Source: Rhodoglobus sp. (lineage in GTDB: Bacteria > Actinomycetota > Actinomycetes > Actinomycetales > Microbacteriaceae). Taken from it: a DNA stretch of 64,000 bases. The notes under the pieces were generated by a model. That model made no database searches, was not told the origin of the DNA, and saw nothing but the letters and a program-made list of their open reading frames with translations. The translations under genes and the position numbers were made by a program. Of the stretch, positions 1 to 64,000 are shown in pieces (the first letter of the stretch is position 1; each line of letters begins with the position of its first letter). Location: NCBI GenBank assembly GCA_025464445.1, contig JAODLY010000055.1, positions 1 to 64,000 of the forward strand, written 5' to 3'.

Positions 1-1
1 G

Positions 2-211
2 GTGCTCAACCGGCTCGCCCTGGCCATCCACGAGACCAATGCCGACAAGGTGATCGCCCGCACGGTGCCGGAAGGGTCGGATGTCGCGGTCACCGTTGTT
101 GGGCTGCGAAGCATCGCCGACCGCGAATCGGTCGCCCTCGGCCAGGATTCGCTCGAGGACGACGAAGTGGATCTCTGGCTTGAGATCCCGCGCGCGCCCG
201 TCACTCCGTAA
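2..211 (+). CDS. 3' end of an unidentified protein (partial)
   Basis: This reading frame is open from the left edge to a TAA at 209-211. It gives about 69 C-terminal residues with acidic stretches (EDDEVDLWLE near the end). The GTG at 2-4 is probably an internal codon, because nothing upstream is visible. I do not recognise the family. Two strong hairpins follow it, which fits the end of a transcription unit. Confidence 0.45.
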   Translation: MLNRLALAIHETNADKVIARTVPEGSDVAVTVVGLRSIADRESVALGQDSLEDDEVDLWLEIPRAPVTP

Positions 212-228
212 TAACCCGGGGAAAAGCA

Positions 229-310
229 GAAGGACCGGAGGGGCAATGCCCTGCTCCGGCCCTTCGCTAAGACCCGGGTCAGGGCGATAACCCGAATATC
301 GCCCTGACCC
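229..310 (+). terminator. Two tandem hairpins, probable transcription terminator
   Basis: The first hairpin pairs 229-240 with 254-265, with one G-U-type mismatch, and an inner GGGC/GCCC stem at 241-251. The second is a perfect 14-bp stem, 276-289 with 297-310, and a 7-nt loop. Neither has a clear U-tract, which is common in actinobacteria. A third, weaker 8-bp inverted repeat lies at 321-328/343-350. Confidence 0.65.
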
Positions 311-457
311 GCCCCCAAATCATTGGCCCGCTTACCCTAGTCGGCCAATGAACTGGTGGTGTAACTCAATGAGAGACACCTAGCACTAACAAGTGTGGCT
401 TGGAACAAAGATCAGCACAGTCGACACTTTGGGGGACACGAATCGACCCCAGTTGCC

Positions 458-477
458 CGGAAATCCGCGGATTTCCG
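458..477. repeat. Perfect 20-bp palindrome
   Basis: CGGAAATCCGCGGATTTCCG reads the same on both strands. It sits in non-coding DNA between two convergent genes and has no spacer loop. It could be a protein-binding site rather than a terminator. No promoter hexamer was assigned beside it. Confidence 0.6.
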
Positions 478-622
478 CCGTTCCCGACTGGGCAAATAGG
501 GGTACATCCGGCCGAACACTGACCATTTCGTCCGTCTAGTGGGGGTAGAACGGTCAGTTTCGGTTGTTGTCACGACGGAATCCGTTGTGGCGGCCATCCG
601 GATTTGCGACATCCGAAGTTCG

Positions 623-640
623 ACACCCGTTCGGGGGTGT
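623..640 (-). terminator. Short hairpin at the accE stop codon
   Basis: ACACCC (623-628) can pair with GGGTGT (635-640) around a 6-nt loop, ending in the first base of the accE stop triplet. The stem is short and lacks a U-tract, so it is only a candidate terminator for the accD-accE unit. Confidence 0.35.
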
Positions 641-861
641 TATCCGGAGAATCCGCGCCACGCCCCGGGACCGCGGTTGACAGTCGTTCTGATCGGCCGC
701 TGGCTGCGTTGCCAGGCCGAAATGACGATGCCTCCCTCGAGCTCGATGCCCGAGGCGAGTTCATCGAGGGCACCACTCAACACCGCGGTAACCGCGGCGG
801 CGTCATCGGCGGCTGCCCCCTTCGAGACGATCCGCAGGTCGGGAACGGGGGTATCACTCAC
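640..861 (-). CDS. accE: Acyl-CoA carboxylase epsilon subunit
   Basis: This 73-residue protein is a small accessory subunit that stimulates actinobacterial acyl-CoA carboxylases by bridging the biotin-bearing alpha and carboxyltransferase beta subunits. The family pattern is visible: RIVSKG near the N-terminus, an alanine-rich helix, and the C-terminal arginine- and tryptophan-rich tail SAWQRSQRP...[10 protein letters not shown]. The GTG start overlaps the stop of the beta-subunit gene by four bases (GTGA, 858-861), so translation is probably coupled and stoichiometric. Size and position immediately after accD match known AccE genes. Confidence 0.85.
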
Positions 862-2468
862 AGCGGGATGTTCCCGTGCTTCTTCGGCGGCAGCGTCGCC
901 CGCTTGGTCCTAAGCGCGCGCAGCGCCTTGATCACGGCGACGCGGGTGGCGGCCGGCTCGATCACGCCATCGAGTTCACCGCGCTCGGCCGCGAGGAACG
1001 GGGATGCCACGTTGTATGTGTACTCGTTGGCGAGGCGGGTGCGCACAGCAGCGACATCCTCCCCCGCTTCCTCGGCGGCCTTGATCTCGCCACGGTAGAG
1101 GATGTTGACGGCACCCTGGCCCCCCATGACTGCGATCTCCGCCGTGGGCCACGCGTAGTTGAGGTCTGCGCCGAGCTGCTTGGAGCCCATCACGATGTAC
1201 GCGCCGCCGTATGCCTTGCGGGTGATGACTGTCACGAGAGGAACCGTGGCCTCCGCGTATGCATACAGCAGCTTTGCTCCACGGCGGATGACGCCCGTCC
1301 ACTCCTGGTCGGTACCCGGCAGGTAGCCGGGCACATCCACGAGCGTGAGGATCGGGATGCTGAACGCGTCGCAGAACCGCACGAAGCGCGCTGCTTTCTC
1401 GCCCGCCTCGATGTTGAGCGTTCCCGCCATGGCCTGTGGCTGGTTGGCGACGATTCCGACGCTGCGGCCCTCGACGCGCCCGAACCCGACGACGATGTTC
1501 GGTGCGAACAGCGGCTGGGTCTCGAGAAAGTCACCGTTGTCGACGATGTGCTCGATAATCGTCTTGACGTCGTAGGGCTGGTTCGGGCTGTCCGGGATCA
1601 CCGTGTTGAGTTTGCGGTCCTCGTCGGTGATCTCGAGCTCGATATCGCTCTCGTAGACGGGGAGTTCGGCGAGGTTGTTGTCTGGCAGGAATCCGATGAG
1701 TGTGCGGGCGTAGTCGAGGGCGTCATCCTCGTCGCTGGCCAGGTAGTGCGCGACACCGGAGACCTTGTTGTGCGTGAGCGCCCCGCCCAGTTCTTCCATG
1801 CCGACGTCTTCGCCGGTGACCGTCTTGATCACGTCGGGGCCGGTCACGAACATCTGGCTTGTCTTGTCGACCATGATCACGAAATCGGTCAGGGCGGGAG
1901 AGTAGACGGCGCCGCCCGCCGCCGGGCCCATGATTATCGAGATCTGCGGGATGACCCCTGATGCCTGGGTATTGCGGCGGAAGATCTCGCCGTACTTGCC
2001 CAGGGCGACGACACCCTCCTGGATTCGTGCGCCGCCGGAGTCGAGCATGCCGATGATGGGCACGCCGGTCTTGATCGCATGGTCCATGACCTTGATGATC
2101 TTCTCGCCCGCCACCTCGCCCAGCGAGCCCCCGAAGATCGTGAAGTCCTGCGAGTAGATGGCAACCTGGCGGCCGTGGATCGTGCCGAGACCGGTCACGA
2201 CAGCGTCACCGTATGGGCGCTTCTTCTCCATGCCAAAGGCGTGGGTGCGATGCCGCACGAATTCGTCGAGTTCGACGAACGACCCGTGGTCGAGCAGCGT
2301 CTCGATGCGCTCGCGCGCGGTCTTCTTGCCCTTGGAGTGCTGCTTCTCGATGGCAGCCTCGCCGCTCGCCGTCACCGCCTCGTGGTACCTGACCTTGAGA
2401 TCGGCGATACGGCCGGCAGTCGTATAGAGGTCGGGGCTCGTGCTTGATGCTGGGGCGTCTTCGGTCAC
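858..2468 (-). CDS. accD: Acyl-CoA (propionyl/acetyl-CoA) carboxylase beta subunit
   Basis: This 536-residue carboxyltransferase moves CO2 from biotin to acetyl- or propionyl-CoA, supplying malonyl- or methylmalonyl-CoA for lipid synthesis. SGGARIQEG (144-152) and [11 protein letters not shown] (181-191) form the first crotonase-fold oxyanion region. [14 protein letters not shown] lies in the C-terminal half. Length and motifs match AccD5/PccB. The start is GTG at 2468, exactly six bases after TAAGGT on this strand, so the mRNA is probably leaderless. It is divergent from birA, which encodes the enzyme that biotinylates the partner subunit. No biotin-carrying alpha subunit is in the window. 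Confidence 0.93.
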
Positions 2469-2474
2469 CTTGTC

Positions 2475-2480
2475 ACCTTA
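2475..2480 (-). promoter_or_regulatory. -10 box for leaderless accD
   Basis: TAAGGT on the minus strand lies six bases before the GTG at 2468, placing the predicted +1 on the start codon. It is back-to-back with the birA promoter. Confidence 0.6.
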
Positions 2481-2532
2481 CCGACCATGCAGTACCCCAT
2501 GTCGTTGGTGGAATCGCACAGAAAGGGGTCGG

Positions 2533-2538
2533 TACCCT
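2533..2538 (+). promoter_or_regulatory. -10 box for leaderless birA
   Basis: TACCCT lies six bases before the ATG at 2545. This supports that ATG over in-frame upstream codons. No good -35 is visible at normal spacing. Confidence 0.55.
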
Positions 2539-2544
2539 GTGGGG

Positions 2545-3342
2545 ATGCACCTTCCCCTCAGCCGTGCGATTGCCGGGCGGCTCGACGTGCTGCCCGAGAT
2601 CGGCTCGACAAACGCCGAGCTCGTCGCCCGGGCGACAGCCGGCGAAGAACCCGACTTCTCGGTGCTCGTCACCGATAACCAGACGGCTGGACGGGGACGC
2701 CTCGGGCGATCGTGGGTCGCGCCACCCGGTACCACCATTGCCATCTCCGTGCTGCTGCGGCCGGGATCCCTCGCCGGCGCAGGCAACTGGGGCAACCCCG
2801 GCCTTGGCTGGCTGCCGCTTTTGGCCGGGCTCGCGATGACGCGCGCCGTCGAGTCCATGGTGAGCGGCCATGAGGTGCTGCTCAAGTGGCCGAATGACGT
2901 GCTCATCGACGGGCTCAAGGCCAGCGGCATCCTCGCAGAATTGCTGCCGAGCGGTGGCGCTGTTGTGATCGGCGCGGGGCTCAACCTCACGATGAGCGTC
3001 GCCGAACTTCCCGTGCCGACAGCGACCTCGCTCACGCTCAACGGTGTATCGCCAGATGAAATCGCCGACCGCGCCCTGTCGGCCTACCTGCGCGAGTTCA
3101 GGGCGCTCTACGAGCCCTTCTCCCTGGCCGGCCTGGACGCGGCGTCCTCTGGCCTCAGGGACGCCGTCACGCGCGCCTGCGGCACCATCGGGCGCAAGGT
3201 GCGGGTGGAACTGCCCGACGGCACCAGCCTGTACGGCAGAGCGGACTCCCTTGACACCGTCGGCCGCCTCGTGGTGAGGCCATCCGATGGGCCGCCGCAG
3301 CCGGTTGCGGCCGGAGACGTGACCCACCTGAGGTATGAATGA
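2545..3342 (+). CDS. birA: Biotin--[acetyl-CoA carboxylase] ligase
   Basis: This protein of about 265 residues activates biotin with ATP and attaches it to the carrier-domain lysine of acyl-CoA carboxylase. The ligase signature is clear: GSTNAEL near the N-terminus, QTAGRGRLGRSW with the biotinyl-AMP loop, and LKWPNDVLIDGLKASGIL. A small SH3-like C-terminal domain (IGRKVRVELPDG) ends it. There is no N-terminal winged-helix domain, so this is the monofunctional type, not the E. coli repressor type. ATG 2545 was chosen because of its spacing from a TACCCT box and because homology starts just after it. Confidence 0.92.
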   Translation: MHLPLSRAIAGRLDVLPEIGSTNAELVARATAGEEPDFSVLVTDNQTAGRGRLGRSWVAPPGTTIAISVLLRPGSLAGAGNWGNPGLGWLPLLAGLAMTRAVESMVSGHEVLLKWPNDVLIDGLKASGILAELLPSGGAVVIGAGLNLTMSVAELPVPTATSLTLNGVSPDEIADRALSAYLREFRALYEPFSLAGLDAASSGLRDAVTRACGTIGRKVRVELPDGTSLYGRADSLDTVGRLVVRPSDGPPQPVAAGDVTHLRYE

Positions 3343-3345
3343 GGA

Positions 3346-3882
3346 ATGTCGAGTGAAAGTGGCGAGCGCGAGGTCGTGGTCGCGCGGCTGAGGCCCCACG
3401 CTCGCGCACTGTTCTGGCCCACGGTGCTGCTCGTTGCGATTGCCGCCGCGCTGGGCTTCTTCAGCGGGATGCTCCAGGAGCAGTGGCAGGTATTCGCCGC
3501 TCTCGGCGCGGCCCTTCTCGTTGTCGTCGTCGGCTGGCTGCTGCCGATGTGCTCGTGGCTCGCCCGCAACTACACGATCACCACGAGGCGAATAGTGCTG
3601 CGAAATGGAGTGTTCGTGCGGTTCAGGCAGGAACTGCTGCACAGTCGCGGCTACGACGTGACCGTGCGCCAGAACTCCCTTCAGTCGCTTTTCGGCAGCG
3701 GGGACGTGCAGGTGAACACCGGGCTCGACAGGCCCGTGGTGCTGCGGGATGTTCCATCCGCAGACCTCGTTCAGGCCGCGCTGCACGATCTCATGGAGCG
3801 CAACCAGACCTCGACGGGCTCCCGGCGGCAGCGGGAACAATCGTCCGCGACGGACGAGACCACGGCATGGGGCACGCGCTGA
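3346..3882 (+). CDS. PH-domain (YdbS-like) membrane protein
   Basis: This 178-residue protein has two transmembrane helices at about residues 25-40 and 48-70, followed by a bacterial PH-like domain (ITTRRIVLRNGVFVRFRQELLHSRGYDV). It starts three bases after the birA stop and is probably co-transcribed with it. The gene pair is conserved in actinobacteria (the neighbour of birA in M. tuberculosis, Rv3278c as I recall it). Function is unknown; a membrane-envelope role is inferred. The C-terminal 35 residues are polar and probably disordered. Confidence 0.75.
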   Translation: MSSESGEREVVVARLRPHARALFWPTVLLVAIAAALGFFSGMLQEQWQVFAALGAALLVVVVGWLLPMCSWLARNYTITTRRIVLRNGVFVRFRQELLHSRGYDVTVRQNSLQSLFGSGDVQVNTGLDRPVVLRDVPSADLVQAALHDLMERNQTSTGSRRQREQSSATDETTAWGTR

Positions 3883-3922
3883 CAGGTCGCAAGCCGGACA
3901 CGGTGCGTGCACCTCGATCGGA

Positions 3923-3928
3923 TAGGGT
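3923..3928 (+). promoter_or_regulatory. -10 box for leaderless ugd
   Basis: TAGGGT is followed by six bases and then the GTG at 3935, so the transcript probably begins at the start codon. Confidence 0.6.
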
Positions 3929-3934
3929 GCACGC

Positions 3935-5236
3935 GTGAAAATCTCTGTTGTCGGATGCGGTTACCTTGGCGCAGTGCATGCTGCCTGCATGGCGGAACTC
4001 GGCCACGAGGTTGTCGGCATCGATGTCGATTCCGCGAAGGTAGCGCAGCTCTCGGCGGGGACTGCGCCGTTCTACGAGCCCGGCCTGCCCGAGCTGCTCG
4101 AATCGTCGCTCGCGACCGGAAGGTTGCGTTTCACCACTGACGTTGCCGAGGTGCGGGGTTGCGATGTGCATTTTCTGGCTGTGGGCACCCCGCAACAGGA
4201 GGGGAGTTATGCGGCGGACCTCACGTACGTGGATGCCGCGACCAACGCACTGCTGCCATACCTGGCGCCCGGCGCCGTCGTGGTCGGCAAGTCCACGGTT
4301 CCGGTCGGCACGGCGGCACGGCTCGCCGAACTCATCGAAGGGACGGGCGCGCGCCTCGCCTGGAACCCTGAGTTCCTGCGCGAGGGTTTCGCGGTGAAAG
4401 ACACGATCGCCCCCGATCGGCTCGTCTACGGGGTGAGGCCGGGCGACGACGCATCCGTCGAGGCGCTGGATGGCATCTACGCCGCCGCGATCGGCAATGG
4501 CACGCCTCGGGTCGTCACGGATTTCGCGACAGCCGAGCTTGTCAAGGTGGCCGCGAACGCCTTCCTCGCGACAAAGATCTCCTTCATCAACGCCATGGCC
4601 GAGGTCGCCGAAGCTACCGGCGCTGATGTCACGCAGCTGGCAGACGCCATCGGATACGACGCGAGGATCGGCAGGCGTTTTCTCAACGCGGGGTTGGGTT
4701 TCGGCGGCGGGTGCCTGCCCAAAGACATCAGGGCGTTCATGGCCAGGGCTGAGGAGCTCGGCGTCGACCAGGCCCTCGGATTCCTGCGCGAGGTCGACTC
4801 GATAAACCTCAGGCGCCGCGAACGCATGATCGACCTCGCCCGCGAAGTGTGCGGCGGTACCGTCAGGGGAAAGCGGATCGCCGTGCTCGGGCTCGCCTTC
4901 AAGCCGGACTCTGATGATGTGCGGGACTCGCCCGCGCTCGACGTCGCCGCGCGGCTGGCGGAACTCGGCGCGATCGTGATCGCGACAGATCCGCAGGCGA
5001 TCGAGACCTCGCGGCGGCTCAGGCCCACCCTCGACTACGTCGCCACCGCGCGCGAGGCGGCCAGGGACGCGGACGCCGTGCTCCTGCTCACAGAATGGAA
5101 CGAGTACCGCCAGCTCGACCCGGAGGAGCTGGGCTCAGCGGTCGGACACCGAGCGATTGTCGACGGTCGCAACTGCCTGGACCCCGGGCAGTGGCGAGCC
5201 GCCGATTGGACCTACCGAGCTCTCGGAAGGCCGTAG
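3935..5236 (+). CDS. ugd: UDP-glucose 6-dehydrogenase
   Basis: This 433-residue enzyme oxidises UDP-glucose twice with NAD+ to give UDP-glucuronate, a precursor for acidic or pentose-containing glycans. Visible elements are the N-terminal Rossmann motif (VGCGYLG, 6-12), NPEFLREG, the catalytic cysteine in GGGCLPKD (Cys260) and the second nucleotide-binding domain with LAFKPDSDDVRDSP. The C-terminus DGRNCLDP...WTYRALGRP is typical of the family, so the end is genuine. Its last 102 bases are antisense to the 3' end of gtrA. Specificity for UDP-glucose over UDP-mannose-type sugars is inferred from family similarity. Confidence 0.9.
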   Translation: MKISVVGCGYLGAVHAACMAELGHEVVGIDVDSAKVAQLSAGTAPFYEPGLPELLESSLATGRLRFTTDVAEVRGCDVHFLAVGTPQQEGSYAADLTYVDAATNALLPYLAPGAVVVGKSTVPVGTAARLAELIEGTGARLAWNPEFLREGFAVKDTIAPDRLVYGVRPGDDASVEALDGIYAAAIGNGTPRVVTDFATAELVKVAANAFLATKISFINAMAEVAEATGADVTQLADAIGYDARIGRRFLNAGLGFGGGCLPKDIRAFMARAEELGVDQALGFLREVDSINLRRRERMIDLAREVCGGTVRGKRIAVLGLAFKPDSDDVRDSPALDVAARLAELGAIVIATDPQAIETSRRLRPTLDYVATAREAARDADAVLLLTEWNEYRQLDPEELGSAVGHRAIVDGRNCLDPGQWRAADWTYRALGRP

Positions 5237-5668
5237 CGGCATCGTGCGGCTCGGGTGGAATACCCACGACCTGTAGAACGCGAACCGGAACATGGTTCCG
5301 AGCACGAGGCCGATGCCGTTGCCCGAAATGTTGTCGGCGAGCTGCGAGGTGAAGCCGAGGCCGTAATGCGAGATCCACAGGCAGGCGAGCGTTATCGCCA
5401 TGCCGCCGAGGCTCACGACCACGAATTCGACGCCCTCACGTGCGACCTGGGTGCGCCTCGTGGCTCCAAAAGTCCAGTACCTGTTGCCGATGTAGTTGGC
5501 AACGATCGCGAGCGATGTGGAGATGACCTTCGCGAGGATGGGGCCCTCGTGGAGCACCTCTGAGTCGAGCACTGTCGCCCGCAGGAGGTTGAACACTCCC
5601 ACATCGACCACGAGACCGACAAGTCCGACCACCCCGAATCGGGCAAGCTGGCCGAACAGGGCGCGCAT
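5135..5668 (-). CDS. gtrA: GtrA-family membrane protein
   Basis: This 177-residue protein has four predicted helices and the GtrA pattern (FGVVGLVGLVVDVGVFNLL, NYIGNRYWTF, MFRFAFYRSWVF). GtrA proteins are proposed flippases or anchors for polyprenyl-phosphate-linked sugars. The family domain ends near residue 143. The last 33 residues, from LRPSE onward, lie entirely opposite the ugd 3' end, so this tail is overprinted and probably not conserved. A TAGACT box at 5711-5716 (minus strand) sits inside an inverted repeat, and GGAG precedes the ATG. Confidence 0.85.
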   Translation of the reverse strand: MRALFGQLARFGVVGLVGLVVDVGVFNLLRATVLDSEVLHEGPILAKVISTSLAIVANYIGNRYWTFGATRRTQVAREGVEFVVVSLGGMAITLACLWISHYGLGFTSQLADNISGNGIGLVLGTMFRFAFYRSWVFHPSRTMPLRPSESSVGPIGGSPLPGVQAVATVDNRSVSDR

Positions 5669-5700
5669 CTGGGCTCCGATTTGTCGAGGAGAATGGGAGA

Positions 5701-5722
5701 AGCGGTTGGAAGTCTAACCGCT
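5701..5722. promoter_or_regulatory. Inverted repeat around the gtrA -10 box
   Basis: AGCGGTT (5701-5707) and AACCGCT (5716-5722) form a 7-bp inverted repeat. The minus-strand TAGACT box at 5711-5716 lies in its loop and right arm. This could be an operator between the divergent gtrA and purK genes. Confidence 0.4.
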
Positions 5723-5783
5723 GGCCCATGGCGCAAACTGGTTGTCTGCTGAGCCGTTCCTGTGACCTTGTGAGGAGGTTCTC

Positions 5784-6896
5784 ATGTGCCCGATAGTCGG
5801 AGTGATCGGTGGCGGCCAGCTCGCCCGCATGATGATCCCGCCCGCAGTCGAGCTCGGGCTCGAGTTGCGGGTGCTCGCCGAAGCGGAGGGCAGTCCCGCT
5901 GCGCTCGCCGCGACATCCTTCGGCGATTACCGCGACCTCGAGACGGTGCTCGCCTTCGCCCGGGGGGTGGACGTCGTGACCTTCGACCACGAGCACGTGC
6001 CGCAGCATGTGCTGCGCGAGCTCGTCGCGCACGGCCTGGCCGTGCATCCCGGCCCCGACGCGCTCCTCTTCGCCCAGGACAAACTGCTGATGCGGGCGCG
6101 GCTCTCCGAGCTAGGCCTTCCCGTGCCCGACTGGGCGTCGGTGGCGTCCGTGGCGGAGCTCGCCACTTTCCTCGCCGCCAATGGGGGCCGCTGCGTCGTC
6201 AAGACCCCTCGCGGCGGCTACGACGGCAAGGGGGTTCGTGTCGTATCGAATGCCGCGGAGGTCGCGGACTGGTTCGTCGCGGGTGAGCCGCTGCTCGCCG
6301 AGGAGTTCGTGGACTTCCGGCGCGAACTGTCCCAGGTGCTCGCCCGCAGCCCATCGGGAGAAATCTCGCTCTGGCCGGTCGTCGAATCGGTGCAGCGCGC
6401 CGGCGTATGCGTCGAGGTCATCGCGCCGGCCCCTGGCTCCGCGGGCAGGATCGCGGATGTCGCGGCTGACGTCGCCACCGCGATAGCCGAGAACCTCGGG
6501 GTGACCGGCGTGCTCGCCGTCGAACTCTTCGAGACGACGGATGACCGTCTTCTCGTCAACGAGTTGGCCATGCGGCCGCACAACAGCGGGCACTGGTCGA
6601 TCGACGGATCGTTCACCAGCCAGTTCGAGCAGCACCTGCGCGCGGTTCTCGACCTTCCACTCGGCCCGACAGCAACGCGCGACCCGTGGAGCGTGATGGT
6701 CAACGTGCTCGGCGGAACCGGGCCCACCGCCGAACGCTACGCGGCGGCGCTGCGCGACCAGCCGGGCGCGAGGTTGCACTTCTACGGCAAAGAGCCCCGG
6801 CCCGGGCGCAAAGTCGGGCATGTCACGACCCGTGGGGATGACCTCGACGATGTGGTTTTCCGCGCGCGTGCCGCTGCGGCGTTCTTTGAGGCGTGA
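5784..6896 (+). CDS. purK: N5-carboxyaminoimidazole ribonucleotide synthase
   Basis: This 370-residue ATP-grasp enzyme makes N5-CAIR from AIR, bicarbonate and ATP in purine synthesis. GGGQLARMM opens the N-terminal domain. VKTPRGGYDGKGV forms the ATP-binding loop, EEFVDFRRELS the central grasp strand, and NELAMRPHNSGHWSIDG with TSQFEQHLRAVLDLPLG the active-site end. The ATG at 5784 follows GGAGG with a 7-base gap, so unlike many neighbours this gene has a normal leader. Its product is the substrate of the PurE enzyme encoded next. Confidence 0.94.
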   Translation: MCPIVGVIGGGQLARMMIPPAVELGLELRVLAEAEGSPAALAATSFGDYRDLETVLAFARGVDVVTFDHEHVPQHVLRELVAHGLAVHPGPDALLFAQDKLLMRARLSELGLPVPDWASVASVAELATFLAANGGRCVVKTPRGGYDGKGVRVVSNAAEVADWFVAGEPLLAEEFVDFRRELSQVLARSPSGEISLWPVVESVQRAGVCVEVIAPAPGSAGRIADVAADVATAIAENLGVTGVLAVELFETTDDRLLVNELAMRPHNSGHWSIDGSFTSQFEQHLRAVLDLPLGPTATRDPWSVMVNVLGGTGPTAERYAAALRDQPGARLHFYGKEPRPGRKVGHVTTRGDDLDDVVFRARAAAAFFEA

Positions 6897-6934
6897 CGAC
6901 GGCGTGCTTTCGGCCTTTGACCAGCCTGCTCACC

Positions 6935-6940
6935 TACTCT
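6935..6940 (+). promoter_or_regulatory. -10 box for leaderless purE
   Basis: TACTCT is followed by six bases and the GTG at 6947. purE may therefore have its own promoter as well as read-through from purK. Confidence 0.55.
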
Positions 6941-6946
6941 TGACGG

Positions 6947-7459
6947 GTGAGTGAACCCCGTGACCCGGTGACCCCCCTCGTGGCGGTCGTGATGGGGTCA
7001 GACTCCGACTGGAGTGTGATGTCCGCCGCCGCCACCGCGCTCGGCGAGTTCGGCATCGCCCACGAGGTGAGCGTCGTCTCGGCCCACAGGAGCGCTGAAA
7101 AGATGATCGCGTTCGGCAAGGGCGCTGCCGCACGCGGCATCCGGGTGATCATCGCGGGCGCCGGGGGTGCAGCACACCTCCCGGGAATGCTCGCAGCGGT
7201 CACGACGCTGCCGGTCATCGGGGTTCCCGTGCCGCTCGCAAAGCTCGACGGCCTCGACTCACTGCTGTCCATCGTGCAGATGCCCGCCGGCATTCCGGTT
7301 GCGACAGTCTCGATCGGCGGAGCGAGGAACGCGGGCATTCTCGCGGCCCGCATCCTCGGTTCGGGGGATGCGGCGCTGACCGCACAGCTCGTTGCGTTCG
7401 CCACCAGCCTCGAGGCGCTCGTCGACGAGAAGAACGCCGCACTCAACCGGTCGCTGTAG
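6947..7459 (+). CDS. purE: N5-carboxyaminoimidazole ribonucleotide mutase
   Basis: This 170-residue class I PurE converts N5-CAIR to CAIR. The N-terminal phosphate-binding loop [11 protein letters not shown], the [10 protein letters not shown] active-site histidine region, [12 protein letters not shown] and the [13 protein letters not shown] strand are all present. It follows purK by 50 bases in the usual order. The GTG start at 6947 fits the TACTCT box just upstream. Confidence 0.94.
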
Positions 7460-7469
7460 GCCGATCGCG

Positions 7470-8846
7470 ATGAGCAGCACAGCAAGCCCGGTGCGTTACC
7501 CGGACCTCAAATCGCAGGATGTCATGACCAGGCGGGCGTGGGTGCTCGTGGTGCTCGGCATCCTCATCCCGGGTTCAGCCCAGCTGCTCGCCGGCAACCG
7601 CAGGACCGGCCGCTTCGCGGTGGGCACGACGTTCCTGCTGTGGGCGCTCGCGGTCATCGCCGTGCTCGTCTATTTCTTCGCGAAGGCCACGTTCGTGACT
7701 ATCGCCACGAACTACTTCGCGCTTTGGGCGGCGCAGGCGGCGATCGTGTTCTACGGCGTGCTGTGGATCGTGCTCATGTTCGACGTGATCCGCCTCGTTC
7801 GTTTGGTGCGCGTGGCCCCGGCGGCGCGCACCTTCGTCGCTGGCCTCGCGGTGCTGTCTCTCGTGGTCGTCGGCGGGGTCGGCACATACGGACTCATGAT
7901 CGCCGGAACAACCCGCTCTACCGTCGATTCGGTGTTCTCGGGCGGCACGATCGCCGACCCGATCAATGGCAGGTACAACGTGCTGCTGCTCGGCGGCGAT
8001 GCCGGCCCCGACCGCAACGGCATGCGCCCGGACAGCATCTCCGTCGTCAGTGTCGAGGCGGCGACGGGCAAGGCCACGATCATCGGCATCCCGCGCAACC
8101 TGGAGAACGTGCCGTTCGTCGCGGGGTCGCCGATGGCCGCGGAGTACCCGAACGGGTATGGCACGGACAACGGATGCCAGGTCGACGTGTGCCTCATCAA
8201 CTCGATATACACCGAGGTGCAGCTGGTCACACCCGAGATGTACCCGGACGCGGTGGCCCAGGGCAGCCAGCCCGGCATCCAGGCGATGAAGGATGCCGTC
8301 GAAGGGGTGCTCGGCATCACCATCCAGTACTACGTGCTCATCGACATGCAGGGCTTCAGCGACCTCATCGACGCGCTCGGCGGGGTCACGATCGACTCGG
8401 TGGGGCGGTACCCCATCGCCGAACCCGAAGCGCTGGACGAGAACGGCAATCCGCCGGCAGGCACGCCGTACATCGAAGCCGGGGTGCAACACATGGATGG
8501 GTTCACCGCCCTGTGGTACGCGCGGATCCGGGCGGGATCCAACGACTACGACCGCATGCAACGCCAGCACCAGGTCCAAGAGGCGATCCTGCAGCAGTTC
8601 GACCCCGCCAACCTGCTGAGCAAGTTCGAGGCCGTAGCAAAGGCGGGAGCCCAGGTCGTGAGCACGGACATTCCGCAGCCGATGCTCGGCTATTTCGTCG
8701 ACCTCGCGGGCAAATCCCGCCTGCTGCCCGTGGACAAACTCGAGATCGTGCCGCCGCTCATCGATGTGCAATACCCGGACATCGCCTATATCCACCAGGT
8801 GGTTGCCGACCAGCTCACCATCGCGACGCCGGCGCCGAACAACTAG
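7470..8846 (+). CDS. LytR-CpsA-Psr (LCP) family phosphotransferase
   Basis: This 458-residue protein has about four N-terminal membrane helices (residues 15-150) before an extracytoplasmic LCP domain. LLLGGDAGPDRNGMRPDS, IIGIPRNLENVPF, GFSDLIDALGGVTIDS and YARIRAGSNDYDRMQRQ carry the Asp and Arg residues that bind the polyprenyl-pyrophosphate substrate in this family. LCP enzymes transfer lipid-linked polymers onto peptidoglycan. Its place beside purE and the polysaccharide island suggests it attaches the island product, as CpsA/Lcp1 does for arabinogalactan in mycobacteria. ATG 7470 is 10 bases after purE. Its stop directly abuts the stop of the convergent GT4 gene. Confidence 0.88.
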   Translation: MSSTASPVRYPDLKSQDVMTRRAWVLVVLGILIPGSAQLLAGNRRTGRFAVGTTFLLWALAVIAVLVYFFAKATFVTIATNYFALWAAQAAIVFYGVLWIVLMFDVIRLVRLVRVAPAARTFVAGLAVLSLVVVGGVGTYGLMIAGTTRSTVDSVFSGGTIADPINGRYNVLLLGGDAGPDRNGMRPDSISVVSVEAATGKATIIGIPRNLENVPFVAGSPMAAEYPNGYGTDNGCQVDVCLINSIYTEVQLVTPEMYPDAVAQGSQPGIQAMKDAVEGVLGITIQYYVLIDMQGFSDLIDALGGVTIDSVGRYPIAEPEALDENGNPPAGTPYIEAGVQHMDGFTALWYARIRAGSNDYDRMQRQHQVQEAILQQFDPANLLSKFEAVAKAGAQVVSTDIPQPMLGYFVDLAGKSRLLPVDKLEIVPPLIDVQYPDIAYIHQVVADQLTIATPAPNN

Positions 8847-9971
8847 CTACAGGTCGGCGTGCAGCTGCCAGACCTTCTCGGCGGCGCCGCGCCAGCTGAA
8901 CATGCGCGCACGGTCCGTGCCCGAGTAGCGCAGCCGCCCGGCGAGCTCGCTGTCGCTGAGCACACGGCCGATGGCGGCGGCGAGGCGCGCTGGGTAGTCG
9001 TCGTCATCCCCGCGCTCCACTGCCAGCCCGGCATCGGCGGCGAGTTCCAGGAGCGCCGCCGCGTCGGAGTGCACCACAGGGGTCCCGAGCGCGAAGGCCT
9101 CGAGCATGGGCATCCCGAACCCTTCTTCGAGGTTGGGATACGCGAACACCGCCGCGCGCGAGATCGCGACCGAGAGGTCGTTGTCGCCAAGCCGGCCGAG
9201 GCCGCGCACCCGATCGGCGGGCATCCCGGCATCGGCGACGAGCGCGGCGAGAGTCGCGTCATCGGGGTCGGGGCCGGCCAGCAGCAGGGGCACATCGGCA
9301 TCCACACTGGCCATCGCCCTGATCAGCTGGTCGATCCCGCGCCTGGGCTCGAGTGCGCCAGACGCGAGCACGTAGCGCACGGGCAACCCCAGCCGTGCAG
9401 ACCGCTCGTCGGCGTCCGCGGGCAGGGCCAGTGTCGAGCTCGGTGCCCCGCTGATGACCCGGATGCGGTCGCCAAACCCGACGAACTCGCTGAGCTGCTC
9501 TGCCACTGCATGGCTCGGCACCACCACGGCATCGGCGTATTTCTGCGCGCGCCTGGCCATGCCTTTGTACCAGGCGACGGCTCGCGGGGCGAGCGTGTCC
9601 GGATGCGTCCAGGCGAGAGCGTCATGGAACGTGACGGCGATCTGGTCCCCGTCATTGAGCCTGTCGTGCCTCGCCAGCGGTGCGAGCGGGCTTGGCGCAT
9701 GGACCATGCCGCTGCCGGGGAGTCTCGTGAAACCGTGCTGCCAGGCGGTGCGCAGCTCACGGCGGGCGAGCGGGCTCTTGTGGAGTACCTGCAGGCCGGG
9801 CAGCCGATCGAGGATACGGGCGTATTCGGGTTCGGTGGACGCCGAGACGAATCCCTCGACGTAACAGCCGCGTGGTGCTGTCCTGATGATTTCGCGGGTG
9901 AGTTCTTCCGTGTAGCGCCCGACGCTGCCGTGGTCGTGCATCTCATCGAGGATGACGCGGAGGGTGGTCAT
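8847..9971 (-). CDS. GT4-family glycosyltransferase
   Basis: This 374-residue GT-B protein has GSVGRYTEEL in the acceptor half and ASGALEPRRGIDQLIRA at the start of the donor half. LEEGFGMPMLEAFALGTPVV (residue about 275 onward) is the EX7E nucleotide-sugar-binding region. It is probably a cytosolic retaining transferase for the surface polymer. A GAGGGAG ribosome-binding site lies seven bases before the ATG. It is followed convergently by the LCP gene with no spacer, and rmlD lies 105 bases upstream. Donor sugar is unknown. Confidence 0.82.
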   Translation of the reverse strand: MTTLRVILDEMHDHGSVGRYTEELTREIIRTAPRGCYVEGFVSASTEPEYARILDRLPGLQVLHKSPLARRELRTAWQHGFTRLPGSGMVHAPSPLAPLARHDRLNDGDQIAVTFHDALAWTHPDTLAPRAVAWYKGMARRAQKYADAVVVPSHAVAEQLSEFVGFGDRIRVISGAPSSTLALPADADERSARLGLPVRYVLASGALEPRRGIDQLIRAMASVDADVPLLLAGPDPDDATLAALVADAGMPADRVRGLGRLGDNDLSVAISRAAVFAYPNLEEGFGMPMLEAFALGTPVVHSDAAALLELAADAGLAVERGDDDDYPARLAAAIGRVLSDSELAGRLRYSGTDRARMFSWRGAAEKVWQLHADL

Positions 9972-10076
9972 TGCTGCACTCCCTCGATGATCGCGTCTGT
10001 GAGGCGAAACAAGCAGTCACCTAACCGGGCCGGATGAGACAACATCAACTGCCAATGATAGCCCGGCACACGGTGC

Positions 10077-10928
10077 CTACGGCGTTGTCGCACCGGCCGC
10101 GGTCGCCTCGACGAGCGCCTCGGACCATGATCTCATCGGTGCGAGCCCGACAGTTGCCCACCCGTCGTGCCCGAGCACGGAGTAGGCAGGTCGCGGGGCG
10201 GGGCGCACGAACGTCGAGCTGTCTGTGGGCCGCACCCGTTCGGGGTCCAGGCTGCTCGCGGCGAAGATCGCCCGCGCGAAGTCGAACCAGCTCGTCTGGC
10301 CCGAACTGGTGGCGTGATAGACACCAGCAGGGGCATCCGAATCCAACAGGGTCACTATCTGGTGCGCCAGGTCGAGGGTCCACGTCGGTTGCCCGACCTG
10401 GTCGGTCACGACGCTCACCACGTCGCGCTCCTGGGCGAGCCGGCGCATCGTCTTACCGAAGTTGGGACCGTGCGCGCCGTAGAGCCATGCGGTGCGAACG
10501 ATGTACGAGTTGTCAGGGTTCGCCGCGCGAACCAGCCGCTCGCCCTCGGCTTTCGTTCGCCCGTATGCGGACACGGGATGAAGCGGCGCGTCCTCTGGGT
10601 ACGGTGTAGTCGCGCTCCCGTCGAAGACGTAGTCTGTCGAAACCTGCACCATCCGTGCCCCGAACTCGGCGGCCGCGGCCGCGAGAATGCCGGCACCCAC
10701 GGCATTGACGAGGTGAGCCTCATGCTCCTGGCTCTCCGCGTCGTCGACCTTCGTGTACGCAGCGGCATTGAGGATCACATCGTGCCCTTCGACGGCGGCA
10801 CGTACGGCATCCCGATCGGTGATGTCGAGTTGGGACCTGCTGAGGGAGTCGACGTCACGTCCGGCCAGGGCGGCTGTGAGGTCGGTTCCGAGCATCCCGC
10901 TCCCGCCGACGACGAGGTAGCGGGTCAC
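10077..10928 (-). CDS. rmlD: dTDP-4-dehydrorhamnose reductase
   Basis: This 283-residue SDR enzyme performs the last step to dTDP-L-rhamnose. GGSGMLG (8-14) binds NAD(P)H, VSTDYVFDG is the family signature, and Tyr122/Lys126 in AYGRTKAEGE form the catalytic pair. TAWLYGAHGPNFGKTM follows as usual. The GTG start overlaps the rmlB stop (GTGA, 10925-10928), which fixes the start and indicates translational coupling. Confidence 0.93.
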   Translation of the reverse strand: MTRYLVVGGSGMLGTDLTAALAGRDVDSLSRSQLDITDRDAVRAAVEGHDVILNAAAYTKVDDAESQEHEAHLVNAVGAGILAAAAAEFGARMVQVSTDYVFDGSATTPYPEDAPLHPVSAYGRTKAEGERLVRAANPDNSYIVRTAWLYGAHGPNFGKTMRRLAQERDVVSVVTDQVGQPTWTLDLAHQIVTLLDSDAPAGVYHATSSGQTSWFDFARAIFAASSLDPERVRPTDSSTFVRPAPRPAYSVLGHDGWATVGLAPMRSWSEALVEATAAGATTP

Positions 10929-11908
10929 AGCGCTGCGCGTTCCTTGAGCGGCTCCCACCACGGGCGGTTGTCGCGGTACCACTGCACGACATCCGAGAGC
11001 CCCTGCGCGAAAGGGACGAGCGGCTCGTAGCCGAGCTCAGAGCGGATCTTCGAGATATCGACGGAGTACCTGAGGTCGTGCCCGAGCCGGTCCTGCACCC
11101 TGTCGACGTACGACCAGTCTTTGCCCGTGGCATCCAGCAGCAACTGCGTGAGTTCCTTGTTGGTGAGCTCCGTGCCGCCGCCGATGTTGTAGATCTCGCC
11201 GGCGCGACCGCCGGCCAGCACCATCGCGATGCCGCGGGTGTGGTCGTCGACGTGCAGCCAGTCGCGGATGTTGTTGCCCTCGCCGTAGAGCGGCACGTGC
11301 CTGTCGTCGATGAGGTTCGTGACGAACAGCGGGATGACCTTCTCGGGAAAGTGGTAAGGCCCGTAGTTGTTCGAGCAGCGCGTGATCGACAGGTTCAGGC
11401 CGTGGGTGCGGAAGTAGCTGCGCGCGAGCAGGTCGCTGCCGGCCTTCGAAGCCGAGTATGGCGAGTTCGGCTCCAGCGCACGGGTCTCGTCCCACGACCC
11501 TTCGGCGATGGACCCGTACACCTCGTCTGTGGAAACGTGCACGAAGCGCTTGAGGTTGTTGCGCAGCGCGGCATCCAGGAGCCTCTGGGTGCCGAGCACA
11601 TTGGTCTCCACGAAGATGCCGGAGTCGCGCACCGAGCGGTCGACGTGTGACTCGGCGGCGAAGTGCACGACGGCGTCGACGCCAGGCAACAACCTGTCGA
11701 GCAGGTCGGAATCGCGGATGTCGCCATGCACGAAGCTGTACCGCCCGGAGTCGGCCACCGGTGCGAGGTTCTCGAGGTTGCCCGAGTAGGTGAGTGCATC
11801 GAGCACGACCACCTCGGCGCCTTCCAGCCCAGGATACGCATCCTCAAGGGTTCGTCGAACGAAGTTCGAGCCGATGAAGCCGGCTCCGCCAGTCACGAGG
11901 ATTTTCAT
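10925..11908 (-). CDS. rmlB: dTDP-glucose 4,6-dehydratase
   Basis: This 327-residue enzyme turns dTDP-glucose into dTDP-4-dehydro-6-deoxyglucose. GGAGFIGSN (7-15) binds NAD. The catalytic Thr-Asp-Glu is in STDEVYG (127-129), and Tyr151/Lys155 lie in YSASK. RCSNNYGPYHFPEKVIP and EGNNIRDWLHV complete the signature. AAGGAG lies a few bases before the ATG. It is co-transcribed with rmlD but separated from rmlC and rmlA by a glycosyltransferase and the wzm-wzt pair on the other strand. Confidence 0.95.
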   Translation of the reverse strand: MKILVTGGAGFIGSNFVRRTLEDAYPGLEGAEVVVLDALTYSGNLENLAPVADSGRYSFVHGDIRDSDLLDRLLPGVDAVVHFAAESHVDRSVRDSGIFVETNVLGTQRLLDAALRNNLKRFVHVSTDEVYGSIAEGSWDETRALEPNSPYSASKAGSDLLARSYFRTHGLNLSITRCSNNYGPYHFPEKVIPLFVTNLIDDRHVPLYGEGNNIRDWLHVDDHTRGIAMVLAGGRAGEIYNIGGGTELTNKELTQLLLDATGKDWSYVDRVQDRLGHDLRYSVDISKIRSELGYEPLVPFAQGLSDVVQWYRDNRPWWEPLKERAAL

Positions 11909-11929
11909 GGGTCTCCTTAGCAGGATCGG

Positions 11930-12880
11930 CTACCAGATCCCGATTGCGATCAGCAGGCCAATTATCCACTGGTCACGGGGCCGGCGCCGCATCGTTCCTG
12001 CCCGGCGAGCGAGCCTCAGGCGGTTCCGGATGCCTCGGCTCTCGAAGAGGGCGAGCATCTGCTCGAGCGCCGCGCGCCGCTCGCCCTCCGCCAGGCCGAT
12101 TGCGACACGGGCGTGAAGGACCGCCTCGTTGCGGTGCCAGCGCTCGCGGATGAGCTTGAGACGTGAGAGTGCCGATGCCGCGCCGACGTTCGACCCCAGC
12201 ACGTTGCTGTCATGCTGCCGGTAGTCCAGCGACGGCTCCCCGTCGATATGCCACGACCAGCCTCGGCCGCGCGCGATGGCATAGATGAGGGAGTCGTGGA
12301 ACTCGGCCTTCGAGGCCGGGGAGCGCGGGTCATCCAATTCGCCAGCGACGAGGAGTGCCAGCCGGGGCGACAACACGAAAGTCGAGCCGGGCCCTGGGCT
12401 CTCGGTGAGGTAGTCGAACTCGCGCTGCGGGAAGTCCTTGCGGACCAGGGTGCGTCGGCCCGATGGCGTGAAGGCGGTCACGCTCGAGGAGACGGCATCG
12501 TGGCCACCCGCCCGGAGGATGCCTACATGTCTCTCGAGTTTGCCAGGATGCCACACGTCATCCTGGTCGCTGAAGGCGAGATAGCCCTCGAGATTCGGAA
12601 CCACGAGCCGGATGAGCCGATAGAAGTTGGCCGCAGACCCGCCCGACGATCCCATCGACGGGAGCACGGAGAGACGGTCGTCGGACGTGGCCCGTTCGAG
12701 CAGCCACTCGCGCGTGCCGTCGGTGGACTCGTCGTCGAGCGCCACGACCCTGAGGGCGACACCCTCCTGCGCGAGAATGCTGTCGAGCTGCTGGGGGAGC
12801 CACGCTAGCCCGTTCCATGTGGCCAGGAGCACGGTCACGAGAGGTGCCGCACCGGAGGCGTCCGGGAGCGGCGTGGTCAT
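11930..12880 (-). CDS. GT2 glycosyltransferase (rhamnosyltransferase-like)
   Basis: This 316-residue GT-A protein resembles the RfbN/WbbL rhamnosyltransferase group. VTVLLATWNGLAWLPQQLDSIL opens the fold, DDESTDGT follows, and the acceptor/donor motif FSDQDDVWHPGK carries the DxD-type acidic residues. Its position, 21 bases upstream of rmlB on the same strand, supports L-rhamnose as donor, but this is inference. TATCAT lies exactly six bases before the ATG, suggesting a leaderless mRNA. Confidence 0.82.
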   Translation of the reverse strand: MTTPLPDASGAAPLVTVLLATWNGLAWLPQQLDSILAQEGVALRVVALDDESTDGTREWLLERATSDDRLSVLPSMGSSGGSAANFYRLIRLVVPNLEGYLAFSDQDDVWHPGKLERHVGILRAGGHDAVSSSVTAFTPSGRRTLVRKDFPQREFDYLTESPGPGSTFVLSPRLALLVAGELDDPRSPASKAEFHDSLIYAIARGRGWSWHIDGEPSLDYRQHDSNVLGSNVGAASALSRLKLIRERWHRNEAVLHARVAIGLAEGERRAALEQMLALFESRGIRNRLRLARRAGTMRRRPRDQWIIGLLIAIGIW

Positions 12881-12886
12881 TGTTCC

Positions 12887-12892
12887 ATGATA
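12887..12892 (-). promoter_or_regulatory. -10 box for leaderless GT2-rmlB-rmlD unit
   Basis: TATCAT on the minus strand is followed by six bases and the ATG at 12880. Confidence 0.55.
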
Positions 12893-12901
12893 GTTCTAGG
12901 C

Positions 12902-12907
12902 TAGATT
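12902..12907 (+). promoter_or_regulatory. -10 box for wzm-wzt
   Basis: TAGATT gives a predicted leader of about 33 bases before the ATG at 12947, with GAGG at 12939-12942 as a likely ribosome-binding site. It is divergent from the GT2-rmlB-rmlD promoter. Confidence 0.45.
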
Positions 12908-12946
12908 GGTGCGCGGCCCAGCGGCCCTGTCCCGGTTTGAGGTTGC

Positions 12947-13783
12947 ATGCGTTATTTGAAGGAAGTGTTCGCCGCTCGCGAGCTTCTGGGCAATCTTGTC
13001 GCGCGCGAAGTCAAAGGCAAGTACAGCCGCACGATCTTCGGCCAGCTGTGGTCCCTCGTGAACCCGCTCGCGCTCATGCTCATCTACACCTTCGTGTTCG
13101 GGCTGATCTTCCGGGCTAATCCGGATCCCGGCGATCCTAGCGGCCTCAATGTATTCGCGCTGTGGCTGCTGTGCGGCCTGCTTCCCTGGATCTTCTTCTC
13201 CTCCGTCGTCACGGTCGGGGCAGGGTCGCTTGTCGCCAACGCGGGTCTCATCCAGAAGGTCTACTTCACCCGCATCGTGCTTCCCCTCTCTGTCGTCGGC
13301 TCCACGGCATACAACTGGCTCTTCGAGATGTTCGTGCTCCTCGTCGCGCTCTTGATCGCCGGCGCGTTCGTGCTGCCCTGGATCCCGTTGCTGCTCGTCG
13401 TGATGATCATGCTCACGGTCTTCAGCGCGGGGATCGCGCTCATGCTCGCGATCGCGAACGTCTACTTCCGCGACACGCAGTGGTTCCTCTCGATCGCGCT
13501 GCAGATCGGCATGTACCTGACTCCGATCATCTACCCGATTTCGCTCGTCGAGCAGGCCTCGAAGGATGTCGGCGGTCTCGCCGGAACCCCGATCACCCTC
13601 ATCGACCTGTACCGCCTGAACCCGATGGACCACTTCGTGACCGTCTTCCGCCAGGTGCTGTACGACAACCGCTGGCCCGACGGCATCGAGATGCTCATCT
13701 GCCTCGGCTGGGCGGTCGGTGCCGCGGTGCTCGGCACGATCATCTTCCGGCGCAACGAGAAGAACCTGGCGGAGGCACTGTGA
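12947..13783 (+). CDS. wzm: Polysaccharide ABC exporter, permease subunit
   Basis: This 278-residue protein is an ABC-2-type permease with an amphipathic N-terminus (LVAREVKGKYSRTIFGQLWSLVNPLALML) and about six membrane helices. It should form the membrane channel that exports a finished lipid-linked polysaccharide. It precedes the ATPase gene, with a GTGA overlap at 13780-13783. The family includes Wzm, TagG and RfbA-like permeases. Placement among the rhamnose genes favours a rhamnose-containing polymer as cargo. Confidence 0.9.
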   Translation: MRYLKEVFAARELLGNLVAREVKGKYSRTIFGQLWSLVNPLALMLIYTFVFGLIFRANPDPGDPSGLNVFALWLLCGLLPWIFFSSVVTVGAGSLVANAGLIQKVYFTRIVLPLSVVGSTAYNWLFEMFVLLVALLIAGAFVLPWIPLLLVVMIMLTVFSAGIALMLAIANVYFRDTQWFLSIALQIGMYLTPIIYPISLVEQASKDVGGLAGTPITLIDLYRLNPMDHFVTVFRQVLYDNRWPDGIEMLICLGWAVGAAVLGTIIFRRNEKNLAEAL

Positions 13784-14517
13784 GCGACATCGCCGTCAGC
13801 GTGAACCACGTCAGCAAGAGTTTCCGGCTTTACCATGAGCGCAACCAGACCATCAAGTCGGCAGTCATGCGTGGCCGTCGTTCGGTGCACGAGGATTTCT
13901 GGGCCCTCAGGGACGTCTCCTTCGACGTGCCAGCCGGCTCGACATTCGGCCTCATCGGCAGCAACGGCTCCGGCAAGTCGACGCTCCTCAAGTGCCTGGC
14001 GAACATCTACTACCCGAACGAGGGCGCGATCACGCACTTCGGCAGGGTGGCCGCGATGCTCGAGGTCGGCTCTGGCTTCCACTCCGAGCTGTCGGGCCGA
14101 GAGAACATCTTCCTGAACGGGTCAATCCTCGGGATGTCCAAGAAGGAAATCACCCGGAAGTATGAGGAGATCGTGGATTTCTCGGGCGTCGAGAAGTTCA
14201 TCGACCAGCCCGTCAAGAACTACTCCTCGGGAATGTACGTGCGGCTCGGTTTCGCCATCGCGATCAATGTCGACCCGGACATCCTCGTGGTCGACGAGGT
14301 GCTCGCCGTGGGCGACTCCGAGTTCCAGGAGAAGTGCTTCCAGAAGTTCGTCGACTTCAGGCGCGCGGGCAAGACCGTGATCCTCGTGAGCCACTCGATG
14401 GAGACGGTCAAACTCATGTGCGACCAGGCGGCCTGGCTCAGCCACGGTGAGCTGATGATCACGGGCGACGCCCAGCCGACCATCCAGGCCTACCAGGACT
14501 CGCTCGGACAGGGCTGA
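13780..14517 (+). CDS. wzt: Polysaccharide ABC exporter, ATP-binding subunit
   Basis: This 245-residue ATPase has Walker A GSNGSGKST (60-68), the signature SSGMYVRL (149-156), Walker B ILVVDE (168-173) and the switch histidine in VSHS (His205). It ends soon after the nucleotide-binding fold, so it lacks the C-terminal carbohydrate-binding domain of long Wzt proteins. It resembles the short TagH/RfbE-like core. The GTG start overlaps the wzm stop. Export probably does not depend on recognition of a modified chain end by this subunit. Confidence 0.92.
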   Translation: MSDIAVSVNHVSKSFRLYHERNQTIKSAVMRGRRSVHEDFWALRDVSFDVPAGSTFGLIGSNGSGKSTLLKCLANIYYPNEGAITHFGRVAAMLEVGSGFHSELSGRENIFLNGSILGMSKKEITRKYEEIVDFSGVEKFIDQPVKNYSSGMYVRLGFAIAINVDPDILVVDEVLAVGDSEFQEKCFQKFVDFRRAGKTVILVSHSMETVKLMCDQAAWLSHGELMITGDAQPTIQAYQDSLGQG

Positions 14518-14545
14518 CTTCCATTTGGCCCTGAAAGCACTCGGC

Positions 14546-14551
14546 TAGGAT
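14546..14551 (+). promoter_or_regulatory. -10 box for leaderless rmlC-rmlA
   Basis: TAGGAT is followed by six bases and the GTG at 14558. Confidence 0.6.
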
Positions 14552-14557
14552 TCATGG

Positions 14558-15166
14558 GTGCAGGTCAGAGAGTTATCGATACCGGACGCCTACGAGATCA
14601 CCCCCCGGCAGCACGCGGATGACCGGGGCGTCTTCCTCGAGTGGTACCGCTTCGACCTCCTCGAGGAGGCCGTGGGCCACCCCCTCGATCTTCGGCAGGC
14701 CAACACGTCGGTGTCGCGCAAGGGCGTCGTCCGCGGCATACATTTCGCGACCCTGCCGCCCAGCCAGGCAAAGTACGTGACCGCGATGCACGGCGCCGTG
14801 CTCGACTTCGTCGTGGACATCCGCGTGGGGTCCCCCACGTTCGGGCAATGGGATTCAGTGCTCCTCGATACCACCGACCGCCGCGCCATCTACCTGGCCG
14901 AAGGTCTTGGCCACGCCTTCGTCGCCCTCACCGATGATGCAACGGTGAGCTACCTCGTCTCCGAGACGTACCTCCCCGGCGTCGAGTTCGGGATCAACCC
15001 GAGCGACCCGGAGGTCGCCCTTGAGTTCCCCGAGGTCGGCGGGTTGGTGCTGTCTTCCAAGGACACCGACGCGCCTTCCCTCGCCGAAGCGGCGGCGGCG
15101 GGGCTCCTTCCCAACTGGGACGATGCGCGCGCCTACTATGACTCCCTCGATAAGAGCGGGAACTGA
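14558..15166 (+). CDS. rmlC: dTDP-4-dehydrorhamnose 3,5-epimerase
   Basis: This 202-residue cupin enzyme epimerises C3 and C5 of the 4-keto sugar. The catalytic base is in RGIHF (His62) and the general acid in VSYLVSE (Tyr132), at the canonical positions. The GTG start is supported by the TAGGAT box six bases upstream. rmlA follows after two bases, so the two are one operon. Together with rmlB and rmlD on the other strand, the dTDP-rhamnose pathway is complete. Confidence 0.94.
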
Positions 15167-15168
15167 CG

Positions 15169-16026
15169 ATGCGCGGAATCATCCTGGCCGGCGGATCAGG
15201 CACCCGATTGTGGCCGATCACCCGCGGTATCTCGAAGCAGCTCATGCCGATTTACGACAAGCCGATGATCTACTACCCGCTGTCGACGCTCATGATGGCA
15301 GGCATCCGGGAGATTCTCATCATCACGACTCCCGAGTACAACGAGCAGTTCCGCGCGCTCCTGGGCGACGGCTCTTTGCTGGGCATCCGGCTCGAATACG
15401 CGGTGCAGCCATCACCGGACGGCCTCGCCCAGGCCTTCATCATCGGCGAGGAGTTTATCGGCGACGAGAGTGTCGCCCTTGTGCTCGGCGACAATATCTT
15501 CCATGGCATCGGCCTCGGTGCATCCCTGCGGGCCAGCGATGAGATGGACGGCGGGCTGGTCTTTGCTTACCACGTCTCCAATCCGAGCGCCTACGGCGTC
15601 GTCGAGTTCGACGACGAGCACAACGCGGTCTCGATCGAGGAGAAGCCCGAGAACCCGAAGAGCAACTACGCTGTGCCAGGTCTCTACTTCTATGACAACT
15701 CGGTCATCGAGATCGCCAAGGCCATCACGCCCAGCGCCCGCGGGGAGCTGGAGATCTCGACGGTCAACGAGCGCTACCTGCAGGCCGGCAAGCTCCGCGT
15801 GCAGATCCTCGATCGCGGCACCGCCTGGCTCGACACCGGCACGTTCGAGTCGATGATGCAGGCGTCCGAGTACGTCCGTGTCATCGAGGACCGACAGGGT
15901 TACAAGATCGGCTGCATCGAGGAGATCGCCTGGCGAGCGGGCTGGATCGACGACGCGGCCCTCATCGAGCTCGCCAAGCCGCTTGCCAAGAGTGGCTATG
16001 GGGAGTACTTGGCGCGCCTGCTCTGA
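15169..16026 (+). CDS. rmlA: Glucose-1-phosphate thymidylyltransferase
   Basis: This 285-residue enzyme makes dTDP-glucose from dTTP and glucose-1-phosphate, the committed step of the rhamnose pathway. [20 protein letters not shown] (about 8-27) is the nucleotidyltransferase loop, and LGDNIFHG carries the metal-binding aspartate. [10 protein letters not shown] and WLDTGTF further down are typical. It lies two bases after rmlC and ends three bases before the convergent bidomain GT gene. Confidence 0.95.
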
Positions 16027-16029
16027 GCC

Positions 16030-18240
16030 TCAGGCGAGGGCATCTACGAGAGCGGTGAAGTGCTCCCAGCCGTGTTGTGCTGCGGCGAAGTCATAGGCGG
16101 TCCGGATGATCTTCTGGCGTTCCTCGACGGAGCCCATGAGCTGCGTGATGGCGCGGACGAACCCCTCGGCGTCATCCGGGCTCGAGACCAGCAGGCCGGT
16201 CACGTTGTCGCGCACGATGTCGGTGACCCCGCCCACTGCGGTGGCGATCACCGGAAGGCCCAGCAGCATCGATTGCACGAGAACGAGTGGGAGGCCCTCG
16301 GACTCCGAGGTCAGCAGGAGTGCATGGTAATCGTGAGTCGGGAGCGCCTCGAGCCCACCCGAGTAGGGGCCGCGGTAGATGACGCCCGCCGCCGCGAGCG
16401 ACTTCATGAGCGTGGCGCCGTCGGAGGAGAGCACCTGCTGACCGTGCACCGAGATGCTCACCGGGAGGTCCTGCTTGCGCAAGAGCTCGGCGATCCGGAT
16501 GAGGGAGTCGGGACGCTTCTCCTTGTCGAGACGGTGCGGCCACAGCAGGCGGAAGGGATCCTGTTGCGTGAATACCCGGTCATCGTGTGCCCGGGTCGTC
16601 GTATTCAGCGGCGGGAGTGTCTCGAGCGCCGGCTGGTGGTGCACCCGCACCTTGGCGGGCCCGAGGGCGAGCATCTCCGACACGATCCCAGCGGTCACCG
16701 TGTTGTCGGTGATGATCCCTTCGATCTCATCGAGGTACTCGCGCTGGCCGTCATCCGTGATCGGGTTGACGGGGTAACCTGCGCCGATGCGATCGAAAGC
16801 GAAGAGCGTGAGATGGATGCGCATCGTGTCCGCGAGCTGGTGGCCGTAGAGGTGCAGCGAGTTGGTCACGTCGAAGCAGTTCACCGACACCACGAGTTCA
16901 GGGGCGACCATGAGGAGCGCCTGCGCGATGATCCGGCGCTGCTGGTTTGGAGTGAGGGAGCGAATCTCCTGTGAGACCTGGACGAAACGAACGCCCTCCG
17001 GCACGAGATGCTGCAGGGTGTTCGAGGGCGTGTACGTGGCGAGCATGGTGACGTCGCCCTTGAAGCGCGGGCTCGCCGCAAGCGCGCGCGCGTAGTTGAG
17101 GGAGACCAGGTCGGCACCGCCGATGCCGACCCAGGGCACGGCGACTATCGCACGCGGAAATGGCCGGAGTTGGGCGACGAGGTCGACAAGAATCTGCGCA
17201 TAGCCGTCAACGTACGGATGCCATTCAGGCACCATCCCGTAGCCGTTGGCCGTCCACGAGACGGCGGGTTCGATCTCGGCCGCACGCCTGAGGTGCTTGA
17301 CGACGGCGGGGGACACGTCTGCGGGCCTGCCCCTGTAGACACCCATCGCCCATCCGTAGAGACGTTCCTTGGTCGACTGCCTCAGGGAGCCGAGGAGCAG
17401 GCGCGCGACCGGCCGGGCGACGCGGTAAACCCCGCGTATGACCCGTTTGTTGCGGTCCCGTGCGGACGGCTCCTTGGGCGCCGGCGCGCCTACTTTGACA
17501 GGCATCGCGGAGATGAGCCCATCGAGGTCGAAGGGCGGCAGGATCGAGCGCAGGTGCCCGTTGTTAACGCCACCGAACGCCCGCACCCGGTAGAAGAACA
17601 TGGTGCCGGGGGCTGGGCGGTGGGAGATACCGGCGATCGAGGTCTCGATATTCCACAACCAATCCTCGGGGCCGAACCCATCACCGGGGCGAATTGCCCG
17701 GTATGGATTGTCAAGGTACGTGGAGCGAAGGGATATCGAGGACGACGGCCACAGGTTGTTGCGGATCAACAGGAGATGATCGACGTCCTCGGTGGCCGGG
17801 ACAGTCCAGATCGCTGAGCGATCGCCGAAGCTGACCACCGTGGCGGGATGCACGATGATCGGGGCCTCGGACGCCTCGAGCGTGCGCACCCCCTCGACGA
17901 GGTAGTTGTGGGATACGAGGTCGTCGCCGTCGCAGAACGCGACGAACCGACCCCGGGCGTTGGTGGCCCCGGCGTTACGACTGGCCCCGGCGTCCCCGTG
18001 CGAGACCTCGATGAGACGCACGGGGACCACTGCGCGATCAGGGTCGAGCCACAGCGTCGCCTCCGCGAGCGTGTCGGGCGTGGCCCGGTCCAGCACGATG
18101 ACCAGCTCGCAGTCGCGAGCGGTCGCGGTGACCTCCTCGATCGCTGCCATTAAACTGCGCAGCGTGGGCCGCAGCAGGCGCCCCTCGGAGTGCACGTTTA
18201 CCACGACCGAGAGGGTGATGCCGCTCGCCTCATTAGTCAT
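16030..18240 (-). CDS. Two-domain glycosyltransferase (GT2 + GT4)
   Basis: This 736-residue protein joins two transferase folds. Residues about 8-250 are GT-A: LSVVVNVHSEGRLLRPTLRSL, GASRNAGATNARG and FCDGDDLV with the DxD-type acidic motif. Residues about 390-736 are GT-B: IGGADLVSLNYARAL, LWPHRLDKEKRPDSLI and SESEGLPLVLVQSMLLGLPV with the EX7E-like region. Such proteins can add two sugars in sequence. An AGGA-type site precedes the ATG at 18240. Donor sugars are unknown. It is convergent with rmlA with only three bases between stops. Confidence 0.82.
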   Translation of the reverse strand: MTNEASGITLSVVVNVHSEGRLLRPTLRSLMAAIEEVTATARDCELVIVLDRATPDTLAEATLWLDPDRAVVPVRLIEVSHGDAGASRNAGATNARGRFVAFCDGDDLVSHNYLVEGVRTLEASEAPIIVHPATVVSFGDRSAIWTVPATEDVDHLLLIRNNLWPSSSISLRSTYLDNPYRAIRPGDGFGPEDWLWNIETSIAGISHRPAPGTMFFYRVRAFGGVNNGHLRSILPPFDLDGLISAMPVKVGAPAPKEPSARDRNKRVIRGVYRVARPVARLLLGSLRQSTKERLYGWAMGVYRGRPADVSPAVVKHLRRAAEIEPAVSWTANGYGMVPEWHPYVDGYAQILVDLVAQLRPFPRAIVAVPWVGIGGADLVSLNYARALAASPRFKGDVTMLATYTPSNTLQHLVPEGVRFVQVSQEIRSLTPNQQRRIIAQALLMVAPELVVSVNCFDVTNSLHLYGHQLADTMRIHLTLFAFDRIGAGYPVNPITDDGQREYLDEIEGIITDNTVTAGIVSEMLALGPAKVRVHHQPALETLPPLNTTTRAHDDRVFTQQDPFRLLWPHRLDKEKRPDSLIRIAELLRKQDLPVSISVHGQQVLSSDGATLMKSLAAAGVIYRGPYSGGLEALPTHDYHALLLTSESEGLPLVLVQSMLLGLPVIATAVGGVTDIVRDNVTGLLVSSPDDAEGFVRAITQLMGSVEERQKIIRTAYDFAAAQHGWEHFTALVDALA

Positions 18241-18494
18241 CGTGTAGTTCCTCGTCGTCTGTCCATAGTGATTCGCGGCATGGCCGTGCTCAGCCAGGCG
18301 CCCCCGGATGTCGCTGGTTCGCGCGACCCGCCCCAGCGAGTGGCTGGCGATGGATCCTCCGATGCCGGCCCGCTACGGTGCTGTCATTCTCCATGATGTG
18401 ACATTGAGGATCCTGAGTGTCTCCTGTCGGGCGGCGTGCAGCCGCCGTGCACTCGAGCATTATCGTCATGGCCCGCGGCTCCGCTTTGGTTATC
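18241..18494. other. 254-bp spacer between two leftward glycosyltransferase genes
   Basis: No gene was recognised. A short hairpin (GGCGGC 18430-18435 with GCCGCC 18441-18446) may end the upstream GT2 transcript, and the promoter of the bidomain gene should lie in the remaining part. No clear -10 could be assigned. Confidence 0.4.
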
Positions 18495-19451
18495 TCAGCC
18501 ACCGTTCGGGCGATTGGCAATCCGACGCGCAAGGGTCCTCATGACCGTACGAAGGGGCTTAGTGAGTTTCCACGAGGTGCTGGCGCGCAACTGGTTGGTT
18601 TCCTCCCTCGCGTCGCGAAGGTCGGATTCCAGGTTCGCGATTTTCTCTCGGGCACGGCTTTCGACCTCCAGGTGATGTCCGATAGCACCGACCATCGCCA
18701 ACCGCCAGGCGCTCTTGAACTCAGATGGCACATGGCTGCTGATGAAGATGCGCGCCTCGACTTCGCGGTCAAAGCGCTCGGCTCTGGTGAGTGAGGCCCA
18801 AATATTCGTGTCGTGGATCCGGTACGCCGACATTGGACGGTCGATGAACGCAAGGTCGTGGCCTGCGGCGGTGAGTGACCAGAGGGGATAGTCACCCACT
18901 CGCAGGTCATTGAACCCCTCGGGCATTGGGCGCGGTAGCCAGTCGGCCCGTAGCACGACGGATGACGTTGAGATGACGTTCTGCTCCGTGAGCGCGGAGC
19001 CCGGCAGAATTTCGGTGCGATATCTTGCTGGAGGCCAATCCCCCGCTTTGAGTTCGCCAGAGACGAACTCCAGCACGGGGTGGTGACAGATCGCGGCGCT
19101 CGGCAATCTGTCGAGTGCATCCACTTGCCGCTGGAGCTTCTCTTGGTCGAGCCAGAAGTCGTCGCCGTCGAGGATCGCGACGAACTCGGCTCGGCTGGCG
19201 GCGATGAACTCGTAGTAGTAGTAGATGCCGGACTGATACCGGTTCACAGGAGCGACGACAAGTTCCCAACTGATCGAGGCACCCGACAGGAGGCCGGTGA
19301 TCCTCTCGACCGTGCCGTCTGTGGATGCGTCATCGTGGATGCGGATGGCGATCTCGAAATCGGTGCTCTGGTCGAGGACTGATTGCAGGGCGCGCTCGAT
19401 GAACGACTCATGGTTGTAGGTGAAGACGGCCACCTCAAGACGCGCTGGCAT
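18495..19451 (-). CDS. GT2 glycosyltransferase with C-terminal STSW motif
   Basis: This 318-residue GT-A protein starts EVAVFTYNHESFIERALQSVL, then HDDASTDGT and ILDGDDFWLDQEKL with the DxD acidic residues. A predicted coiled coil (residues about 265-290, EKIANLESDLRDAREETNQL) leads to ASTSWKLTKPLR, a short motif found at the end of many bacterial surface-glycan transferases. It is the last gene of the DegT / ATP-grasp / methyltransferase unit, seven bases after the methyltransferase, so it may transfer the sugar made by those enzymes. Confidence 0.82.
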   Translation of the reverse strand: MPARLEVAVFTYNHESFIERALQSVLDQSTDFEIAIRIHDDASTDGTVERITGLLSGASISWELVVAPVNRYQSGIYYYYEFIAASRAEFVAILDGDDFWLDQEKLQRQVDALDRLPSAAICHHPVLEFVSGELKAGDWPPARYRTEILPGSALTEQNVISTSSVVLRADWLPRPMPEGFNDLRVGDYPLWSLTAAGHDLAFIDRPMSAYRIHDTNIWASLTRAERFDREVEARIFISSHVPSEFKSAWRLAMVGAIGHHLEVESRAREKIANLESDLRDAREETNQLRASTSWKLTKPLRTVMRTLARRIANRPNGG

Positions 19452-19458
19452 CCGAGTA

Positions 19459-20007
19459 CTACTTGACCGCGACGATGTTGTAGTGGATAGGCATGAGGAA
19501 GCGGCCTTCGGTCTCGAGAGCTGATATCGCGACGTGCGAGAACGGGGATGCCAGCTGCCGCCAGCCGTGCTCCGAGAACCTCCAGTTGTCGGGCAGGGGG
19601 CCGTGGATGCGAAAGTTGAACGGCGCGGAGAAGTAGGCGCGGCCGCCCGGTTTGAGCATCCGGTGGATTTCGGCTACTCCCAGGAACGGGTTGGAGACGT
19701 GCTCGAGAACCTCGGTGCAGATGACCATGTCCAGGGATGCATCCGCGACGTCGTCGTTGCGTCGGCAGATGTCACCGATAATGTCCGCGTCAGAGTCGGG
19801 GTCGATGTCCAGTGTGCGAAGCCGGGCGGGCGCCATGAGGTGTGGACGTATCCCGCCGTGATCCTGGGGGGCGATGTCGAGGATGAGGCAATCGTCGATC
19901 GTGCTCGCGACCGCGGCAGCCTCGGCGAAGAGGCTTGCTACGTGATCCCGGAGCAGAGTGAGGTGCAGTTTGTCCATGGTGCTGACGGGGGGCGTTTCAC
20001 TGGGCAT
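19459..20007 (-). CDS. Class I SAM-dependent methyltransferase
   Basis: This 182-residue protein has a Methyltransf_11-type fold. LILDIAPQDHGGIRP stands in place of the usual glycine-rich motif I, LRTLDIDPDSDADIIGDI follows, then MVICTEVLEHVSNPFLGVAEIHRMLKPGGRAYFSAPF. The degenerate first loop (DIAPQDHG) is unusual, but related SAM enzymes of polysaccharide loci share it. It overlaps the ATP-grasp gene by 11 bases and probably methylates a sugar or aminoacyl-sugar intermediate. The substrate is not known. Confidence 0.75.
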   Translation of the reverse strand: MPSETPPVSTMDKLHLTLLRDHVASLFAEAAAVASTIDDCLILDIAPQDHGGIRPHLMAPARLRTLDIDPDSDADIIGDICRRNDDVADASLDMVICTEVLEHVSNPFLGVAEIHRMLKPGGRAYFSAPFNFRIHGPLPDNWRFSEHGWRQLASPFSHVAISALETEGRFLMPIHYNIVAVK

Positions 20008-21298
20008 CGAATAGCCATTTCAGTTGGTTGGCGGAGCTCGCGTCGACGGCAAGCGTGTTCGGGTGGGAGGCGGCAACGCGCTCGCTGAAGGAATCATCGA
20101 TTAACACCGAATTGCCCTCCGCGGCTATGAAGGACATCTTGGGCTCCCCTTTCGTGGCATGGAAGACCCGGTCGAACAGATCTGCAAGGCCGAACTCGGC
20201 CAGCGTCACATCCGGATCCTTAAGGTGCCGTGTGACAAGCGCCACCGGGATCCCCCTCGCTTTGACGAAGCGCACCAGCTCTTCCACGGGAGGGTTGATC
20301 GCGCCGTTCAGGATCAGGGTGTCATCCAGGTCGACGTAGAGGGAGGTGAAGCGCTCAATGCAGTGCACTTCGGAGATGCCCTGTGCTCGCCGAGCGGTGA
20401 ATCGAAATCGTGTCTGGTACACGCGCACGGGCAACTGGCCAGCGGTGAGGATCGAAAGTTGTGCGAGGTTGACGCCTTGGGCTCGCCGAATCCCGGACGC
20501 CCCCGCGAGCCTCGCACCGATCTCCATGAGGCGGTAGACGCCATGCACGTCCTTCTTCGCCTGGAAGAACCAGGCACCGTTGAAGGTCAAGCGCCTGCCG
20601 ATCACCTCGGCCATTCGTACAAGGTCGTCGTCCTTGCGGTCGCTGGTGACCACGGCGATGCCGCCGTCGGTCTCATCCCGCGTCCGCGGTGCGGCATACA
20701 GCAACCCACCGGGCGTTGAGAAGCAATCAACGGTCACTTCGTCCGAGACGAGCATCTCCGTGACCAGGTGGTTCGACCAGAAGCCCGGCGTCGCTTCCTC
20801 CAGCTCACGCAATGACGACGGGTCTTGGACGGCGACCGCGCCGATCGCGCTGTGGCTCACGTCGGGCTTCGCGAACAGTGGAAACGCGGCGTTACCGGGC
20901 TGCGCCAGCACTCGCTCGGGGGTGATCCCGAGTGGTTCGAACGTTTCGTGCGTTGCGATTTTCGACGCCGCGATGAGGATCGTCTCGGGGGGGTGGGACA
21001 CGACTGTCGCACCGTCGAGATTGATCTGGGACAGCGCGAGGATTGCCAGGTCATTCGCCGGATAGACGTAGTCAATCGAATCGCGCCCGACAAGTTCAGC
21101 CAGAGCGCCGGGGAAGTCGGCGTCGTCGACGTGAGGAAGGTGGTCGTACTTCGCGTACCCGGCGCGATGTCCTGCTGCGGCGTCCACACCCGCACCCTGC
21201 ACGATGAATCCGGGTAGAGGCGACAGGCTTGCGAGTACTTCGATCCCCACCAGCGTCGTGCCGGGGAAGACCAAAACCTTCTTATAACTCGCCGTCAT
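19997..21298 (-). CDS. ATP-grasp / HAD phosphatase fusion protein
   Basis: This 433-residue protein has two parts. Residues about 1-305 resemble carbamoyl-phosphate-synthase-like ATP-grasp ligases: LFAKPDVSHSAIGAV for ATP binding, VTEMLVSDEVTVDCF, and YRLMEIGARLAGASGI with the metal-binding Glu and Arg. Residues about 318-433 are a HAD domain with DLDDT (nucleophile Asp323, acid Asp325), LVTRH as motif II, and Lys/AspAsp near 383-395 (KMSF...LIDDSFSER). It could couple a carboxylate to an amine through an acyl-phosphate, then hydrolyse a phosphate. ATG 21298 overlaps DegT by 17 bases; in-frame upstream codons lack family sequence. The precise reaction is unknown. Confidence 0.72.
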   Translation of the reverse strand: MTASYKKVLVFPGTTLVGIEVLASLSPLPGFIVQGAGVDAAAGHRAGYAKYDHLPHVDDADFPGALAELVGRDSIDYVYPANDLAILALSQINLDGATVVSHPPETILIAASKIATHETFEPLGITPERVLAQPGNAAFPLFAKPDVSHSAIGAVAVQDPSSLRELEEATPGFWSNHLVTEMLVSDEVTVDCFSTPGGLLYAAPRTRDETDGGIAVVTSDRKDDDLVRMAEVIGRRLTFNGAWFFQAKKDVHGVYRLMEIGARLAGASGIRRAQGVNLAQLSILTAGQLPVRVYQTRFRFTARRAQGISEVHCIERFTSLYVDLDDTLILNGAINPPVEELVRFVKARGIPVALVTRHLKDPDVTLAEFGLADLFDRVFHATKGEPKMSFIAAEGNSVLIDDSFSERVAASHPNTLAVDASSANQLKWLFDAQ

Positions 21299-22373
21299 CG
21301 AGGAAACGTTCGAGAAGAGTCCTAATGCGGTTGAAGTCGGATGACTTGAGACCCAGGTGGAATGGCAGGCCGAGAACGGTGGCTGCGTAGCCCTCGGTCC
21401 GGTCGAGGCGTCCGCGCGGGATGTCATGGTACGCGGGCATGGTGTGGCAACCGTCCCCCCACCACCGGCGGGTCTCCACACCGCCCACCTGAAGGAGGCT
21501 CTCCAGGCGCGTTCTCGCGGCCTGGTCTTCGAGTTGGATGTTCCAGTAGGGAGCAGCGAGATCGCTCTCGACTCCGGCCGCCGTGAGACCCATGCTGGAG
21601 GAGATCTCCTGGGCGCGCTGACGCAGCTCTAGCCACTGCAGCCGCTGCGCAGGCCAGGCGTCCAAGGATGCGTGCGCTACTGCAGCGGTGAGCTCGCTCA
21701 TCTTCGCGTTGGTGCCCGGAATCTGGCTGACGCGCGAACCCCACATGCCAAAGTTCGACCACCGGCGGAACTCGGCTACCCACGCCTCGTCGTTTGAGAA
21801 GAACACTCCGCCCTCGCCAACAGGAAGAGCCTTGGTGGCGTGGAGGCTTACGATCACGCCGACCTTACGATCTTCTGGAAACGCAAAGTCGCGACAAGCG
21901 TCGAACGAGGCCGCGGCATCGACGAGGACTGTCTGCCGCGGAGCTCCGCTCCGGTACCAGTCGGCGCGTGCGCCGAAGGGAAGTACATCCACGGCCAGGG
22001 ATGTATCGGCGGGGAAGTCGGCTCGCTGGGACTCGTCCACGTCGACGAAGGTCGGCTGCAAGCCGGCGCGCAACGCGGAACCGGGAGTTGCCGTGAAGGT
22101 CCACGATGGCAGGTGCACGGGCGAACCGGCGCTCGATACCGTGGCGAGTGCACCCTCGAGAGCCGCGGTGCCAGACGAGCACATCGCGACGCGCGAAGCG
22201 GGAATATTGAAGTGGCCGGCCAGCCGTTCCTCGAGCCTCGTGACCAAGGGCCCACCATTGGAGAACTGTCCGCTGCGAGTGGCCTCGTCGATGTAGAAGC
22301 CGATCTTCTCGCTCGAGGGAAACACGGGCAGGAAGACCGGGATGACGCCGTCGTTCAGATCTCTTACCTGCAC
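21282..22373 (-). CDS. DegT/DnrJ/EryC1/StrS-family PLP aminotransferase
   Basis: This 363-residue protein belongs to the sugar aminotransferase family that puts an amino group on a keto-sugar nucleotide. SSGTAALEGAL (67-77) binds the PLP phosphate, Asp152 in LVDAAAS contacts the ring nitrogen, and Lys181 in HATKALPVGEGG forms the internal aldimine. The end (GLPFHLGLKSSDFNRIRTLL) is typical. GTG 22373 lies exactly six bases after TATGCT, so it is preferred over the ATG at 22394, which would lie upstream of the predicted transcription start. It heads a four-gene leftward operon. Confidence 0.8.
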   Translation of the reverse strand: MQVRDLNDGVIPVFLPVFPSSEKIGFYIDEATRSGQFSNGGPLVTRLEERLAGHFNIPASRVAMCSSGTAALEGALATVSSAGSPVHLPSWTFTATPGSALRAGLQPTFVDVDESQRADFPADTSLAVDVLPFGARADWYRSGAPRQTVLVDAAASFDACRDFAFPEDRKVGVIVSLHATKALPVGEGGVFFSNDEAWVAEFRRWSNFGMWGSRVSQIPGTNAKMSELTAAVAHASLDAWPAQRLQWLELRQRAQEISSSMGLTAAGVESDLAAPYWNIQLEDQAARTRLESLLQVGGVETRRWWGDGCHTMPAYHDIPRGRLDRTEGYAATVLGLPFHLGLKSSDFNRIRTLLERFLDDGEL

Positions 22374-22379
22374 CGCTAG

Positions 22380-22385
22380 AGCATA
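22380..22385 (-). promoter_or_regulatory. -10 box for the leaderless DegT operon
   Basis: TATGCT on the minus strand, six bases before GTG 22373. It is divergent from the SMR-like gene promoter. Confidence 0.55.
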
Positions 22386-22457
22386 TCTCCCCAATGTGCC
22401 GGGCCGAGGTCAGGCACGGATCGCACCCTTTCGGTCGAGGCATCATGGGCCGCCCGA

Positions 22458-22463
22458 TAGGGT
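22458..22463 (+). promoter_or_regulatory. -10 box for the SMR-like gene
   Basis: TAGGGT is followed by eight bases and the GTG at 22472. This spacing supports the short form of the protein. Confidence 0.5.
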
Positions 22464-22471
22464 GGCTTCTT

Positions 22472-22834
22472 GTGAAATGGTTGGTCCTTCTGCTGGGTGT
22501 GCTGCTGAATGCCAGCGCGAGCATCCTCATCAAGGTGAGTTCCATGCCACCCAGGAAGCTGCCTTCATTCTCGACCCCGGTGTCGGCGTGGATCGGCAAC
22601 TGGCCCTTCTGGGTGGGGATTGTCACGTACGGGCTCGCCTTTCTTGCATACGTATACTCACTGAGCCTGTTCCCCGCCACGGTCGCCCATCCGATCATCA
22701 CGGCGGGCGGCATAGCTCTTGTCGCCACTATCGCCGGTCTCGTGCTTGGAGAGTCGCTCAGTGTTTTGACCATCGCCGGAGTGATCGTCGTCATGGGCGG
22801 GGTCATCATGATCGCCCTGGGCGCACAGCGTTAG
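22472..22834 (+). CDS. Small four-helix DMT/SMR-type membrane protein
   Basis: This 120-residue protein has four predicted membrane helices. It starts KWLVLLLGVLLNASASILIKVSS, has the family sequence FLAYVYSLSLFPATVAHPIITAGGIALVA, and ends GVIVVMGGVIMIALGAQR. Similar proteins (ArnE/ArnF-like) flip undecaprenyl-phosphate sugars rather than drugs. It is followed by a GT2 membrane transferase, a methyltransferase and a GT39-like transferase, which favours the flippase role. GTG 22472 was chosen from the TAGGGT box; a start at 22445 would add a basic extension. Confidence 0.75.
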   Translation: MKWLVLLLGVLLNASASILIKVSSMPPRKLPSFSTPVSAWIGNWPFWVGIVTYGLAFLAYVYSLSLFPATVAHPIITAGGIALVATIAGLVLGESLSVLTIAGVIVVMGGVIMIALGAQR

Positions 22835-22850
22835 AGCAGCGAGAGAATAC

Positions 22851-23873
22851 ATGTCGATCGCGCCCGAATCCCGAACCGTCTCCGCCAGCGTCAAGGCGGT
22901 TCCGCTGGCCATGTGGGGTGTCCTGCTCTTCTGCGGCGGGGTGTTCGTCTTCGTGGTTGCCTCCCTAATCAACCTGCCCATCCGGATAGTGCTCCCCAGC
23001 GCGGACTCGGTGTTCCGCGATATCGTGTGGCTGTCGGGGGCACCGATCGTCTTGGGCACTCTCTTCATCCTCGCCGACTTCGCCTTCTTCTATCGGGCTC
23101 GCCGGGGCGGCCACGAGCTCTCGCGGGTGGAGGTCGACCGCTCCGCTGTGACGGTCGTGCTCACCGCCTACAACGACGAACTGAGCATCGCCGAGGCGGT
23201 TCGTGACTTCCGTGACCACCCGCTGACGAAGCGCGTGATCGTCGTCGACAACAACAGTTCGGATGGGACCGCTCGGGCGGCGGAGGAGGCGGGCGCCATT
23301 GTCGTGAGCGAGCTGCGACCCGGATACGGATACTGCGTCCACCGCGCCCTCACCGAGGGATCCCGTTACCAGGACACCGCCCTCGTAGCACTGTGCGAGG
23401 GAGACATGACATTCCGCGCTGCCGACCTGGAGAAGCTGCTGGCCTACATCCCCCATGGCGACGTCGTCAACGGCACCCGTATCGTCGAGCAACTCCGCGA
23501 GAAGGTCACCCAGCTCACGACCTTCATGTTCTGGGGCAACTTCGTGGGCGGTAAGCTCCTCGAGTTCAAGCACCTCGGGCGCGGAACGGTCACCGACCTC
23601 GGCACCACCTACAAGTTGTGCAGGTCGGCTTTTCTGCGTGACCACCTCGCCGACTACGATCCGAGTGTGAACCTCGAGTTCAACGCCCACTTCCTCGATC
23701 TCACCATGAAGAACGGGTTCAAGCTCGTCGAGGCCCCCGTGACGTTCTACGCGCGCGTTGGGGAGTCGAAAGGCGGGAACGTCAGCAATGCACGTGCCAC
23801 GCGCGTCGGCCTGCGCATGCTCCTCGGCCTCCTGGTCTCGTGGAAGCTCATCCGAACGAAGGGAACCGCGTGA
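22851..23873 (+). CDS. Membrane-anchored GT2 (polyprenyl-phosphate glycosyltransferase-like)
   Basis: This 340-residue protein has two N-terminal helices (about residues 18-40 and 62-80), then a GT-A domain: VTVVLTAYNDELSIAEAV, VVDNNSSDGTARAAEEAGA, GYGYCVHRALTEGS and LCEGDMTF with an acidic EGD in place of DxD. The pattern fits DPM/GtrB-like enzymes that charge a polyprenyl phosphate. It starts 17 bases after the SMR-like gene and overlaps the next gene by GTGA (23870-23873). Confidence 0.8.
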   Translation: MSIAPESRTVSASVKAVPLAMWGVLLFCGGVFVFVVASLINLPIRIVLPSADSVFRDIVWLSGAPIVLGTLFILADFAFFYRARRGGHELSRVEVDRSAVTVVLTAYNDELSIAEAVRDFRDHPLTKRVIVVDNNSSDGTARAAEEAGAIVVSELRPGYGYCVHRALTEGSRYQDTALVALCEGDMTFRAADLEKLLAYIPHGDVVNGTRIVEQLREKVTQLTTFMFWGNFVGGKLLEFKHLGRGTVTDLGTTYKLCRSAFLRDHLADYDPSVNLEFNAHFLDLTMKNGFKLVEAPVTFYARVGESKGGNVSNARATRVGLRMLLGLLVSWKLIRTKGTA

Positions 23874-24538
23874 GCGACTCTGACTTTGCAAACGTCTACT
23901 TCGACAGCCGGTTGAAGTTCGACAGGAAACGGCTCGTGCTGTGGGGCGCCCTATGGGACTACTCGCTGAGCCGCGTCATGAAGGGGTCCTCGACCATCCT
24001 CGAGCTGGGCGCGGGGTGGTGTGACTTCATTAACAATGTGACGGCACCTCGCCGCATCGCCGTCGACCTGTGGCCTGGCATCATCGAGGCGGCCGCCGAG
24101 GGCGTCGAGGCGCACGTCGGCCCGGCCGAGGACCTCGACTTCCTGAGTGACGGCACCGTCGACGCGGTCTTCGCGTCCAACTTGGTGGAGCACCTCACTC
24201 ACGAGCAGTTCGACGCCATCCTCTCGGAGTCGCGCCGAGTGCTCCGCCCGGGCGGCAAGGTCGTGTTCGTGCAGCCCAACTACCGGCTCGCGTACAAGCG
24301 CTACTTCGACGACTTCACCCACGTGAGCATGTGGAGCGAGGTGTCGCTGTCCGACTTTTTGTCGTCGCGCGGTTGGATCATCGAACGCGCACAGGCCCGG
24401 TTCATGCCGTTCTCAGTCAAGTCGCGCCTTCCCGTGTCCCGCTTCCTCATCCGCTGTTACCTCGCATCGCCGCTCAAGCCGATGGCCGGGCAGATGCTCG
24501 TTGTGGCCAGCGCGCCCGCCGGGGACAGCGGGCGATGA
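23870..24538 (+). CDS. Class I SAM-dependent methyltransferase
   Basis: This 222-residue protein has ILELGAGWCDFINNV (motif I), RRIAVDLWPG, GPAEDLDFLSDGTVDAVFASNLVEHL and RRVLRPGGKVVFVQPNYR. Its GTG start overlaps the upstream GT2 stop, and its stop overlaps the GT39-like start by ATGA (24535-24538). The tight coupling suggests it methylates a sugar handled by these transferases, but the substrate is not visible. Confidence 0.82.
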   Translation: MSDSDFANVYFDSRLKFDRKRLVLWGALWDYSLSRVMKGSSTILELGAGWCDFINNVTAPRRIAVDLWPGIIEAAAEGVEAHVGPAEDLDFLSDGTVDAVFASNLVEHLTHEQFDAILSESRRVLRPGGKVVFVQPNYRLAYKRYFDDFTHVSMWSEVSLSDFLSSRGWIIERAQARFMPFSVKSRLPVSRFLIRCYLASPLKPMAGQMLVVASAPAGDSGR

Positions 24539-26334
24539 CGGAGGCCGTTCGGACAGGCCCGTCGTCCCCGATGTGGGGCGCGATCAGACACGCGCTTCTC
24601 ACGGCGCGCGTGGGTCCGCTTCAGGGCGGCGGCCTCTGGGGGAGCATCGGGATAGTCCTGGTGTACCTCGCGATCGCCATCCCGCAGTACGGCCAGCCGT
24701 ACGTGATCGATGAGGCGGTTTTCCCCTACGTCGCCGACGGGATTCTGAAGCACGGCGCTCCGATCTTCTACAACGGTGAGACCCGACCGATGGACGTCGG
24801 GCTCTGGCACCCGCCGCTGTACGACTACTTGCTCGCCCTCCAGGTGTTCGTGTGGGGCATGTCCCCGTTCGCGGTGCGCGCGTTCGGCTCGCTCTGCGTC
24901 GTCGCGTCGTTCTTGTTGCTCGCCCTCGCGCTGCGTCGGGTGGCACCGGGCATCAAGCAGTACGGGTACGTCGTGCTCGCAGCGCTGTTCCTGCTCAACC
25001 CATTGGTCATTGGCGACGCGCTCGTGCCCGACATCGACGGAACACTGGGCCTCTTCGTGGTCGCCCTCGGCTTGTGGGTCGCGACGCTCGTCGCCCAGAG
25101 TCATCTCACACCGCGGTTGGTCCTGGTGGTATTCGCCTTCGCCACCCTCGCAGTGTCGACCAAGTACATCATCGCCGCGATCATCGCCGTATTCATCGGG
25201 TGCGCGGCACTCATCTCACCGGCAGAGCGATGGTGGAAGGCCTTGTGGGTGGTGGTTGCGTTCGCCGCTGGCACCGTCATCTCCTTAATTCTCCTGTTCG
25301 CGACCGGATATCTCGTGGGCTTCGACGCTCGCGGGCCGTTCGTCTATCTCTTCGGCTCCCTGGGCAGCCGCGCGCCCGGTCGGTCGGGCCTCCACGGCGC
25401 GCTCATCAATCTCGCGGAGGGCCCCGGCTCCAATCTCGTGTGGATCGGTCCTGCGCTCGTCGTCGCTGCTGTCGTGGCAGCGGTCGCCGTGTTCGTCGCT
25501 CGCCCCCTGGCAGTGAGCAGGCCGCTCATGCTCCTCTTCGCTGGCGGGGGAGTAGCCGTCATCCTGGGGTACGCGTACATCACGGCGAGCCCGTTCGGCT
25601 TCCCGAAGTACACGGCGATCGCAGTCGCTTCGCTCGCCCTCGCGGCCACGGTGCTCGTCGAGGTGCTGCGCACCAAGCTCCCGGCGCAGAGCGAACGGGG
25701 GGCCGGCGCCCGGATCACGGTGATCGTCGGGTATATCGCGGTGCTCGGCCTGGGTGTCGCGGGCATGTTCTGGCTACTTTCCCGCTTCGCGCCACTGCAG
25801 CCGCGGCTTCTTCAGAACCTGCTGGCAGTCACGGTCCCCGCGTTCGTCGCGGTGGTGGTGGTCTCGGCCCTTGTCGTGTTCATCCTTTGGCCCGCTGCCG
25901 GACGCGCAAAGCGCGCTGCCGTGGCCGGCGTTCTCGCTGCGGCGATCATCACCCCGGTCATGGTTCAACTCAGCTCTTCGCTCGTCGATCTCACGTCGCC
26001 CTTCGCGACCAGGTACTACTACGGCGAGCGGGGAATGGCCGAGTTCCTCGCTCGCGCTGACGACGTCATTCCCGCGGGCGCCGCGGTCATCGCTCCCAAG
26101 GATGTCGGGCTCCAGCTCGGAAGGCCATTCTACGAGGACGCCTCTTTTCTTGGCCTCACCCCGTCGAAGCTGCGCTCGGAGCTCGCTCGAACCGAAGCGC
26201 CCTACCTCGTGACCCGCAGTTTGTGGGACTATTCGGAGAGCGTCTTCCCGGCGCAGTTCGACGTGCTCCGGGAGTTCTACGAGCCGGTGTTGGTGGACTC
26301 CGCTCTGGACTTCACGCTCTGGAAGCTCAAGTAG
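24535..26334 (+). CDS. GT39/ArnT-like membrane glycosyltransferase
   Basis: This 599-residue protein has about 12 predicted helices. IDEAVFPYVADGIL just after the first helix carries the Asp-Glu pair of GT-C enzymes, and GLWHPPLYDYLLALQ is the typical PMT_2 loop. Such enzymes move a sugar from a polyprenyl-phosphate donor to an acceptor outside the membrane. With the SMR-like protein and the GT2 upstream it forms a complete charge-flip-transfer set. The C-terminal soluble part (residues about 510-599) is typical in size. Confidence 0.82.
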   Translation: MTEAVRTGPSSPMWGAIRHALLTARVGPLQGGGLWGSIGIVLVYLAIAIPQYGQPYVIDEAVFPYVADGILKHGAPIFYNGETRPMDVGLWHPPLYDYLLALQVFVWGMSPFAVRAFGSLCVVASFLLLALALRRVAPGIKQYGYVVLAALFLLNPLVIGDALVPDIDGTLGLFVVALGLWVATLVAQSHLTPRLVLVVFAFATLAVSTKYIIAAIIAVFIGCAALISPAERWWKALWVVVAFAAGTVISLILLFATGYLVGFDARGPFVYLFGSLGSRAPGRSGLHGALINLAEGPGSNLVWIGPALVVAAVVAAVAVFVARPLAVSRPLMLLFAGGGVAVILGYAYITASPFGFPKYTAIAVASLALAATVLVEVLRTKLPAQSERGAGARITVIVGYIAVLGLGVAGMFWLLSRFAPLQPRLLQNLLAVTVPAFVAVVVVSALVVFILWPAAGRAKRAAVAGVLAAAIITPVMVQLSSSLVDLTSPFATRYYYGERGMAEFLARADDVIPAGAAVIAPKDVGLQLGRPFYEDASFLGLTPSKLRSELARTEAPYLVTRSLWDYSESVFPAQFDVLREFYEPVLVDSALDFTLWKLK

Positions 26335-26344
26335 CGGGTAGCGA

Positions 26345-27760
26345 TCACCGCAGGGTGACTGCGCCGATGCCGCCGGTGACGGTGATGGTGCCGCCCTGGA
26401 ATGTCTGCGTGTAGTTACCGGTGGTGGGGGCGGCCGAGGGTGCGCTGGTCGGGAATCCGAGGACGTTGAGTTCGCGGCCGTACCAGCCCCAGTTCTGCAC
26501 GACGACGGTTGGCAGGGCGTAGACACCGCTGGGGCTCTGCACGACCCATCCGTTCTGGAAGGCCTCGTAACAGGCGCCACCCTTGAGCGTGCAGGACTTG
26601 GCCTGGATCGATGAGCCGAGCCAGGTAGAGGACTGCACGGCGCTCGTCCAGGCATCCGGAGCGACGGCTACGGCACCGACTCCTCCCGTCACCGTGATGG
26701 TGCCGCCCTGGAATGCCTGCGTGTAGTTGCCGGCGGTCGGGCTCGCCGAAGGCGCTCCCGTGGGGAACCCTAGAGGACCGAGTTCGCGGCCGTACCAGCC
26801 CCAGTACTGCACGACGAGCGCGGGGACCGGGACGACGACGTTGGTGCCCTGGACTACCCACCCGTTCTGGAACACCTGGTAGCAGACTCCGCCGGTGAGA
26901 GTGCACGACTTGCCTTGCGTCGATGAACCAAGCCAGGTGGCGGACTGGATGGCGGACGTCCACGGGTCGGGCGGCAGGGTGACCGCGCCGATGCCGCCGG
27001 TGACGGTGATGGTGCCGCCCTGGAATGTCTGCGTGTAGTTACCGGTGCTGGGGGCGGCCGAGGGTGCGCTGGTCGGGAATCCGAGGACGTTGAGTTCGCG
27101 ACCGTACCAGCCCCAGTTCTGCACGACGACGGTTGGCAGGGCGTAGACACCGCTGGGGCTCTGCACCACCCATCCGTTCTGGAATGCCTGGTAGCAGGCG
27201 CCGCCCTTGAGTGTGCAGGACTTCGCCTGCGTGGACGAGCCGAGCCAGGTAGAGGAGAGGATGGTGCCGAGCCACGGGTCGGTGCTCGCGGTCAGCGCGC
27301 CCGCACCGTTCGTGACCGTGATGGTGCCGCCTTGGAAGGCCTGCGTGTAGTTGCCGGTCGTGGGACTCGCCGATGGCGCACCGGTGGGGAACCCGAGGAT
27401 GTTGTATTCCCGGCCGTAGGCGCCCCACGTCGAAAGCACCGCAGTCGGCACCGCGACGACGCCGCCTGCGCTCTGCACTAGCCATCCGTTCTGGAAAGCC
27501 TGGTAGCAGGCTCCGTCCTTGAGCGTGCACGACTTGGCCTGGATCGACGACCCGAGCCAGGGTGACGTCAGGATGGTGTTGAACCACGGGTCGGTGTACG
27601 AGGTGACGGCGCCGACGCCGTTAGTGACCGTGACTACGCCGCCCCGGAACGCCTGCGTGTATGTCGCGGCAGTCGGGTCCGTGGCGCTGCCAATCGGAAG
27701 GCCGAGGACGCCGGACTCGCGGTTGAGGGAGGCCCAGACGTCGCGGACGGGATTCGGCAT
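26345..27760 (-). repeat. Five 312-bp (104-residue) tandem repeats inside the LGFP gene
   Basis: The same 'gtgatggtgccgccctgg'-type block recurs at 26382, 26694, 27006, 27318 and 27630 (the last diverged), an exact 312-bp period. Each unit encodes WLGSS...KSCTLK.GACYQAFQNGW and a LGFPT...NYTQ.FQGGTITV pair. The first and third units are nearly identical in DNA and more alike than adjacent units, so a two-unit (624-bp) duplication or conversion is likely. The outer ends are approximate. Confidence 0.85.
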
Positions 27761-29092
27761 GACGTACGGGCTCGTCGCGCCGGGGTAATCAACTATCCAG
27801 CCGCCCTGGAATGACTGCCGACAGGAGTTCACCATGTCGGCGCATTGGTGGCCGGAAGTCGGTGTGCCGAGCGGGCCGAACTCCCGGCCGTATGCGCTCC
27901 AGACCTCCCGCACGGACTGCATGACGACGGTGGTGTTTCCCGAGAACGTGACTATCCACCCGCCCTGGAACTCCTGGCGACATCCGTCCCCAAGCATGTT
28001 GTCGCACCGGTACTCGGTGACGGGATAGCCGAGCGGTCCGAGCTCGCGACCGTACCAGCCCCATACCTGCGCGTAGGCGTTACGAGTTCCGGCGGCGACG
28101 GTGCTGTAGCTGCCGGAGACGATGCCGCCCTGGAAGGTCTGGACGCAGCCACTGTCGGGTCGACCGCATGTCATGGGGGTCGTCGCGTAGCCGAGCCAGG
28201 TGTCGTTGGCGGCATAGTAGTCGCGGAAGTAGCTGCCGACCGAGTTGCCCCGGGTGGAGCCGAACCAATCGGTGTAGAACGTGAAGAAGTTGCGATTGCC
28301 ATAGGCCGAGCATCCGTCGCCGATCCCATTGCTCGTCGCGAGTGCTGCGGCATTGGGGGTGTAAGGCGTGTAGATATACAGGGCGTGGGTGGCCTGGTTC
28401 GCCACGAGCACGTTCTGGGCGCCGCAGGCGGCGTCGGGGTTGTAGAGGATCGCGCTCACCTGACCGACGGGGTACCGCTGGTCGTAACGGGTGGTGTAGT
28501 CGGTTCCGGGCCCTGTGCCGGCGGGCTGGGTGTAGCGCTTCAGGAGGTACGCGCCGTAGTGCACCTGGTTGAAGAAGCCGTAGTAGTCGGAGTCACAGGC
28601 CGCGGTGTCGGGGCATCCCGCGCCCATCGCCGAGCGGTATTGGCCGGTCGTCGGCCAGGTGTCGGTGACTAGGCTCTGCTCCTTCTGCAGAACCACCAGC
28701 AGCACCTTGGGGCTGATGCCGCAGGTCTGGGCGATCTTGAAGATGATCGTCGCCGCGGACTCGTTGGCAACCCCGTTGTACTGCGAGCACATCGGTGTGG
28801 CCCCGATGGTGCGGGTGGTCTCGCGATAGTCCTTGAGGCACGTGTACCCCGATCGGCACTGGCTGACCCGTGCATTGAGGAACGCCTGTATGTCAGCCTC
28901 GCTCATCGCGTTCGCGTCCCAGAAGAGAGCGTCGTCGATGATGTTGCCCGCCTGGAAGCCGGACATGTCCGCGGCTTCAGCAGGGGTGGTCGCGGGCGAT
29001 ACGACGCTCGCGGTGAGGAAACCTGCCGTGACCGCGAGCACGGCGGCAGATGCCAACAGCAGCTTGCGGAGAGAAGAAGGTATTGCGCGCAC
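26345..29092 (-). CDS. Secreted LGFP-repeat protein with lysozyme-like N-domain
   Basis: This 915-residue protein has a Sec signal peptide (residues 1-41, cleavage near AEA-A). Residues about 42-260 contain ISPKVLLVVLQKEQSLV and YGFFNQVHYGAYLLKRY, resembling transglycosylase/lysozyme-like folds; the Glu in KEQ may be catalytic, but this is uncertain. The rest is LGFP repeats (GWYGRELGPLGYP, FQGGWIV types), which bind cell-wall glycans in corynebacteria. The C-terminal half is encoded by five 312-bp tandem repeats. GTG 29092 lies six bases after TAGAGT. It may be a wall-bound hydrolase or scaffold for the island polymer. Confidence 0.8.
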   Translation of the reverse strand: MRAIPSSLRKLLLASAAVLAVTAGFLTASVVSPATTPAEAADMSGFQAGNIIDDALFWDANAMSEADIQAFLNARVSQCRSGYTCLKDYRETTRTIGATPMCSQYNGVANESAATIIFKIAQTCGISPKVLLVVLQKEQSLVTDTWPTTGQYRSAMGAGCPDTAACDSDYYGFFNQVHYGAYLLKRYTQPAGTGPGTDYTTRYDQRYPVGQVSAILYNPDAACGAQNVLVANQATHALYIYTPYTPNAAALATSNGIGDGCSAYGNRNFFTFYTDWFGSTRGNSVGSYFRDYYAANDTWLGYATTPMTCGRPDSGCVQTFQGGIVSGSYSTVAAGTRNAYAQVWGWYGRELGPLGYPVTEYRCDNMLGDGCRQEFQGGWIVTFSGNTTVVMQSVREVWSAYGREFGPLGTPTSGHQCADMVNSCRQSFQGGWIVDYPGATSPYVMPNPVRDVWASLNRESGVLGLPIGSATDPTAATYTQAFRGGVVTVTNGVGAVTSYTDPWFNTILTSPWLGSSIQAKSCTLKDGACYQAFQNGWLVQSAGGVVAVPTAVLSTWGAYGREYNILGFPTGAPSASPTTGNYTQAFQGGTITVTNGAGALTASTDPWLGTILSSTWLGSSTQAKSCTLKGGACYQAFQNGWVVQSPSGVYALPTVVVQNWGWYGRELNVLGFPTSAPSAAPSTGNYTQTFQGGTITVTGGIGAVTLPPDPWTSAIQSATWLGSSTQGKSCTLTGGVCYQVFQNGWVVQGTNVVVPVPALVVQYWGWYGRELGPLGFPTGAPSASPTAGNYTQAFQGGTITVTGGVGAVAVAPDAWTSAVQSSTWLGSSIQAKSCTLKGGACYEAFQNGWVVQSPSGVYALPTVVVQNWGWYGRELNVLGFPTSAPSAAPTTGNYTQTFQGGTITVTGGIGAVTLR

Positions 29093-29098
29093 GTCTCG

Positions 29099-29104
29099 AC
29101 TCTA
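29099..29104 (-). promoter_or_regulatory. -10 box for the leaderless LGFP gene
   Basis: TAGAGT on the minus strand, six bases before GTG 29092. Confidence 0.6.
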
Positions 29105-29156
29105 TGGTCGATCCCGCCGAATGTCTGGTGGGCCGGCAGGATTCGGCGATATCGGG

Positions 29157-30023
29157 TCACCCCCAGATAAGGTCACTCCGGATCCGCTCGCTGCCATCGA
29201 GGAGTTCGCCGAGGCTCACGAGGGGGGCAGGTCCGAGCAGATCCCGGAGCCGAGAACCGTCGGCGACGCTCGCAGAAAGGAAGCCGGATTCGACTTGCTG
29301 GGGTGTGCCTCGGGCGCCCCGGGCGGCAAGGAGGGCACGGTTGCCGGTTCCCACGCCGGTTCCCACATTCAACACATTGTGCCCCGATTTGTCCTCTTCC
29401 ACGGACGCGGCGAAGGCGCGAGCGACATCGGACACGTGCACGTAGTCCCGCACGAAGTCGTCGGTATCGAGTACTCCGGGCGGCTCGCCCGACCCCCCGA
29501 ACATGCGGTTTATGAGGGATGAGTGCAGGCCGGGGCCGTAGACGTTGAAGATGCGGAGACACACGGTTGCCATGTCCGGTTCGCCTGGGAAGGCCAGAGC
29601 CGCCTCGGACGCAGCTTTGAGTTGTGCGTACCGCGAACCCGGTTCGAGCGCGTCCTCCTCCCGGCGCGCGGTGCGGTGCGAGGTTCCGTACACCGCCGAG
29701 CTCGAGGCGAACACCAGCGAGCGGGCGCCGGCGTCCACCGACAGGTCGCGGAGGCGACGTAGCGACGCCAGGGCACGCTCGTCATCATCCGGATACCCGC
29801 TCTCCGTGAGCCTCGGGCTCGCAAGTGTCACGACGGCCCTGGGGTGCACCGCGTCGAGCACCGAGCGCACGGCCGCCCCGTCGTCGAGGTCGAGGACATT
29901 TATCCCGGTGCCGCCCCGACGGGTGCTCGTTCCCGTGACGGTCCAGCCGCGCCTCGCCAGCTCCGCGCTGACCGCCGAGCCGATGGGACTTGTCGCCCCG
30001 ATGACCAGGATCGAGCGGGTCAC
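29157..30023 (-). CDS. NAD-dependent epimerase/dehydratase (extended SDR)
   Basis: This 288-residue protein has a Rossmann start VIGATSPIGSAVSAEL, in which Ser replaces one of the usual glycines, then SSSAVYGTSHR and the catalytic RYAQLK (YxxxK). FVRDYVHVSDVA is the family's substrate loop. It starts by a GTGA overlap with the upstream dehydratase gene (30020-30023), so it probably acts on that enzyme's 4-keto product, as a reductase or epimerase. The exact sugar is not known. Confidence 0.8.
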   Translation of the reverse strand: MTRSILVIGATSPIGSAVSAELARRGWTVTGTSTRRGGTGINVLDLDDGAAVRSVLDAVHPRAVVTLASPRLTESGYPDDDERALASLRRLRDLSVDAGARSLVFASSSAVYGTSHRTARREEDALEPGSRYAQLKAASEAALAFPGEPDMATVCLRIFNVYGPGLHSSLINRMFGGSGEPPGVLDTDDFVRDYVHVSDVARAFAASVEEDKSGHNVLNVGTGVGTGNRALLAARGARGTPQQVESGFLSASVADGSRLRDLLGPAPLVSLGELLDGSERIRSDLIWG

Positions 30024-31417
30024 GTGAGGTCGGGAAAGCCGAAAGTGCGGATGCGCTCCACCAGTTCGCGGTCAGGGATCGCGTAGCTCCTGGTGAGGTC
30101 GGTGGTTTCGCGAGCCCACTCGACGACCCTTCCGGGAGCGTGATCGCCTTTCTCCAGCACGACAAAGATCTTCGGGTGAGTGGTCGTGTCGACCTGGCTC
30201 GACGCGTAGCTGAGCTCCTCGAACATCTTCTCGCCTGGACGGAGCCCGATCGTCTGCACGTCGAGTGTCGGGTCGACGATCTCGATGAGCGCGCGAGCGA
30301 GATCCATCACCCGAATCGGCTCGCCCATGTCGAGTACGAAGAGATCGCCGGCCCGCCCGGCCGTTGCCGACTGGATGATGAGCTGGCTCGCCTCATCAAT
30401 AGTCATGAAGAACCGCGTGATGTCGGGGTCGGTGACGGTGAGGTCCTGGTGCGACTGGAGCTGGCGGCGGAACGTCTGCATGACGCTGCCCTCGCTCTCG
30501 AGGACATTGCCGAAGCGAACCCCGTTGTACTTCGTTCCAGGGAACTGCTGCGCGAGATCCCGCAGCATGAGCTCGCCGAGGCGCTTCGTGGCGCCCATGA
30601 CGTTGGTCGGGTTCACCGCCTTGTCCGTGGATACGTATACGACCTGGCCGACGCCGTGGGCTCCCGCCTGAGCGAGGACGTTGAGCGATCCCCATACATT
30701 GTTGTTGAACGCCTCGACCGCGTTCTCCTGCATCAGGGGAACATGCTTGTAGGCGGCGACGTGGAAGAGATAGTCGGGGGAGTACCGCTCCAGCAGTTGC
30801 GAGATCCTGGCCTCGGACTGGATGTCGCCGATCTCGAGGCGCAGAGTTTCCTGGCCGGCGAGTGATTGGCCGAGATGGAAGATGCCGCTCTCCGACCGGT
30901 CGACGCCGATCACGGACGCCGGGCCCAGCGACAGTGCCTGCTGCACGACGCGCGACCCGATGGATCCTGCCGCGCCCGTGACCATGATGCGCTTGCCGCT
31001 GATTGCTGCACGCGCCTCGATCATGTCGTGCTTGACCGGCGCGCGACCGACGAGATCGAGCACGTCGACGTCGGTCAGGTCGGAGACAGATACCCTGTCG
31101 CGTGCCACGATGCGGTAGGTGCGCGGTACGATCGCGAATTCGGTGTCCGGGGGGAGATCCCGGATGAAACGCTGGAGCACCTCGGCGGAGGCCGAGGGGA
31201 TCGCAAAATAGACGACATCCGCGCCAGTGCTACTGCGGACCTCCGCGATGTCCGCGAGGGTGCCGAGCACGTCGTCACCCTGCAGTCGATCGTCGAGGTA
31301 ACCCACCACCACGTCGCCGGAGGCAGTCACGTCTGCGGCGAGGGTGGTTCCTGCGACGCCGCGGCCCGCTATGAGGACCTTCTTCCCGCGCCGAGCACTG
31401 GATCCGGAGGGTGCCAT
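30020..31417 (-). CDS. Nucleotide-sugar 4,6-dehydratase, WbpM/CapD/FlaA1 family
   Basis: This 465-residue protein has two Rossmann folds: KKVLIAGRGVAGTTLAAD near residue 12, and GKRIMVTGAAGSIGSRV (GAAGSIG, 148-154). STDKAVNPTNVMGATKR contains the Met274-x3-Lys278 that replaces YxxxK in the WbpM/PglF group, a strong family marker. These enzymes usually remove water from UDP-GlcNAc. The N-terminal membrane helices of the long forms are absent, so it should be soluble. ATG 31417 follows GGAG; an upstream in-frame start adds 18 poorly matching residues. Confidence 0.88.
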   Translation of the reverse strand: MAPSGSSARRGKKVLIAGRGVAGTTLAADVTASGDVVVGYLDDRLQGDDVLGTLADIAEVRSSTGADVVYFAIPSASAEVLQRFIRDLPPDTEFAIVPRTYRIVARDRVSVSDLTDVDVLDLVGRAPVKHDMIEARAAISGKRIMVTGAAGSIGSRVVQQALSLGPASVIGVDRSESGIFHLGQSLAGQETLRLEIGDIQSEARISQLLERYSPDYLFHVAAYKHVPLMQENAVEAFNNNVWGSLNVLAQAGAHGVGQVVYVSTDKAVNPTNVMGATKRLGELMLRDLAQQFPGTKYNGVRFGNVLESEGSVMQTFRRQLQSHQDLTVTDPDITRFFMTIDEASQLIIQSATAGRAGDLFVLDMGEPIRVMDLARALIEIVDPTLDVQTIGLRPGEKMFEELSYASSQVDTTTHPKIFVVLEKGDHAPGRVVEWARETTDLTRSYAIPDRELVERIRTFGFPDLT

Positions 31418-31533
31418 AGCTTCTCCGTTCTCGTTACGTGCGTCCCGCTCGGTGGGGGCGCTCGATCCCACGCCTCTGCGACAATAGTCGTTCAGGCATC
31501 AAGGTGCGACTTGAAGAACCTAGGAGCGCGCGA

Positions 31534-33057
31534 TTGGACACCCCCAAGGCTCCATCGATCGTTGTGCGGACGGTGATCTCTGACGAGGTTTCCGTGGGCT
31601 TCGCGCGATGGCTCGATGCGGTGCTCGATTCGCTCACCACGGCCACGGCGGAGGGGCTCATCGCATCCTGGAGGATCGTGGTGGACGACGACCGCTCGCA
31701 TGTGCTTGCACCAGCCGTTGTCGAGGCGGCGCAGGAGCGAGCGCAGCAGTCGGGCGGCATTCTGCAGTACCTTCCCAACGGAGAAGCGGACGAGACCGGG
31801 CTCACCCTCCTGGTCGCCGGGAACGCGATCCTCCTCCGCAGTACCCTCGCGCGACTGCTCGGCTCGCCGATGGCGGGCGTGCGCCCGATCGTCGCACGGG
31901 AACTGCCGCTCGGCGGGCGCTCATGCCTGCTCCTGCCCGTCGGCGAGCGGCGCGTGCTGCTGGATGCCGATGCCGATGCCGCCGATGACGAGACCTACCG
32001 CGAGGAGGCCGCGGTTGTGTTTCGCCATCGCGCCCTCGCTGGCGGCGCTCCTCGGGAAACCGGGGCGGAGGCCGAATCGCTCCTTGAACTCGCGCTGCAG
32101 GTGCCCTCGCTATCGACGGAGCGCCACGGGGTCGCGCGGGCGCTCGACGCGAGTGGGGACCCGCTGCTGTCTGTGGTCCTGAGAACCCAGGGTCACAGGC
32201 CCGAGGCCCTCCGCGACGCCCTTCTGTGCCTTGCCGGCCAGTCCGACGGCCGATTCGAAGTCGTGCTTGTGGTGCATGACGGGGACGAGCGGATCGTTGC
32301 ATCCGTTGTCGCGGACCAGCCGGAGTGGCTGCGGACGCGCACCCGCGTCGTCACCGCGTCGGGTGGCACCAGGGCACTACCACTCAACGTGGGAATCGCC
32401 GCGGCGGCGGGCACGGCTATCGCGTTCCTAGACGACGACGACGTCGTGCTGGGGGAGTGGGTGGGCGCGTTCCACGCTGGTGCGGCCGCAAGCCCCAGGC
32501 GTCTGGTGCGGGCCATTGCCGGGGTGCAGCACGTGAGCCGAGCGCCATGGCACGGGGGCCTGGAGGGCCATGTCGTGGATTCGGCGGTGGAGCTCCCGTA
32601 TCCCACGAACTTCGATCTGGTCGACCACCTGCGTGTGAACCAGACCCCATTCATGGCCCTGGCCTTCCCGGCCGCGTTCTTCGCCCTGTTCGGCGGGGCG
32701 GACGAAGCCCTGGAGGTCTGTGAGGACTGGGACCTGGTCCTGCGTGCGGCCGCGGTGCTCGGCGTTGTGCAGGTGCCGATGGTCACGGCCATCTATCGTC
32801 GGTGGAACACGGGCGGCGACTCGTACACCACCCACGCCTCCACTGTGTGGGAGAGGGACATGCTCCGAGTGCGTGCGAAGCTCGACGCGGGCAGCCTCAT
32901 CCTTCCCCCCGGCTCCGCGAGCGAGCTGGCCGAACTAGCGGCTCTGCGCGCCGCGCCGGACGAGCTCTCGGCGGTCTACGCGAGTACAAGCTGGCGGATC
33001 AGCGCTCCGGTGCGCTGGCTTCGGGTGCGGCTTAGCCGCTCCAGGGGAATGGTCTAA
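31534..33057 (+). CDS. GT2 glycosyltransferase with a degenerate N-terminal GT-A-like domain
   Basis: This protein of about 507 residues has a normal GT-A domain in its second half: LLSVVLRTQGHRPEALRDALLCLAG, GIAAAAGTAIAFLDDDDVVLGEW with the acidic motif, then EVCEDWDLVLRAAAVLG. The first 200 residues (FARWLDAVLDSL, WRIVVDDDRS, GLTLLVAGNAILLR) look like a worn second GT-A-like fold. It ends YASTSWRISAPVR, the STSW motif. TTG 31534 was chosen because AGGAG lies seven bases upstream; GTG 31504 is an alternative. Confidence 0.72.
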   Translation: MDTPKAPSIVVRTVISDEVSVGFARWLDAVLDSLTTATAEGLIASWRIVVDDDRSHVLAPAVVEAAQERAQQSGGILQYLPNGEADETGLTLLVAGNAILLRSTLARLLGSPMAGVRPIVARELPLGGRSCLLLPVGERRVLLDADADAADDETYREEAAVVFRHRALAGGAPRETGAEAESLLELALQVPSLSTERHGVARALDASGDPLLSVVLRTQGHRPEALRDALLCLAGQSDGRFEVVLVVHDGDERIVASVVADQPEWLRTRTRVVTASGGTRALPLNVGIAAAAGTAIAFLDDDDVVLGEWVGAFHAGAAASPRRLVRAIAGVQHVSRAPWHGGLEGHVVDSAVELPYPTNFDLVDHLRVNQTPFMALAFPAAFFALFGGADEALEVCEDWDLVLRAAAVLGVVQVPMVTAIYRRWNTGGDSYTTHASTVWERDMLRVRAKLDAGSLILPPGSASELAELAALRAAPDELSAVYASTSWRISAPVRWLRVRLSRSRGMV

Positions 33058-33064
33058 TAGTCCG

Positions 33065-35536
33065 ATGGTCACCTCTCGTGCGGGCGTCGTCTCCGTCGTG
33101 CTTGTCAACTTCCGAGGCGTTCCCGACACTCTCGAAGCTATCCGGCACCTCGGGGAGATCGACTGGCCCCAGGACCGTCTAGAGATCGTGGTCGTCGAGA
33201 ACGGATCCGGCGACGACAGCGCGGCTCGCCTGCGCGCTGAGGCCCCGCACGTCAAGCTCATCATTTCGAAGACCAACGACGGTTTCGCGGGCGGGTGCAA
33301 CAAGGGCGTCGCGGGCTCGAGCGGCGAGTACATCGCACTGCTCAACAACGACGCGCGGCCCGATGCCGGTTGGATCCGAGCCGCGATCGAGCGCTTCGAG
33401 GAGTCGCCGGAGGTAGGGGCTGTGGCGAGCCGTGTCTTGGACTGGGAGGGCAAATTCGTCGACTTCATCGGTGCCGCCATGACGTGGTACGGCATGGGCT
33501 ACAAGCCATTCACCGGTGAACTGCCTCCCACGCGCCCCGACGTGGCCGCCGATGTGCTATTCGGCACCGGCGCTGCGATGTTCGTGCGGCGCAGCGTCTA
33601 CGACGCGCTCGGTGGCTTCGACGAGCGCTACTTCATGTTCTTCGAGGACGTCGACCTAGGCTGGCGAATCAACCTTGCCGGATGGCGCTTCCTTTACGAG
33701 CCCGGTTCGCTCGCCTTCCACAAGCACCACGCGTCGATGAGCGCCTTCGGGTCGTTCAAGGAGACGTACCTGTTGGAGCGCAACGCCCTCTACACCCTGT
33801 ACAAGAACGCGGGCGACGACCTGCTCGCGGAGGCGCTGCCCGCCGCGATGGCGCTCTCTACCCGGCGGGCCATCGTGCGATCGGGCCTCGATTCCACCTC
33901 GTTCGACCTGCGCAAGCGCGGCGGGGATAACGAGGACACGATGGAGATCGACAAGGGCGCGGTGTCCGCGTTCTTCGCGATGGACCAGTTCGTCGAGAAC
34001 CTGCCGTCGATGAAGGAGTCGCGGGACGAGATCCAGCGCACGCGCGTGACTCCGGAGAGCCGCATCAGGCGACTGTTCGAAAACGCTGACGCCCCGATCC
34101 TGCACAGCAAGGCATACCTGCGGGGCTACGAGAATCTGGTAGCGAGCTTCGATGTGCTCGACGTCCCCGGTGTGACGAAGGTCGTCATCGTGACAGGCGA
34201 TCCCATCGGCAGAAAGCTGGCCGGGCCGGCGATCAGGGCGTGGAACATGGCCGACCAGCTTTCGGGCGACAACGAGGTCATCCTTGTGTCGCTGACGGGC
34301 GTCGAGGAGATGGATGCGCCGTTCCGCCTGCTGCGGGTACCTGTCGGAGACAACGCGGCGTTCGCCAAGCTCGAGAAGTGGGCTGACGTGATTGTCTTCC
34401 AGGGTCACGCCATGGCCGTGTTCGACTCGCTGCGCACGAGCACCAAGATCCTCGTCGCCGACATCTACGACCCCATGCACCTCGAGCAGCTCGAGCAGGG
34501 CCGGGAGCTGCCCGCCGACCAGTGGGAGCGCCAGGTGCGCGACGCGACCGACGTCCTGAACGAGCAACTCGAGCGCGCCGACTTCTTCCTCGCTGCATCC
34601 GATCGGCAGAAGATGTTCTGGCTCGGCCAGCTCGCGGCGCTCGGGCGAGTGAACCCCTCCAACTACGACGGCGACCCCGACCTCGACGGGCTAATCAGCG
34701 TCGCGCCGTTCGGCCTCTCCGAGGAGCCCCCGCGACACGAGCACGATGTGCTCAAGGGTGTGAAGCCGGGCATCGGGCGCGACGACAAGCTCGTGCTGTG
34801 GAGTGGCGGGCTCTACAATTGGTTCGACCCGAAGACCCTCATCCGGGCTGTCGCCGAGCTCTCGACGCGGCGTCACTCGGTGCGGCTGTTCTTCCAGGGC
34901 ACGAAGAACCCGAACCCCAATGTTCCTGAGATGGCGATCGTCGCGGGGTCGCGCGCTCTCGCCGAGCAGCTCGGTGTGCTGGACTCAGCGGTCTTCTTCA
35001 ACGACTCCTGGGTCGACTTCGGCGAGCGCCAGAACTACCTCACCGAGGCGGACGCCGGCGTGTCCACGCACTTCTCGCACATCGAGACCACGTTCTCGTT
35101 CCGCACGCGCATTCTCGACTACCTGTGGGCGGAGCTGCCGATGGTCGTCACCGACGGTGACCACTTCGCAGAGCTGATCCGTGCCGAGAAACTCGGGATC
35201 GTCGTTGAGGCGGGCAACGTCTCCCAGCTCGCGGACGCCCTCGAGACAGTACTCTTCGACGCCGAATTTGCGGCGGAAGCGAAGCGCAACATAACCCGCG
35301 TGCGCGAGCGCTATTACTGGGGCACGGCGCTCGCGCCCCTCATCGACTTCGTCGCCCACCCGTACCACGCGGGCGACAACGCGGACGTCTCGTTGTCGGC
35401 TCGGGCGCGCGCACGAAAGAAGCGCAAGAAGCGCTCCGGACTGAGGCGCGACGCCGAGCTCGCCCTGTTCTATCTGCGGTCGAACGGCCCCCGGGTGGTT
35501 ATGGGCAAGGTTCTCAGGCGGCTTCGTCGATCATGA
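33065..35536 (+). CDS. Two-domain glycosyltransferase (GT2 + GT4-like)
   Basis: This 823-residue protein starts with a GT-A domain: VSVVLVNFRGVPDTLEAIRHL, NDGFAGGCNKG, LLNNDARPDAGWI, and the catalytic ED in YFMFFEDVDLGWR (about residues 1-300), resembling rhamnosyltransferases. The C-terminal part (about 370-770) is GT-B-like: KVVIVTGDPIGRKLAGPAIRAW, VLWSGGLYNWFDPKTLIRA and TEADAGVSTHFSHIETTFSFRTRILDYLWAELP. The basic tail ARARKKRKKRSGLRR may touch the membrane. Its ATG is 8 bases after the upstream gene, and its stop overlaps the next gene by ATGA. Confidence 0.83.
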   Translation: MVTSRAGVVSVVLVNFRGVPDTLEAIRHLGEIDWPQDRLEIVVVENGSGDDSAARLRAEAPHVKLIISKTNDGFAGGCNKGVAGSSGEYIALLNNDARPDAGWIRAAIERFEESPEVGAVASRVLDWEGKFVDFIGAAMTWYGMGYKPFTGELPPTRPDVAADVLFGTGAAMFVRRSVYDALGGFDERYFMFFEDVDLGWRINLAGWRFLYEPGSLAFHKHHASMSAFGSFKETYLLERNALYTLYKNAGDDLLAEALPAAMALSTRRAIVRSGLDSTSFDLRKRGGDNEDTMEIDKGAVSAFFAMDQFVENLPSMKESRDEIQRTRVTPESRIRRLFENADAPILHSKAYLRGYENLVASFDVLDVPGVTKVVIVTGDPIGRKLAGPAIRAWNMADQLSGDNEVILVSLTGVEEMDAPFRLLRVPVGDNAAFAKLEKWADVIVFQGHAMAVFDSLRTSTKILVADIYDPMHLEQLEQGRELPADQWERQVRDATDVLNEQLERADFFLAASDRQKMFWLGQLAALGRVNPSNYDGDPDLDGLISVAPFGLSEEPPRHEHDVLKGVKPGIGRDDKLVLWSGGLYNWFDPKTLIRAVAELSTRRHSVRLFFQGTKNPNPNVPEMAIVAGSRALAEQLGVLDSAVFFNDSWVDFGERQNYLTEADAGVSTHFSHIETTFSFRTRILDYLWAELPMVVTDGDHFAELIRAEKLGIVVEAGNVSQLADALETVLFDAEFAAEAKRNITRVRERYYWGTALAPLIDFVAHPYHAGDNADVSLSARARARKKRKKRSGLRRDAELALFYLRSNGPRVVMGKVLRRLRRS

Positions 35537-36531
35537 TCGGACACCTCGGCGTCTCGATTGCGCTGTGCACCCACAACGGCGCCCGCTTCGTCGAGGAGCA
35601 GGTGCGCAGCATCCTCAAGCAGTCCGAATTGCCGGTGCAGGTCGTGCTCTCGGACGATGCTTCAACAGACGACACGGTCGCGCTCGTCGAGGGCCTGTGG
35701 GCCGATCTCGACCCCACGGGCGCCCCCGAGCTCGTCGTACTCCGCAACGAGGCAGCGCTGGGAGTCGTCAGGAACTTCCAGCAGGCCGTCGAGGCGTGCA
35801 ACTCCGAGCTCATCGCGCTCTCCGACCAGGACGATGTCTGGGCCCCAAACCGTCTCGAAGCCATGTCGTCACGGTTCGAGTTGGATCCGACCCTCGAGCT
35901 GCTCTTCAGCAATGCGACGCTGATCGACGCCGAGGGGCGGCCGACCGGATCGCTCTTCGAAGCTCTCGAGATCGATCGTCAGGACCTTGCCGACATCCGT
36001 CTGGGTGATGCTTTCGGAGTGCTACTGCGCCGCAACGTCGTCACGGGAGCGACGGCGGTATTCCGGCGGGAACTCGTCGAGCGTGCCATCCCGTTTCCCC
36101 CGACCTGGGTTCACGACGAGTGGCTGGCAATCATCGCGGCGGCCACATCCAGGATCGATTGGATGCCTGATCGGCTCATCGGATACCGCCAACACGGTTC
36201 CAATCAGATCGGTGTCGCGGCGCCCACGTTGCGCTACAAGGTCGCCCGCGTACTGCAAGCGCGCGGTGATCGGTACACCGGTATGGTGGATCACTCCCAG
36301 GTGCTGCTCGACCGTCTTCGCCGCCTCGGTGTCGGCGACGAGCTAATCGCTCTCACAGAGGCGAAGGTCGCCCACGACCGGTTCCGGGCGGGGCTGCCGG
36401 CAAATCGACTCGCTCGCATTGCGCCAGTCTTGCGCTCGGCGAGCACGGGGGCCTACGCAAGATTCTGCAGCCGCAAGCGCCTCGACATCCTGCGCGACCT
36501 GCTACAGCCGGGGACGTCGCTGGAAGCCTAA
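35533..36531 (+). CDS. GT2 glycosyltransferase (rhamnosyltransferase-like)
   Basis: This 332-residue GT-A protein has LGVSIALCTHNGARFVEEQVRSIL, SDDASTDDTVALVEGL, and ALSDQDDVWAPNRLEAM with the acidic motif typical of RfbN/WbbL-like rhamnosyltransferases. TWVHDEWLAIIAAAT and RQHGSNQIG follow. The ATG overlaps the upstream bidomain gene (35533-35536), so both are translated together. The last four bases overlap the convergent DUF2142 gene. Rhamnose as donor is inferred. Confidence 0.82.
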   Translation: MIGHLGVSIALCTHNGARFVEEQVRSILKQSELPVQVVLSDDASTDDTVALVEGLWADLDPTGAPELVVLRNEAALGVVRNFQQAVEACNSELIALSDQDDVWAPNRLEAMSSRFELDPTLELLFSNATLIDAEGRPTGSLFEALEIDRQDLADIRLGDAFGVLLRRNVVTGATAVFRRELVERAIPFPPTWVHDEWLAIIAAATSRIDWMPDRLIGYRQHGSNQIGVAAPTLRYKVARVLQARGDRYTGMVDHSQVLLDRLRRLGVGDELIALTEAKVAHDRFRAGLPANRLARIAPVLRSASTGAYARFCSRKRLDILRDLLQPGTSLEA

Positions 36532-38090
36532 CCCCGAAGCCGGGTCGGCCGTGTGGCCGCAAGACGGATTGCCGCCCAGGAGGTCGCGATGCCGAGTGCG
36601 AGGAAGACGGCGACGAGCAGGATTGCCCCGCCCGGCGGCGCCCAGCGCGGAGCGAGGAACAGCTCGGGCCAAGGGCCGTGGGCGCCCACCGCATATCGAT
36701 GCAGTACGGAAGCGAACGCATAGGACTGCGCAGCCGCCCACGCGACCCCGGTGCCGAGAATCAGAGTGCGGGCGATGTCAGGGGGCAGGGAGTCGAAGCG
36801 CTTCGCGAGCACGGTACCGGCGCCGATGAGGAGGATCGCCAGAAGTGGTAGCGCATAGCGCCCCTGCCAGATGAATCCGCCCCCTCTGATGAAAGCGGCC
36901 TGCGCCAATGCAGGCAGGATGACGAATGAGCCCGCGAGTACGGCAACGAACAGCCGCTGCCTGGTCTTCAGCAGAAGCAAGGACGAGATGACCAGTCCAC
37001 CGATGAGGAGCGTCCACAGGATGTACACCTCGGTCGGCGCGGCCGTGTCCAGCCAGCCGAAAACACCCACCATCTCGCGCATCTGGTTGCCCAGCTGCGC
37101 GAGCATAAGGAAGAACCCTGTGACCGGGGATGCTCCGAAATACGGGACTTCGGTCGCAGTCGTCGCGGGGTCGACGTGGGCGGCGAGAGAGTTGGACGTG
37201 AGCACCCATATCACCGCGAAGATCGCGGACGCCGCAATCACCCCGGCCGCGATGCGCACAGCAGTCGACCGGATGAGCATCCGCAGCCGATCGCGGTCGG
37301 CTAGCAGCAGTGGCGCCAAGACGGCGACGGCGACCCACAAGGGCGACAGTCCCCGCATGTTCGCTGCGACAAGACCGGCGACGGCCGCAATCGCCGACCG
37401 GCTGGTGAGGAGGCGCGGGTCCGCTTGGATCACCACGCTCAGGATGGCAGTGAAGGCCGCCAGGGTGGCGGCGATCTCCACCGAGTTGGGATTCACGGTT
37501 CCCGACAGGAACAGGACCATCGGTGTGATCGTCACCCCGAGGGCGATGAGCGGCAGCGCGCGGTGCCGCCACGTGGAAATCATCATCGCAGCGAGTGCGA
37601 GGAACCCTGCAGCAATCACGGCACTCACGATCCGCATGGCATAGACCCCCGACGAGTCACCGCTGAGGAGCGTCGGCCAGCCGACAAGTAGGTAGTACAG
37701 CGGATTGTAGAGACCGGCTGTAGTCGCGGACTCGACGATGGCATCGGGGTCACCCGGAACCCCAGGAATACAGTCCGCTGTCGCATCCTCATTGTTCGCT
37801 GTGCAGGTCTGCGCATGGGTCCACGCGACGTACTCGGGAACGTCGACCTTGGTACCGTCGCGGCCGAAGGCTCCCGAGTACTCTCCCAATGCGATAGATG
37901 CGGCTTTCACCATGTGCGCGGGCTCGTCGGGCGCGGCAGCGATCGGGGTAGCGAGGGACCAGAGCACGGAGAGGCCGGAGAGCAACACCCATGAGACGAA
38001 AAATGTGGCGAGCATCCGTCGTCCACGCGGGCTGGCATCGACGGCCTCGTCGGGGATTGTCGCGGCCGGAAATGGCGCTCGTGCTGGCAT
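36528..38090 (-). CDS. DUF2142 integral membrane protein (GT-C-like)
   Basis: This 520-residue protein has about 11-12 helices. APDEPAHMVKAASI after the first helix carries the Asp-Glu pair seen in GT-C glycosyltransferases, and GLYNPLYYLLVGWP matches their second loop. DUF2142 proteins occur in surface-polysaccharide loci and are probably lipid-linked-sugar transferases, but none of this is shown directly here. ATG 38090 was chosen because TACGAT lies seven bases upstream; a GTG two codons earlier is the alternative. Confidence 0.75.
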   Translation of the reverse strand: MPARAPFPAATIPDEAVDASPRGRRMLATFFVSWVLLSGLSVLWSLATPIAAAPDEPAHMVKAASIALGEYSGAFGRDGTKVDVPEYVAWTHAQTCTANNEDATADCIPGVPGDPDAIVESATTAGLYNPLYYLLVGWPTLLSGDSSGVYAMRIVSAVIAAGFLALAAMMISTWRHRALPLIALGVTITPMVLFLSGTVNPNSVEIAATLAAFTAILSVVIQADPRLLTSRSAIAAVAGLVAANMRGLSPLWVAVAVLAPLLLADRDRLRMLIRSTAVRIAAGVIAASAIFAVIWVLTSNSLAAHVDPATTATEVPYFGASPVTGFFLMLAQLGNQMREMVGVFGWLDTAAPTEVYILWTLLIGGLVISSLLLLKTRQRLFVAVLAGSFVILPALAQAAFIRGGGFIWQGRYALPLLAILLIGAGTVLAKRFDSLPPDIARTLILGTGVAWAAAQSYAFASVLHRYAVGAHGPWPELFLAPRWAPPGGAILLVAVFLALGIATSWAAIRLAATRPTRLRG

Positions 38091-38097
38091 GACCACG

Positions 38098-38103
38098 ATC
38101 GTA
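38098..38103 (-). promoter_or_regulatory. -10 box for leaderless DUF2142 gene
   Basis: TACGAT on the minus strand, seven bases before ATG 38090. Confidence 0.45.
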
Positions 38104-38180
38104 TCCTGAAGGTCTCGGGTCGGCCTTCGTGGTAAATTGTCGCTTCTGCAAGACTCGGCGCGACAGGGGCCAATTTCTCA

Positions 38181-40010
38181 ATGAATGCGATTGGTGAGCG
38201 TCGTGCCGCATTCGTCGTCCTGGTTCTTGCCCTGACCGTAGCGGTGGGCGTCGTACTCGACGTCATCGGGTTGGCACCGTGGGTGCTTATCGCTTCGACT
38301 TCTGCGACGGTTGTCCTTGTCCTGGGCCAACGGATGGCGTGGATACCCGCAGTGGCTGCTGGGATCGTGCTGCTACTCGCGTTCGACGCCGTCTTCGTGA
38401 GGGTCGCCCAGCCGATCGACCTGGGCCTGGCGGCAAAGAACCGCCTCGTCCTCGTCGTCATCGCGACGCTCGCGCTCGTAGTCCTGTGGTTGTTGCGCCG
38501 ATCACTACGACTGGTCCGCACCGGGGCCGCCCGCCCGCTCTTCTTTGCGTTAGCTCCCCTCCTGGTGGCGGCGGTCGCGGCGGTCGCAGTCGCCGCCGCA
38601 TCCAGGGGAACGCGGGTCGCCTGGTCGATGCAGAATGACGCCGTCTGGAACACGATGATGGCGAGGGTCGTCTGGAGCGACCAAGGTGCGAGTCCCGAGC
38701 ATCCCAATGTGTCGCCGCTGGTTCAGGCCCTGCTCGCGGGGGCGTTCGCACCTGGCCGCGAGGCCGTCCCCATGGCCGACCTGCTACAGCACGACGTGAC
38801 CCGGCAAGCCGAATTGTGGCTGCTTATGGTGTTCGCCTCGGGAGCGCTCGCTGCACTTGTCGCCTGGATCGGATTGCGTCGGCTTGCCCCGGTTCCGCGC
38901 GCGCTCGCGGCGTTCGTCATCGCCTTCCTTCCCCTGTCGTGGTACGGCGCGGGATACGCGTTCCAGTTCGGGTTCTTCAACGCGACAATCTCGCTGATCG
39001 CCTTGCTGTGTGCGTGGATCGGGTGGACGACTGCGAAAGATGGGCGGTTCGGCTCCATCGTCATCCTCTCGGGTTCGACAATCGTTCTCTTGGCGACCTG
39101 GGCTCCCCTCGGTATCGTGCCCATCATGCTTGGCATCGGAGTGCTCGCGTGGGCGCCGCGGGATTGGTGGCGCAGCATCCGTCGCGCTCGAGCAGTCGGG
39201 CTGGTTGCAGCCCTGGCGGTCATTCCGCTGTACCTGCTCGCCGTGACTCTTCCCGACATCCTGCGTGACGGCAAAGGCCTTAGCGCCAACGGCGGCATCA
39301 TCGCCATCAGCCCTTGGCATGTGCTGTTGGTTGGGGCCGTTGCACTCGCCAGCTCGGCATGGATCGCGTTCCGTTCACCCGGCAGGGATCGCGTGCCCTT
39401 CGTCGGCGTAGCCCTTGTCGGCGTGGCTTCCGCGGTTGCGCTGAGTTACCTCATGCTGCAGCGGTCCGGGCAGGATTCCCTTTGGGGCTATTATCCCCAG
39501 AAGCTCTCCTGGCTCGTGGCTACACTCCTGGTCATAGTTATCGCCGTCACTCTCGTGGATCTTGCGCCGGTCCGCCCGCGCGCGCGGAGGGGTTGGCTCG
39601 CCGTTGCGGCTATCGTCGTGGTCATTCTCATTTGCTTGCCGCGGCCAACAACGACGGTGGCGGCGATTCTCGCGTCCGCGCTCTCGCCCGCACCCCAGAT
39701 TGTGCCCGACCCGACCATGGAGCGGCTGTTCATCGCATCGGATCCGTCGCGCCTCAACATCTTCGCCAGGTATGCATCGCCCGGCGAGGATGCCTTCGCG
39801 AACGGGTGGCTGTTGCAGCAATACGCGAAGTCCGGCCAGGACCCCGTGCGGTCGTTTGCGTATACCCTCGACGGCACGGATCCTGTTCAGGTCTGCGCGT
39901 TGGCAGGGACCAAGCGAGTCGATCTGGTCGTTCGTACCAAGGATCCCGAGCTCGGTGCACTCCTGTCGGGAACATGCCCCGGCGCGCCGATGAAGGTAGT
40001 CGTTGACTGA
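38181..40010 (+). CDS. Multi-pass membrane protein, possible GT-C
   Basis: This 609-residue protein has about 12 helices and a C-terminal soluble part of roughly 100 residues with two or more Cys (CALAGT, GTCPGAP). The loop WSMQNDAVWNTMMARVVW followed by SPLVQALLAGAF has the position and acidic character of the first GT-C loop, but I do not recognise the family with certainty. It overlaps the next gene by eight bases and is probably co-transcribed with it. A TAAATT box at 38133-38138 could give a leader of about 40 bases. Confidence 0.6.
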   Translation: MNAIGERRAAFVVLVLALTVAVGVVLDVIGLAPWVLIASTSATVVLVLGQRMAWIPAVAAGIVLLLAFDAVFVRVAQPIDLGLAAKNRLVLVVIATLALVVLWLLRRSLRLVRTGAARPLFFALAPLLVAAVAAVAVAAASRGTRVAWSMQNDAVWNTMMARVVWSDQGASPEHPNVSPLVQALLAGAFAPGREAVPMADLLQHDVTRQAELWLLMVFASGALAALVAWIGLRRLAPVPRALAAFVIAFLPLSWYGAGYAFQFGFFNATISLIALLCAWIGWTTAKDGRFGSIVILSGSTIVLLATWAPLGIVPIMLGIGVLAWAPRDWWRSIRRARAVGLVAALAVIPLYLLAVTLPDILRDGKGLSANGGIIAISPWHVLLVGAVALASSAWIAFRSPGRDRVPFVGVALVGVASAVALSYLMLQRSGQDSLWGYYPQKLSWLVATLLVIVIAVTLVDLAPVRPRARRGWLAVAAIVVVILICLPRPTTTVAAILASALSPAPQIVPDPTMERLFIASDPSRLNIFARYASPGEDAFANGWLLQQYAKSGQDPVRSFAYTLDGTDPVQVCALAGTKRVDLVVRTKDPELGALLSGTCPGAPMKVVVD

Positions 40011-41262
40011 GCGGGGGCCGCGCCGCGCAGAGGGGCTCTCGATCGTCACGGGCGCTACTGTCATCGCCGGTCTCGGGGCCTATGCGATCACTACCCTCAT
40101 CGCGCGCGGCCTCGGCGACGACTATCACCTTTTCGCGATTTTCTGGTCGGTCCTCTATCTAGTTGCGGGAGCCCTTGCCGGCGTGCAGCAGGAGGTCACG
40201 AGGGCCACCGGCCCGCGCTCCGTGAACGGTGGCGTGGTTCGCCCCGCGAACGTGATCGCGTTTTCATTGGCCGCCGCGGTCGTCGCCGCCCTCGTGGTGG
40301 CCGCGACCAGCCCCGTCTGGGCACCGTCCGTCTTCGGCGCCAGCGCGATGCAGCTGGTGCTGCCGCTCTCAGTCGGCACCGCCCTGTACCTCCTGCTCAC
40401 CGCCGCGACCGGCACGATGTATGGGACATACGCGTGGCGGCGCCTCGCCGCGTTCATAATCCTCGACGTGGCCTTCAGGCTTCTGCTCGTGGCCATTGGG
40501 CTCGCCCTGGGTATCGGGGTCGTGGGCCTGGCGTGGGCTGCAGTCGTGCCCTTCCTGCTGGTCATCCTTACCGTAGTCGTGCCGGCCCGTGACGAACTCT
40601 TCGCCAGGACTCGGCTCGATGTCGGGTATGGCGCCGCCACGCTCAACGTGTTGCGCACGGTGATCGCTGCTGGTTCGGCGGCGGTGCTCGTGAGCGGCTT
40701 CCCGCTACTGGCGGGGATCACGACCCCCAATGGTGCGCCCTCCCAGCTCAGCGCTGTTGTGTTCGCGCTGACCATCACCCGGGCCCCGATTGTGATCGCC
40801 ACGCTCTCGCTCCAAAGTTATCTGCTGGTGCAGTTCAGGGACCACCCTGAGCGGACCCTGAGGCTGCTCGCCGTCATTGCCGTCGGGATGGCCGCCGTGG
40901 GCACCTTGCTCGCGCTGCTCGCGTGGTGGATCGGCGCCGACGTCATCGTATGGCTCGCAGGGGAGGGATTCAGACTTCCTGCTGGCTACGTCGGCCTATT
41001 GGTGGCGACATCCATAGCTACAGGATGGATCATGATTGCGGGCATTGCCGTGCTCGCGCGGGGCAGGCACACGGCCTATTCGGCAGGCTGGTTCGTGGCT
41101 GCGGCAGTTGCTGTCCTGCTCATGTTTGTGCCCGGTGACCTGTTCACCCGCTCAGTGGTGGCCCTAGCCGTTGGACCTCTTGCCGGACTTGTCGTTCATC
41201 TCGTCGCCTTGCTCGGCCGTTCCCGAAGCCAGTTCCTGCTGCGCGATCCTCAGGTCGAGTAG
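40003..41262 (+). CDS. Wzx/MATE-like polysaccharide flippase candidate
   Basis: This 419-residue protein has about 12 helices and starts LSIVTGATVIAGLGAYAITTLIARGLGDD, in the style of MOP-superfamily exporters (Wzx, RfbX). These flip lipid-linked repeat units across the membrane. The TTG start at 40003 overlaps the previous gene by eight bases. The last 99 bases, including the final helix, are antisense to the DUF2304 gene. The name is inferred from topology, N-terminal pattern and setting. Confidence 0.65.
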   Translation: MTERGPRRAEGLSIVTGATVIAGLGAYAITTLIARGLGDDYHLFAIFWSVLYLVAGALAGVQQEVTRATGPRSVNGGVVRPANVIAFSLAAAVVAALVVAATSPVWAPSVFGASAMQLVLPLSVGTALYLLLTAATGTMYGTYAWRRLAAFIILDVAFRLLLVAIGLALGIGVVGLAWAAVVPFLLVILTVVVPARDELFARTRLDVGYGAATLNVLRTVIAAGSAAVLVSGFPLLAGITTPNGAPSQLSAVVFALTITRAPIVIATLSLQSYLLVQFRDHPERTLRLLAVIAVGMAAVGTLLALLAWWIGADVIVWLAGEGFRLPAGYVGLLVATSIATGWIMIAGIAVLARGRHTAYSAGWFVAAAVAVLLMFVPGDLFTRSVVALAVGPLAGLVVHLVALLGRSRSQFLLRDPQVE

Positions 41263-41574
41263 CGCGACCTCTTCGGCGAGGACTCTCGTTTGGTTCTCGA
41301 GCTTCGTCAGTTCTGCGCTGTGCTGGATGCACACGAGGAAGAGAACTGCGATGCTGACGAAGAAGACCATGTTCGTCGGCAGGCCGATACCGACGAGCTT
41401 GGCCGCCCATTCGAGCAACCCCGGGAAGACCCCGACGACGAGCGCGAGCGCGCCGGCGACGAGCCACCAGATCGCATGGCGCTCCCTCAAGCGTCCGCGG
41501 CGGAGCATCTCAACCACGACGATCAGGGTGAGCAGGGCCGAACAGATCCCGAATATATAGCTGGCGATGCTCAT
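41164..41574 (-). CDS. DUF2304 small membrane protein
   Basis: This 136-residue protein has three helices (about 4-22, 36-54 and 66-84; IASYIFGICSALLTLIVVVEMLRR, then WWLVAGALALVVGVFPG) and a C-terminal coiled coil (SAELTKLENQTRVLAEEVALL). DUF2304 proteins are usually encoded beside DPM-like GT2 genes, as here, and may anchor or regulate them. ATG 41574 overlaps the GT2 stop (ATGA, 41571-41574). Its last 32 residues are antisense to the end of the flippase gene. Confidence 0.8.
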   Translation of the reverse strand: MSIASYIFGICSALLTLIVVVEMLRRGRLRERHAIWWLVAGALALVVGVFPGLLEWAAKLVGIGLPTNMVFFVSIAVLFLVCIQHSAELTKLENQTRVLAEEVALLDLRIAQQELASGTAEQGDEMNDKSGKRSNG

Positions 41575-42299
41575 GACTCGATTGCCTTCGCAGCTGGAGG
41601 ACGGGCCAGAGCGAAGGTGAGCGCGACTATCGCCCTCCCGAGGTAAAGGGCCGCCTTGATCGGGTGATGAGAAGGCGTGCCGCCCGAGCGCACGCGCATC
41701 GACGCTGGCACCTGGCGGATGGTGTACCCGGCCCGTGCCGCCATCACGAGAGCCTCGATGGTGTCTCCCAGATATTCGGCAGGATAGTGCTCGGCGAAAA
41801 GACGCACGGCACGGGGCCCACTCGCCTTCAACCCTGAGGTCGTGTCGGTGAGTCTGGTCTTTGCGACGCGGCTCAGGATCGCCGCCAGCATCCACATCGT
41901 CCAGCGACGCGGCCCCCTGACCGAATAGTTACCCTTACCTGCAAAGCGCGCGCCGATCACGAGATCCGCGCCTGCCAGCGCTTCGAGAAGGGCGGGCACA
42001 TTTCGCGGATCATGCTGCCCATCGGAGTCGATCTGCACGACGTTGTCGTACCCGTACCTGAGGGCGTATTTGAATCCGAGCCGCATGGCGCCGCCCACGC
42101 CGAGGTTGAAGGGCAGAGTAGCGACCGTCGCCCCAGCCGCACGCGCCACATCACCTGTCGTGTCGGTCGAACCATCGTCGACCACAAGGCAACCGACGCC
42201 AGGAAGGGTCGAAAGCACCTCTGCCACCACGCTCCCCACCGACGCATGCTCGTTGAGTGCAGGCATCACGATGAGAGTACGGCCGAAGGTGGTGGGCAT
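41571..42299 (-). CDS. GT2, dolichyl-phosphate-mannose-synthase-like
   Basis: This 242-residue protein has the DPM1 pattern: LIVMPALNEHASVGSVVAEV, VVDDGSTDTTGDVARAAGA, NLGVGGAMRLGFKYAL and QIDSDGQHDP with the DxD motif. It ends with a moderately hydrophobic segment rather than full helices. It probably charges polyprenyl phosphate with a hexose and works with DUF2304 downstream. TAATAT lies seven bases before the ATG, so the unit may be leaderless. Confidence 0.83.
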   Translation of the reverse strand: MPTTFGRTLIVMPALNEHASVGSVVAEVLSTLPGVGCLVVDDGSTDTTGDVARAAGATVATLPFNLGVGGAMRLGFKYALRYGYDNVVQIDSDGQHDPRNVPALLEALAGADLVIGARFAGKGNYSVRGPRRWTMWMLAAILSRVAKTRLTDTTSGLKASGPRAVRLFAEHYPAEYLGDTIEALVMAARAGYTIRQVPASMRVRSGGTPSHHPIKAALYLGRAIVALTFALARPPAAKAIES

Positions 42300-42306
42300 G
42301 GAGGAA

Positions 42307-42312
42307 ATATTA
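42307..42312 (-). promoter_or_regulatory. -10 box for leaderless DPM-like GT2
   Basis: TAATAT on the minus strand, seven bases before ATG 42299. Confidence 0.5.
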
Positions 42313-42335
42313 CCGGCTATGCGCGGCGTTCCTGG

Positions 42336-43226
42336 CTAGCGGCCGCGGACGCTCGCCATGTGGGAAGCCAGGGCGATCGCCCCCCGACGATCACCCCGCA
42401 GGATGGCACCGGGCAACTGACTGGCAGCGTGGAGACGCGAGCTCAAGTGGGCGTGGGCCGTCCGTGCGGCAACATTCCAACCCCGCGCGCGCATCCGGGC
42501 CGCGATCTCGGCAAAGAACGTCCGCTCTTCAAGGAACCTCTTGTCGTTTCCACCGGTCCATGTCGAAGCGCTTGCTCTGTGCCGTCGGTACTCGAACACC
42601 AGTTGATCGTCGACGATGAGTTCGCCGTCGCGTTCCGCGATCTCGAGCTGTAGCGCGAGGTCCAGGACGATGTCGTAGTCTTCGCGGAAGCCGTGCGATC
42701 TGAGCGCGCTGAGCTTCCAACAGAGCGAGGGGAAGTATGTCCAGTTTCCACGCAGCAGGCTGACGGCGAGTTGCTGGCCTGAGAGGCGCAGGGGCATTCG
42801 GCCCCGGGGGCGGTACGCGGCCTTCACCCGGTCAGCCAGGGGTCGGCTGCGGTCGCCATCTGCGTCGATCGTCGTGACGCCCGGCTGGATGTAGTCCGCG
42901 TCGGGGAACTCCACGAACAATTCGCTGAGCCGCTCCACATACCCTGAAAGCATGACGTCGTCGCATCCCATGATGACTATGTGTTCGGCGCGCGCGAGTT
43001 CTATGCAGCGCTGGAAGTTGCCGCTGATGCCCAGATTGACCTCGTTGACGACATATTCGACCCTGGAATCGTTCAGACCACCAAAGTACGCCGCAGGCTC
43101 AGAGCTGGGGTAGCGATCGTCAACCACAACGAGACGCCACTCGCCTCGCTGTGCTCGCACGCTTTCGACAGCGATTTTCAGGTGCTCCACGCTGCCGTAG
43201 AACGGCATCATGATATCGATCGCCAC
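42336..43226 (-). CDS. GT2 glycosyltransferase
   Basis: This 296-residue GT-A protein has AIDIMMPFYGSVEHLKIAVESV, VVVDDRYPSSEPAAYF, NEVNLGISGNFQRCIELA and VIMGCDDVMLSGYVERL with the acidic CDD in place of DxD. The start is GTG, five bases after a TAGGCT box. It ends 36 bases before the DPM-like gene. Donor and acceptor are not known. Confidence 0.8.
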   Translation of the reverse strand: MAIDIMMPFYGSVEHLKIAVESVRAQRGEWRLVVVDDRYPSSEPAAYFGGLNDSRVEYVVNEVNLGISGNFQRCIELARAEHIVIMGCDDVMLSGYVERLSELFVEFPDADYIQPGVTTIDADGDRSRPLADRVKAAYRPRGRMPLRLSGQQLAVSLLRGNWTYFPSLCWKLSALRSHGFREDYDIVLDLALQLEIAERDGELIVDDQLVFEYRRHRASASTWTGGNDKRFLEERTFFAEIAARMRARGWNVAARTAHAHLSSRLHAASQLPGAILRGDRRGAIALASHMASVRGR

Positions 43227-43234
43227 GCCAGAGC

Positions 43235-44356
43235 CTATCTCGCCCGATTGCGTGATCGGCTCGGGTGAGCCACTGAGAGGGCCGAGCGGAAGCCGTCAAG
43301 CGTCTCCGAGGCGACCCTGCTCCAGTTGAACTCGCCCGCGCGTCGAATCCCGGCATCGTGGAGCTGGGAACGCAGGTCGGGCTCCGTCACCAGACGGGTG
43401 ATCGCGCGGGCGATTGACGCGATGTCAGCGGGATCGAAATAGATCGCCGCATCGCTGGCCACCTCCCTGAACACGGGGAGATCGGAGATCACGACCGGGA
43501 GGCCGGATCCCATGGCCTCGAGGATCGGCAAGCCGAACCCTTCGGCAAAGGACGGGACGGCGAGTGCGGTTGCGGTGCTCGCGAGCATCTCGAGCTCATG
43601 TGGGGCGACCCAGACGCGCAAATCAACCCATGGTTCGAGACCCAACTCTCGCACAATCGGCAGGAGCGGGTCATCTCCCCGGCTGCCGGTGACGACCAGG
43701 TGAGGACGGATGGAGGCGTCGACGAGCGCGAGCGCTCTCAGGAGCCCGTCGAAGTTCTTGTGAGGCCGCCGATTGCCCATGGCAAGCAGCAGGTCGGTGC
43801 GCCTGGTCTCGGTCGTCGTCGGCGACGTCGGCGTCCCGGCCAGATGGACAACCTGCAGCCGGTCCTCGGGAAACCGCAGGTAACGAACGATCTCGTCCGC
43901 CGACACGCGGCTGTCTGTGAGTACCCACGCGGCGTTGCGCGACGCGAGGCGCTCCATCCACTTGACCGGCTCTGTGTACGCCGGTGTCGTCATGTACTCG
44001 GGATGGCTGAAGTAGAGCATGTCGTGGATGGTGAGCACCGTGGGAACCCGCGACCGCATCGGGCCCAGCGTCGCTGGGCAGTGGATGAGATCCACGCCCA
44101 GTCGCCCCGCCCATCGCGAGACCGCAAAGAGCTCGCCCCGTGCCCAGGCAATGCGCTGCTCCCCGCTGATGCCGGAGTCGATGACATCTCCGGGAAACCA
44201 GGAATGGTCGAGTCGGGAGCCCTCGCGGCTGGCCAGACCGACGAACGTGAACTCCTCGGGAACCGCACCAAGTGCCCGATAGAGCTCGCGGGTATATGTC
44301 TCCATGCCGCCCTTGCTGCCTGTGTATGACAGCATGTCGACGAGCACGAGGGGCAT
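43235..44356 (-). CDS. GT4-family glycosyltransferase
   Basis: This 373-residue GT-B protein has SKGGMETYTRELYRALGAV, LAMGNRRPHKNFDGLLRAL (donor-domain start) and PSFAEGFGLPILEAMGSGLPVVISD, the EX7E-type region. ATG 44356 was chosen because TAGGAT lies eight bases upstream; the long in-frame extension before it has no family sequence. It ends eight bases before the next GT2 start, so the two probably form one transcript. Donor unknown; mannose or a GDP-deoxy-sugar is possible because gmd genes are divergent from it. Confidence 0.83.
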   Translation of the reverse strand: MPLVLVDMLSYTGSKGGMETYTRELYRALGAVPEEFTFVGLASREGSRLDHSWFPGDVIDSGISGEQRIAWARGELFAVSRWAGRLGVDLIHCPATLGPMRSRVPTVLTIHDMLYFSHPEYMTTPAYTEPVKWMERLASRNAAWVLTDSRVSADEIVRYLRFPEDRLQVVHLAGTPTSPTTTETRRTDLLLAMGNRRPHKNFDGLLRALALVDASIRPHLVVTGSRGDDPLLPIVRELGLEPWVDLRVWVAPHELEMLASTATALAVPSFAEGFGLPILEAMGSGLPVVISDLPVFREVASDAAIYFDPADIASIARAITRLVTEPDLRSQLHDAGIRRAGEFNWSRVASETLDGFRSALSVAHPSRSRNRAR

Positions 44357-44364
44357 GTGTCCAA

Positions 44365-44370
44365 ATCCTA
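44365..44370 (-). promoter_or_regulatory. -10 box for GT4 gene
   Basis: TAGGAT on the minus strand, eight bases before ATG 44356, opposite the gmd promoter. Confidence 0.5.
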
Positions 44371-44419
44371 CCGACACTCCTGAACTCTCTGCGCTGAGGG
44401 GCAGTAGTCGGTGCCTCGG

Positions 44420-44425
44420 TAGAGT
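44420..44425 (+). promoter_or_regulatory. -10 box for the gmd pair
   Basis: TAGAGT gives a leader of about 33 bases ending in GAGGAG at 44455-44460, five bases before the ATG at 44466. This is a normal leadered promoter, unlike its divergent neighbour. Confidence 0.45.
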
Positions 44426-44465
44426 GGTGCGGATCGAGATGCGATCACCAGGCTGAGGAGAACCA

Positions 44466-45446
44466 ATGAAACGCGCGCTGATCACGGGGATCACGGGCCA
44501 GGACGGGATGTACCTGGGGGAGCTCCTGGTCTCTAAGGGATATGAGGTCTATGGCCTCGTGCGCGGCCAGAACAACCCCAAACTCGAGATCGTCCGCGCC
44601 CTCTTGCCCAGCGTCAAACTCCTCTTCGGTGACCTCACCGACCTGTCCAGCCTCCTGCGTGCACTTGATGTCTCCCGGCCGGATGAGATCTACAACCTGG
44701 GAGCAATCTCGTTCGTCGCATACTCGTGGGAGAACGCGTCTCTCACCACTGATGTCACTGGCAAGGGCGCCCTCAACATACTCGAGGCAACTCGACTCCA
44801 CTCCGGCGATGACCTTGGCAGGATTCGCTTCTACCAGGCCTCGAGCTCAGAGATGTTCGGAAAAGTCCAGGAAGTCCCGCAAAAGGAGTCCACCCTGCTG
44901 TGGCCGCGTTCGCCCTACGGGGTGGCGAAGGTCTTCGCCCACTACATGACAATCAACTACCGCGAGTCGTATGGCATGCACGCGTCATCCGGCCTGCTCT
45001 TCAACCATGAATCGCCGCGCCGCGGGCCCGAGTTCGTCACGCGCAAGGTCTCGCAGGCCGTAGCGAGGATAGCGCTGGGCAAACAGGACAAGATCGTCAT
45101 GGGCAACCTTGACGCGAGCCGGGATTGGGGATTTGCCGGCGACTATGTCGAGGCGATGTGGTTGATGCTGCAGCAGGACCAGGCCGACGACTACGTGATC
45201 TCGACCGGCGAGACCCACACCATCCACGAACTGTTGGATGTCGCGTTCCACCACGTCGGCATCGACGACTGGCGGCCACTCGTCGAGCAGGACCCCGCAT
45301 TCATGCGCCCCGCCGAGGTGGACCTGCTCGTCGGCGATCCCACCAAGGCCGCAACAGTGCTCGGCTGGAAGCCCAAGGTCGGGTTTGAGCAGCTTGTCAC
45401 GATGATGGTCGAATCGGATCTCGCCGAGCAGAAGAGCCTCGCCTAA
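44466..45446 (+). CDS. gmd: GDP-mannose 4,6-dehydratase
   Basis: This 326-residue SDR makes GDP-4-dehydro-6-deoxy-D-mannose, the branch point to GDP-rhamnose, -fucose, -perosamine or -talose. [10 protein letters not shown] (8-17) binds NADP. The catalytic Ser/Glu lie in SSSEMFG (Glu129), with Tyr151 and Lys155 in [23 protein letters not shown] is the Gmd signature. A GAGGAG site precedes the ATG. The second dehydratase-like gene follows after three bases. Confidence 0.9.
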
Positions 45447-45449
45447 CTC

Positions 45450-46412
45450 ATGCCTATTGCGTTCGTCACCGGTGTGACCGGACAAGATGGCAGCTATCTT
45501 GTCGATGATCTCACCGGGCGCGGCTACGAGGTGCACGGCCTGGTGAAGCCCGGTGACTCCGCGACCCGCCTCGCCCCGTCGGTCATCGCCCACCAGGGCG
45601 ACCTGCGGGATGCCGACCTGCTGGGAGATCTCGTCCTCGAGATTGGGCCGGACGAGGTCTATAACCTCGCCGGCCAAACCTCTGTGGCGGCATCGTGGGA
45701 TGACCCCGTCGCCACCGCGCAGACGACGGGCACCACTGTCGCCGCCATCGCGCAGGCGTGCTGGGTGTTGCATGAGCGTGGGCATCCGGTCAGGATGCTG
45801 CAGGCGTCCAGCGCAGAGATGTTCGGGCTGGCTGAGGAGATGCCCCAGCGCGAGTCGACGCGGATTGCTCCCGTTTCGCCGTACGGCGCCGCAAAGGCGT
45901 ATGGGCATTTCATGGTGGCGTCGTACCGCCTCCGAGGACTGCACGCGTCGACCTGCATCCTGTACAACCACGAGTCACCGCTGAGACCGGAGACATTCGT
46001 GACGCGAAAGATCACGGCATCCGTTGCGCGAATTGCCCGGGGCGTGCAGGACGTCATTCGACTCGGGAACCTCGACGTGTCGCGAGACTGGGGCTGGGCT
46101 CCGGACTACGTGCGCGCCATGCAACTCGCCCTCGGGCACGAGTCGCCCGGCGACTACGTGATCGGCACGGGGGCGCTGCATACCGTGCGTGAGTTCGTCA
46201 TCGCGGCATTCGAGGCGGCGAATGTGCCGGATTGGGAATCCCATGTCGTCATCGATCCAGCATTCGCACGCCAGGTCGATCCCCCGCGGCAATTGGCAGA
46301 CAGCACGCTTGCGAGAGAGGTGCTCGGCTGGGAGCCCACCGTGACTTTCGACGAGCTTGTGGCAGCGATGGTGCATCACGACCTGGTCCAGATCGACACC
46401 TCGGCCGATTAG
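45450..46412 (+). CDS. Second Gmd-family protein
   Basis: This 320-residue protein is a divergent paralogue of the previous one: GVTGQDGSYL (8-17), SSAEMFG (Glu123), Tyr145/Lys149 in YGAAK, and YNHESPLRPETFVTRKI. Active-site residues are kept, so it may be a second dehydratase or a reductase that evolved from one. No separate GDP-4-keto-6-deoxymannose reductase (Rmd or Fcl) is in the window. It is tightly coupled to gmd and overlaps the convergent ligase gene by four bases. Confidence 0.78.
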   Translation: MPIAFVTGVTGQDGSYLVDDLTGRGYEVHGLVKPGDSATRLAPSVIAHQGDLRDADLLGDLVLEIGPDEVYNLAGQTSVAASWDDPVATAQTTGTTVAAIAQACWVLHERGHPVRMLQASSAEMFGLAEEMPQRESTRIAPVSPYGAAKAYGHFMVASYRLRGLHASTCILYNHESPLRPETFVTRKITASVARIARGVQDVIRLGNLDVSRDWGWAPDYVRAMQLALGHESPGDYVIGTGALHTVREFVIAAFEAANVPDWESHVVIDPAFARQVDPPRQLADSTLAREVLGWEPTVTFDELVAAMVHHDLVQIDTSAD

Positions 46413-47701
46413 ACGGCGGTCGCGCTCCCGACAGCTGCGAATGCCCGTCGCCAACTCAGCTCTTCCGCAGCTTTCACGCAGCAGACCACAAACGCCATCC
46501 AGCCGTATTCGACGAGCATCGAACTTTCCGCAAGCGCACTCACTATGAGCGCTACGAGCACGAGCGCAGGCCAGGCGAAAACGATGCTGCGCCTGCCCCC
46601 CGCAAGCAGCCACGACCTCACGAAGGCGAGTCCCACGAGCACAAGGAAGATGAAGATACCGGCAAGGCCGAGCTGGAACCACACGTCGAGATAGGCGTTG
46701 AGTGCCGACGACGGAGACCGCTGGCCCGCGAACAGCGTGAATGGCTGGATGTCGGGTCGCCATTGCCCGATCCACCCCGAGCCCAGCAGGGAGTTTCTGG
46801 CGATCAACTCCCACACGCCACGCCAAAGCGTGAGCCGGTAGGTGAGTTCGCTATTGCCGCTCAGGATCGTGATGAGTTGCGAGCGGAACGCCCACGCCGC
46901 GATCGCCAGCGCGATCGCGCCGCCGAGAGTGATCCACTGCCAAATCACTCTGCGCGTTGGTTCGACCCTGCGCAGGAGAAAGAGCGCGAGCACGGCCACC
47001 GCGAGTGCGATCGCCACTCCCGTGACCACGGGAGACCGGGACAGAAACACGATCGCGCCCGCGAGCGTGATCGATCCGATGCCGAGGGGCCGGCTCACAG
47101 AGCGGGTGAGCAGCTCGATGGCGAAGGTTACGACACCGAGAACTGCAACGAGTCCTATCTGGTTGCGCGTGGCCATGAGCCCCTGGATCGGACCGAGGCT
47201 GACGAGGCGACCCTCGATGCCGAGGAACTCGATGGGTGAGTCGATCAGCACGCCCGAGAATATCTCGAGGGTGAGAGAGGTCACGAGAACGAACCTCAGA
47301 ACGTCGCCGAATGCCCGCACAACCTGGATCGTGTCGCGGGTCGTCGCGACATAAACAGCGAGTACGGAGAACGCGAAGAGGTAGGCGAACCCGCCCAGGG
47401 TGGACCAGCGGTACGAGCTCCACAGCAACGAGACACCCGCCCATCCGATGTAGATGATCAAGGACACGGGCAGGAAACCCAATAGCGTCGATTCGCGCTT
47501 GCGTGAGAGAAGTGTGGCCAGGCAGAGGACGACAAGAACGCAGAGGATTGCAAGCAGCCCGGGCCACCCGATCAGGCGCTGGATAGTGCCGGCGAGGAAA
47601 CCGACAGCGATTGCGGATACGGCAACAGCGCTGGTGACGCGCGGGGACTCCAGCACCTCACGGACGAGAGCTACTGCATGCGCCGGGTCGAGCGGATTCA
47701 T
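46409..47701 (-). CDS. O-antigen ligase/polymerase-like membrane protein
   Basis: This 430-residue protein has about 11 helices with a Wzy_C/O-antigen-ligase pattern: LMATRNQIGLVAVLGVVTF, LSRSPVVTGV, and LTYRLTLWRGVWELIARNSLLGSGWIGQW with the usual Gly-Trp near the large loop. It may polymerise repeat units or ligate glycan. It starts by an ATGA overlap with a related gene (47698-47701). Confidence 0.78.
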   Translation of the reverse strand: MNPLDPAHAVALVREVLESPRVTSAVAVSAIAVGFLAGTIQRLIGWPGLLAILCVLVVLCLATLLSRKRESTLLGFLPVSLIIYIGWAGVSLLWSSYRWSTLGGFAYLFAFSVLAVYVATTRDTIQVVRAFGDVLRFVLVTSLTLEIFSGVLIDSPIEFLGIEGRLVSLGPIQGLMATRNQIGLVAVLGVVTFAIELLTRSVSRPLGIGSITLAGAIVFLSRSPVVTGVAIALAVAVLALFLLRRVEPTRRVIWQWITLGGAIALAIAAWAFRSQLITILSGNSELTYRLTLWRGVWELIARNSLLGSGWIGQWRPDIQPFTLFAGQRSPSSALNAYLDVWFQLGLAGIFIFLVLVGLAFVRSWLLAGGRRSIVFAWPALVLVALIVSALAESSMLVEYGWMAFVVCCVKAAEELSWRRAFAAVGSATAV

Positions 47702-49023
47702 GCCTTTGCCGTGTCACCCGTCTTGGTCTTAACGGCGACCAGTACGAGCAGGAAGAGCCCGCCTTCGACAAGCAGCCGGCTCTCGGCCACGCTCTGCACG
47801 ATGAGAGCGACCATGACCAGCAGAGGGAGCAGCGTAGCCGCCGTGTAGCCGCCGATCCGAACAGGACCGGACTGTGGCTGATCGATGGCGAACACCCACG
47901 CCCGGGCGAGCGTCGAAAGCACGAGTACTCCGAACACGACGAGGCCGAGGATGCCGAGCTGAAGCCAGATGTCAAGCCAGGCGTTGTGCGCGTGCAGCTG
48001 CCGCACCCCGTTGTTCTGCGCCAGGTGGTCGAACGGCGCCACCCACGGCACCCAGTAGCTCACCCAGCCCCATCCGAAGAGCGGTCGCTGCTGGGCAAGC
48101 CCGATGACCGCGTTCCAAATCTCCGTGCGGTTGGTCAGGTCGGACGACTTGCCCAGCAGCGCGAGCACCTGCTTCGAGAAGACGAAGGCGAGTGCAACGC
48201 CGCCGAGCGCGACGACGATGATGGAGCCAAAGGTGATCGTGCGGCTGCGGGGTGCTCGCGCGCGCCGCACGAACAACACAGCCACGACCACCAGCACGAC
48301 CGCGGCGAGACCGAGGATGTTCGTAGCCGACCGGCTCAAGGCGAGGCACAGGGCCGCAATCGTCAGCCAGAGAATGCTCCAGCGCTTGCGATACGCGCCG
48401 TCGAAGAGCTGGATGCCGAATACGACGATCCCGAGGAGCGCGACGAACGAGAGGAGCGTCGAGTTGCCCACAATGCCCTGGATCTTGCCTCCGTGCAGCA
48501 CATCGAACAGTTCGTTGCGGGACCAATAGAGCATGGGCGGGATCTTGTCGGGCAAGTGGGCGTAGTCGATTCCCGGCTCAGCCACGGGAGGAAGCACCGG
48601 CCGTCGGATGAACGCTGAAACGACGAACTCGAACACGAGGGAGAGGCCGAGCACGAATTTCAGTGCGAGACCCAGGCAGCGCAGAATCTCCGCCCAGCTG
48701 TACGTGACGGCGACGGCGACAGCACCGATCGCCGTCAGGAGCGTCGCAGTGACCCCGAGGGCGGAAGCACCAGGATAGAACGACCAGGCGATCGAGAGCA
48801 TTGCGAGCGCGATGAACGCGATCAGCGGGTAGGGGAGTGCGCCGAATCTCCAGCGGTGGCGCTGCATCCACAACAGGGTGACGGATGCCGCAGCCATGAG
48901 CCCGACGAGTGTCGCGAAACCGGCCCACCCGATCGTGTACCGCCATGCATCCCCCGCGAGCAGCGTGACCAGCATGAGCACCAGGAACGCCGTGCGGGCG
49001 TGGCGGTTCTCAATCAGTCGCAT
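47698..49023 (-). CDS. O-antigen ligase/polymerase-like membrane protein (paralogue)
   Basis: This 441-residue protein has the same family features: QGIVGNSTLLSFVALLGIVVF, LALSRSATNILGLAAV, LTNRTEIWNAVIGLAQQRPLFGWGWVSYW, and the His-Asn in LHAHNAWLDIWLQLG, typical of ligases and Wzy. It has about 11-12 helices. TAGCCT lies seven bases before the ATG. Two such genes in tandem suggest either one polymerase and one ligase, or two polymers. Confidence 0.8.
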   Translation of the reverse strand: MRLIENRHARTAFLVLMLVTLLAGDAWRYTIGWAGFATLVGLMAAASVTLLWMQRHRWRFGALPYPLIAFIALAMLSIAWSFYPGASALGVTATLLTAIGAVAVAVTYSWAEILRCLGLALKFVLGLSLVFEFVVSAFIRRPVLPPVAEPGIDYAHLPDKIPPMLYWSRNELFDVLHGGKIQGIVGNSTLLSFVALLGIVVFGIQLFDGAYRKRWSILWLTIAALCLALSRSATNILGLAAVVLVVVAVLFVRRARAPRSRTITFGSIIVVALGGVALAFVFSKQVLALLGKSSDLTNRTEIWNAVIGLAQQRPLFGWGWVSYWVPWVAPFDHLAQNNGVRQLHAHNAWLDIWLQLGILGLVVFGVLVLSTLARAWVFAIDQPQSGPVRIGGYTAATLLPLLVMVALIVQSVAESRLLVEGGLFLLVLVAVKTKTGDTAKA

Positions 49024-49030
49024 GAGCCCA

Positions 49031-49036
49031 AGGCTA
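49031..49036 (-). promoter_or_regulatory. -10 box for leaderless ligase-like pair
   Basis: TAGCCT on the minus strand, seven bases before ATG 49023, at the junction with the acyl-CoA dehydrogenase 3' end. Confidence 0.5.
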
Positions 49037-50218
49037 GACGAACGCCGCCTTGCCGGTGATTGCCCGCCCGACGATCAAAGTATTCATTTCGCGGGTTCCC
49101 TCGTAGGAGTAGATCGCCTCCGCGTCGGCGAAGAACTTGATCACCCCGTAATCCATGACGATGCCGTTGCCGCCGAACAGCTCGCGGCACCACGCGACGG
49201 TTTCGCGCATCCTGCTTGTCGTGTACTCCTTGGCCAGGGCGGAGTGCTCATCCTTCTGTACGCCCTCGTCGAGCATCGCGGAGACACGTGTGACGAGCCC
49301 GATCGATGCCGTGATGTTGCCGAGGCTTTTCGCGAGCAGTTCCTGCACCAGTTGGTGGCCAGCGATCGGCTTACCGAACTGGATGCGCTCACCCGCGTAC
49401 TTGACCGCTGCGTCGTATGCCCCGATCGAGTTGCCCACCGCTGCCCATGCCACTTCGGCGCGCGTAAGCCGCAGGACGGCCGCAGTCTCGCGGAACGTCT
49501 TCGACTCCTGCAGGCGATTCGCTTCGGGCACAACGACGTTTTCGAGCACGATATCGGCGTTCTGCACGATTCGCAGCGCCTGCTTGTTCTCGATGCGCTT
49601 GGCCGAGTAGCCGGGTGTCGTCGTGGGCACGATGAACCCCTTCACCTGGTTGTCATCGGCATCCCGAGCCCAGATGATCGTCACATCGCTGATCGAGCCG
49701 TTGCCGATCCAGCGCTTCGCCCCGTTGATCACCCAGTTGTCGCCGTCGCGCTTCGCGATGGTCTGCAGGCCCTGCGCGGTGTCGGAGCCGGAGAGAGGCT
49801 CGGTCAGTGCGAACGCTCCGAGCAACTCGCCGGATGCGAAGCGGGGAAGCCACTCGGCGCGCTGTTCCTTCGACCCCGCGACCGCTATCGAGCCCATGAC
49901 GAGACCGTTCTGCATGCCGACGAGGGTGGCGACGCTCGCGTCGACACGCGCCAGTTCGAGGGCGACCCAGCCACGGAACACCGCGGAATTGGGGAACGAC
50001 TGGGTCTCCACCCACGGCTGGCCGAACAGGCCGAGGTCGGCGAGGCCCTTGACCACAATGTCGCGGTCGAAGAATTCGGCTTTTGCCCATAGGTCGTTGG
50101 CTACGGGACGCACATTCTCCTCGAGGAACGCGCGCAGGCGCACGATGAGGTCTTTTTCCGTGCTGGTTAGTTTGTCCTCGTAACCGTAGAAGTCGGCGCT
50201 GATTGGCTCGAATGACAT
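49034..50218 (-). CDS. Acyl-CoA dehydrogenase (glutaryl-CoA dehydrogenase-like)
   Basis: This 394-residue flavoenzyme desaturates an acyl-CoA. GAFALTEPLSGSDTAQGL binds FAD and substrate, WVINGAKRWIGNGSISDV follows, and YSYEGTREMNTLIVGRAITG contains the catalytic Glu in the position used by glutaryl-CoA dehydrogenases. The substrate is unproven. It is unrelated to glycans and marks the right edge of the island. The start is uncertain: ATG 50218 has GGAG seven bases upstream, and ATG 50236 has GGAGG nine bases upstream. Confidence 0.88.
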   Translation of the reverse strand: MSFEPISADFYGYEDKLTSTEKDLIVRLRAFLEENVRPVANDLWAKAEFFDRDIVVKGLADLGLFGQPWVETQSFPNSAVFRGWVALELARVDASVATLVGMQNGLVMGSIAVAGSKEQRAEWLPRFASGELLGAFALTEPLSGSDTAQGLQTIAKRDGDNWVINGAKRWIGNGSISDVTIIWARDADDNQVKGFIVPTTTPGYSAKRIENKQALRIVQNADIVLENVVVPEANRLQESKTFRETAAVLRLTRAEVAWAAVGNSIGAYDAAVKYAGERIQFGKPIAGHQLVQELLAKSLGNITASIGLVTRVSAMLDEGVQKDEHSALAKEYTTSRMRETVAWCRELFGGNGIVMDYGVIKFFADAEAIYSYEGTREMNTLIVGRAITGKAAFV

Positions 50219-50327
50219 GTTCTGGCTCCATTGCATTGGCGAAATCCTCCGAAAGCCTACGGCGCCTGTCAGATTGCGGCCCACGCGGTTGGTACTTTGG
50301 TCCAACGCGTTTCTTGGAGGGGACCCC

Positions 50328-51518
50328 TTGTTTGTAGGCATCACCAATACACCCCGGGACTATGCATGGGGGTCGGCTGGCGCGATCTCGGCGTTGCTGG
50401 GAACGGAGCCATCGGGCGGTCCTGAGGCCGAACTCTGGCTGGGGGCTCACCCGGGCTCGCCCAGCCGGGTAGTCGACCCATCTCAGGTCGGTGGCGCGGC
50501 CACCCTGGAGGACTGGATCGCCTCCGATCCGGATCGCGCGCTGGGCGCGCACCCGGCTGGCGAGCCGCGGCTGCCGTTCCTACTGAAAGTGCTTGCCGCG
50601 GCATCCCCGCTGTCCTTGCAGGCGCATCCGACGGCCCAGCAGGCGATCGCCGGGTTCGCCAGGGAGCATGCAGAGGGCATTCCGATCGACGCGCCCGACA
50701 GGAATTACCGGGACGCGTTCCCGAAGCCGGAGATCCTCTATGCGCTCAGCGAGACCGTGGAGGCGCTCTGCGGTTTCCACTCGAGCGAGCGGCTGCGCGA
50801 ACTCATTGAGCGGCTCATCGACCTGGAGGCCGAACTCGCGGGGCCGGCTAGCGAGCCCCTTCGTGGCTGGCTGAACCGAGCGGTGGACGATGACTCGCTT
50901 CACGACGTGTTCGAATGGCTTATCTCCAAAGGCCCCGGCGTGCGCGAACTCATCAACCGGGTGGTCGCGATCGTTCGCGCCAACCCGGAGGAGTTCGACA
51001 CCGTCGTCTTGCTCGCCGACGCCTATCCCGGGGACCCCGGCATCGTCATCTCGCTCATGTTGCACCACGTCGTGCTCGAGCGGGGTGAGGCGCTCTATCT
51101 GCCAGCGGGCAATCCCCACGCCTATATCAGCGGCGTGGGCGTCGAGCTCATGACGGCATCTGACAACGTGCTGCGCGGGGGCCTGACCCCGAAGCACGTA
51201 GACGTCGACGAGTTGCTGCATGTGCTGGACTTCACGCCGGGACCGGCACCGTACCTGCCCAGTAAACCCTTGGGCGCGAACGCGTTAGTGTTCCGTCCGC
51301 CCGGAGTCGATTTCGAACTCATTGCGATCGAAGGCCCCACCATTCTCGAACTGCACGGGCCGGCGATAATGATTTGCGAAGCCGGTGAGTTCCAGATCAC
51401 CGGGAAGGCGTCGTCGTCACGGCTGTCTGCCGGGCAGTCGGTGTATGTCACTCCGGACGAGCTTGAGCTGGCGTTCGAGGGCGCGGGCTCACTCTTCGTC
51501 GGAACGACCGGGCACTGA
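50328..51518 (+). CDS. manA: Mannose-6-phosphate isomerase, class I
   Basis: This 396-residue enzyme interconverts fructose-6-phosphate and mannose-6-phosphate, feeding GDP-mannose synthesis. ITNTPRDYAWGS opens it. SLQAHPT holds a zinc-binding Gln/His pair, RDAFPKPEILYAL a third ligand (Glu), and EALYLPAGNPHAYISGVGVELM the last His and the substrate loop. The TTG start at 50328 is supported by GGAGG at 50316-50320 (seven-base gap). It works with the HAD phosphomannomutase at 59966 and the gmd pair. Confidence 0.92.
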   Translation: MFVGITNTPRDYAWGSAGAISALLGTEPSGGPEAELWLGAHPGSPSRVVDPSQVGGAATLEDWIASDPDRALGAHPAGEPRLPFLLKVLAAASPLSLQAHPTAQQAIAGFAREHAEGIPIDAPDRNYRDAFPKPEILYALSETVEALCGFHSSERLRELIERLIDLEAELAGPASEPLRGWLNRAVDDDSLHDVFEWLISKGPGVRELINRVVAIVRANPEEFDTVVLLADAYPGDPGIVISLMLHHVVLERGEALYLPAGNPHAYISGVGVELMTASDNVLRGGLTPKHVDVDELLHVLDFTPGPAPYLPSKPLGANALVFRPPGVDFELIAIEGPTILELHGPAIMICEAGEFQITGKASSSRLSAGQSVYVTPDELELAFEGAGSLFVGTTGH

Positions 51519-51536
51519 ACGTCCCGAGGGATCAAG

Positions 51537-52148
51537 TCACTGCGGGGTGCGGGCCGCGACGACGAATTCGTTGTAGGTGAACGACCGGCCTGCGATGCGC
51601 GGAAACGGAAACGAGTATCGCTTCTCCTGGGTGAGCCCCAGGTCGGCGACCAGGCTATTGAGTGCCTCGAAGTCGGTGAACGAGACGTGGGTCGAGTCGG
51701 ACGAGTAGCCCCGCTCCTGGGGAGTGATCAACACAACCCGACCGCCTGGTCTTATCGAAGGAAGGTAAGACCCGATCACGGCGCGCGCCTCGGCCGGGGT
51801 GAGGTGCTCGATTACATGAGCCACCAGCATCGAGTCGAAGGCGTGTGGTGCGCTCAGGGTCGGATCTGCGAAGAACTTCTCTACCGTGTACGCCTCAACT
51901 CCTGACGCAATCGCTGCGTCCACCGAGAAGGCGTTGTGATCGACCCCCACCGACGCGGAATCGAGGTAGTGGAGATTGCGGCCATTGCCGCAACCGACGT
52001 CGAGGGTGCGCCCCAGGTGAAGATGGCGCATGTGGGCGCGCCACGGCGCCTGGACCCGAAGGACCTTCTTCCACCACTTGCCCTGGAGGCGATTGAGGCG
52101 CTCGGCATACTCGCGCTCGGCTGTGGCCGGTACCTCTTCGTTGTTCAT
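51537..52148 (-). CDS. Class I SAM-dependent methyltransferase
   Basis: This 203-residue protein has LDVGCGNGRNLHYLD (motif I), VGVDHNAF, and MLVAHVIEHLTPAEARAVIGSYLPSIRPGGRVVLITPQERGY. The substrate is not evident. It lies 46 bases downstream of the GlxA-type regulator on the same strand and converges on manA. Function beyond methyl transfer cannot be named. Confidence 0.8.
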   Translation of the reverse strand: MNNEEVPATAEREYAERLNRLQGKWWKKVLRVQAPWRAHMRHLHLGRTLDVGCGNGRNLHYLDSASVGVDHNAFSVDAAIASGVEAYTVEKFFADPTLSAPHAFDSMLVAHVIEHLTPAEARAVIGSYLPSIRPGGRVVLITPQERGYSSDSTHVSFTDFEALNSLVADLGLTQEKRYSFPFPRIAGRSFTYNEFVVAARTPQ

Positions 52149-52194
52149 TGTTCTACTTTTCCACAGATGCTCCGGTTTAGCCCAGACGTCCTGC

Positions 52195-53148
52195 TTAGCT
52201 CGCCTCCCGCATCCCGAACGCCCGCCGGTAGGCCTGCGGCGAGGTCTGCAACACCTTCACGAAATGGTGGCGCATGACCGCCGCCGTTCCGAAGCCGGTG
52301 TCTTGCGCGATCTGCTCGAGCGAGTAGTCGGTCTCTTCGAGCAGCAGTTGCGCCCGGATGATGCGCTGCCGGTTGAGCCAGGCCGCCGGGGTCGTTCCCA
52401 TGTCGGCCCTGAACCTCCGCGCAAAGGTGCGGCTGGACATCAGGGCCTTGCGCGCAAGTTGGTCGACGGTGAGGTCTTCGGCGAGGTTCTCCATCATCCA
52501 GTCGGCGACGAGGGCGAACGAGTCGCTCTTGCATTCGGCGATCGGGGAATCGATGTACTGCGACTGGCCGCCGTCCCGCTGTGGGGGCACGACCATCCGC
52601 CGCGCGATGACGTTCGTCGCCGCCGCGCCGTGCTCTTTGCGCACGATGTGCAGCGCCGCGTCGATGCCAGCGGCGGTTCCGGCACTCGTGACGACCTTGC
52701 GGTCTTCGACGAAGAGCACATCGGGGTCGACGGTCGTGCCCGGGTACATGGCGGCAAGCCGATCGGTGTGCATCCAATGGGTGGTCGCGCGGCGGCCATC
52801 GAGGATGCCCGCCTGGGCGAGCGCGAACGCGCCGCTGCAGACGCTGAGCACCCACGCTCCACGGGCTTCCGCCGCGCGGATCACCTCGAGGAACCTCTCG
52901 TCGATGTGCTCGAGTTTGTGGGCGGGCACGGCGATGAGGTCGGCGTGCGCAGCGGCATCCAGCCCGTTTTCGATGATCATGTCGAACCCGAGACTCGTGC
53001 GCACCGGGCCGGGATCGGCTGTCGCGATCGTGAAGTCGAACGTCGGACCTCCCGTGTCGCTGCGGTTGATGCCGAACACTTCGCAGACGACGCCGAATTC
53101 GAAGGGCGCGACGCCGGGGATGGCGAGCAGGACGACATTTTTCAGCAT
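52195..53148 (-). CDS. GlxA-type transcriptional regulator (DJ-1/PfpI + AraC)
   Basis: This 317-residue protein has a DJ-1/PfpI-like domain (residues 1-170; VVLLAIPGVAPFEFGVVCEVF, WVLSVCSGAFALAQAGILDGR) and a C-terminal AraC DNA-binding domain with two helix-turn-helix motifs (LTVDQLARKALMSSRTFARRF; SLEQIAQDTGFGTAAVMRHHF). The nucleophile-elbow Cys in SVCSGAF is present, but related regulators are not known proteases. ATG 53148 is preceded by GGAG. Target genes are not visible. Confidence 0.9.
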   Translation of the reverse strand: MLKNVVLLAIPGVAPFEFGVVCEVFGINRSDTGGPTFDFTIATADPGPVRTSLGFDMIIENGLDAAAHADLIAVPAHKLEHIDERFLEVIRAAEARGAWVLSVCSGAFALAQAGILDGRRATTHWMHTDRLAAMYPGTTVDPDVLFVEDRKVVTSAGTAAGIDAALHIVRKEHGAAATNVIARRMVVPPQRDGGQSQYIDSPIAECKSDSFALVADWMMENLAEDLTVDQLARKALMSSRTFARRFRADMGTTPAAWLNRQRIIRAQLLLEETDYSLEQIAQDTGFGTAAVMRHHFVKVLQTSPQAYRRAFGMREAS

Positions 53149-53230
53149 GGCAACTCCGTGGCAGGAATGGATCGAACACTGGCAATGCTGCCACTCGTGG
53201 CGGAAAATCACAAGTCGTAGCGTTACTGCC

Positions 53231-53350
53231 ATGGCAATCGAAATCGCACTGGCAGTCCTCGCGATCGTGGCCCTCGTCGCTTCGATCTACAACCTGCACA
53301 CCGACGGGTACCACCGGGTACCCACGAGGAGCACGCGCGACTGGCGCTAG
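53231..53350 (+). CDS. 39-residue single-helix membrane protein
   Basis: The ATG at 53231 and TAG at 53348 frame a small protein: a hydrophobic helix (IEIALAVLAIVALVASIY, residues 3-20) and a polar, arginine-rich tail ending in RDWR. No ribosome-binding site is strong, but the hydrophobic pattern is too regular for chance, and galE follows after 48 bases. Function unknown. Confidence 0.5.
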   Translation: MAIEIALAVLAIVALVASIYNLHTDGYHRVPTRSTRDWR

Positions 53351-53384
53351 CCTCCGTGCTTCGCCGGTGGGACCCGCTTGCCGG

Positions 53385-53390
53385 TAGCGT
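53385..53390 (+). promoter_or_regulatory. -10 box for leaderless galE
   Basis: TAGCGT is followed by seven bases and the ATG at 53398. This supports the short GalE over a start at 53356. Confidence 0.6.
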
Positions 53391-53397
53391 TGGGCGC

Positions 53398-54378
53398 ATG
53401 ACGTGGTTGGTGACCGGGGGGGCCGGATACATCGGGGCGCACGTCGTGCGGGCCCTGCAGTTGGCCGGGCTCGATCCCATCGTGCTCGACGATCTCTCCA
53501 CGGGGCACGAGCAGTTCGTGCCGGTGGGGGTCCCTTTCGTGCGGGGCTCGATACTCGACGGCGCGCTTGTGCTCGACACCATCTCGCGCCATGGCGTTGG
53601 CGGGGTCATCCACGTGGCGGGCTTCAAGTACGCGGGCGTGTCCGTCAAGGAGCCGCTGCACACCTACCGGCAGAACGTGACGGGCACTGCGACCCTTCTT
53701 GCCGCCATGGAGGAGAGTGGGGTCGACAAGATCGTGTTCTCGTCGAGCGCCGCCGTTTACGGCACCCCCGACGTCGACCTCGTCACGGAGGGGACGGCGA
53801 AGAACCCGCAGTCGCCATATGGCGAGTCGAAGCTCATCGGGGAATGGCTCATGCGCGACCAGGCCGTCGCGCGCGGCCTGCGCTTCACCGCCCTGCGCTA
53901 TTTCAACGTCGTCGGCTCGGGGGACACCTCGCTGTACGACTCCAGCCCGCACAACCTGTTCCCCCTCGTCTTCGCCGCCCTCGACGAAGGGCGGACGCCC
54001 CAGGTGAATGGGGACGATTACCCGACACCCGACGGCACGAACGTGCGGGACTACATCCACGTCGTCGATCTCGCGGCTTCGCACGTCGCCGCCGCACAGC
54101 GGCTGGATGCCGGCGAACCGCTCGAACCGGCGTACAACCTGGGCAGCGGTGAAGGGGTTTCCGTGCGCGAGATCATGACGACTGTCGGCGAGGTGACGGG
54201 CATCCCGTTCACGCCCAGCATCGCACCGCGCCGGCCGGGGGATCCCGCGAGGATCGTCGCGACTGGCGAGCTTGCTGCGCGGGACCTCGACTGGCGGATG
54301 CGGCACACCCTTCGCGACATGGTCGAGTCGCAATGGTTAGCAACACGCCGTAAGAAAGAACCCTCAGAAACAAGTTGA
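53398..54378 (+). CDS. galE: UDP-glucose 4-epimerase
   Basis: This 326-residue SDR interconverts UDP-glucose and UDP-galactose. TGGAGYIGAHVVRAL (about 5-19) binds NAD, SSSAAVYGTPD carries the catalytic Ser, and SPYGESKLIGE the YxxxK pair. RYFNVVGSG and the C-terminal RRPGDPARIVA are typical. It probably supplies galactose or galactofuranose precursors. It is followed by whiB at 98 bases. Confidence 0.9.
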   Translation: MTWLVTGGAGYIGAHVVRALQLAGLDPIVLDDLSTGHEQFVPVGVPFVRGSILDGALVLDTISRHGVGGVIHVAGFKYAGVSVKEPLHTYRQNVTGTATLLAAMEESGVDKIVFSSSAAVYGTPDVDLVTEGTAKNPQSPYGESKLIGEWLMRDQAVARGLRFTALRYFNVVGSGDTSLYDSSPHNLFPLVFAALDEGRTPQVNGDDYPTPDGTNVRDYIHVVDLAASHVAAAQRLDAGEPLEPAYNLGSGEGVSVREIMTTVGEVTGIPFTPSIAPRRPGDPARIVATGELAARDLDWRMRHTLRDMVESQWLATRRKKEPSETS

Positions 54379-54397
54379 GCCATTTATCATCTGCGAC

Positions 54398-54429
54398 TTG
54401 ACTCAGGGGTAACTACACCGGTGTAATTA
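54398..54429 (+). promoter_or_regulatory. whiB promoter with palindromic operator
   Basis: TTGACT at 54398-54403 is a good -35; a -10 such as TGTAAT lies at 54422-54427 (spacer 18). TACACCGGTGTA (54414-54425) is a perfect 12-bp palindrome, extendable to a near-perfect 20-bp dyad at 54410-54429 that covers the -10. A repressor bound here could block transcription. A GGAGGGGA site precedes the whiB ATG. Confidence 0.6.
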
Positions 54430-54476
54430 TCCCTAACGCGCGCGACAAGCGTCGGGCGCGGAGGGGAGACGGAACC

Positions 54477-54803
54477 ATGGCGAACAACGGGTATCGCGTT
54501 GGAGTCCCCGACGATTGGTTCGTCGATCCGGTGCGCCTGGGTGTCCCAGGGGTGCGCCAGCACAAGGTGGACGAAGAAGAGAACCCGCTCGCCTGGCAGT
54601 CGGATTCCCTGTGTGCACAGACCGATCCCGAGGCCTTCTTCCCCGAGAAGGGTGGATCGACCCGCGACGCGAAGAAGATCTGCGCATCGTGCGAGGTGCG
54701 TTCCCGTTGCCTCGAGTACGCGCTCGAAAACGATGAGCGATTCGGCATCTGGGGCGGCCTCTCCGAGCGCGAGCGTCGCAAGCTCCGCAAGCGCGCGGTC
54801 TAG
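54477..54803 (+). CDS. whiB: WhiB-family iron-sulfur regulator (WhiB2/WhmD-like)
   Basis: This 108-residue protein has four cysteines, Cys46, Cys69, Cys72 and Cys78, which bind a [4Fe-4S] cluster. The GIWGG turn (90-94) and basic tail (RERRKLRKRAV) bind the sigma factor and DNA. WhiB2-type proteins control septation and cell division in actinobacteria. The gene order with galE upstream and a large glycosyltransferase downstream matches the conserved whiB2 region. The promoter has an unusual palindrome. Confidence 0.93.
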   Translation: MANNGYRVGVPDDWFVDPVRLGVPGVRQHKVDEEENPLAWQSDSLCAQTDPEAFFPEKGGSTRDAKKICASCEVRSRCLEYALENDERFGIWGGLSERERRKLRKRAV

Positions 54804-54890
54804 TCGGCACCCACCCCTATTGGGGGCTCGCCGAAGCTGTGGGCTCGGTGTTGCGCCGCGAGTCAGCCTGCCGGGCGCGAAACGTCCGCA

Positions 54891-54896
54891 TAGTCT
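54891..54896 (+). promoter_or_regulatory. -10 box for the 946-residue glycosyltransferase gene
   Basis: TAGTCT is nine bases before ATG 54906, so the leader is very short or absent. Confidence 0.4.
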
Positions 54897-54905
54897 CGAA
54901 CCGAT

Positions 54906-57746
54906 ATGCAGCCGAGAGTCACAGCTGTGCTGGTCGCCCGCAACGGCGCGCAGTACCTGCCGAGAACACTTGCCGCGCTTGCGGCGCAAACTCGTCGACC
55001 CGACGCGGTCATCTACGTGGACGCGAGTTCGTCGGACGGATCCGCCGGACTGCTCATCGAGGCCGCTCCCACCCAGCTCGTGACCACCCCGGGCCGCCGG
55101 TCCTTCGGCGGCGCCATTGCCCACGCACTGCAGGTTGCCGCCCCGGCGCCTGTCGACAACGAATGGCTGTGGCTGCTCGGGCACGACAACGCACCGGATT
55201 CCCGGGCGCTGTCCGCGCTCCTCGGCGCTGTCGAGGTGGCGCCCTCCGTGGCAGTCGCCGGGCCCAAGCTCATGCGCTGGGACGAGCCGGATGTGATCGC
55301 GAGCTTCGGCGAGACCGTCACCAGGTTCGGGCGTTCCGTCGAACTGGTGGCCGGCGAACTCGACCAGGCCCAGTACGACATCCAGAGCGACATCCTCGGG
55401 GTAGCCGCCGGCGGAATGCTCGTGCGCCGGCAGGTATGGATCGCCTTGGGCGGGTTCGATCCTTCGCTGCCGAGCGTTGACGCGGCCCTCGACTTCTCGG
55501 TGCGCGCGAGGCTCGCCGGGCACCGGGTGATCGGCGTTCCGTCTGCGCGGGTCGCCAGCGCCGGCCCGGCGGAGCTGTTCGGGCGCCGATCCCTCTCCGC
55601 CGGCGCACAGAACCGCATAGGTCGCTCTGCGCAATTGCACCGCCGCTTCGTCTACGCCCCGCCGCTGGCCATGCCGCTGCACTGGCTCAGTGTCGTGCCG
55701 CTCGCGATCGGTCGCTCGCTGCTGCATCTCATCGCTAAGCGCCCCACGTTTATCGGTGGCGAGTTGGCGGCGGGCATCGCCGGCGCGTTCGACGGCGGCG
55801 TACCGGGGGCGAGGGCCAACCTGCGCCGCTCGCGGCGACTGGGCTGGGCCGCGATCGGTGCGCTCAGGATGCCGTGGTCAGACCTGCGCGAACTGCGGGC
55901 GCAGGAGCGAGCGGCCGCCAGCCCTTCGCGCGCCGACAGCACACGCCCCGGTTTCTTCGCCGGCGGAGGGGCCTGGGTGGTGCTCGTCGCCGCGGTGGGC
56001 AGCGTCGTCGCGTTCGGTAAGTTTGCGGGTGCTGCAGCGCTCGCCGGCGGAGGCCTCGCCCCACTGAGCGCCACGGTCGCGGGGCTCTGGTCGCATGTGG
56101 GCTATGGGTGGCGCGACATCGGATCCGGCTTCGTCGGCGCGGCCGACCCGTTCAGTTATCTGCTCGCCGTGCTCGGATCGATAACCTTCTGGTCGCCGTC
56201 GTTCAGCATCATTGCCATCTACCTGCTCGCCATGCCGCTCTCAGCGATTACTGCGTGGTGGTGTGCCGCCCGATTCTCGACCCGGCCGTGGGCGCCCGTC
56301 GTCGCCGCGATCGCCTGGGCGGCCGCGCCGCCCCTGCTCGCGTCACTCGATGGCGGGCACGTCGGGGCGGTCCTCGCGCACGTGCTGCTGCCGGCGCTCG
56401 TGCTTGCCACGGTGAATGCTGCACGGAGCTGGTCGATGACTGCGGTCGCCGGGCTGCTGTTCGCCGCCGTCGCGGCATCCGCCCCCGTGCTTGTGCCTGC
56501 GCTCCTCGTCGCCTGGCTAGCGTGGCTGTTCGCGAAGCCCAGGAGCTTCATGAGGCTCATCGGGATTCCGATACCGGCGGCTGCGCTGTTCGCTCCGCTC
56601 GTGTTCCAACAGCTCGCGCGCGGCAATTGGCTCGCCCTGTTCGCCGATCCGGGGGTGCCGGTCGCCGGCACGATGACGCCAGGCTGGCAACTCGCCCTGG
56701 CTTCGCCGGATGCAGGCTCCAACGGGTGGGACGCGTTCCTCGCAAGCATCGGCATGACGCCGGCATTCGCGCCCGTCGTCGTCGCTGTGCTTCTTGCGCC
56801 CCTCGCGGTCATCGCGCTGCTCGCGCTCTTCCTGCCGGGCTCGCCGCGGACGATCCCGGCCCTGGTGATCGCGCTGCTCGGGTTCGCGACGGCCATCATC
56901 GGCACGCATGTCGAGGTGACTATCGTCGGTTCGGCAACCACACCGATCTGGGCCGGGTCCGGGCTCAGCCTCTACTGGCTCGGCCTCGTCGGAGCGCTCA
57001 CCGTGGCCCTGGAGGCACTGGGCAGGCGCGCCGCCATGCCCGCGACTCTCGCGGGCATCGGCATGGTGCTCGTCGCCATTCCCCTCTTCACGGCGGCAGC
57101 GGGCGGGGCGATCCCTGTGTTCGAGAGCAACGGCAGGCTGCTGCCCGCATTCGTGTCGGCCGAAGCCCTGACAAACGCGTCGCTCGGCACTCTCGAGCTT
57201 TCGCCCCAGCCCGATGGTGGAATCGCTGCGACCCTGCACCGCGGCCCGGGCACGACGCTCGACGAGCAATCGACGCTGAACGCGACAGACACTGCCACGA
57301 GCAAGGCCGACGTGCGGCTCGCTACGCTCGCTGGCAATATCGCCTCGCGCAGCGGCTTCGACATCGCGGGGGAGCTCGACGCCCTGCAGATTGCATTCGT
57401 GCTCGTGCCGCACGCCGTCGACGATTCGGTGGCGGCAACCCACCAGCGCGTCTCGGACGCCCTCGACGGGAACAGGATCCTCTCGCCGGTCGGCGACACC
57501 GCCAACGGCTACCTCTGGCACTACACGGCATTCGCGGCCGGAAAGGCCCCATCTGGTCCCGGCCCGACGGAGACGACTACCGGGCTCGGCATCCTCATCG
57601 GCCAGGGCGTGATCTTCGGCCTCACCCTGCTGCTCGCCATACCGACGACACGGCGACGCAGGGTGCGCTCGGCGCGCGCCACGGCGGACGAGCGCGACGA
57701 CGCCGGCGAGTACGAACTCGTGGAACCGGAGGATGCCGATGCCTGA
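54906..57746 (+). CDS. Large GT2-fold membrane protein
   Basis: This 946-residue protein begins with a GT-A domain (residues 1-260): VTAVLVARNGAQYLPRTLAALAAQ, DASSSDGSAGL and WLWLLGHDNAPDSRALSALLG, where HDN sits in the place of DxD. About 14 helices follow (residues about 350-760), then a soluble alanine-rich segment and an acidic cytosolic tail. Homologues lie beside whiB2 and a DUF5719 gene in related actinobacteria and are envelope glycosyltransferases of unknown product. It overlaps the DUF5719 gene by eight bases. Confidence 0.75.
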   Translation: MQPRVTAVLVARNGAQYLPRTLAALAAQTRRPDAVIYVDASSSDGSAGLLIEAAPTQLVTTPGRRSFGGAIAHALQVAAPAPVDNEWLWLLGHDNAPDSRALSALLGAVEVAPSVAVAGPKLMRWDEPDVIASFGETVTRFGRSVELVAGELDQAQYDIQSDILGVAAGGMLVRRQVWIALGGFDPSLPSVDAALDFSVRARLAGHRVIGVPSARVASAGPAELFGRRSLSAGAQNRIGRSAQLHRRFVYAPPLAMPLHWLSVVPLAIGRSLLHLIAKRPTFIGGELAAGIAGAFDGGVPGARANLRRSRRLGWAAIGALRMPWSDLRELRAQERAAASPSRADSTRPGFFAGGGAWVVLVAAVGSVVAFGKFAGAAALAGGGLAPLSATVAGLWSHVGYGWRDIGSGFVGAADPFSYLLAVLGSITFWSPSFSIIAIYLLAMPLSAITAWWCAARFSTRPWAPVVAAIAWAAAPPLLASLDGGHVGAVLAHVLLPALVLATVNAARSWSMTAVAGLLFAAVAASAPVLVPALLVAWLAWLFAKPRSFMRLIGIPIPAAALFAPLVFQQLARGNWLALFADPGVPVAGTMTPGWQLALASPDAGSNGWDAFLASIGMTPAFAPVVVAVLLAPLAVIALLALFLPGSPRTIPALVIALLGFATAIIGTHVEVTIVGSATTPIWAGSGLSLYWLGLVGALTVALEALGRRAAMPATLAGIGMVLVAIPLFTAAAGGAIPVFESNGRLLPAFVSAEALTNASLGTLELSPQPDGGIAATLHRGPGTTLDEQSTLNATDTATSKADVRLATLAGNIASRSGFDIAGELDALQIAFVLVPHAVDDSVAATHQRVSDALDGNRILSPVGDTANGYLWHYTAFAAGKAPSGPGPTETTTGLGILIGQGVIFGLTLLLAIPTTRRRRVRSARATADERDDAGEYELVEPEDADA

Positions 57747-59250
57747 CCAGGACGATGACGACATTTTCCCCGAGCAGGAGGATGACCTCCCGGAAACGCG
57801 CAAGCCCGTAACCGCACGTGGCGTCGCAATCGTCAGCGCGCGGGTAGTGACCGGTCTCATCGGGGTAGGGATCGCGGCCGTCACGATCGCGGCATCCGCG
57901 CTGGTGCCGCTGCCGAGCATCCACTCGACTCCACCGAGCATGCTCGTGACACCGGTGCCGACAGCCCAGCAGCTGGTCTGCCCCGGCGCCGTGCTCCGGC
58001 TCGCGGACGAGTCCGGTGCGGGGGCGACGACCGCATCGGCGATCGGGCAGCCGGACACCCGTTACTTCTCGAGCACAGGCGCAATCGACGCGAGCCCGCT
58101 CACGGAGTCGGATGCCTCGACGGGTGGCAGCGCGTCGGCGCCGACGGTCATCAGCACTCCCCCCGACCAGGCGGACCCGACCCAGCAACTGCTGTTGAGC
58201 GGGGCGCAGGCCCAGTCCGTGGCCGCGGACGAGTTCGTCGGGCTCGCCGCAGCTGACTGCGGTGTCGCGAACGGGGACACCTGGCTTGCAGGGGGCTCAA
58301 CGTCTGTGGGCCGCACCACGCTCCTGACGCTCAGCAACCCGACCGAGGTGCCCGCGACAGTGAACGTCGAGCTGTTCGGCGAGAACGGTGCGATCAGTGC
58401 GCCGGGCACGAGCGGCATCATCGTGCCGGCGAGCGGACAGCGCGTGCTCTCCCTTGCCGGGTTCCAGCCCGACATCGTCTCCCCCGTCGTTCACGTCTCG
58501 AGCACCGGCGGCCAGGTCGTCGCCGATCTGCAGGAGTCGATAGTGCGCGGACTCGACCCGGGCGGCGTCGACATCATCGGGCCGACGACAAGCCCGTCCC
58601 TGCGCAACGTCATCCCCGGGTTGCTGCTCGTCGGTGTTGCAGCCGTGCAGGCCCTGCGGGTGGGGGGTGCTGCCTACGACGATCTCAGCACGGTACTGCG
58701 GATGTTCGCCCCCGGCACGGGCACCGTCACCACGACGATCAGCGTCATCCCGGAGGATGGAGCCGCGAATGGCACATCGTTCAGCTATGACATCGAGGCC
58801 GGCAGGGTCGTCGATGTGCCCATCGGTGATCTCGCCGACGGCAGTTACACGGTGAGTGTCGTCTCGCCGGTGCCGCTCATTGCCGCGGCGCGGGTCTCCT
58901 CGGCCGTCGCGGGCGGTCCGACCGATTTCGCATGGCTCGCTGCGGCTGCCGAGCTGACCGGCAACGCGCAGTTCACGGCAGCGCCCGGCCCGTCGCCCGT
59001 GCTTCACCTCGCAAACGCCGGCACCGTAGATGCTTCGGCGACCCTCGCAGCGCAGGACGGGACCACGACCGTCGTTCCCGTCTCTGCCGGTTCGACGGTG
59101 CTCGTGCCGCTCACGCCGGGACTGACATACGCCGCCACCGGACTCGGCGCGCTTCACGCCGCCATCACCCTCACGGGCGGCGGCACGGTCGCGCGCTATG
59201 CCGTGCATCCGCCGGGTGCCAGCTCAAGCCCGGTGATCGTGTACCGCTAA
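57739..59250 (+). CDS. DUF5719-family secreted/anchored protein
   Basis: This 503-residue protein has an acidic N-terminus, one helix (about residues 33-55) and a long extracellular beta-rich region with Ala, Gly, Ser, Thr and Val repeats (TTLLTLSNPTEVPATVNVELFGENG). DUF5719 proteins are always found next to the large glycosyltransferase described above and may form a complex with it. ATG 57739 follows GGAGG by six bases; ATG 57733 is a less likely start. Its stop is seven bases from the convergent zincin-like gene. Confidence 0.72.
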   Translation: MPDQDDDDIFPEQEDDLPETRKPVTARGVAIVSARVVTGLIGVGIAAVTIAASALVPLPSIHSTPPSMLVTPVPTAQQLVCPGAVLRLADESGAGATTASAIGQPDTRYFSSTGAIDASPLTESDASTGGSASAPTVISTPPDQADPTQQLLLSGAQAQSVAADEFVGLAAADCGVANGDTWLAGGSTSVGRTTLLTLSNPTEVPATVNVELFGENGAISAPGTSGIIVPASGQRVLSLAGFQPDIVSPVVHVSSTGGQVVADLQESIVRGLDPGGVDIIGPTTSPSLRNVIPGLLLVGVAAVQALRVGGAAYDDLSTVLRMFAPGTGTVTTTISVIPEDGAANGTSFSYDIEAGRVVDVPIGDLADGSYTVSVVSPVPLIAAARVSSAVAGGPTDFAWLAAAAELTGNAQFTAAPGPSPVLHLANAGTVDASATLAAQDGTTTVVPVSAGSTVLVPLTPGLTYAATGLGALHAAITLTGGGTVARYAVHPPGASSSPVIVYR

Positions 59251-59257
59251 CGCCGGG

Positions 59258-59701
59258 TCACAGGTGCCTGAACCTGTCCGGCGCGAGATCCCACGGGTCT
59301 TTGCCAAGCAACTCCGCGACCGCCCGGAACACGCAACTCTCGACCATCATCCGCTTGTGCAGGTCGTCATAGCGGTGGAGGCGCGACAGTCTCTCGATCG
59401 GGAGCCGGTAGAGGATGACGCGGCGCTCCTTGACCATCACGCGCCACCGGTCAACCGCCGGAGATGCCCCGAGCTCGGACGGCATTCCCGCGACCTCGAA
59501 TGCCACGTCGGCGAGTTCGCCCGGCCACAGGTCTTTGAGGTACTCGGCGGTCGAGGCTACCGTCATCTCGAACATGTCGGCGCGGCTGTGCAGCAGCGGA
59601 AGGTGCGGCCCCGTGACGGCGGCCCGGATGCCCCGCCCGTGCCGGTCCCGCCAACCCGGCCGTGCGGATACCGGGGTCGTTCTCCTCGCCGGTTTCGCCA
59701 C
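59258..59701 (-). CDS. Zincin-fold (metallopeptidase-family) protein without an HExxH motif
   Basis: This 147-residue protein belongs to the family of the M. tuberculosis Rv3259 protein. The usual C-terminal zinc motif is replaced by DDLHKRMMVESCVFRAVAELL, so no HExxH is present and catalysis is doubtful. The middle (VMVKERRVILYRLPIERLSRLH) matches the family. GTG 59701 lies six bases after TAGAAT, so translation probably begins there rather than at ATG 59704. It is divergent from DUF3499, its conserved partner. Confidence 0.7.
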   Translation of the reverse strand: MAKPARRTTPVSARPGWRDRHGRGIRAAVTGPHLPLLHSRADMFEMTVASTAEYLKDLWPGELADVAFEVAGMPSELGASPAVDRWRVMVKERRVILYRLPIERLSRLHRYDDLHKRMMVESCVFRAVAELLGKDPWDLAPDRFRHL

Positions 59702-59707
59702 CATCCG

Positions 59708-59713
59708 ATTCTA
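59708..59713 (-). promoter_or_regulatory. -10 box for leaderless zincin-like gene
   Basis: TAGAAT on the minus strand is six bases before GTG 59701 and only three before ATG 59704, so the GTG is favoured. Confidence 0.5.
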
Positions 59714-59748
59714 CCGGCGCGGCTACCATCAGCGGTCGCGGGCGGCCG

Positions 59749-59754
59749 TATGCT
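59749..59754 (+). promoter_or_regulatory. -10 box for the DUF3499 gene
   Basis: TATGCT is nine bases before ATG 59764, giving a leaderless or nearly leaderless mRNA. Confidence 0.4.
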
Positions 59755-59763
59755 CGCCTCACG

Positions 59764-59988
59764 ATGAATGGTCGTCCGTGCAGCAAGGTTGCCTGTAACC
59801 AGGACGCCACAGCCACGCTCACCTACGTCTACGCCGATTCGATGGCTGTCCTCGGGCCGCTGAGCCAGTCGGCGGAACCCCACAGCTACGACCTGTGCGT
59901 TCGGCATGCCGAACGGCTGTCGGTGCCTCAGGGGTGGCAAGTCGTGCGCCATGTAGTTTTGGGGCATGAGTTCTCCTACCCCGACTAG
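59764..59988 (+). CDS. DUF3499 family protein
   Basis: This 74-residue protein has the family pattern RPCSKVACNQDATATLTYVYADSMAVLGPL and YDLCVRHAERLSVP. The Cys residues (Cys6, Cys11 and the CxxH) could bind zinc. It is conserved in actinobacteria beside the zincin-like gene and a phosphomannomutase, but no function is known. It overlaps the next gene by 23 bases. Confidence 0.85.
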   Translation: MNGRPCSKVACNQDATATLTYVYADSMAVLGPLSQSAEPHSYDLCVRHAERLSVPQGWQVVRHVVLGHEFSYPD

Positions 59989-60816
59989 GCAGATCCTGGC
60001 AGTGGTCTTCGATCTCGACGACACCCTTGCGCCGTCCAAGTCGTCGATGGATCCGAAGATGAGCGACGCCCTCGCCAGGCTGCTTGAACGCGTCGAAGTG
60101 TGCATCATCTCTGGCGGACGATTCGAGCAGTTCGAGGCGCAGGCGCTGAGTACATTCGACGCGAGCCCGGATGCCCTGCGACGCCTGCACCTCATGCCCA
60201 CATGCGGAACCCGGTACTACAAGTGGGAGGGTCGGGGCTGGGAGCTGCAGTACGCGGAAGATCTCACCGCCGACGAGAAGTCCAGGTCGATTGCGACCCT
60301 CGAGGCCGGCGCTCGCGAGCTCGGCCTGTGGGCGCCGGGCCGATGGGGCGACATCATCGAGGACCGCGGGAGCCAGATAACCTTCTCGGCGCTCGGCCAG
60401 CAGGCTCCGGTCGAGGCGAAGATGGCCTGGGATGCGGACGGCAGCAAGAAGCGCGCCCTCGGCGCGTACGCCTCCGAGCGCCTGCCCGACCTCGAGGTGC
60501 GGGGCGGCGGGTCCACCTCGATCGACATCACACGCAAGGGGATCGACAAAGCGTATGGGGTGGGCAAGCTGCTTGATCGGCTGCAACTGAGCCGCGACGA
60601 ACTCCTGTTTATCGGCGACCGCCTCGACGAGACCGGCAACGACCGTCCCGTCTTCGAGATGGGGGTGGCGAGCGTCGCCATCTCCGACTGGCACGAAACC
60701 CTCGCCTCAGTCGATGCGCTTGTGGAATGGATGGATTCGCCGGGCGCACCGTTCCCCCTGGCGGTGATGCCGTTCCCGGGTCGCGAGAGGGCGATCCGAC
60801 CTGCGACAATTGGCGG

Positions 60817-60820
<4 letters not shown>
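59966..60820 (+). CDS. HAD-type phosphomannomutase-like enzyme
   Basis: This 284-residue HAD-IIB protein resembles eukaryotic-type phosphomannomutase. VFDLDDTLA (Asp16 nucleophile, Asp18 acid), [36 protein letters not shown] and [12 protein letters not shown] are the PMM2-like elements. It would convert mannose-6-phosphate to mannose-1-phosphate. At this place other actinobacteria carry the unrelated PGM/PMM-type ManB, so it may be a non-homologous replacement. Its stop overlaps the ahcY start by ATGA. A phosphatase role is the main alternative. Confidence 0.65.
60805..60810 (+). promoter_or_regulatory. -10 box for ahcY inside the upstream gene
   Basis: GACAAT is six bases before ATG 60817 and lies within the last codons of the preceding gene. 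Confidence 0.45.
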
Positions 60821-62283
<1,463 letters not shown>

Positions 62284-62307
62284 CAAACCCCGCTAGCCGC
62301 AGTGGTA

Positions 62308-63165
62308 TCAGCCGCGGTCGGGGAACCCCCGCGGCATCCCGCCCAGCACCGGCGCGAGCCGATCGAGACCCCCGCGCTCGAGGGCGAGCGCCGCTGCCTC
62401 CCGGTCCCTGCGCAGGGATGCGACGGCGGCAAGGAAGAGCTCGGCGTCTGAGTGGGGGACGGGCGACACGTAGATCGAGACCTCATTGGCGAGGGACCGG
62501 CTCAGCCTGTCCCTCGTTCCTGGGGTGAACCCTCCGGCCTGGGCGAGAAACTGCGCCACTCGCCGGGCAAGGGCGTCGGGCATGCGTGCGACATCCGCTG
62601 TGCGAGCCCAGTCCTGCAGGGCCACGGGAACGCCGAACACGGGGTTCACCGCGCGGGATACCCGTTCGTTCTGGCTGTAGGTGCCGGCGACGAGATCGCC
62701 GAGGCGTTGCGACCGGCCGTTGAGCAGCGCGACGATCGCGGCGAGCCCGCCGATGGTCGCGTAGACCTCCAGTATGCCGATGAACGCCCTGATGAACGCG
62801 TGCCGGAACCCTATCGATCCGCCGTCATCCCGAACTATGCGCGCACCGATCGCGAGCTTGCCGAGGGACTTGCCCTGGGAGAGCGTCTCGACGGCGACGG
62901 GGATCACGACGAGGCAGAGCACGAGCCCTACGACACCGATTGCCGTGGACATCGCCTGGTCGAGCCCGAACTGGCTGCTGATATTGAAGGCGATGACGAG
63001 CACGAGGATGTAGCCGCCGAAATAGACGAACCAGTCGATGATCGCGCCCGCAGCACGCAGCACGAAACTCGCCGGCCGCAGGTCGAGGGCGACGGCTTCG
63101 CCGGTGATGAGTTCCTGCGGCTGCTCGACGTGATCGATCGCCATCGTGCGTTCGACCCTGGCCAT
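62308..63165 (-). CDS. RDD-family membrane protein
   Basis: This 285-residue protein has an RDD domain (residues about 20-150) with LRPASFVLRAAGAIIDWFVYFGG and about three helices, then a basic soluble C-terminal region. RDD proteins are of varied, mostly unknown transport roles. ATG 63165 is preferred because TTAAAT lies six bases upstream. It is convergent with ahcY and divergent from the SpoIIM-family gene, a frequent partner. Confidence 0.83.
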   Translation of the reverse strand: MARVERTMAIDHVEQPQELITGEAVALDLRPASFVLRAAGAIIDWFVYFGGYILVLVIAFNISSQFGLDQAMSTAIGVVGLVLCLVVIPVAVETLSQGKSLGKLAIGARIVRDDGGSIGFRHAFIRAFIGILEVYATIGGLAAIVALLNGRSQRLGDLVAGTYSQNERVSRAVNPVFGVPVALQDWARTADVARMPDALARRVAQFLAQAGGFTPGTRDRLSRSLANEVSIYVSPVPHSDAELFLAAVASLRRDREAAALALERGGLDRLAPVLGGMPRGFPDRG

Positions 63166-63171
63166 GCCATC

Positions 63172-63177
63172 ATTTAA
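63172..63177 (-). promoter_or_regulatory. -10-like box for RDD gene
   Basis: TTAAAT on the minus strand is six bases before ATG 63165. It deviates from TANNNT, so confidence is lower. Confidence 0.35.
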
Positions 63178-63181
63178 GCAG

Positions 63182-64000
63182 ATGGATCTCGACGCATACT
63201 CCGCCGCCCACCGCGAAGAGTGGGACAGGCTTGCCCGGCTGGGTTCGAAACGCCGATTCAGCGGCATCGAGGCCGACGAGCTCATCGATCGCTACCAGTC
63301 AGGGGCGAGCCAGCTGTCCGCGATCAAGACGACCGCGGGCCAGACGGTGCAGGGCGATCGGCTGTCGCTGTGGCTCAGCCGGGCGCGGCTTCGATTCACC
63401 GGCGCGTCGGCCAACGTGCTCAGCCAGCTGCCCAAATTCTTCGTCGCCCAGCTGCCAGCAGCGCTCTACCGCATCAGGTGGCTCTGCCTGGTCATTGCCG
63501 CGGCGACCTTCCTCATCGCGTTCCTCTACGGCTGGTGGGCGACCGCCAACCCGCAGGTGCTCTCCAGCCTCGGCTCGGAGTCCGAGCTGGAGGCATACAC
63601 GAAGCAATTCGTGAGCTACTACTCCGACTTCTCCGGCTCGTCATTCACGAGCGTCGTGTGGACGAACAATGCCTTCCTCGCCGCGCAGTGCATCGCGTTC
63701 GGCATCATCGGCGTCTACCCGGCGGTGCTGCTGTTCACCAACGCCCAGAACCTCGGCTACTCCGGCGCCATCATGAACCACTTCGGCGAACTCGACACGT
63801 TCTTCCTCTACATCGCGCCGCACGGGCAGCTCGAGCTCTACTCGCTCTTCGTGGCCGGGGCTGCGGGCCTGCGCATCTTCTGGGCCTGGATCGCCCCAGG
63901 CGCGCGCGGGCGGGGACGAGCCCTCGCCGAGGAGGGCAGGGCGCTGTTCACCATAGTCATCGGCCTCATCCTCTCGCTGCTGGTGTCCGGGCTCATCGAG
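63182..64000 (+). CDS. Stage II sporulation protein M (SpoIIM)-family membrane protein (partial, 3' end missing)
   Basis: The frame is open from ATG 63182 to the right edge (273 codons). The N-terminal about 90 residues are soluble and helical; helices begin near residue 100 (IRWLCLVIAAATFLIAFLYGWW). TNNAFLAAQCIAFGIIGVYPA and PHGQLELYSLFVAGAAGLRI are the SpoIIM/DUF95 signature. The family is widespread in non-sporulating actinobacteria. Its role is unknown; the gene is paired with the RDD gene. Confidence 0.85.
   Translation, partial: MDLDAYSAAHREEWDRLARLGSKRRFSGIEADELIDRYQSGASQLSAIKTTAGQTVQGDRLSLWLSRARLRFTGASANVLSQLPKFFVAQLPAALYRIRWLCLVIAAATFLIAFLYGWWATANPQVLSSLGSESELEAYTKQFVSYYSDFSGSSFTSVVWTNNAFLAAQCIAFGIIGVYPAVLLFTNAQNLGYSGAIMNHFGELDTFFLYIAPHGQLELYSLFVAGAAGLRIFWAWIAPGARGRGRALAEEGRALFTIVIGLILSLLVSGLIE

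Follow-up and report, generated by a model that had tools for sequence, protein, structure and literature searches.

A cluster of four minus-strand genes in a 64,000-nucleotide stretch of Rhodoglobus sp. DNA (the window) probably directs the synthesis of a 4-amino-4,6-dideoxyhexose that is N-acylated and methylated, and its addition to a surface glycan. Two of these genes, encoding a DegT-type aminotransferase and an ATP-grasp protein fused to a HAD-like domain, seem to form a widespread pair with no earlier description. A pathway comprising an amino sugar, an amide-joined acid, a methyl cap and transfer by a GT2 enzyme was the substance of the original prediction, and it gains support from matches of the ATP-grasp domain to carboxylate-amine ligases and from the wide co-occurrence of the fusion with DegT; the reactions themselves are ones that we infer.

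The leftward packing of the genes was borne out when the sequence was reread, with overlaps of 17 and 11 bases followed by a gap of 7, and all four reading frames are open and tightly coupled. The first gene encodes a DegT/DnrJ/EryC1/StrS PLP aminotransferase (21282..22373, minus strand, GTG start), and the second encodes the ATP-grasp/HAD protein (19997..21298, minus strand). These are followed by genes for a small class I SAM methyltransferase (19459..20007, minus strand; PF08241, 2.8e-9), assigned also by family comparison and bearing the motifs LDIAPQxHxG and FNFRIHGPLPDxWRF, and for a GT2 glycosyltransferase (18495..19451, minus strand; PF00535, 1.9e-15) that probably transfers the modified sugar. 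Pfam agreed with all of the family assignments made earlier, the match to the HAD family being sub-threshold. The single leaderless promoter proposed for the cluster did not fare as well, as its basis is one weak -10-like hexamer, TATGCT, read directly from the sequence seven bases ahead of the DegT GTG (22380..22385, minus strand), and a sigma-70 promoter scan of 18200-22900 gave 0 sites versus 0.6 expected by chance.

Other genes in the window may serve the same glycan. A two-domain GT2-GT4 glycosyltransferase recognized by Pfam (16030..18240, minus strand) is separated from the GT2 gene by 254 bases and may belong with the four-gene set; it was matched in only 6 of the 82 relatives' loci. 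An RmlA-like glucose-1-phosphate thymidylyltransferase (15169..16026, plus strand) and an RmlB-like dTDP-glucose 4,6-dehydratase (10925..11908, minus strand), both named by reading, are possible sources of dTDP-glucose and of dTDP-4-keto-6-deoxyglucose for DegT, respectively. When used as queries, the window RmlA-like protein was 58-65% identical to copies in 11 relatives' loci and the RmlB-like protein 46-49% identical to copies in 12. Only 12 of the 82 loci have RmlA or RmlB nearby; 11 have both, and in 10 of those 11 RmlC/D are missing. A Pfam scan of the four-gene operon and 11 other window proteins found no separate N-acyltransferase and reductase such as those of the P. syringae viosamine island.

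The aminotransferase (PF01041, 2.9e-34) is DesI/VioA-like in sequence, which suggests kinship with dTDP-4-keto-6-deoxyglucose 4-aminotransferases. Its best curated family is TIGR04427 (DesI), to which it scores 115 bits, short of the 650 cut-off; the next family scores 67. DesI is likewise the top curated score for 9 of 9 paired DegT proteins tested and for E. coli VioA. Since VioA itself reaches only 312 bits, the cut-off of 650 is too narrow for the wider DesI/VioA family. Moreover, E. coli VioA nests within the paired DegT proteins in the DegT tree, where it is sister to the Buttiauxella protein (support 92) in a group of 14 rows (support 95). The catalytic, PLP-binding lysine of the SLHATK motif falls in a column that is K in 72 of 72 sequences. 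The best solved relative of the window DegT is 2po3, presumably CalS13; to our knowledge, the 2po3/DesI aminotransferases serve secondary-metabolite sugars and do so without a ligase partner.

The ATP-grasp domain occupies approximately residues 1-303 of the fusion and the HAD-like domain approximately residues 305-433. The fusion matches PF15632 (1.4e-17), and its predicted structure (mean pLDDT 92.6, pTM 0.91) contains an ATP-grasp fold, with 2pn1 and PylC as the nearest folds. The best solved matches of the profile are 2pn1, the function of which is unproven, followed by the L-amino-acid ligase 3vot, VanA/Ddl and PylC. These are carboxylate-amine ligases rather than enzymes of an unrelated metabolism, and sequence and model together support a ligase-type domain with the chemistry first proposed for it. 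Residues K113, K144, E187, E259 and N277, which we take to be those of the active site, are kept in 77 of 77 aligned proteins and in the window copy. W243 and F244 are a signature of the fused family (77/77 fused versus 0/28 unfused homologs), and 2pn1/PRK12767/PF15632 proteins differ from it in lacking both these residues and the HAD part, which is missing from all 28 unfused homologs tested. An arginine cluster considered as a fused-only sign of a phosphorylated substrate was discarded, as R205 occurs in 24 of the 28 unfused proteins and R207 in 12.

Motifs and predicted topology point to a HAD-like C-terminal domain (20000..20386, minus strand). The window protein has what we take to be motif I (DLDDT, with D323 and D325), motif II (T356), motif III (K387) and motif IV (D401-D402). 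Conservation of these positions is nearly complete: D323, K387 and D401 in 77 of 77 homologs, T or S at 356 also in 77 of 77, D325 in 76 and D402 in 75. In the model the motifs fall where strands 319-322, 352-356 and 397-400 end, and its strands and helices alternate. PF00702 scores 21.3 bits (4e-4) on the whole fusion, under the cut-off of 26.4, and 22.2 bits on the HAD domain alone, and the HAD part reaches a Pfam E-value of 0.01 or better in only 1 of 77 homologs. A sequence-profile search of the PDB with the HAD part gave nothing significant, and the reference alignments in the HAD profile comparisons were too shallow to decide. In a fold comparison of the whole fusion model, ATP-grasp entries fill the best 50 matches listed, with no HAD entry among them.

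The pair was expected to recur beyond the window, and DegT and ATP-grasp/HAD genes indeed lie near each other in many bacterial genomes as well as in two genome bins of archaea, the fused homologs being spread over 15 phylum-level groups with the window's own phylum left out. A VioA/DesI-type DegT is present in the locus of 71 of 82 relatives (L115 is doubtful) and in 54 of the 56 loci having at least 4 kb on both sides. The two genes share a strand in 70 of the 71 loci and are less than 120 bases apart in 39, with overlaps in 22 of these if ORFs are begun at their first start codons. DegT is within 1.5 kb of 62 of the 82 fused homologs versus 1 of 38 control loci, a count that was unchanged in tblastn searches with each locus's own query left out, and the HAD profile had no match among control-locus ORFs of at least 150 aa. 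Over 42 loci, protein distances of ATP-grasp/HAD and DegT correlated with r=0.70, compared with 0.31 and 0.20 for comparisons with GT2, taken as the first member of that cluster per locus. The weaker GT2 correlations still exceed all or nearly all shuffles, so shared descent contributes to the correlations, and shared glycan loci could partly explain the adjacency. The control loci and the distance tests make a chance neighborhood improbable, and because the same gene families are grouped in unrelated phyla, their grouping in the window is more than chance. The window-type methyltransferase immediately follows the ligase gene in 11 of the 82 relatives.

In the pathway that we propose, RmlA and RmlB would supply dTDP-4-keto-6-deoxyglucose, and DegT would aminate C4 to form dTDP-4-amino-4,6-dideoxyglucose (dTDP-viosamine/Qui4N type). 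The ATP-grasp domain would then use ATP to turn a small acid, either carboxylic or amino, into an acyl phosphate and couple it to the C4 amine as an amide, and the fused HAD domain may remove or transfer a phosphate from the acid or the product. The methyltransferase may cap either the sugar or the acyl group before GT2 transfers the finished residue, the steps plausibly following this order. A possible, though fairly unlikely, version is that the fusion is a two-step enzyme without precedent in glycan chemistry: its ATP-grasp domain would attach a phospho-acid, such as phosphoglycerate or phosphoserine, to the dTDP-sugar's 4-amine, and the HAD domain would then strip the phosphate. If so, the phosphate would serve as a handle, driving both selection and release, and the fusion would provide a third general route to decorating surface amino sugars, besides acyl-CoA transferases and formyltransferases, used across bacteria and perhaps methanogens.

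An alternative mechanism, which we consider unlikely, is that the ATP-grasp/HAD protein builds or frees an acyl unit, such as a dipeptide or a dephosphorylated acid, and another enzyme attaches the unit to the sugar. Homologous ligases (3vot and Ddl) produce free dipeptides, clusters represented by hexapeptide acyltransferases are found in 6 loci and in 4, and a WbqC cluster in 2. For the type B flagellin glycan of Clostridioides difficile, the reports name a FemAB-type acyltransferase as candidate for sugar acylation and credit the peptide to an ATP-grasp protein and a dehydrogenase (PMC5207246, PMC5207245). The window operon, however, has no acyltransferase gene, and in Buttiauxella (L107) the ATP-grasp/HAD gene takes the place that an acyltransferase holds between vioA and the cytidylyltransferase in E. 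coli (L124).

It is also conceivable, if quite unlikely, that the family activity is lost or altered in the window copy, with the operon in decay or serving to make a different product. The window ATP-grasp/HAD protein is the most divergent member, with the longest branch of 83 in a quick tree (3.98 versus a median of 0.45), and the window DegT is divergent as well (branch 2.92, among a group of long branches). No full-length homolog was found in 59 other relatives searched. Of 62 conserved columns, the protein departs at 7, among them S148 and S150 of the glycine-rich ATP loop (G in 76/77 and 73/77) and E209 for Arg, and T14, L16 and S185 are further changes. Against such a loss, the frames are open and closely coupled, the ATP-grasp K, K, E, E and N and all HAD catalytic residues are retained, ten relatives share 44-51% identity with the methyltransferase, and the model is of high confidence (mean pLDDT 92.6). 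The divergent window copy may still function in the proposed pathway.

Addition of a one-carbon group by the ATP-grasp domain (formate or carbamoyl/carboxyl, PurT-/CPS-like), yielding an N-formylated or N-carbamoylated amino sugar, with HAD hydrolyzing an intermediate, is very improbable: the top curated families are named carbamoyl-phosphate-synthase-like (68.9 bits to NF009402, the PRK12767 equivalog, below its cut-off of 218) and the fold is also that of PurK and biotin carboxylase, but the best solved matches after 2pn1 are the amino-acid ligase, VanA/Ddl and PylC, and N-formylation of 4-amino sugars of this kind is usually carried out by formyltransferases.

Parts of the proposed pathway have counterparts in known systems. 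The Pseudomonas syringae viosamine island (vioA, vioB, vioR, vioM and vioT) resembles what is proposed for the window set: it has an aminotransferase, N-acylates the 4-amine, carries out methylation and has its own transferase, VioT, which requires the modified N-acyl group (PMC3927599). Unlike the window set, it N-acylates through an acetoacetyl stage, with a vioR mutant blocked, and the available part of its description includes no ATP-grasp/HAD protein (PMC3927599). C. difficile CDR20291_0244-0247 likewise pairs a DegT-type (FdtB-like) aminotransferase with an ATP-grasp protein, and a mutant in the ATP-grasp gene is without the peptidyl-amido Fuc3N end of the glycan; that sugar, however, is Fuc3N rather than a 4-amino sugar, the set has FemAB and ornithine cyclodeaminase-like proteins that are absent from the window operon, and the accessible description of the ATP-grasp protein includes no HAD domain (PMC5207246, PMC5207245). 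The Dickeya flagellin cluster Dda3937_03419-03424, compared by its partly available description only, has a nucleotide-sugar transaminase by a 'carbamoyl phosphate synthase', together with a methyltransferase and transferases, and differs in carrying an oxidoreductase (PMC6637903, PMC7575072). The E. coli O-antigen locus groups rfbB, rfbA and vioA together, but an ordinary acyltransferase follows vioA.

Neither a HAD-fused ATP-grasp protein beside DegT nor a published reaction of any HAD-fused member was found in the available portions of the open papers, to which the search was largely confined. The fusions would constitute a large unnamed enzyme family beside VioA-type aminotransferases in polysaccharide-export, teichoic-type and flagellin loci. 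They predict amide-linked acids on many surface glycans that gene annotation currently misses; Pfam detects the HAD half in only 1 of 77 members. Confirmation of the activity in vitro would give many phyla an annotation rule and would also supply a tool for the synthesis of acylated amino sugars.

A phage or viral origin was considered and set aside: P0002 had no match among 50,697 phage records, an IMG/VR scan with a reach of close relatives only was empty, and one partial phage match was found with the relative L053. An apparent second ATP-grasp protein in Gallionellaceae loci proved to be a TylF-type methyltransferase with an N-terminal extension. In four loci (L045, L049, L054 and L097), GT2 comes after the DegT of the module.

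The original prediction of a new sugar-modification operon is upheld and becomes wider, in that the DegT aminotransferase and the fused ATP-grasp/HAD protein (the ligase) form a conserved module and the four-gene set recurs in several phyla. The sequence bears out the proposed packing of four minus-strand genes, DegT (21282-22373), ATP-grasp/HAD (19997-21298), methyltransferase (19459-20007) and GT2 (18495-19451), with overlaps of 17 and 11 bases and a gap of 7, and Pfam backs all four family calls, the HAD half falling below the cut-off. The leaderless promoter did not fare as well, as it was based on a TATGCT hexamer lying seven bases ahead of the GTG, and a promoter scan of the operon region gave no sigma-70 site.

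A contig scan gave 178 relatives, and the best 80 of these, together with Cupriavidus and a further genome, G135, made up a set of 82. When neighboring ORFs were grouped by all-against-all BLAST, the search for the same gene pair in other genomes found a DegT of one cluster in the loci of 71 of the 82 relatives, including one sequence outlier (L115, with a branch of 6.31 and changes at 13 of 35 conserved columns). Nine of the 11 loci lacking DegT extend less than 4 kb on one side, and the other two (L063 and L120) are real exceptions. DegT and the ligase are on the same strand in 70 of the 71 pairs, and fewer than 120 bases separate them in 39, of which 22 overlap, a number that may be overcounted because each ORF was assumed to begin at its first start codon. 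The control was 38 loci from the same protein searches, 28 of them verified as ATP-grasp homologs by profile and three (L030, L034 and L035) having entered through weak matches running into the HAD part; no ORF of at least 150 aa in the 38 loci matched the HAD profile. DegT was present within 1.5 kb in 62/82 fused homologs versus 1/38 control loci, a distance that makes for a fair comparison with control loci this short, 37 of them spanning less than 4 kb and the other 12.9 kb. Protein distances of the ligase and DegT correlated over 72 loci (r=0.50); over 42 loci r was 0.70 for this pair, 0.31 for ligase and GT2, and 0.20 for DegT and GT2. These last three correlations exceeded nearly all shuffles, and shared descent therefore contributes to them.

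In 11 of the 82 relatives (G135, L045, L049, L050, L054, L061, L074, L079, L097, L103 and L104), the gene immediately after that of the ligase encodes a methyltransferase of the window's type, with aligned identity of 48-60% and whole-length identity of 44-51% in the ten aligned. Since the order ligase, methyltransferase, DegT, GT2 is found in L049, L054, L097 and L045 (in the last with the methyltransferase detected by tblastn alone), the set of four recurs beyond the pair. Weak methyltransferase matches in L057 and L066 do not adjoin the ligase in this way.

The operon is not common to kin of the source genome. Among 60 genomes, its own counted, the only full-length match is in its own genome, with partial matches in eight others. 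Among 396 genomes of the phylum, again counting its own, G135 has the sole further full-length homolog (41%). In these 396 the methyltransferase has strong matches in the own genome (412 bits) and G135 (169 bits), whereas the matches in 18 further genomes score at most 62 bits. The Cupriavidus metallidurans CH34 megaplasmid encodes a near full-length homolog (30%, 93% covered). In a quick tree of 83 rows, the titled rows fall into 15 phylum-level groups and seven rows, the window's among them, into none; because many relatives come from metagenome bins, individual phylum labels could be in error, and both archaeal members (Methanosarcina L057 and Methanobrevibacter L089) are bins. Of the 77 aligned members, only the window's has a HAD half that Pfam detects at E<=0.01, and databases would therefore tend to show members as plain ATP-grasp proteins. 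The window's copy has the longest branch and is the most divergent, with 7 of 62 conserved columns changed, including loop glycines (S148/S150); it may use a different acid or have lower activity.

Which sugar is modified? DesI was the best curated score for the window DegT, nine paired DegTs tested and E. coli VioA, and the best solved relative of the window DegT is 2po3, which we take to be CalS13. A quick DegT tree placed VioA sister to that of Buttiauxella L107 (92) within a 14-row group (95), and the window's with L050 and three Methylobacterium (99), G135 next, all on long branches. RmlA and RmlB occur together in 11 of the 82 loci, in 10 of which RmlC/D were not found at the identity limits used, a pattern that fits a pathway branching at dTDP-4-keto-6-deoxyglucose. 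E. coli L124 has genes for an acyltransferase and then a cytidylyltransferase after vioA, and in L107 the ligase gene occupies the position of that acyltransferase, a replacement that is the best hint that the ligase may N-acylate the sugar.

The proposed chemistry, amino-sugar N-acylation, is of a known kind, while the fused ligase is apparently undescribed: we found no description of a HAD-fused ATP-grasp in the open-access literature and know of no family member with a demonstrated reaction. Published accounts describe related systems. P. syringae makes an N-acyl, O-methyl viosamine by a different acylation route (PMC3927599). On C. difficile type B flagellin, Fuc3N bears a taurine-containing peptide in amide linkage, and the ATP-grasp mutant lacks this peptide-bearing sugar (PMC5207246, PMC5207245). 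In Dickeya flagellin clusters a transaminase adjoins a 'carbamoyl phosphate synthase' (PMC6637903, PMC7575072), and deletion of Shewanella SfmE, which has an ATP-grasp domain, alters flagellin mass (PMC3765264). In the accessible text, the word ATP-grasp is absent from a survey of enterobacterial flagellin islands (PMC4875605), and PMC9834719, PMC9933511 and PMC11915815 contain nothing on the HAD fusion.

Neighbor clusters, named from one representative each, included ABC permease (15 loci), Wzx-type (19), LicD (11), CDP-glycerol glycerophosphotransferase (7), TPR/GT41 transferases (9) and flagellin (6: G135, L011, L055, L058, L077 and L110). By reading of ORFs, the Buttiauxella module is within a flagellar (flg-like) region. 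The modules of L107 (2900-11657) and Enterobacter L110 (9995-18588) are in flagellar regions with a cytidylyltransferase-cluster gene, and these regions are likely flagellin glycosylation islands. Beside the L055 module are a radical SAM/SPASM protein and then a TylF-type methyltransferase with an N-terminal extension (12086-14288), both clusters also being present in L051 and L073. Other acyl enzymes can stand near the module: Cupriavidus has WbqC there, and some loci have hexapeptide acyltransferases.

The window operon is within a glycan region with several glycosyltransferases, an ABC-2 permease and ATPase (12947-14517, from Pfam) and Rml-like genes named by reading. The latter flank the permease/ATPase pair on both strands (10077-16026), with RmlD-like and RmlB-like genes at 10077-11908 (minus) and RmlC-like and RmlA-like genes at 14558-16026 (plus). 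The transporter suggests that the product is a wall or surface polysaccharide. A divergent set (22445-26334, plus) begins 71 bases from the DegT start and encodes a small EamA/SMR-like membrane protein, a GT2, a class I methyltransferase and a 599-aa protein with no Pfam match; it could function in lipid-linked sugar flipping and transfer. Next to it (26345-29092, minus) is a gene for a 915-aa protein with LGFP repeats (PF08310, 163.6 bits) that is repetitive by eye.
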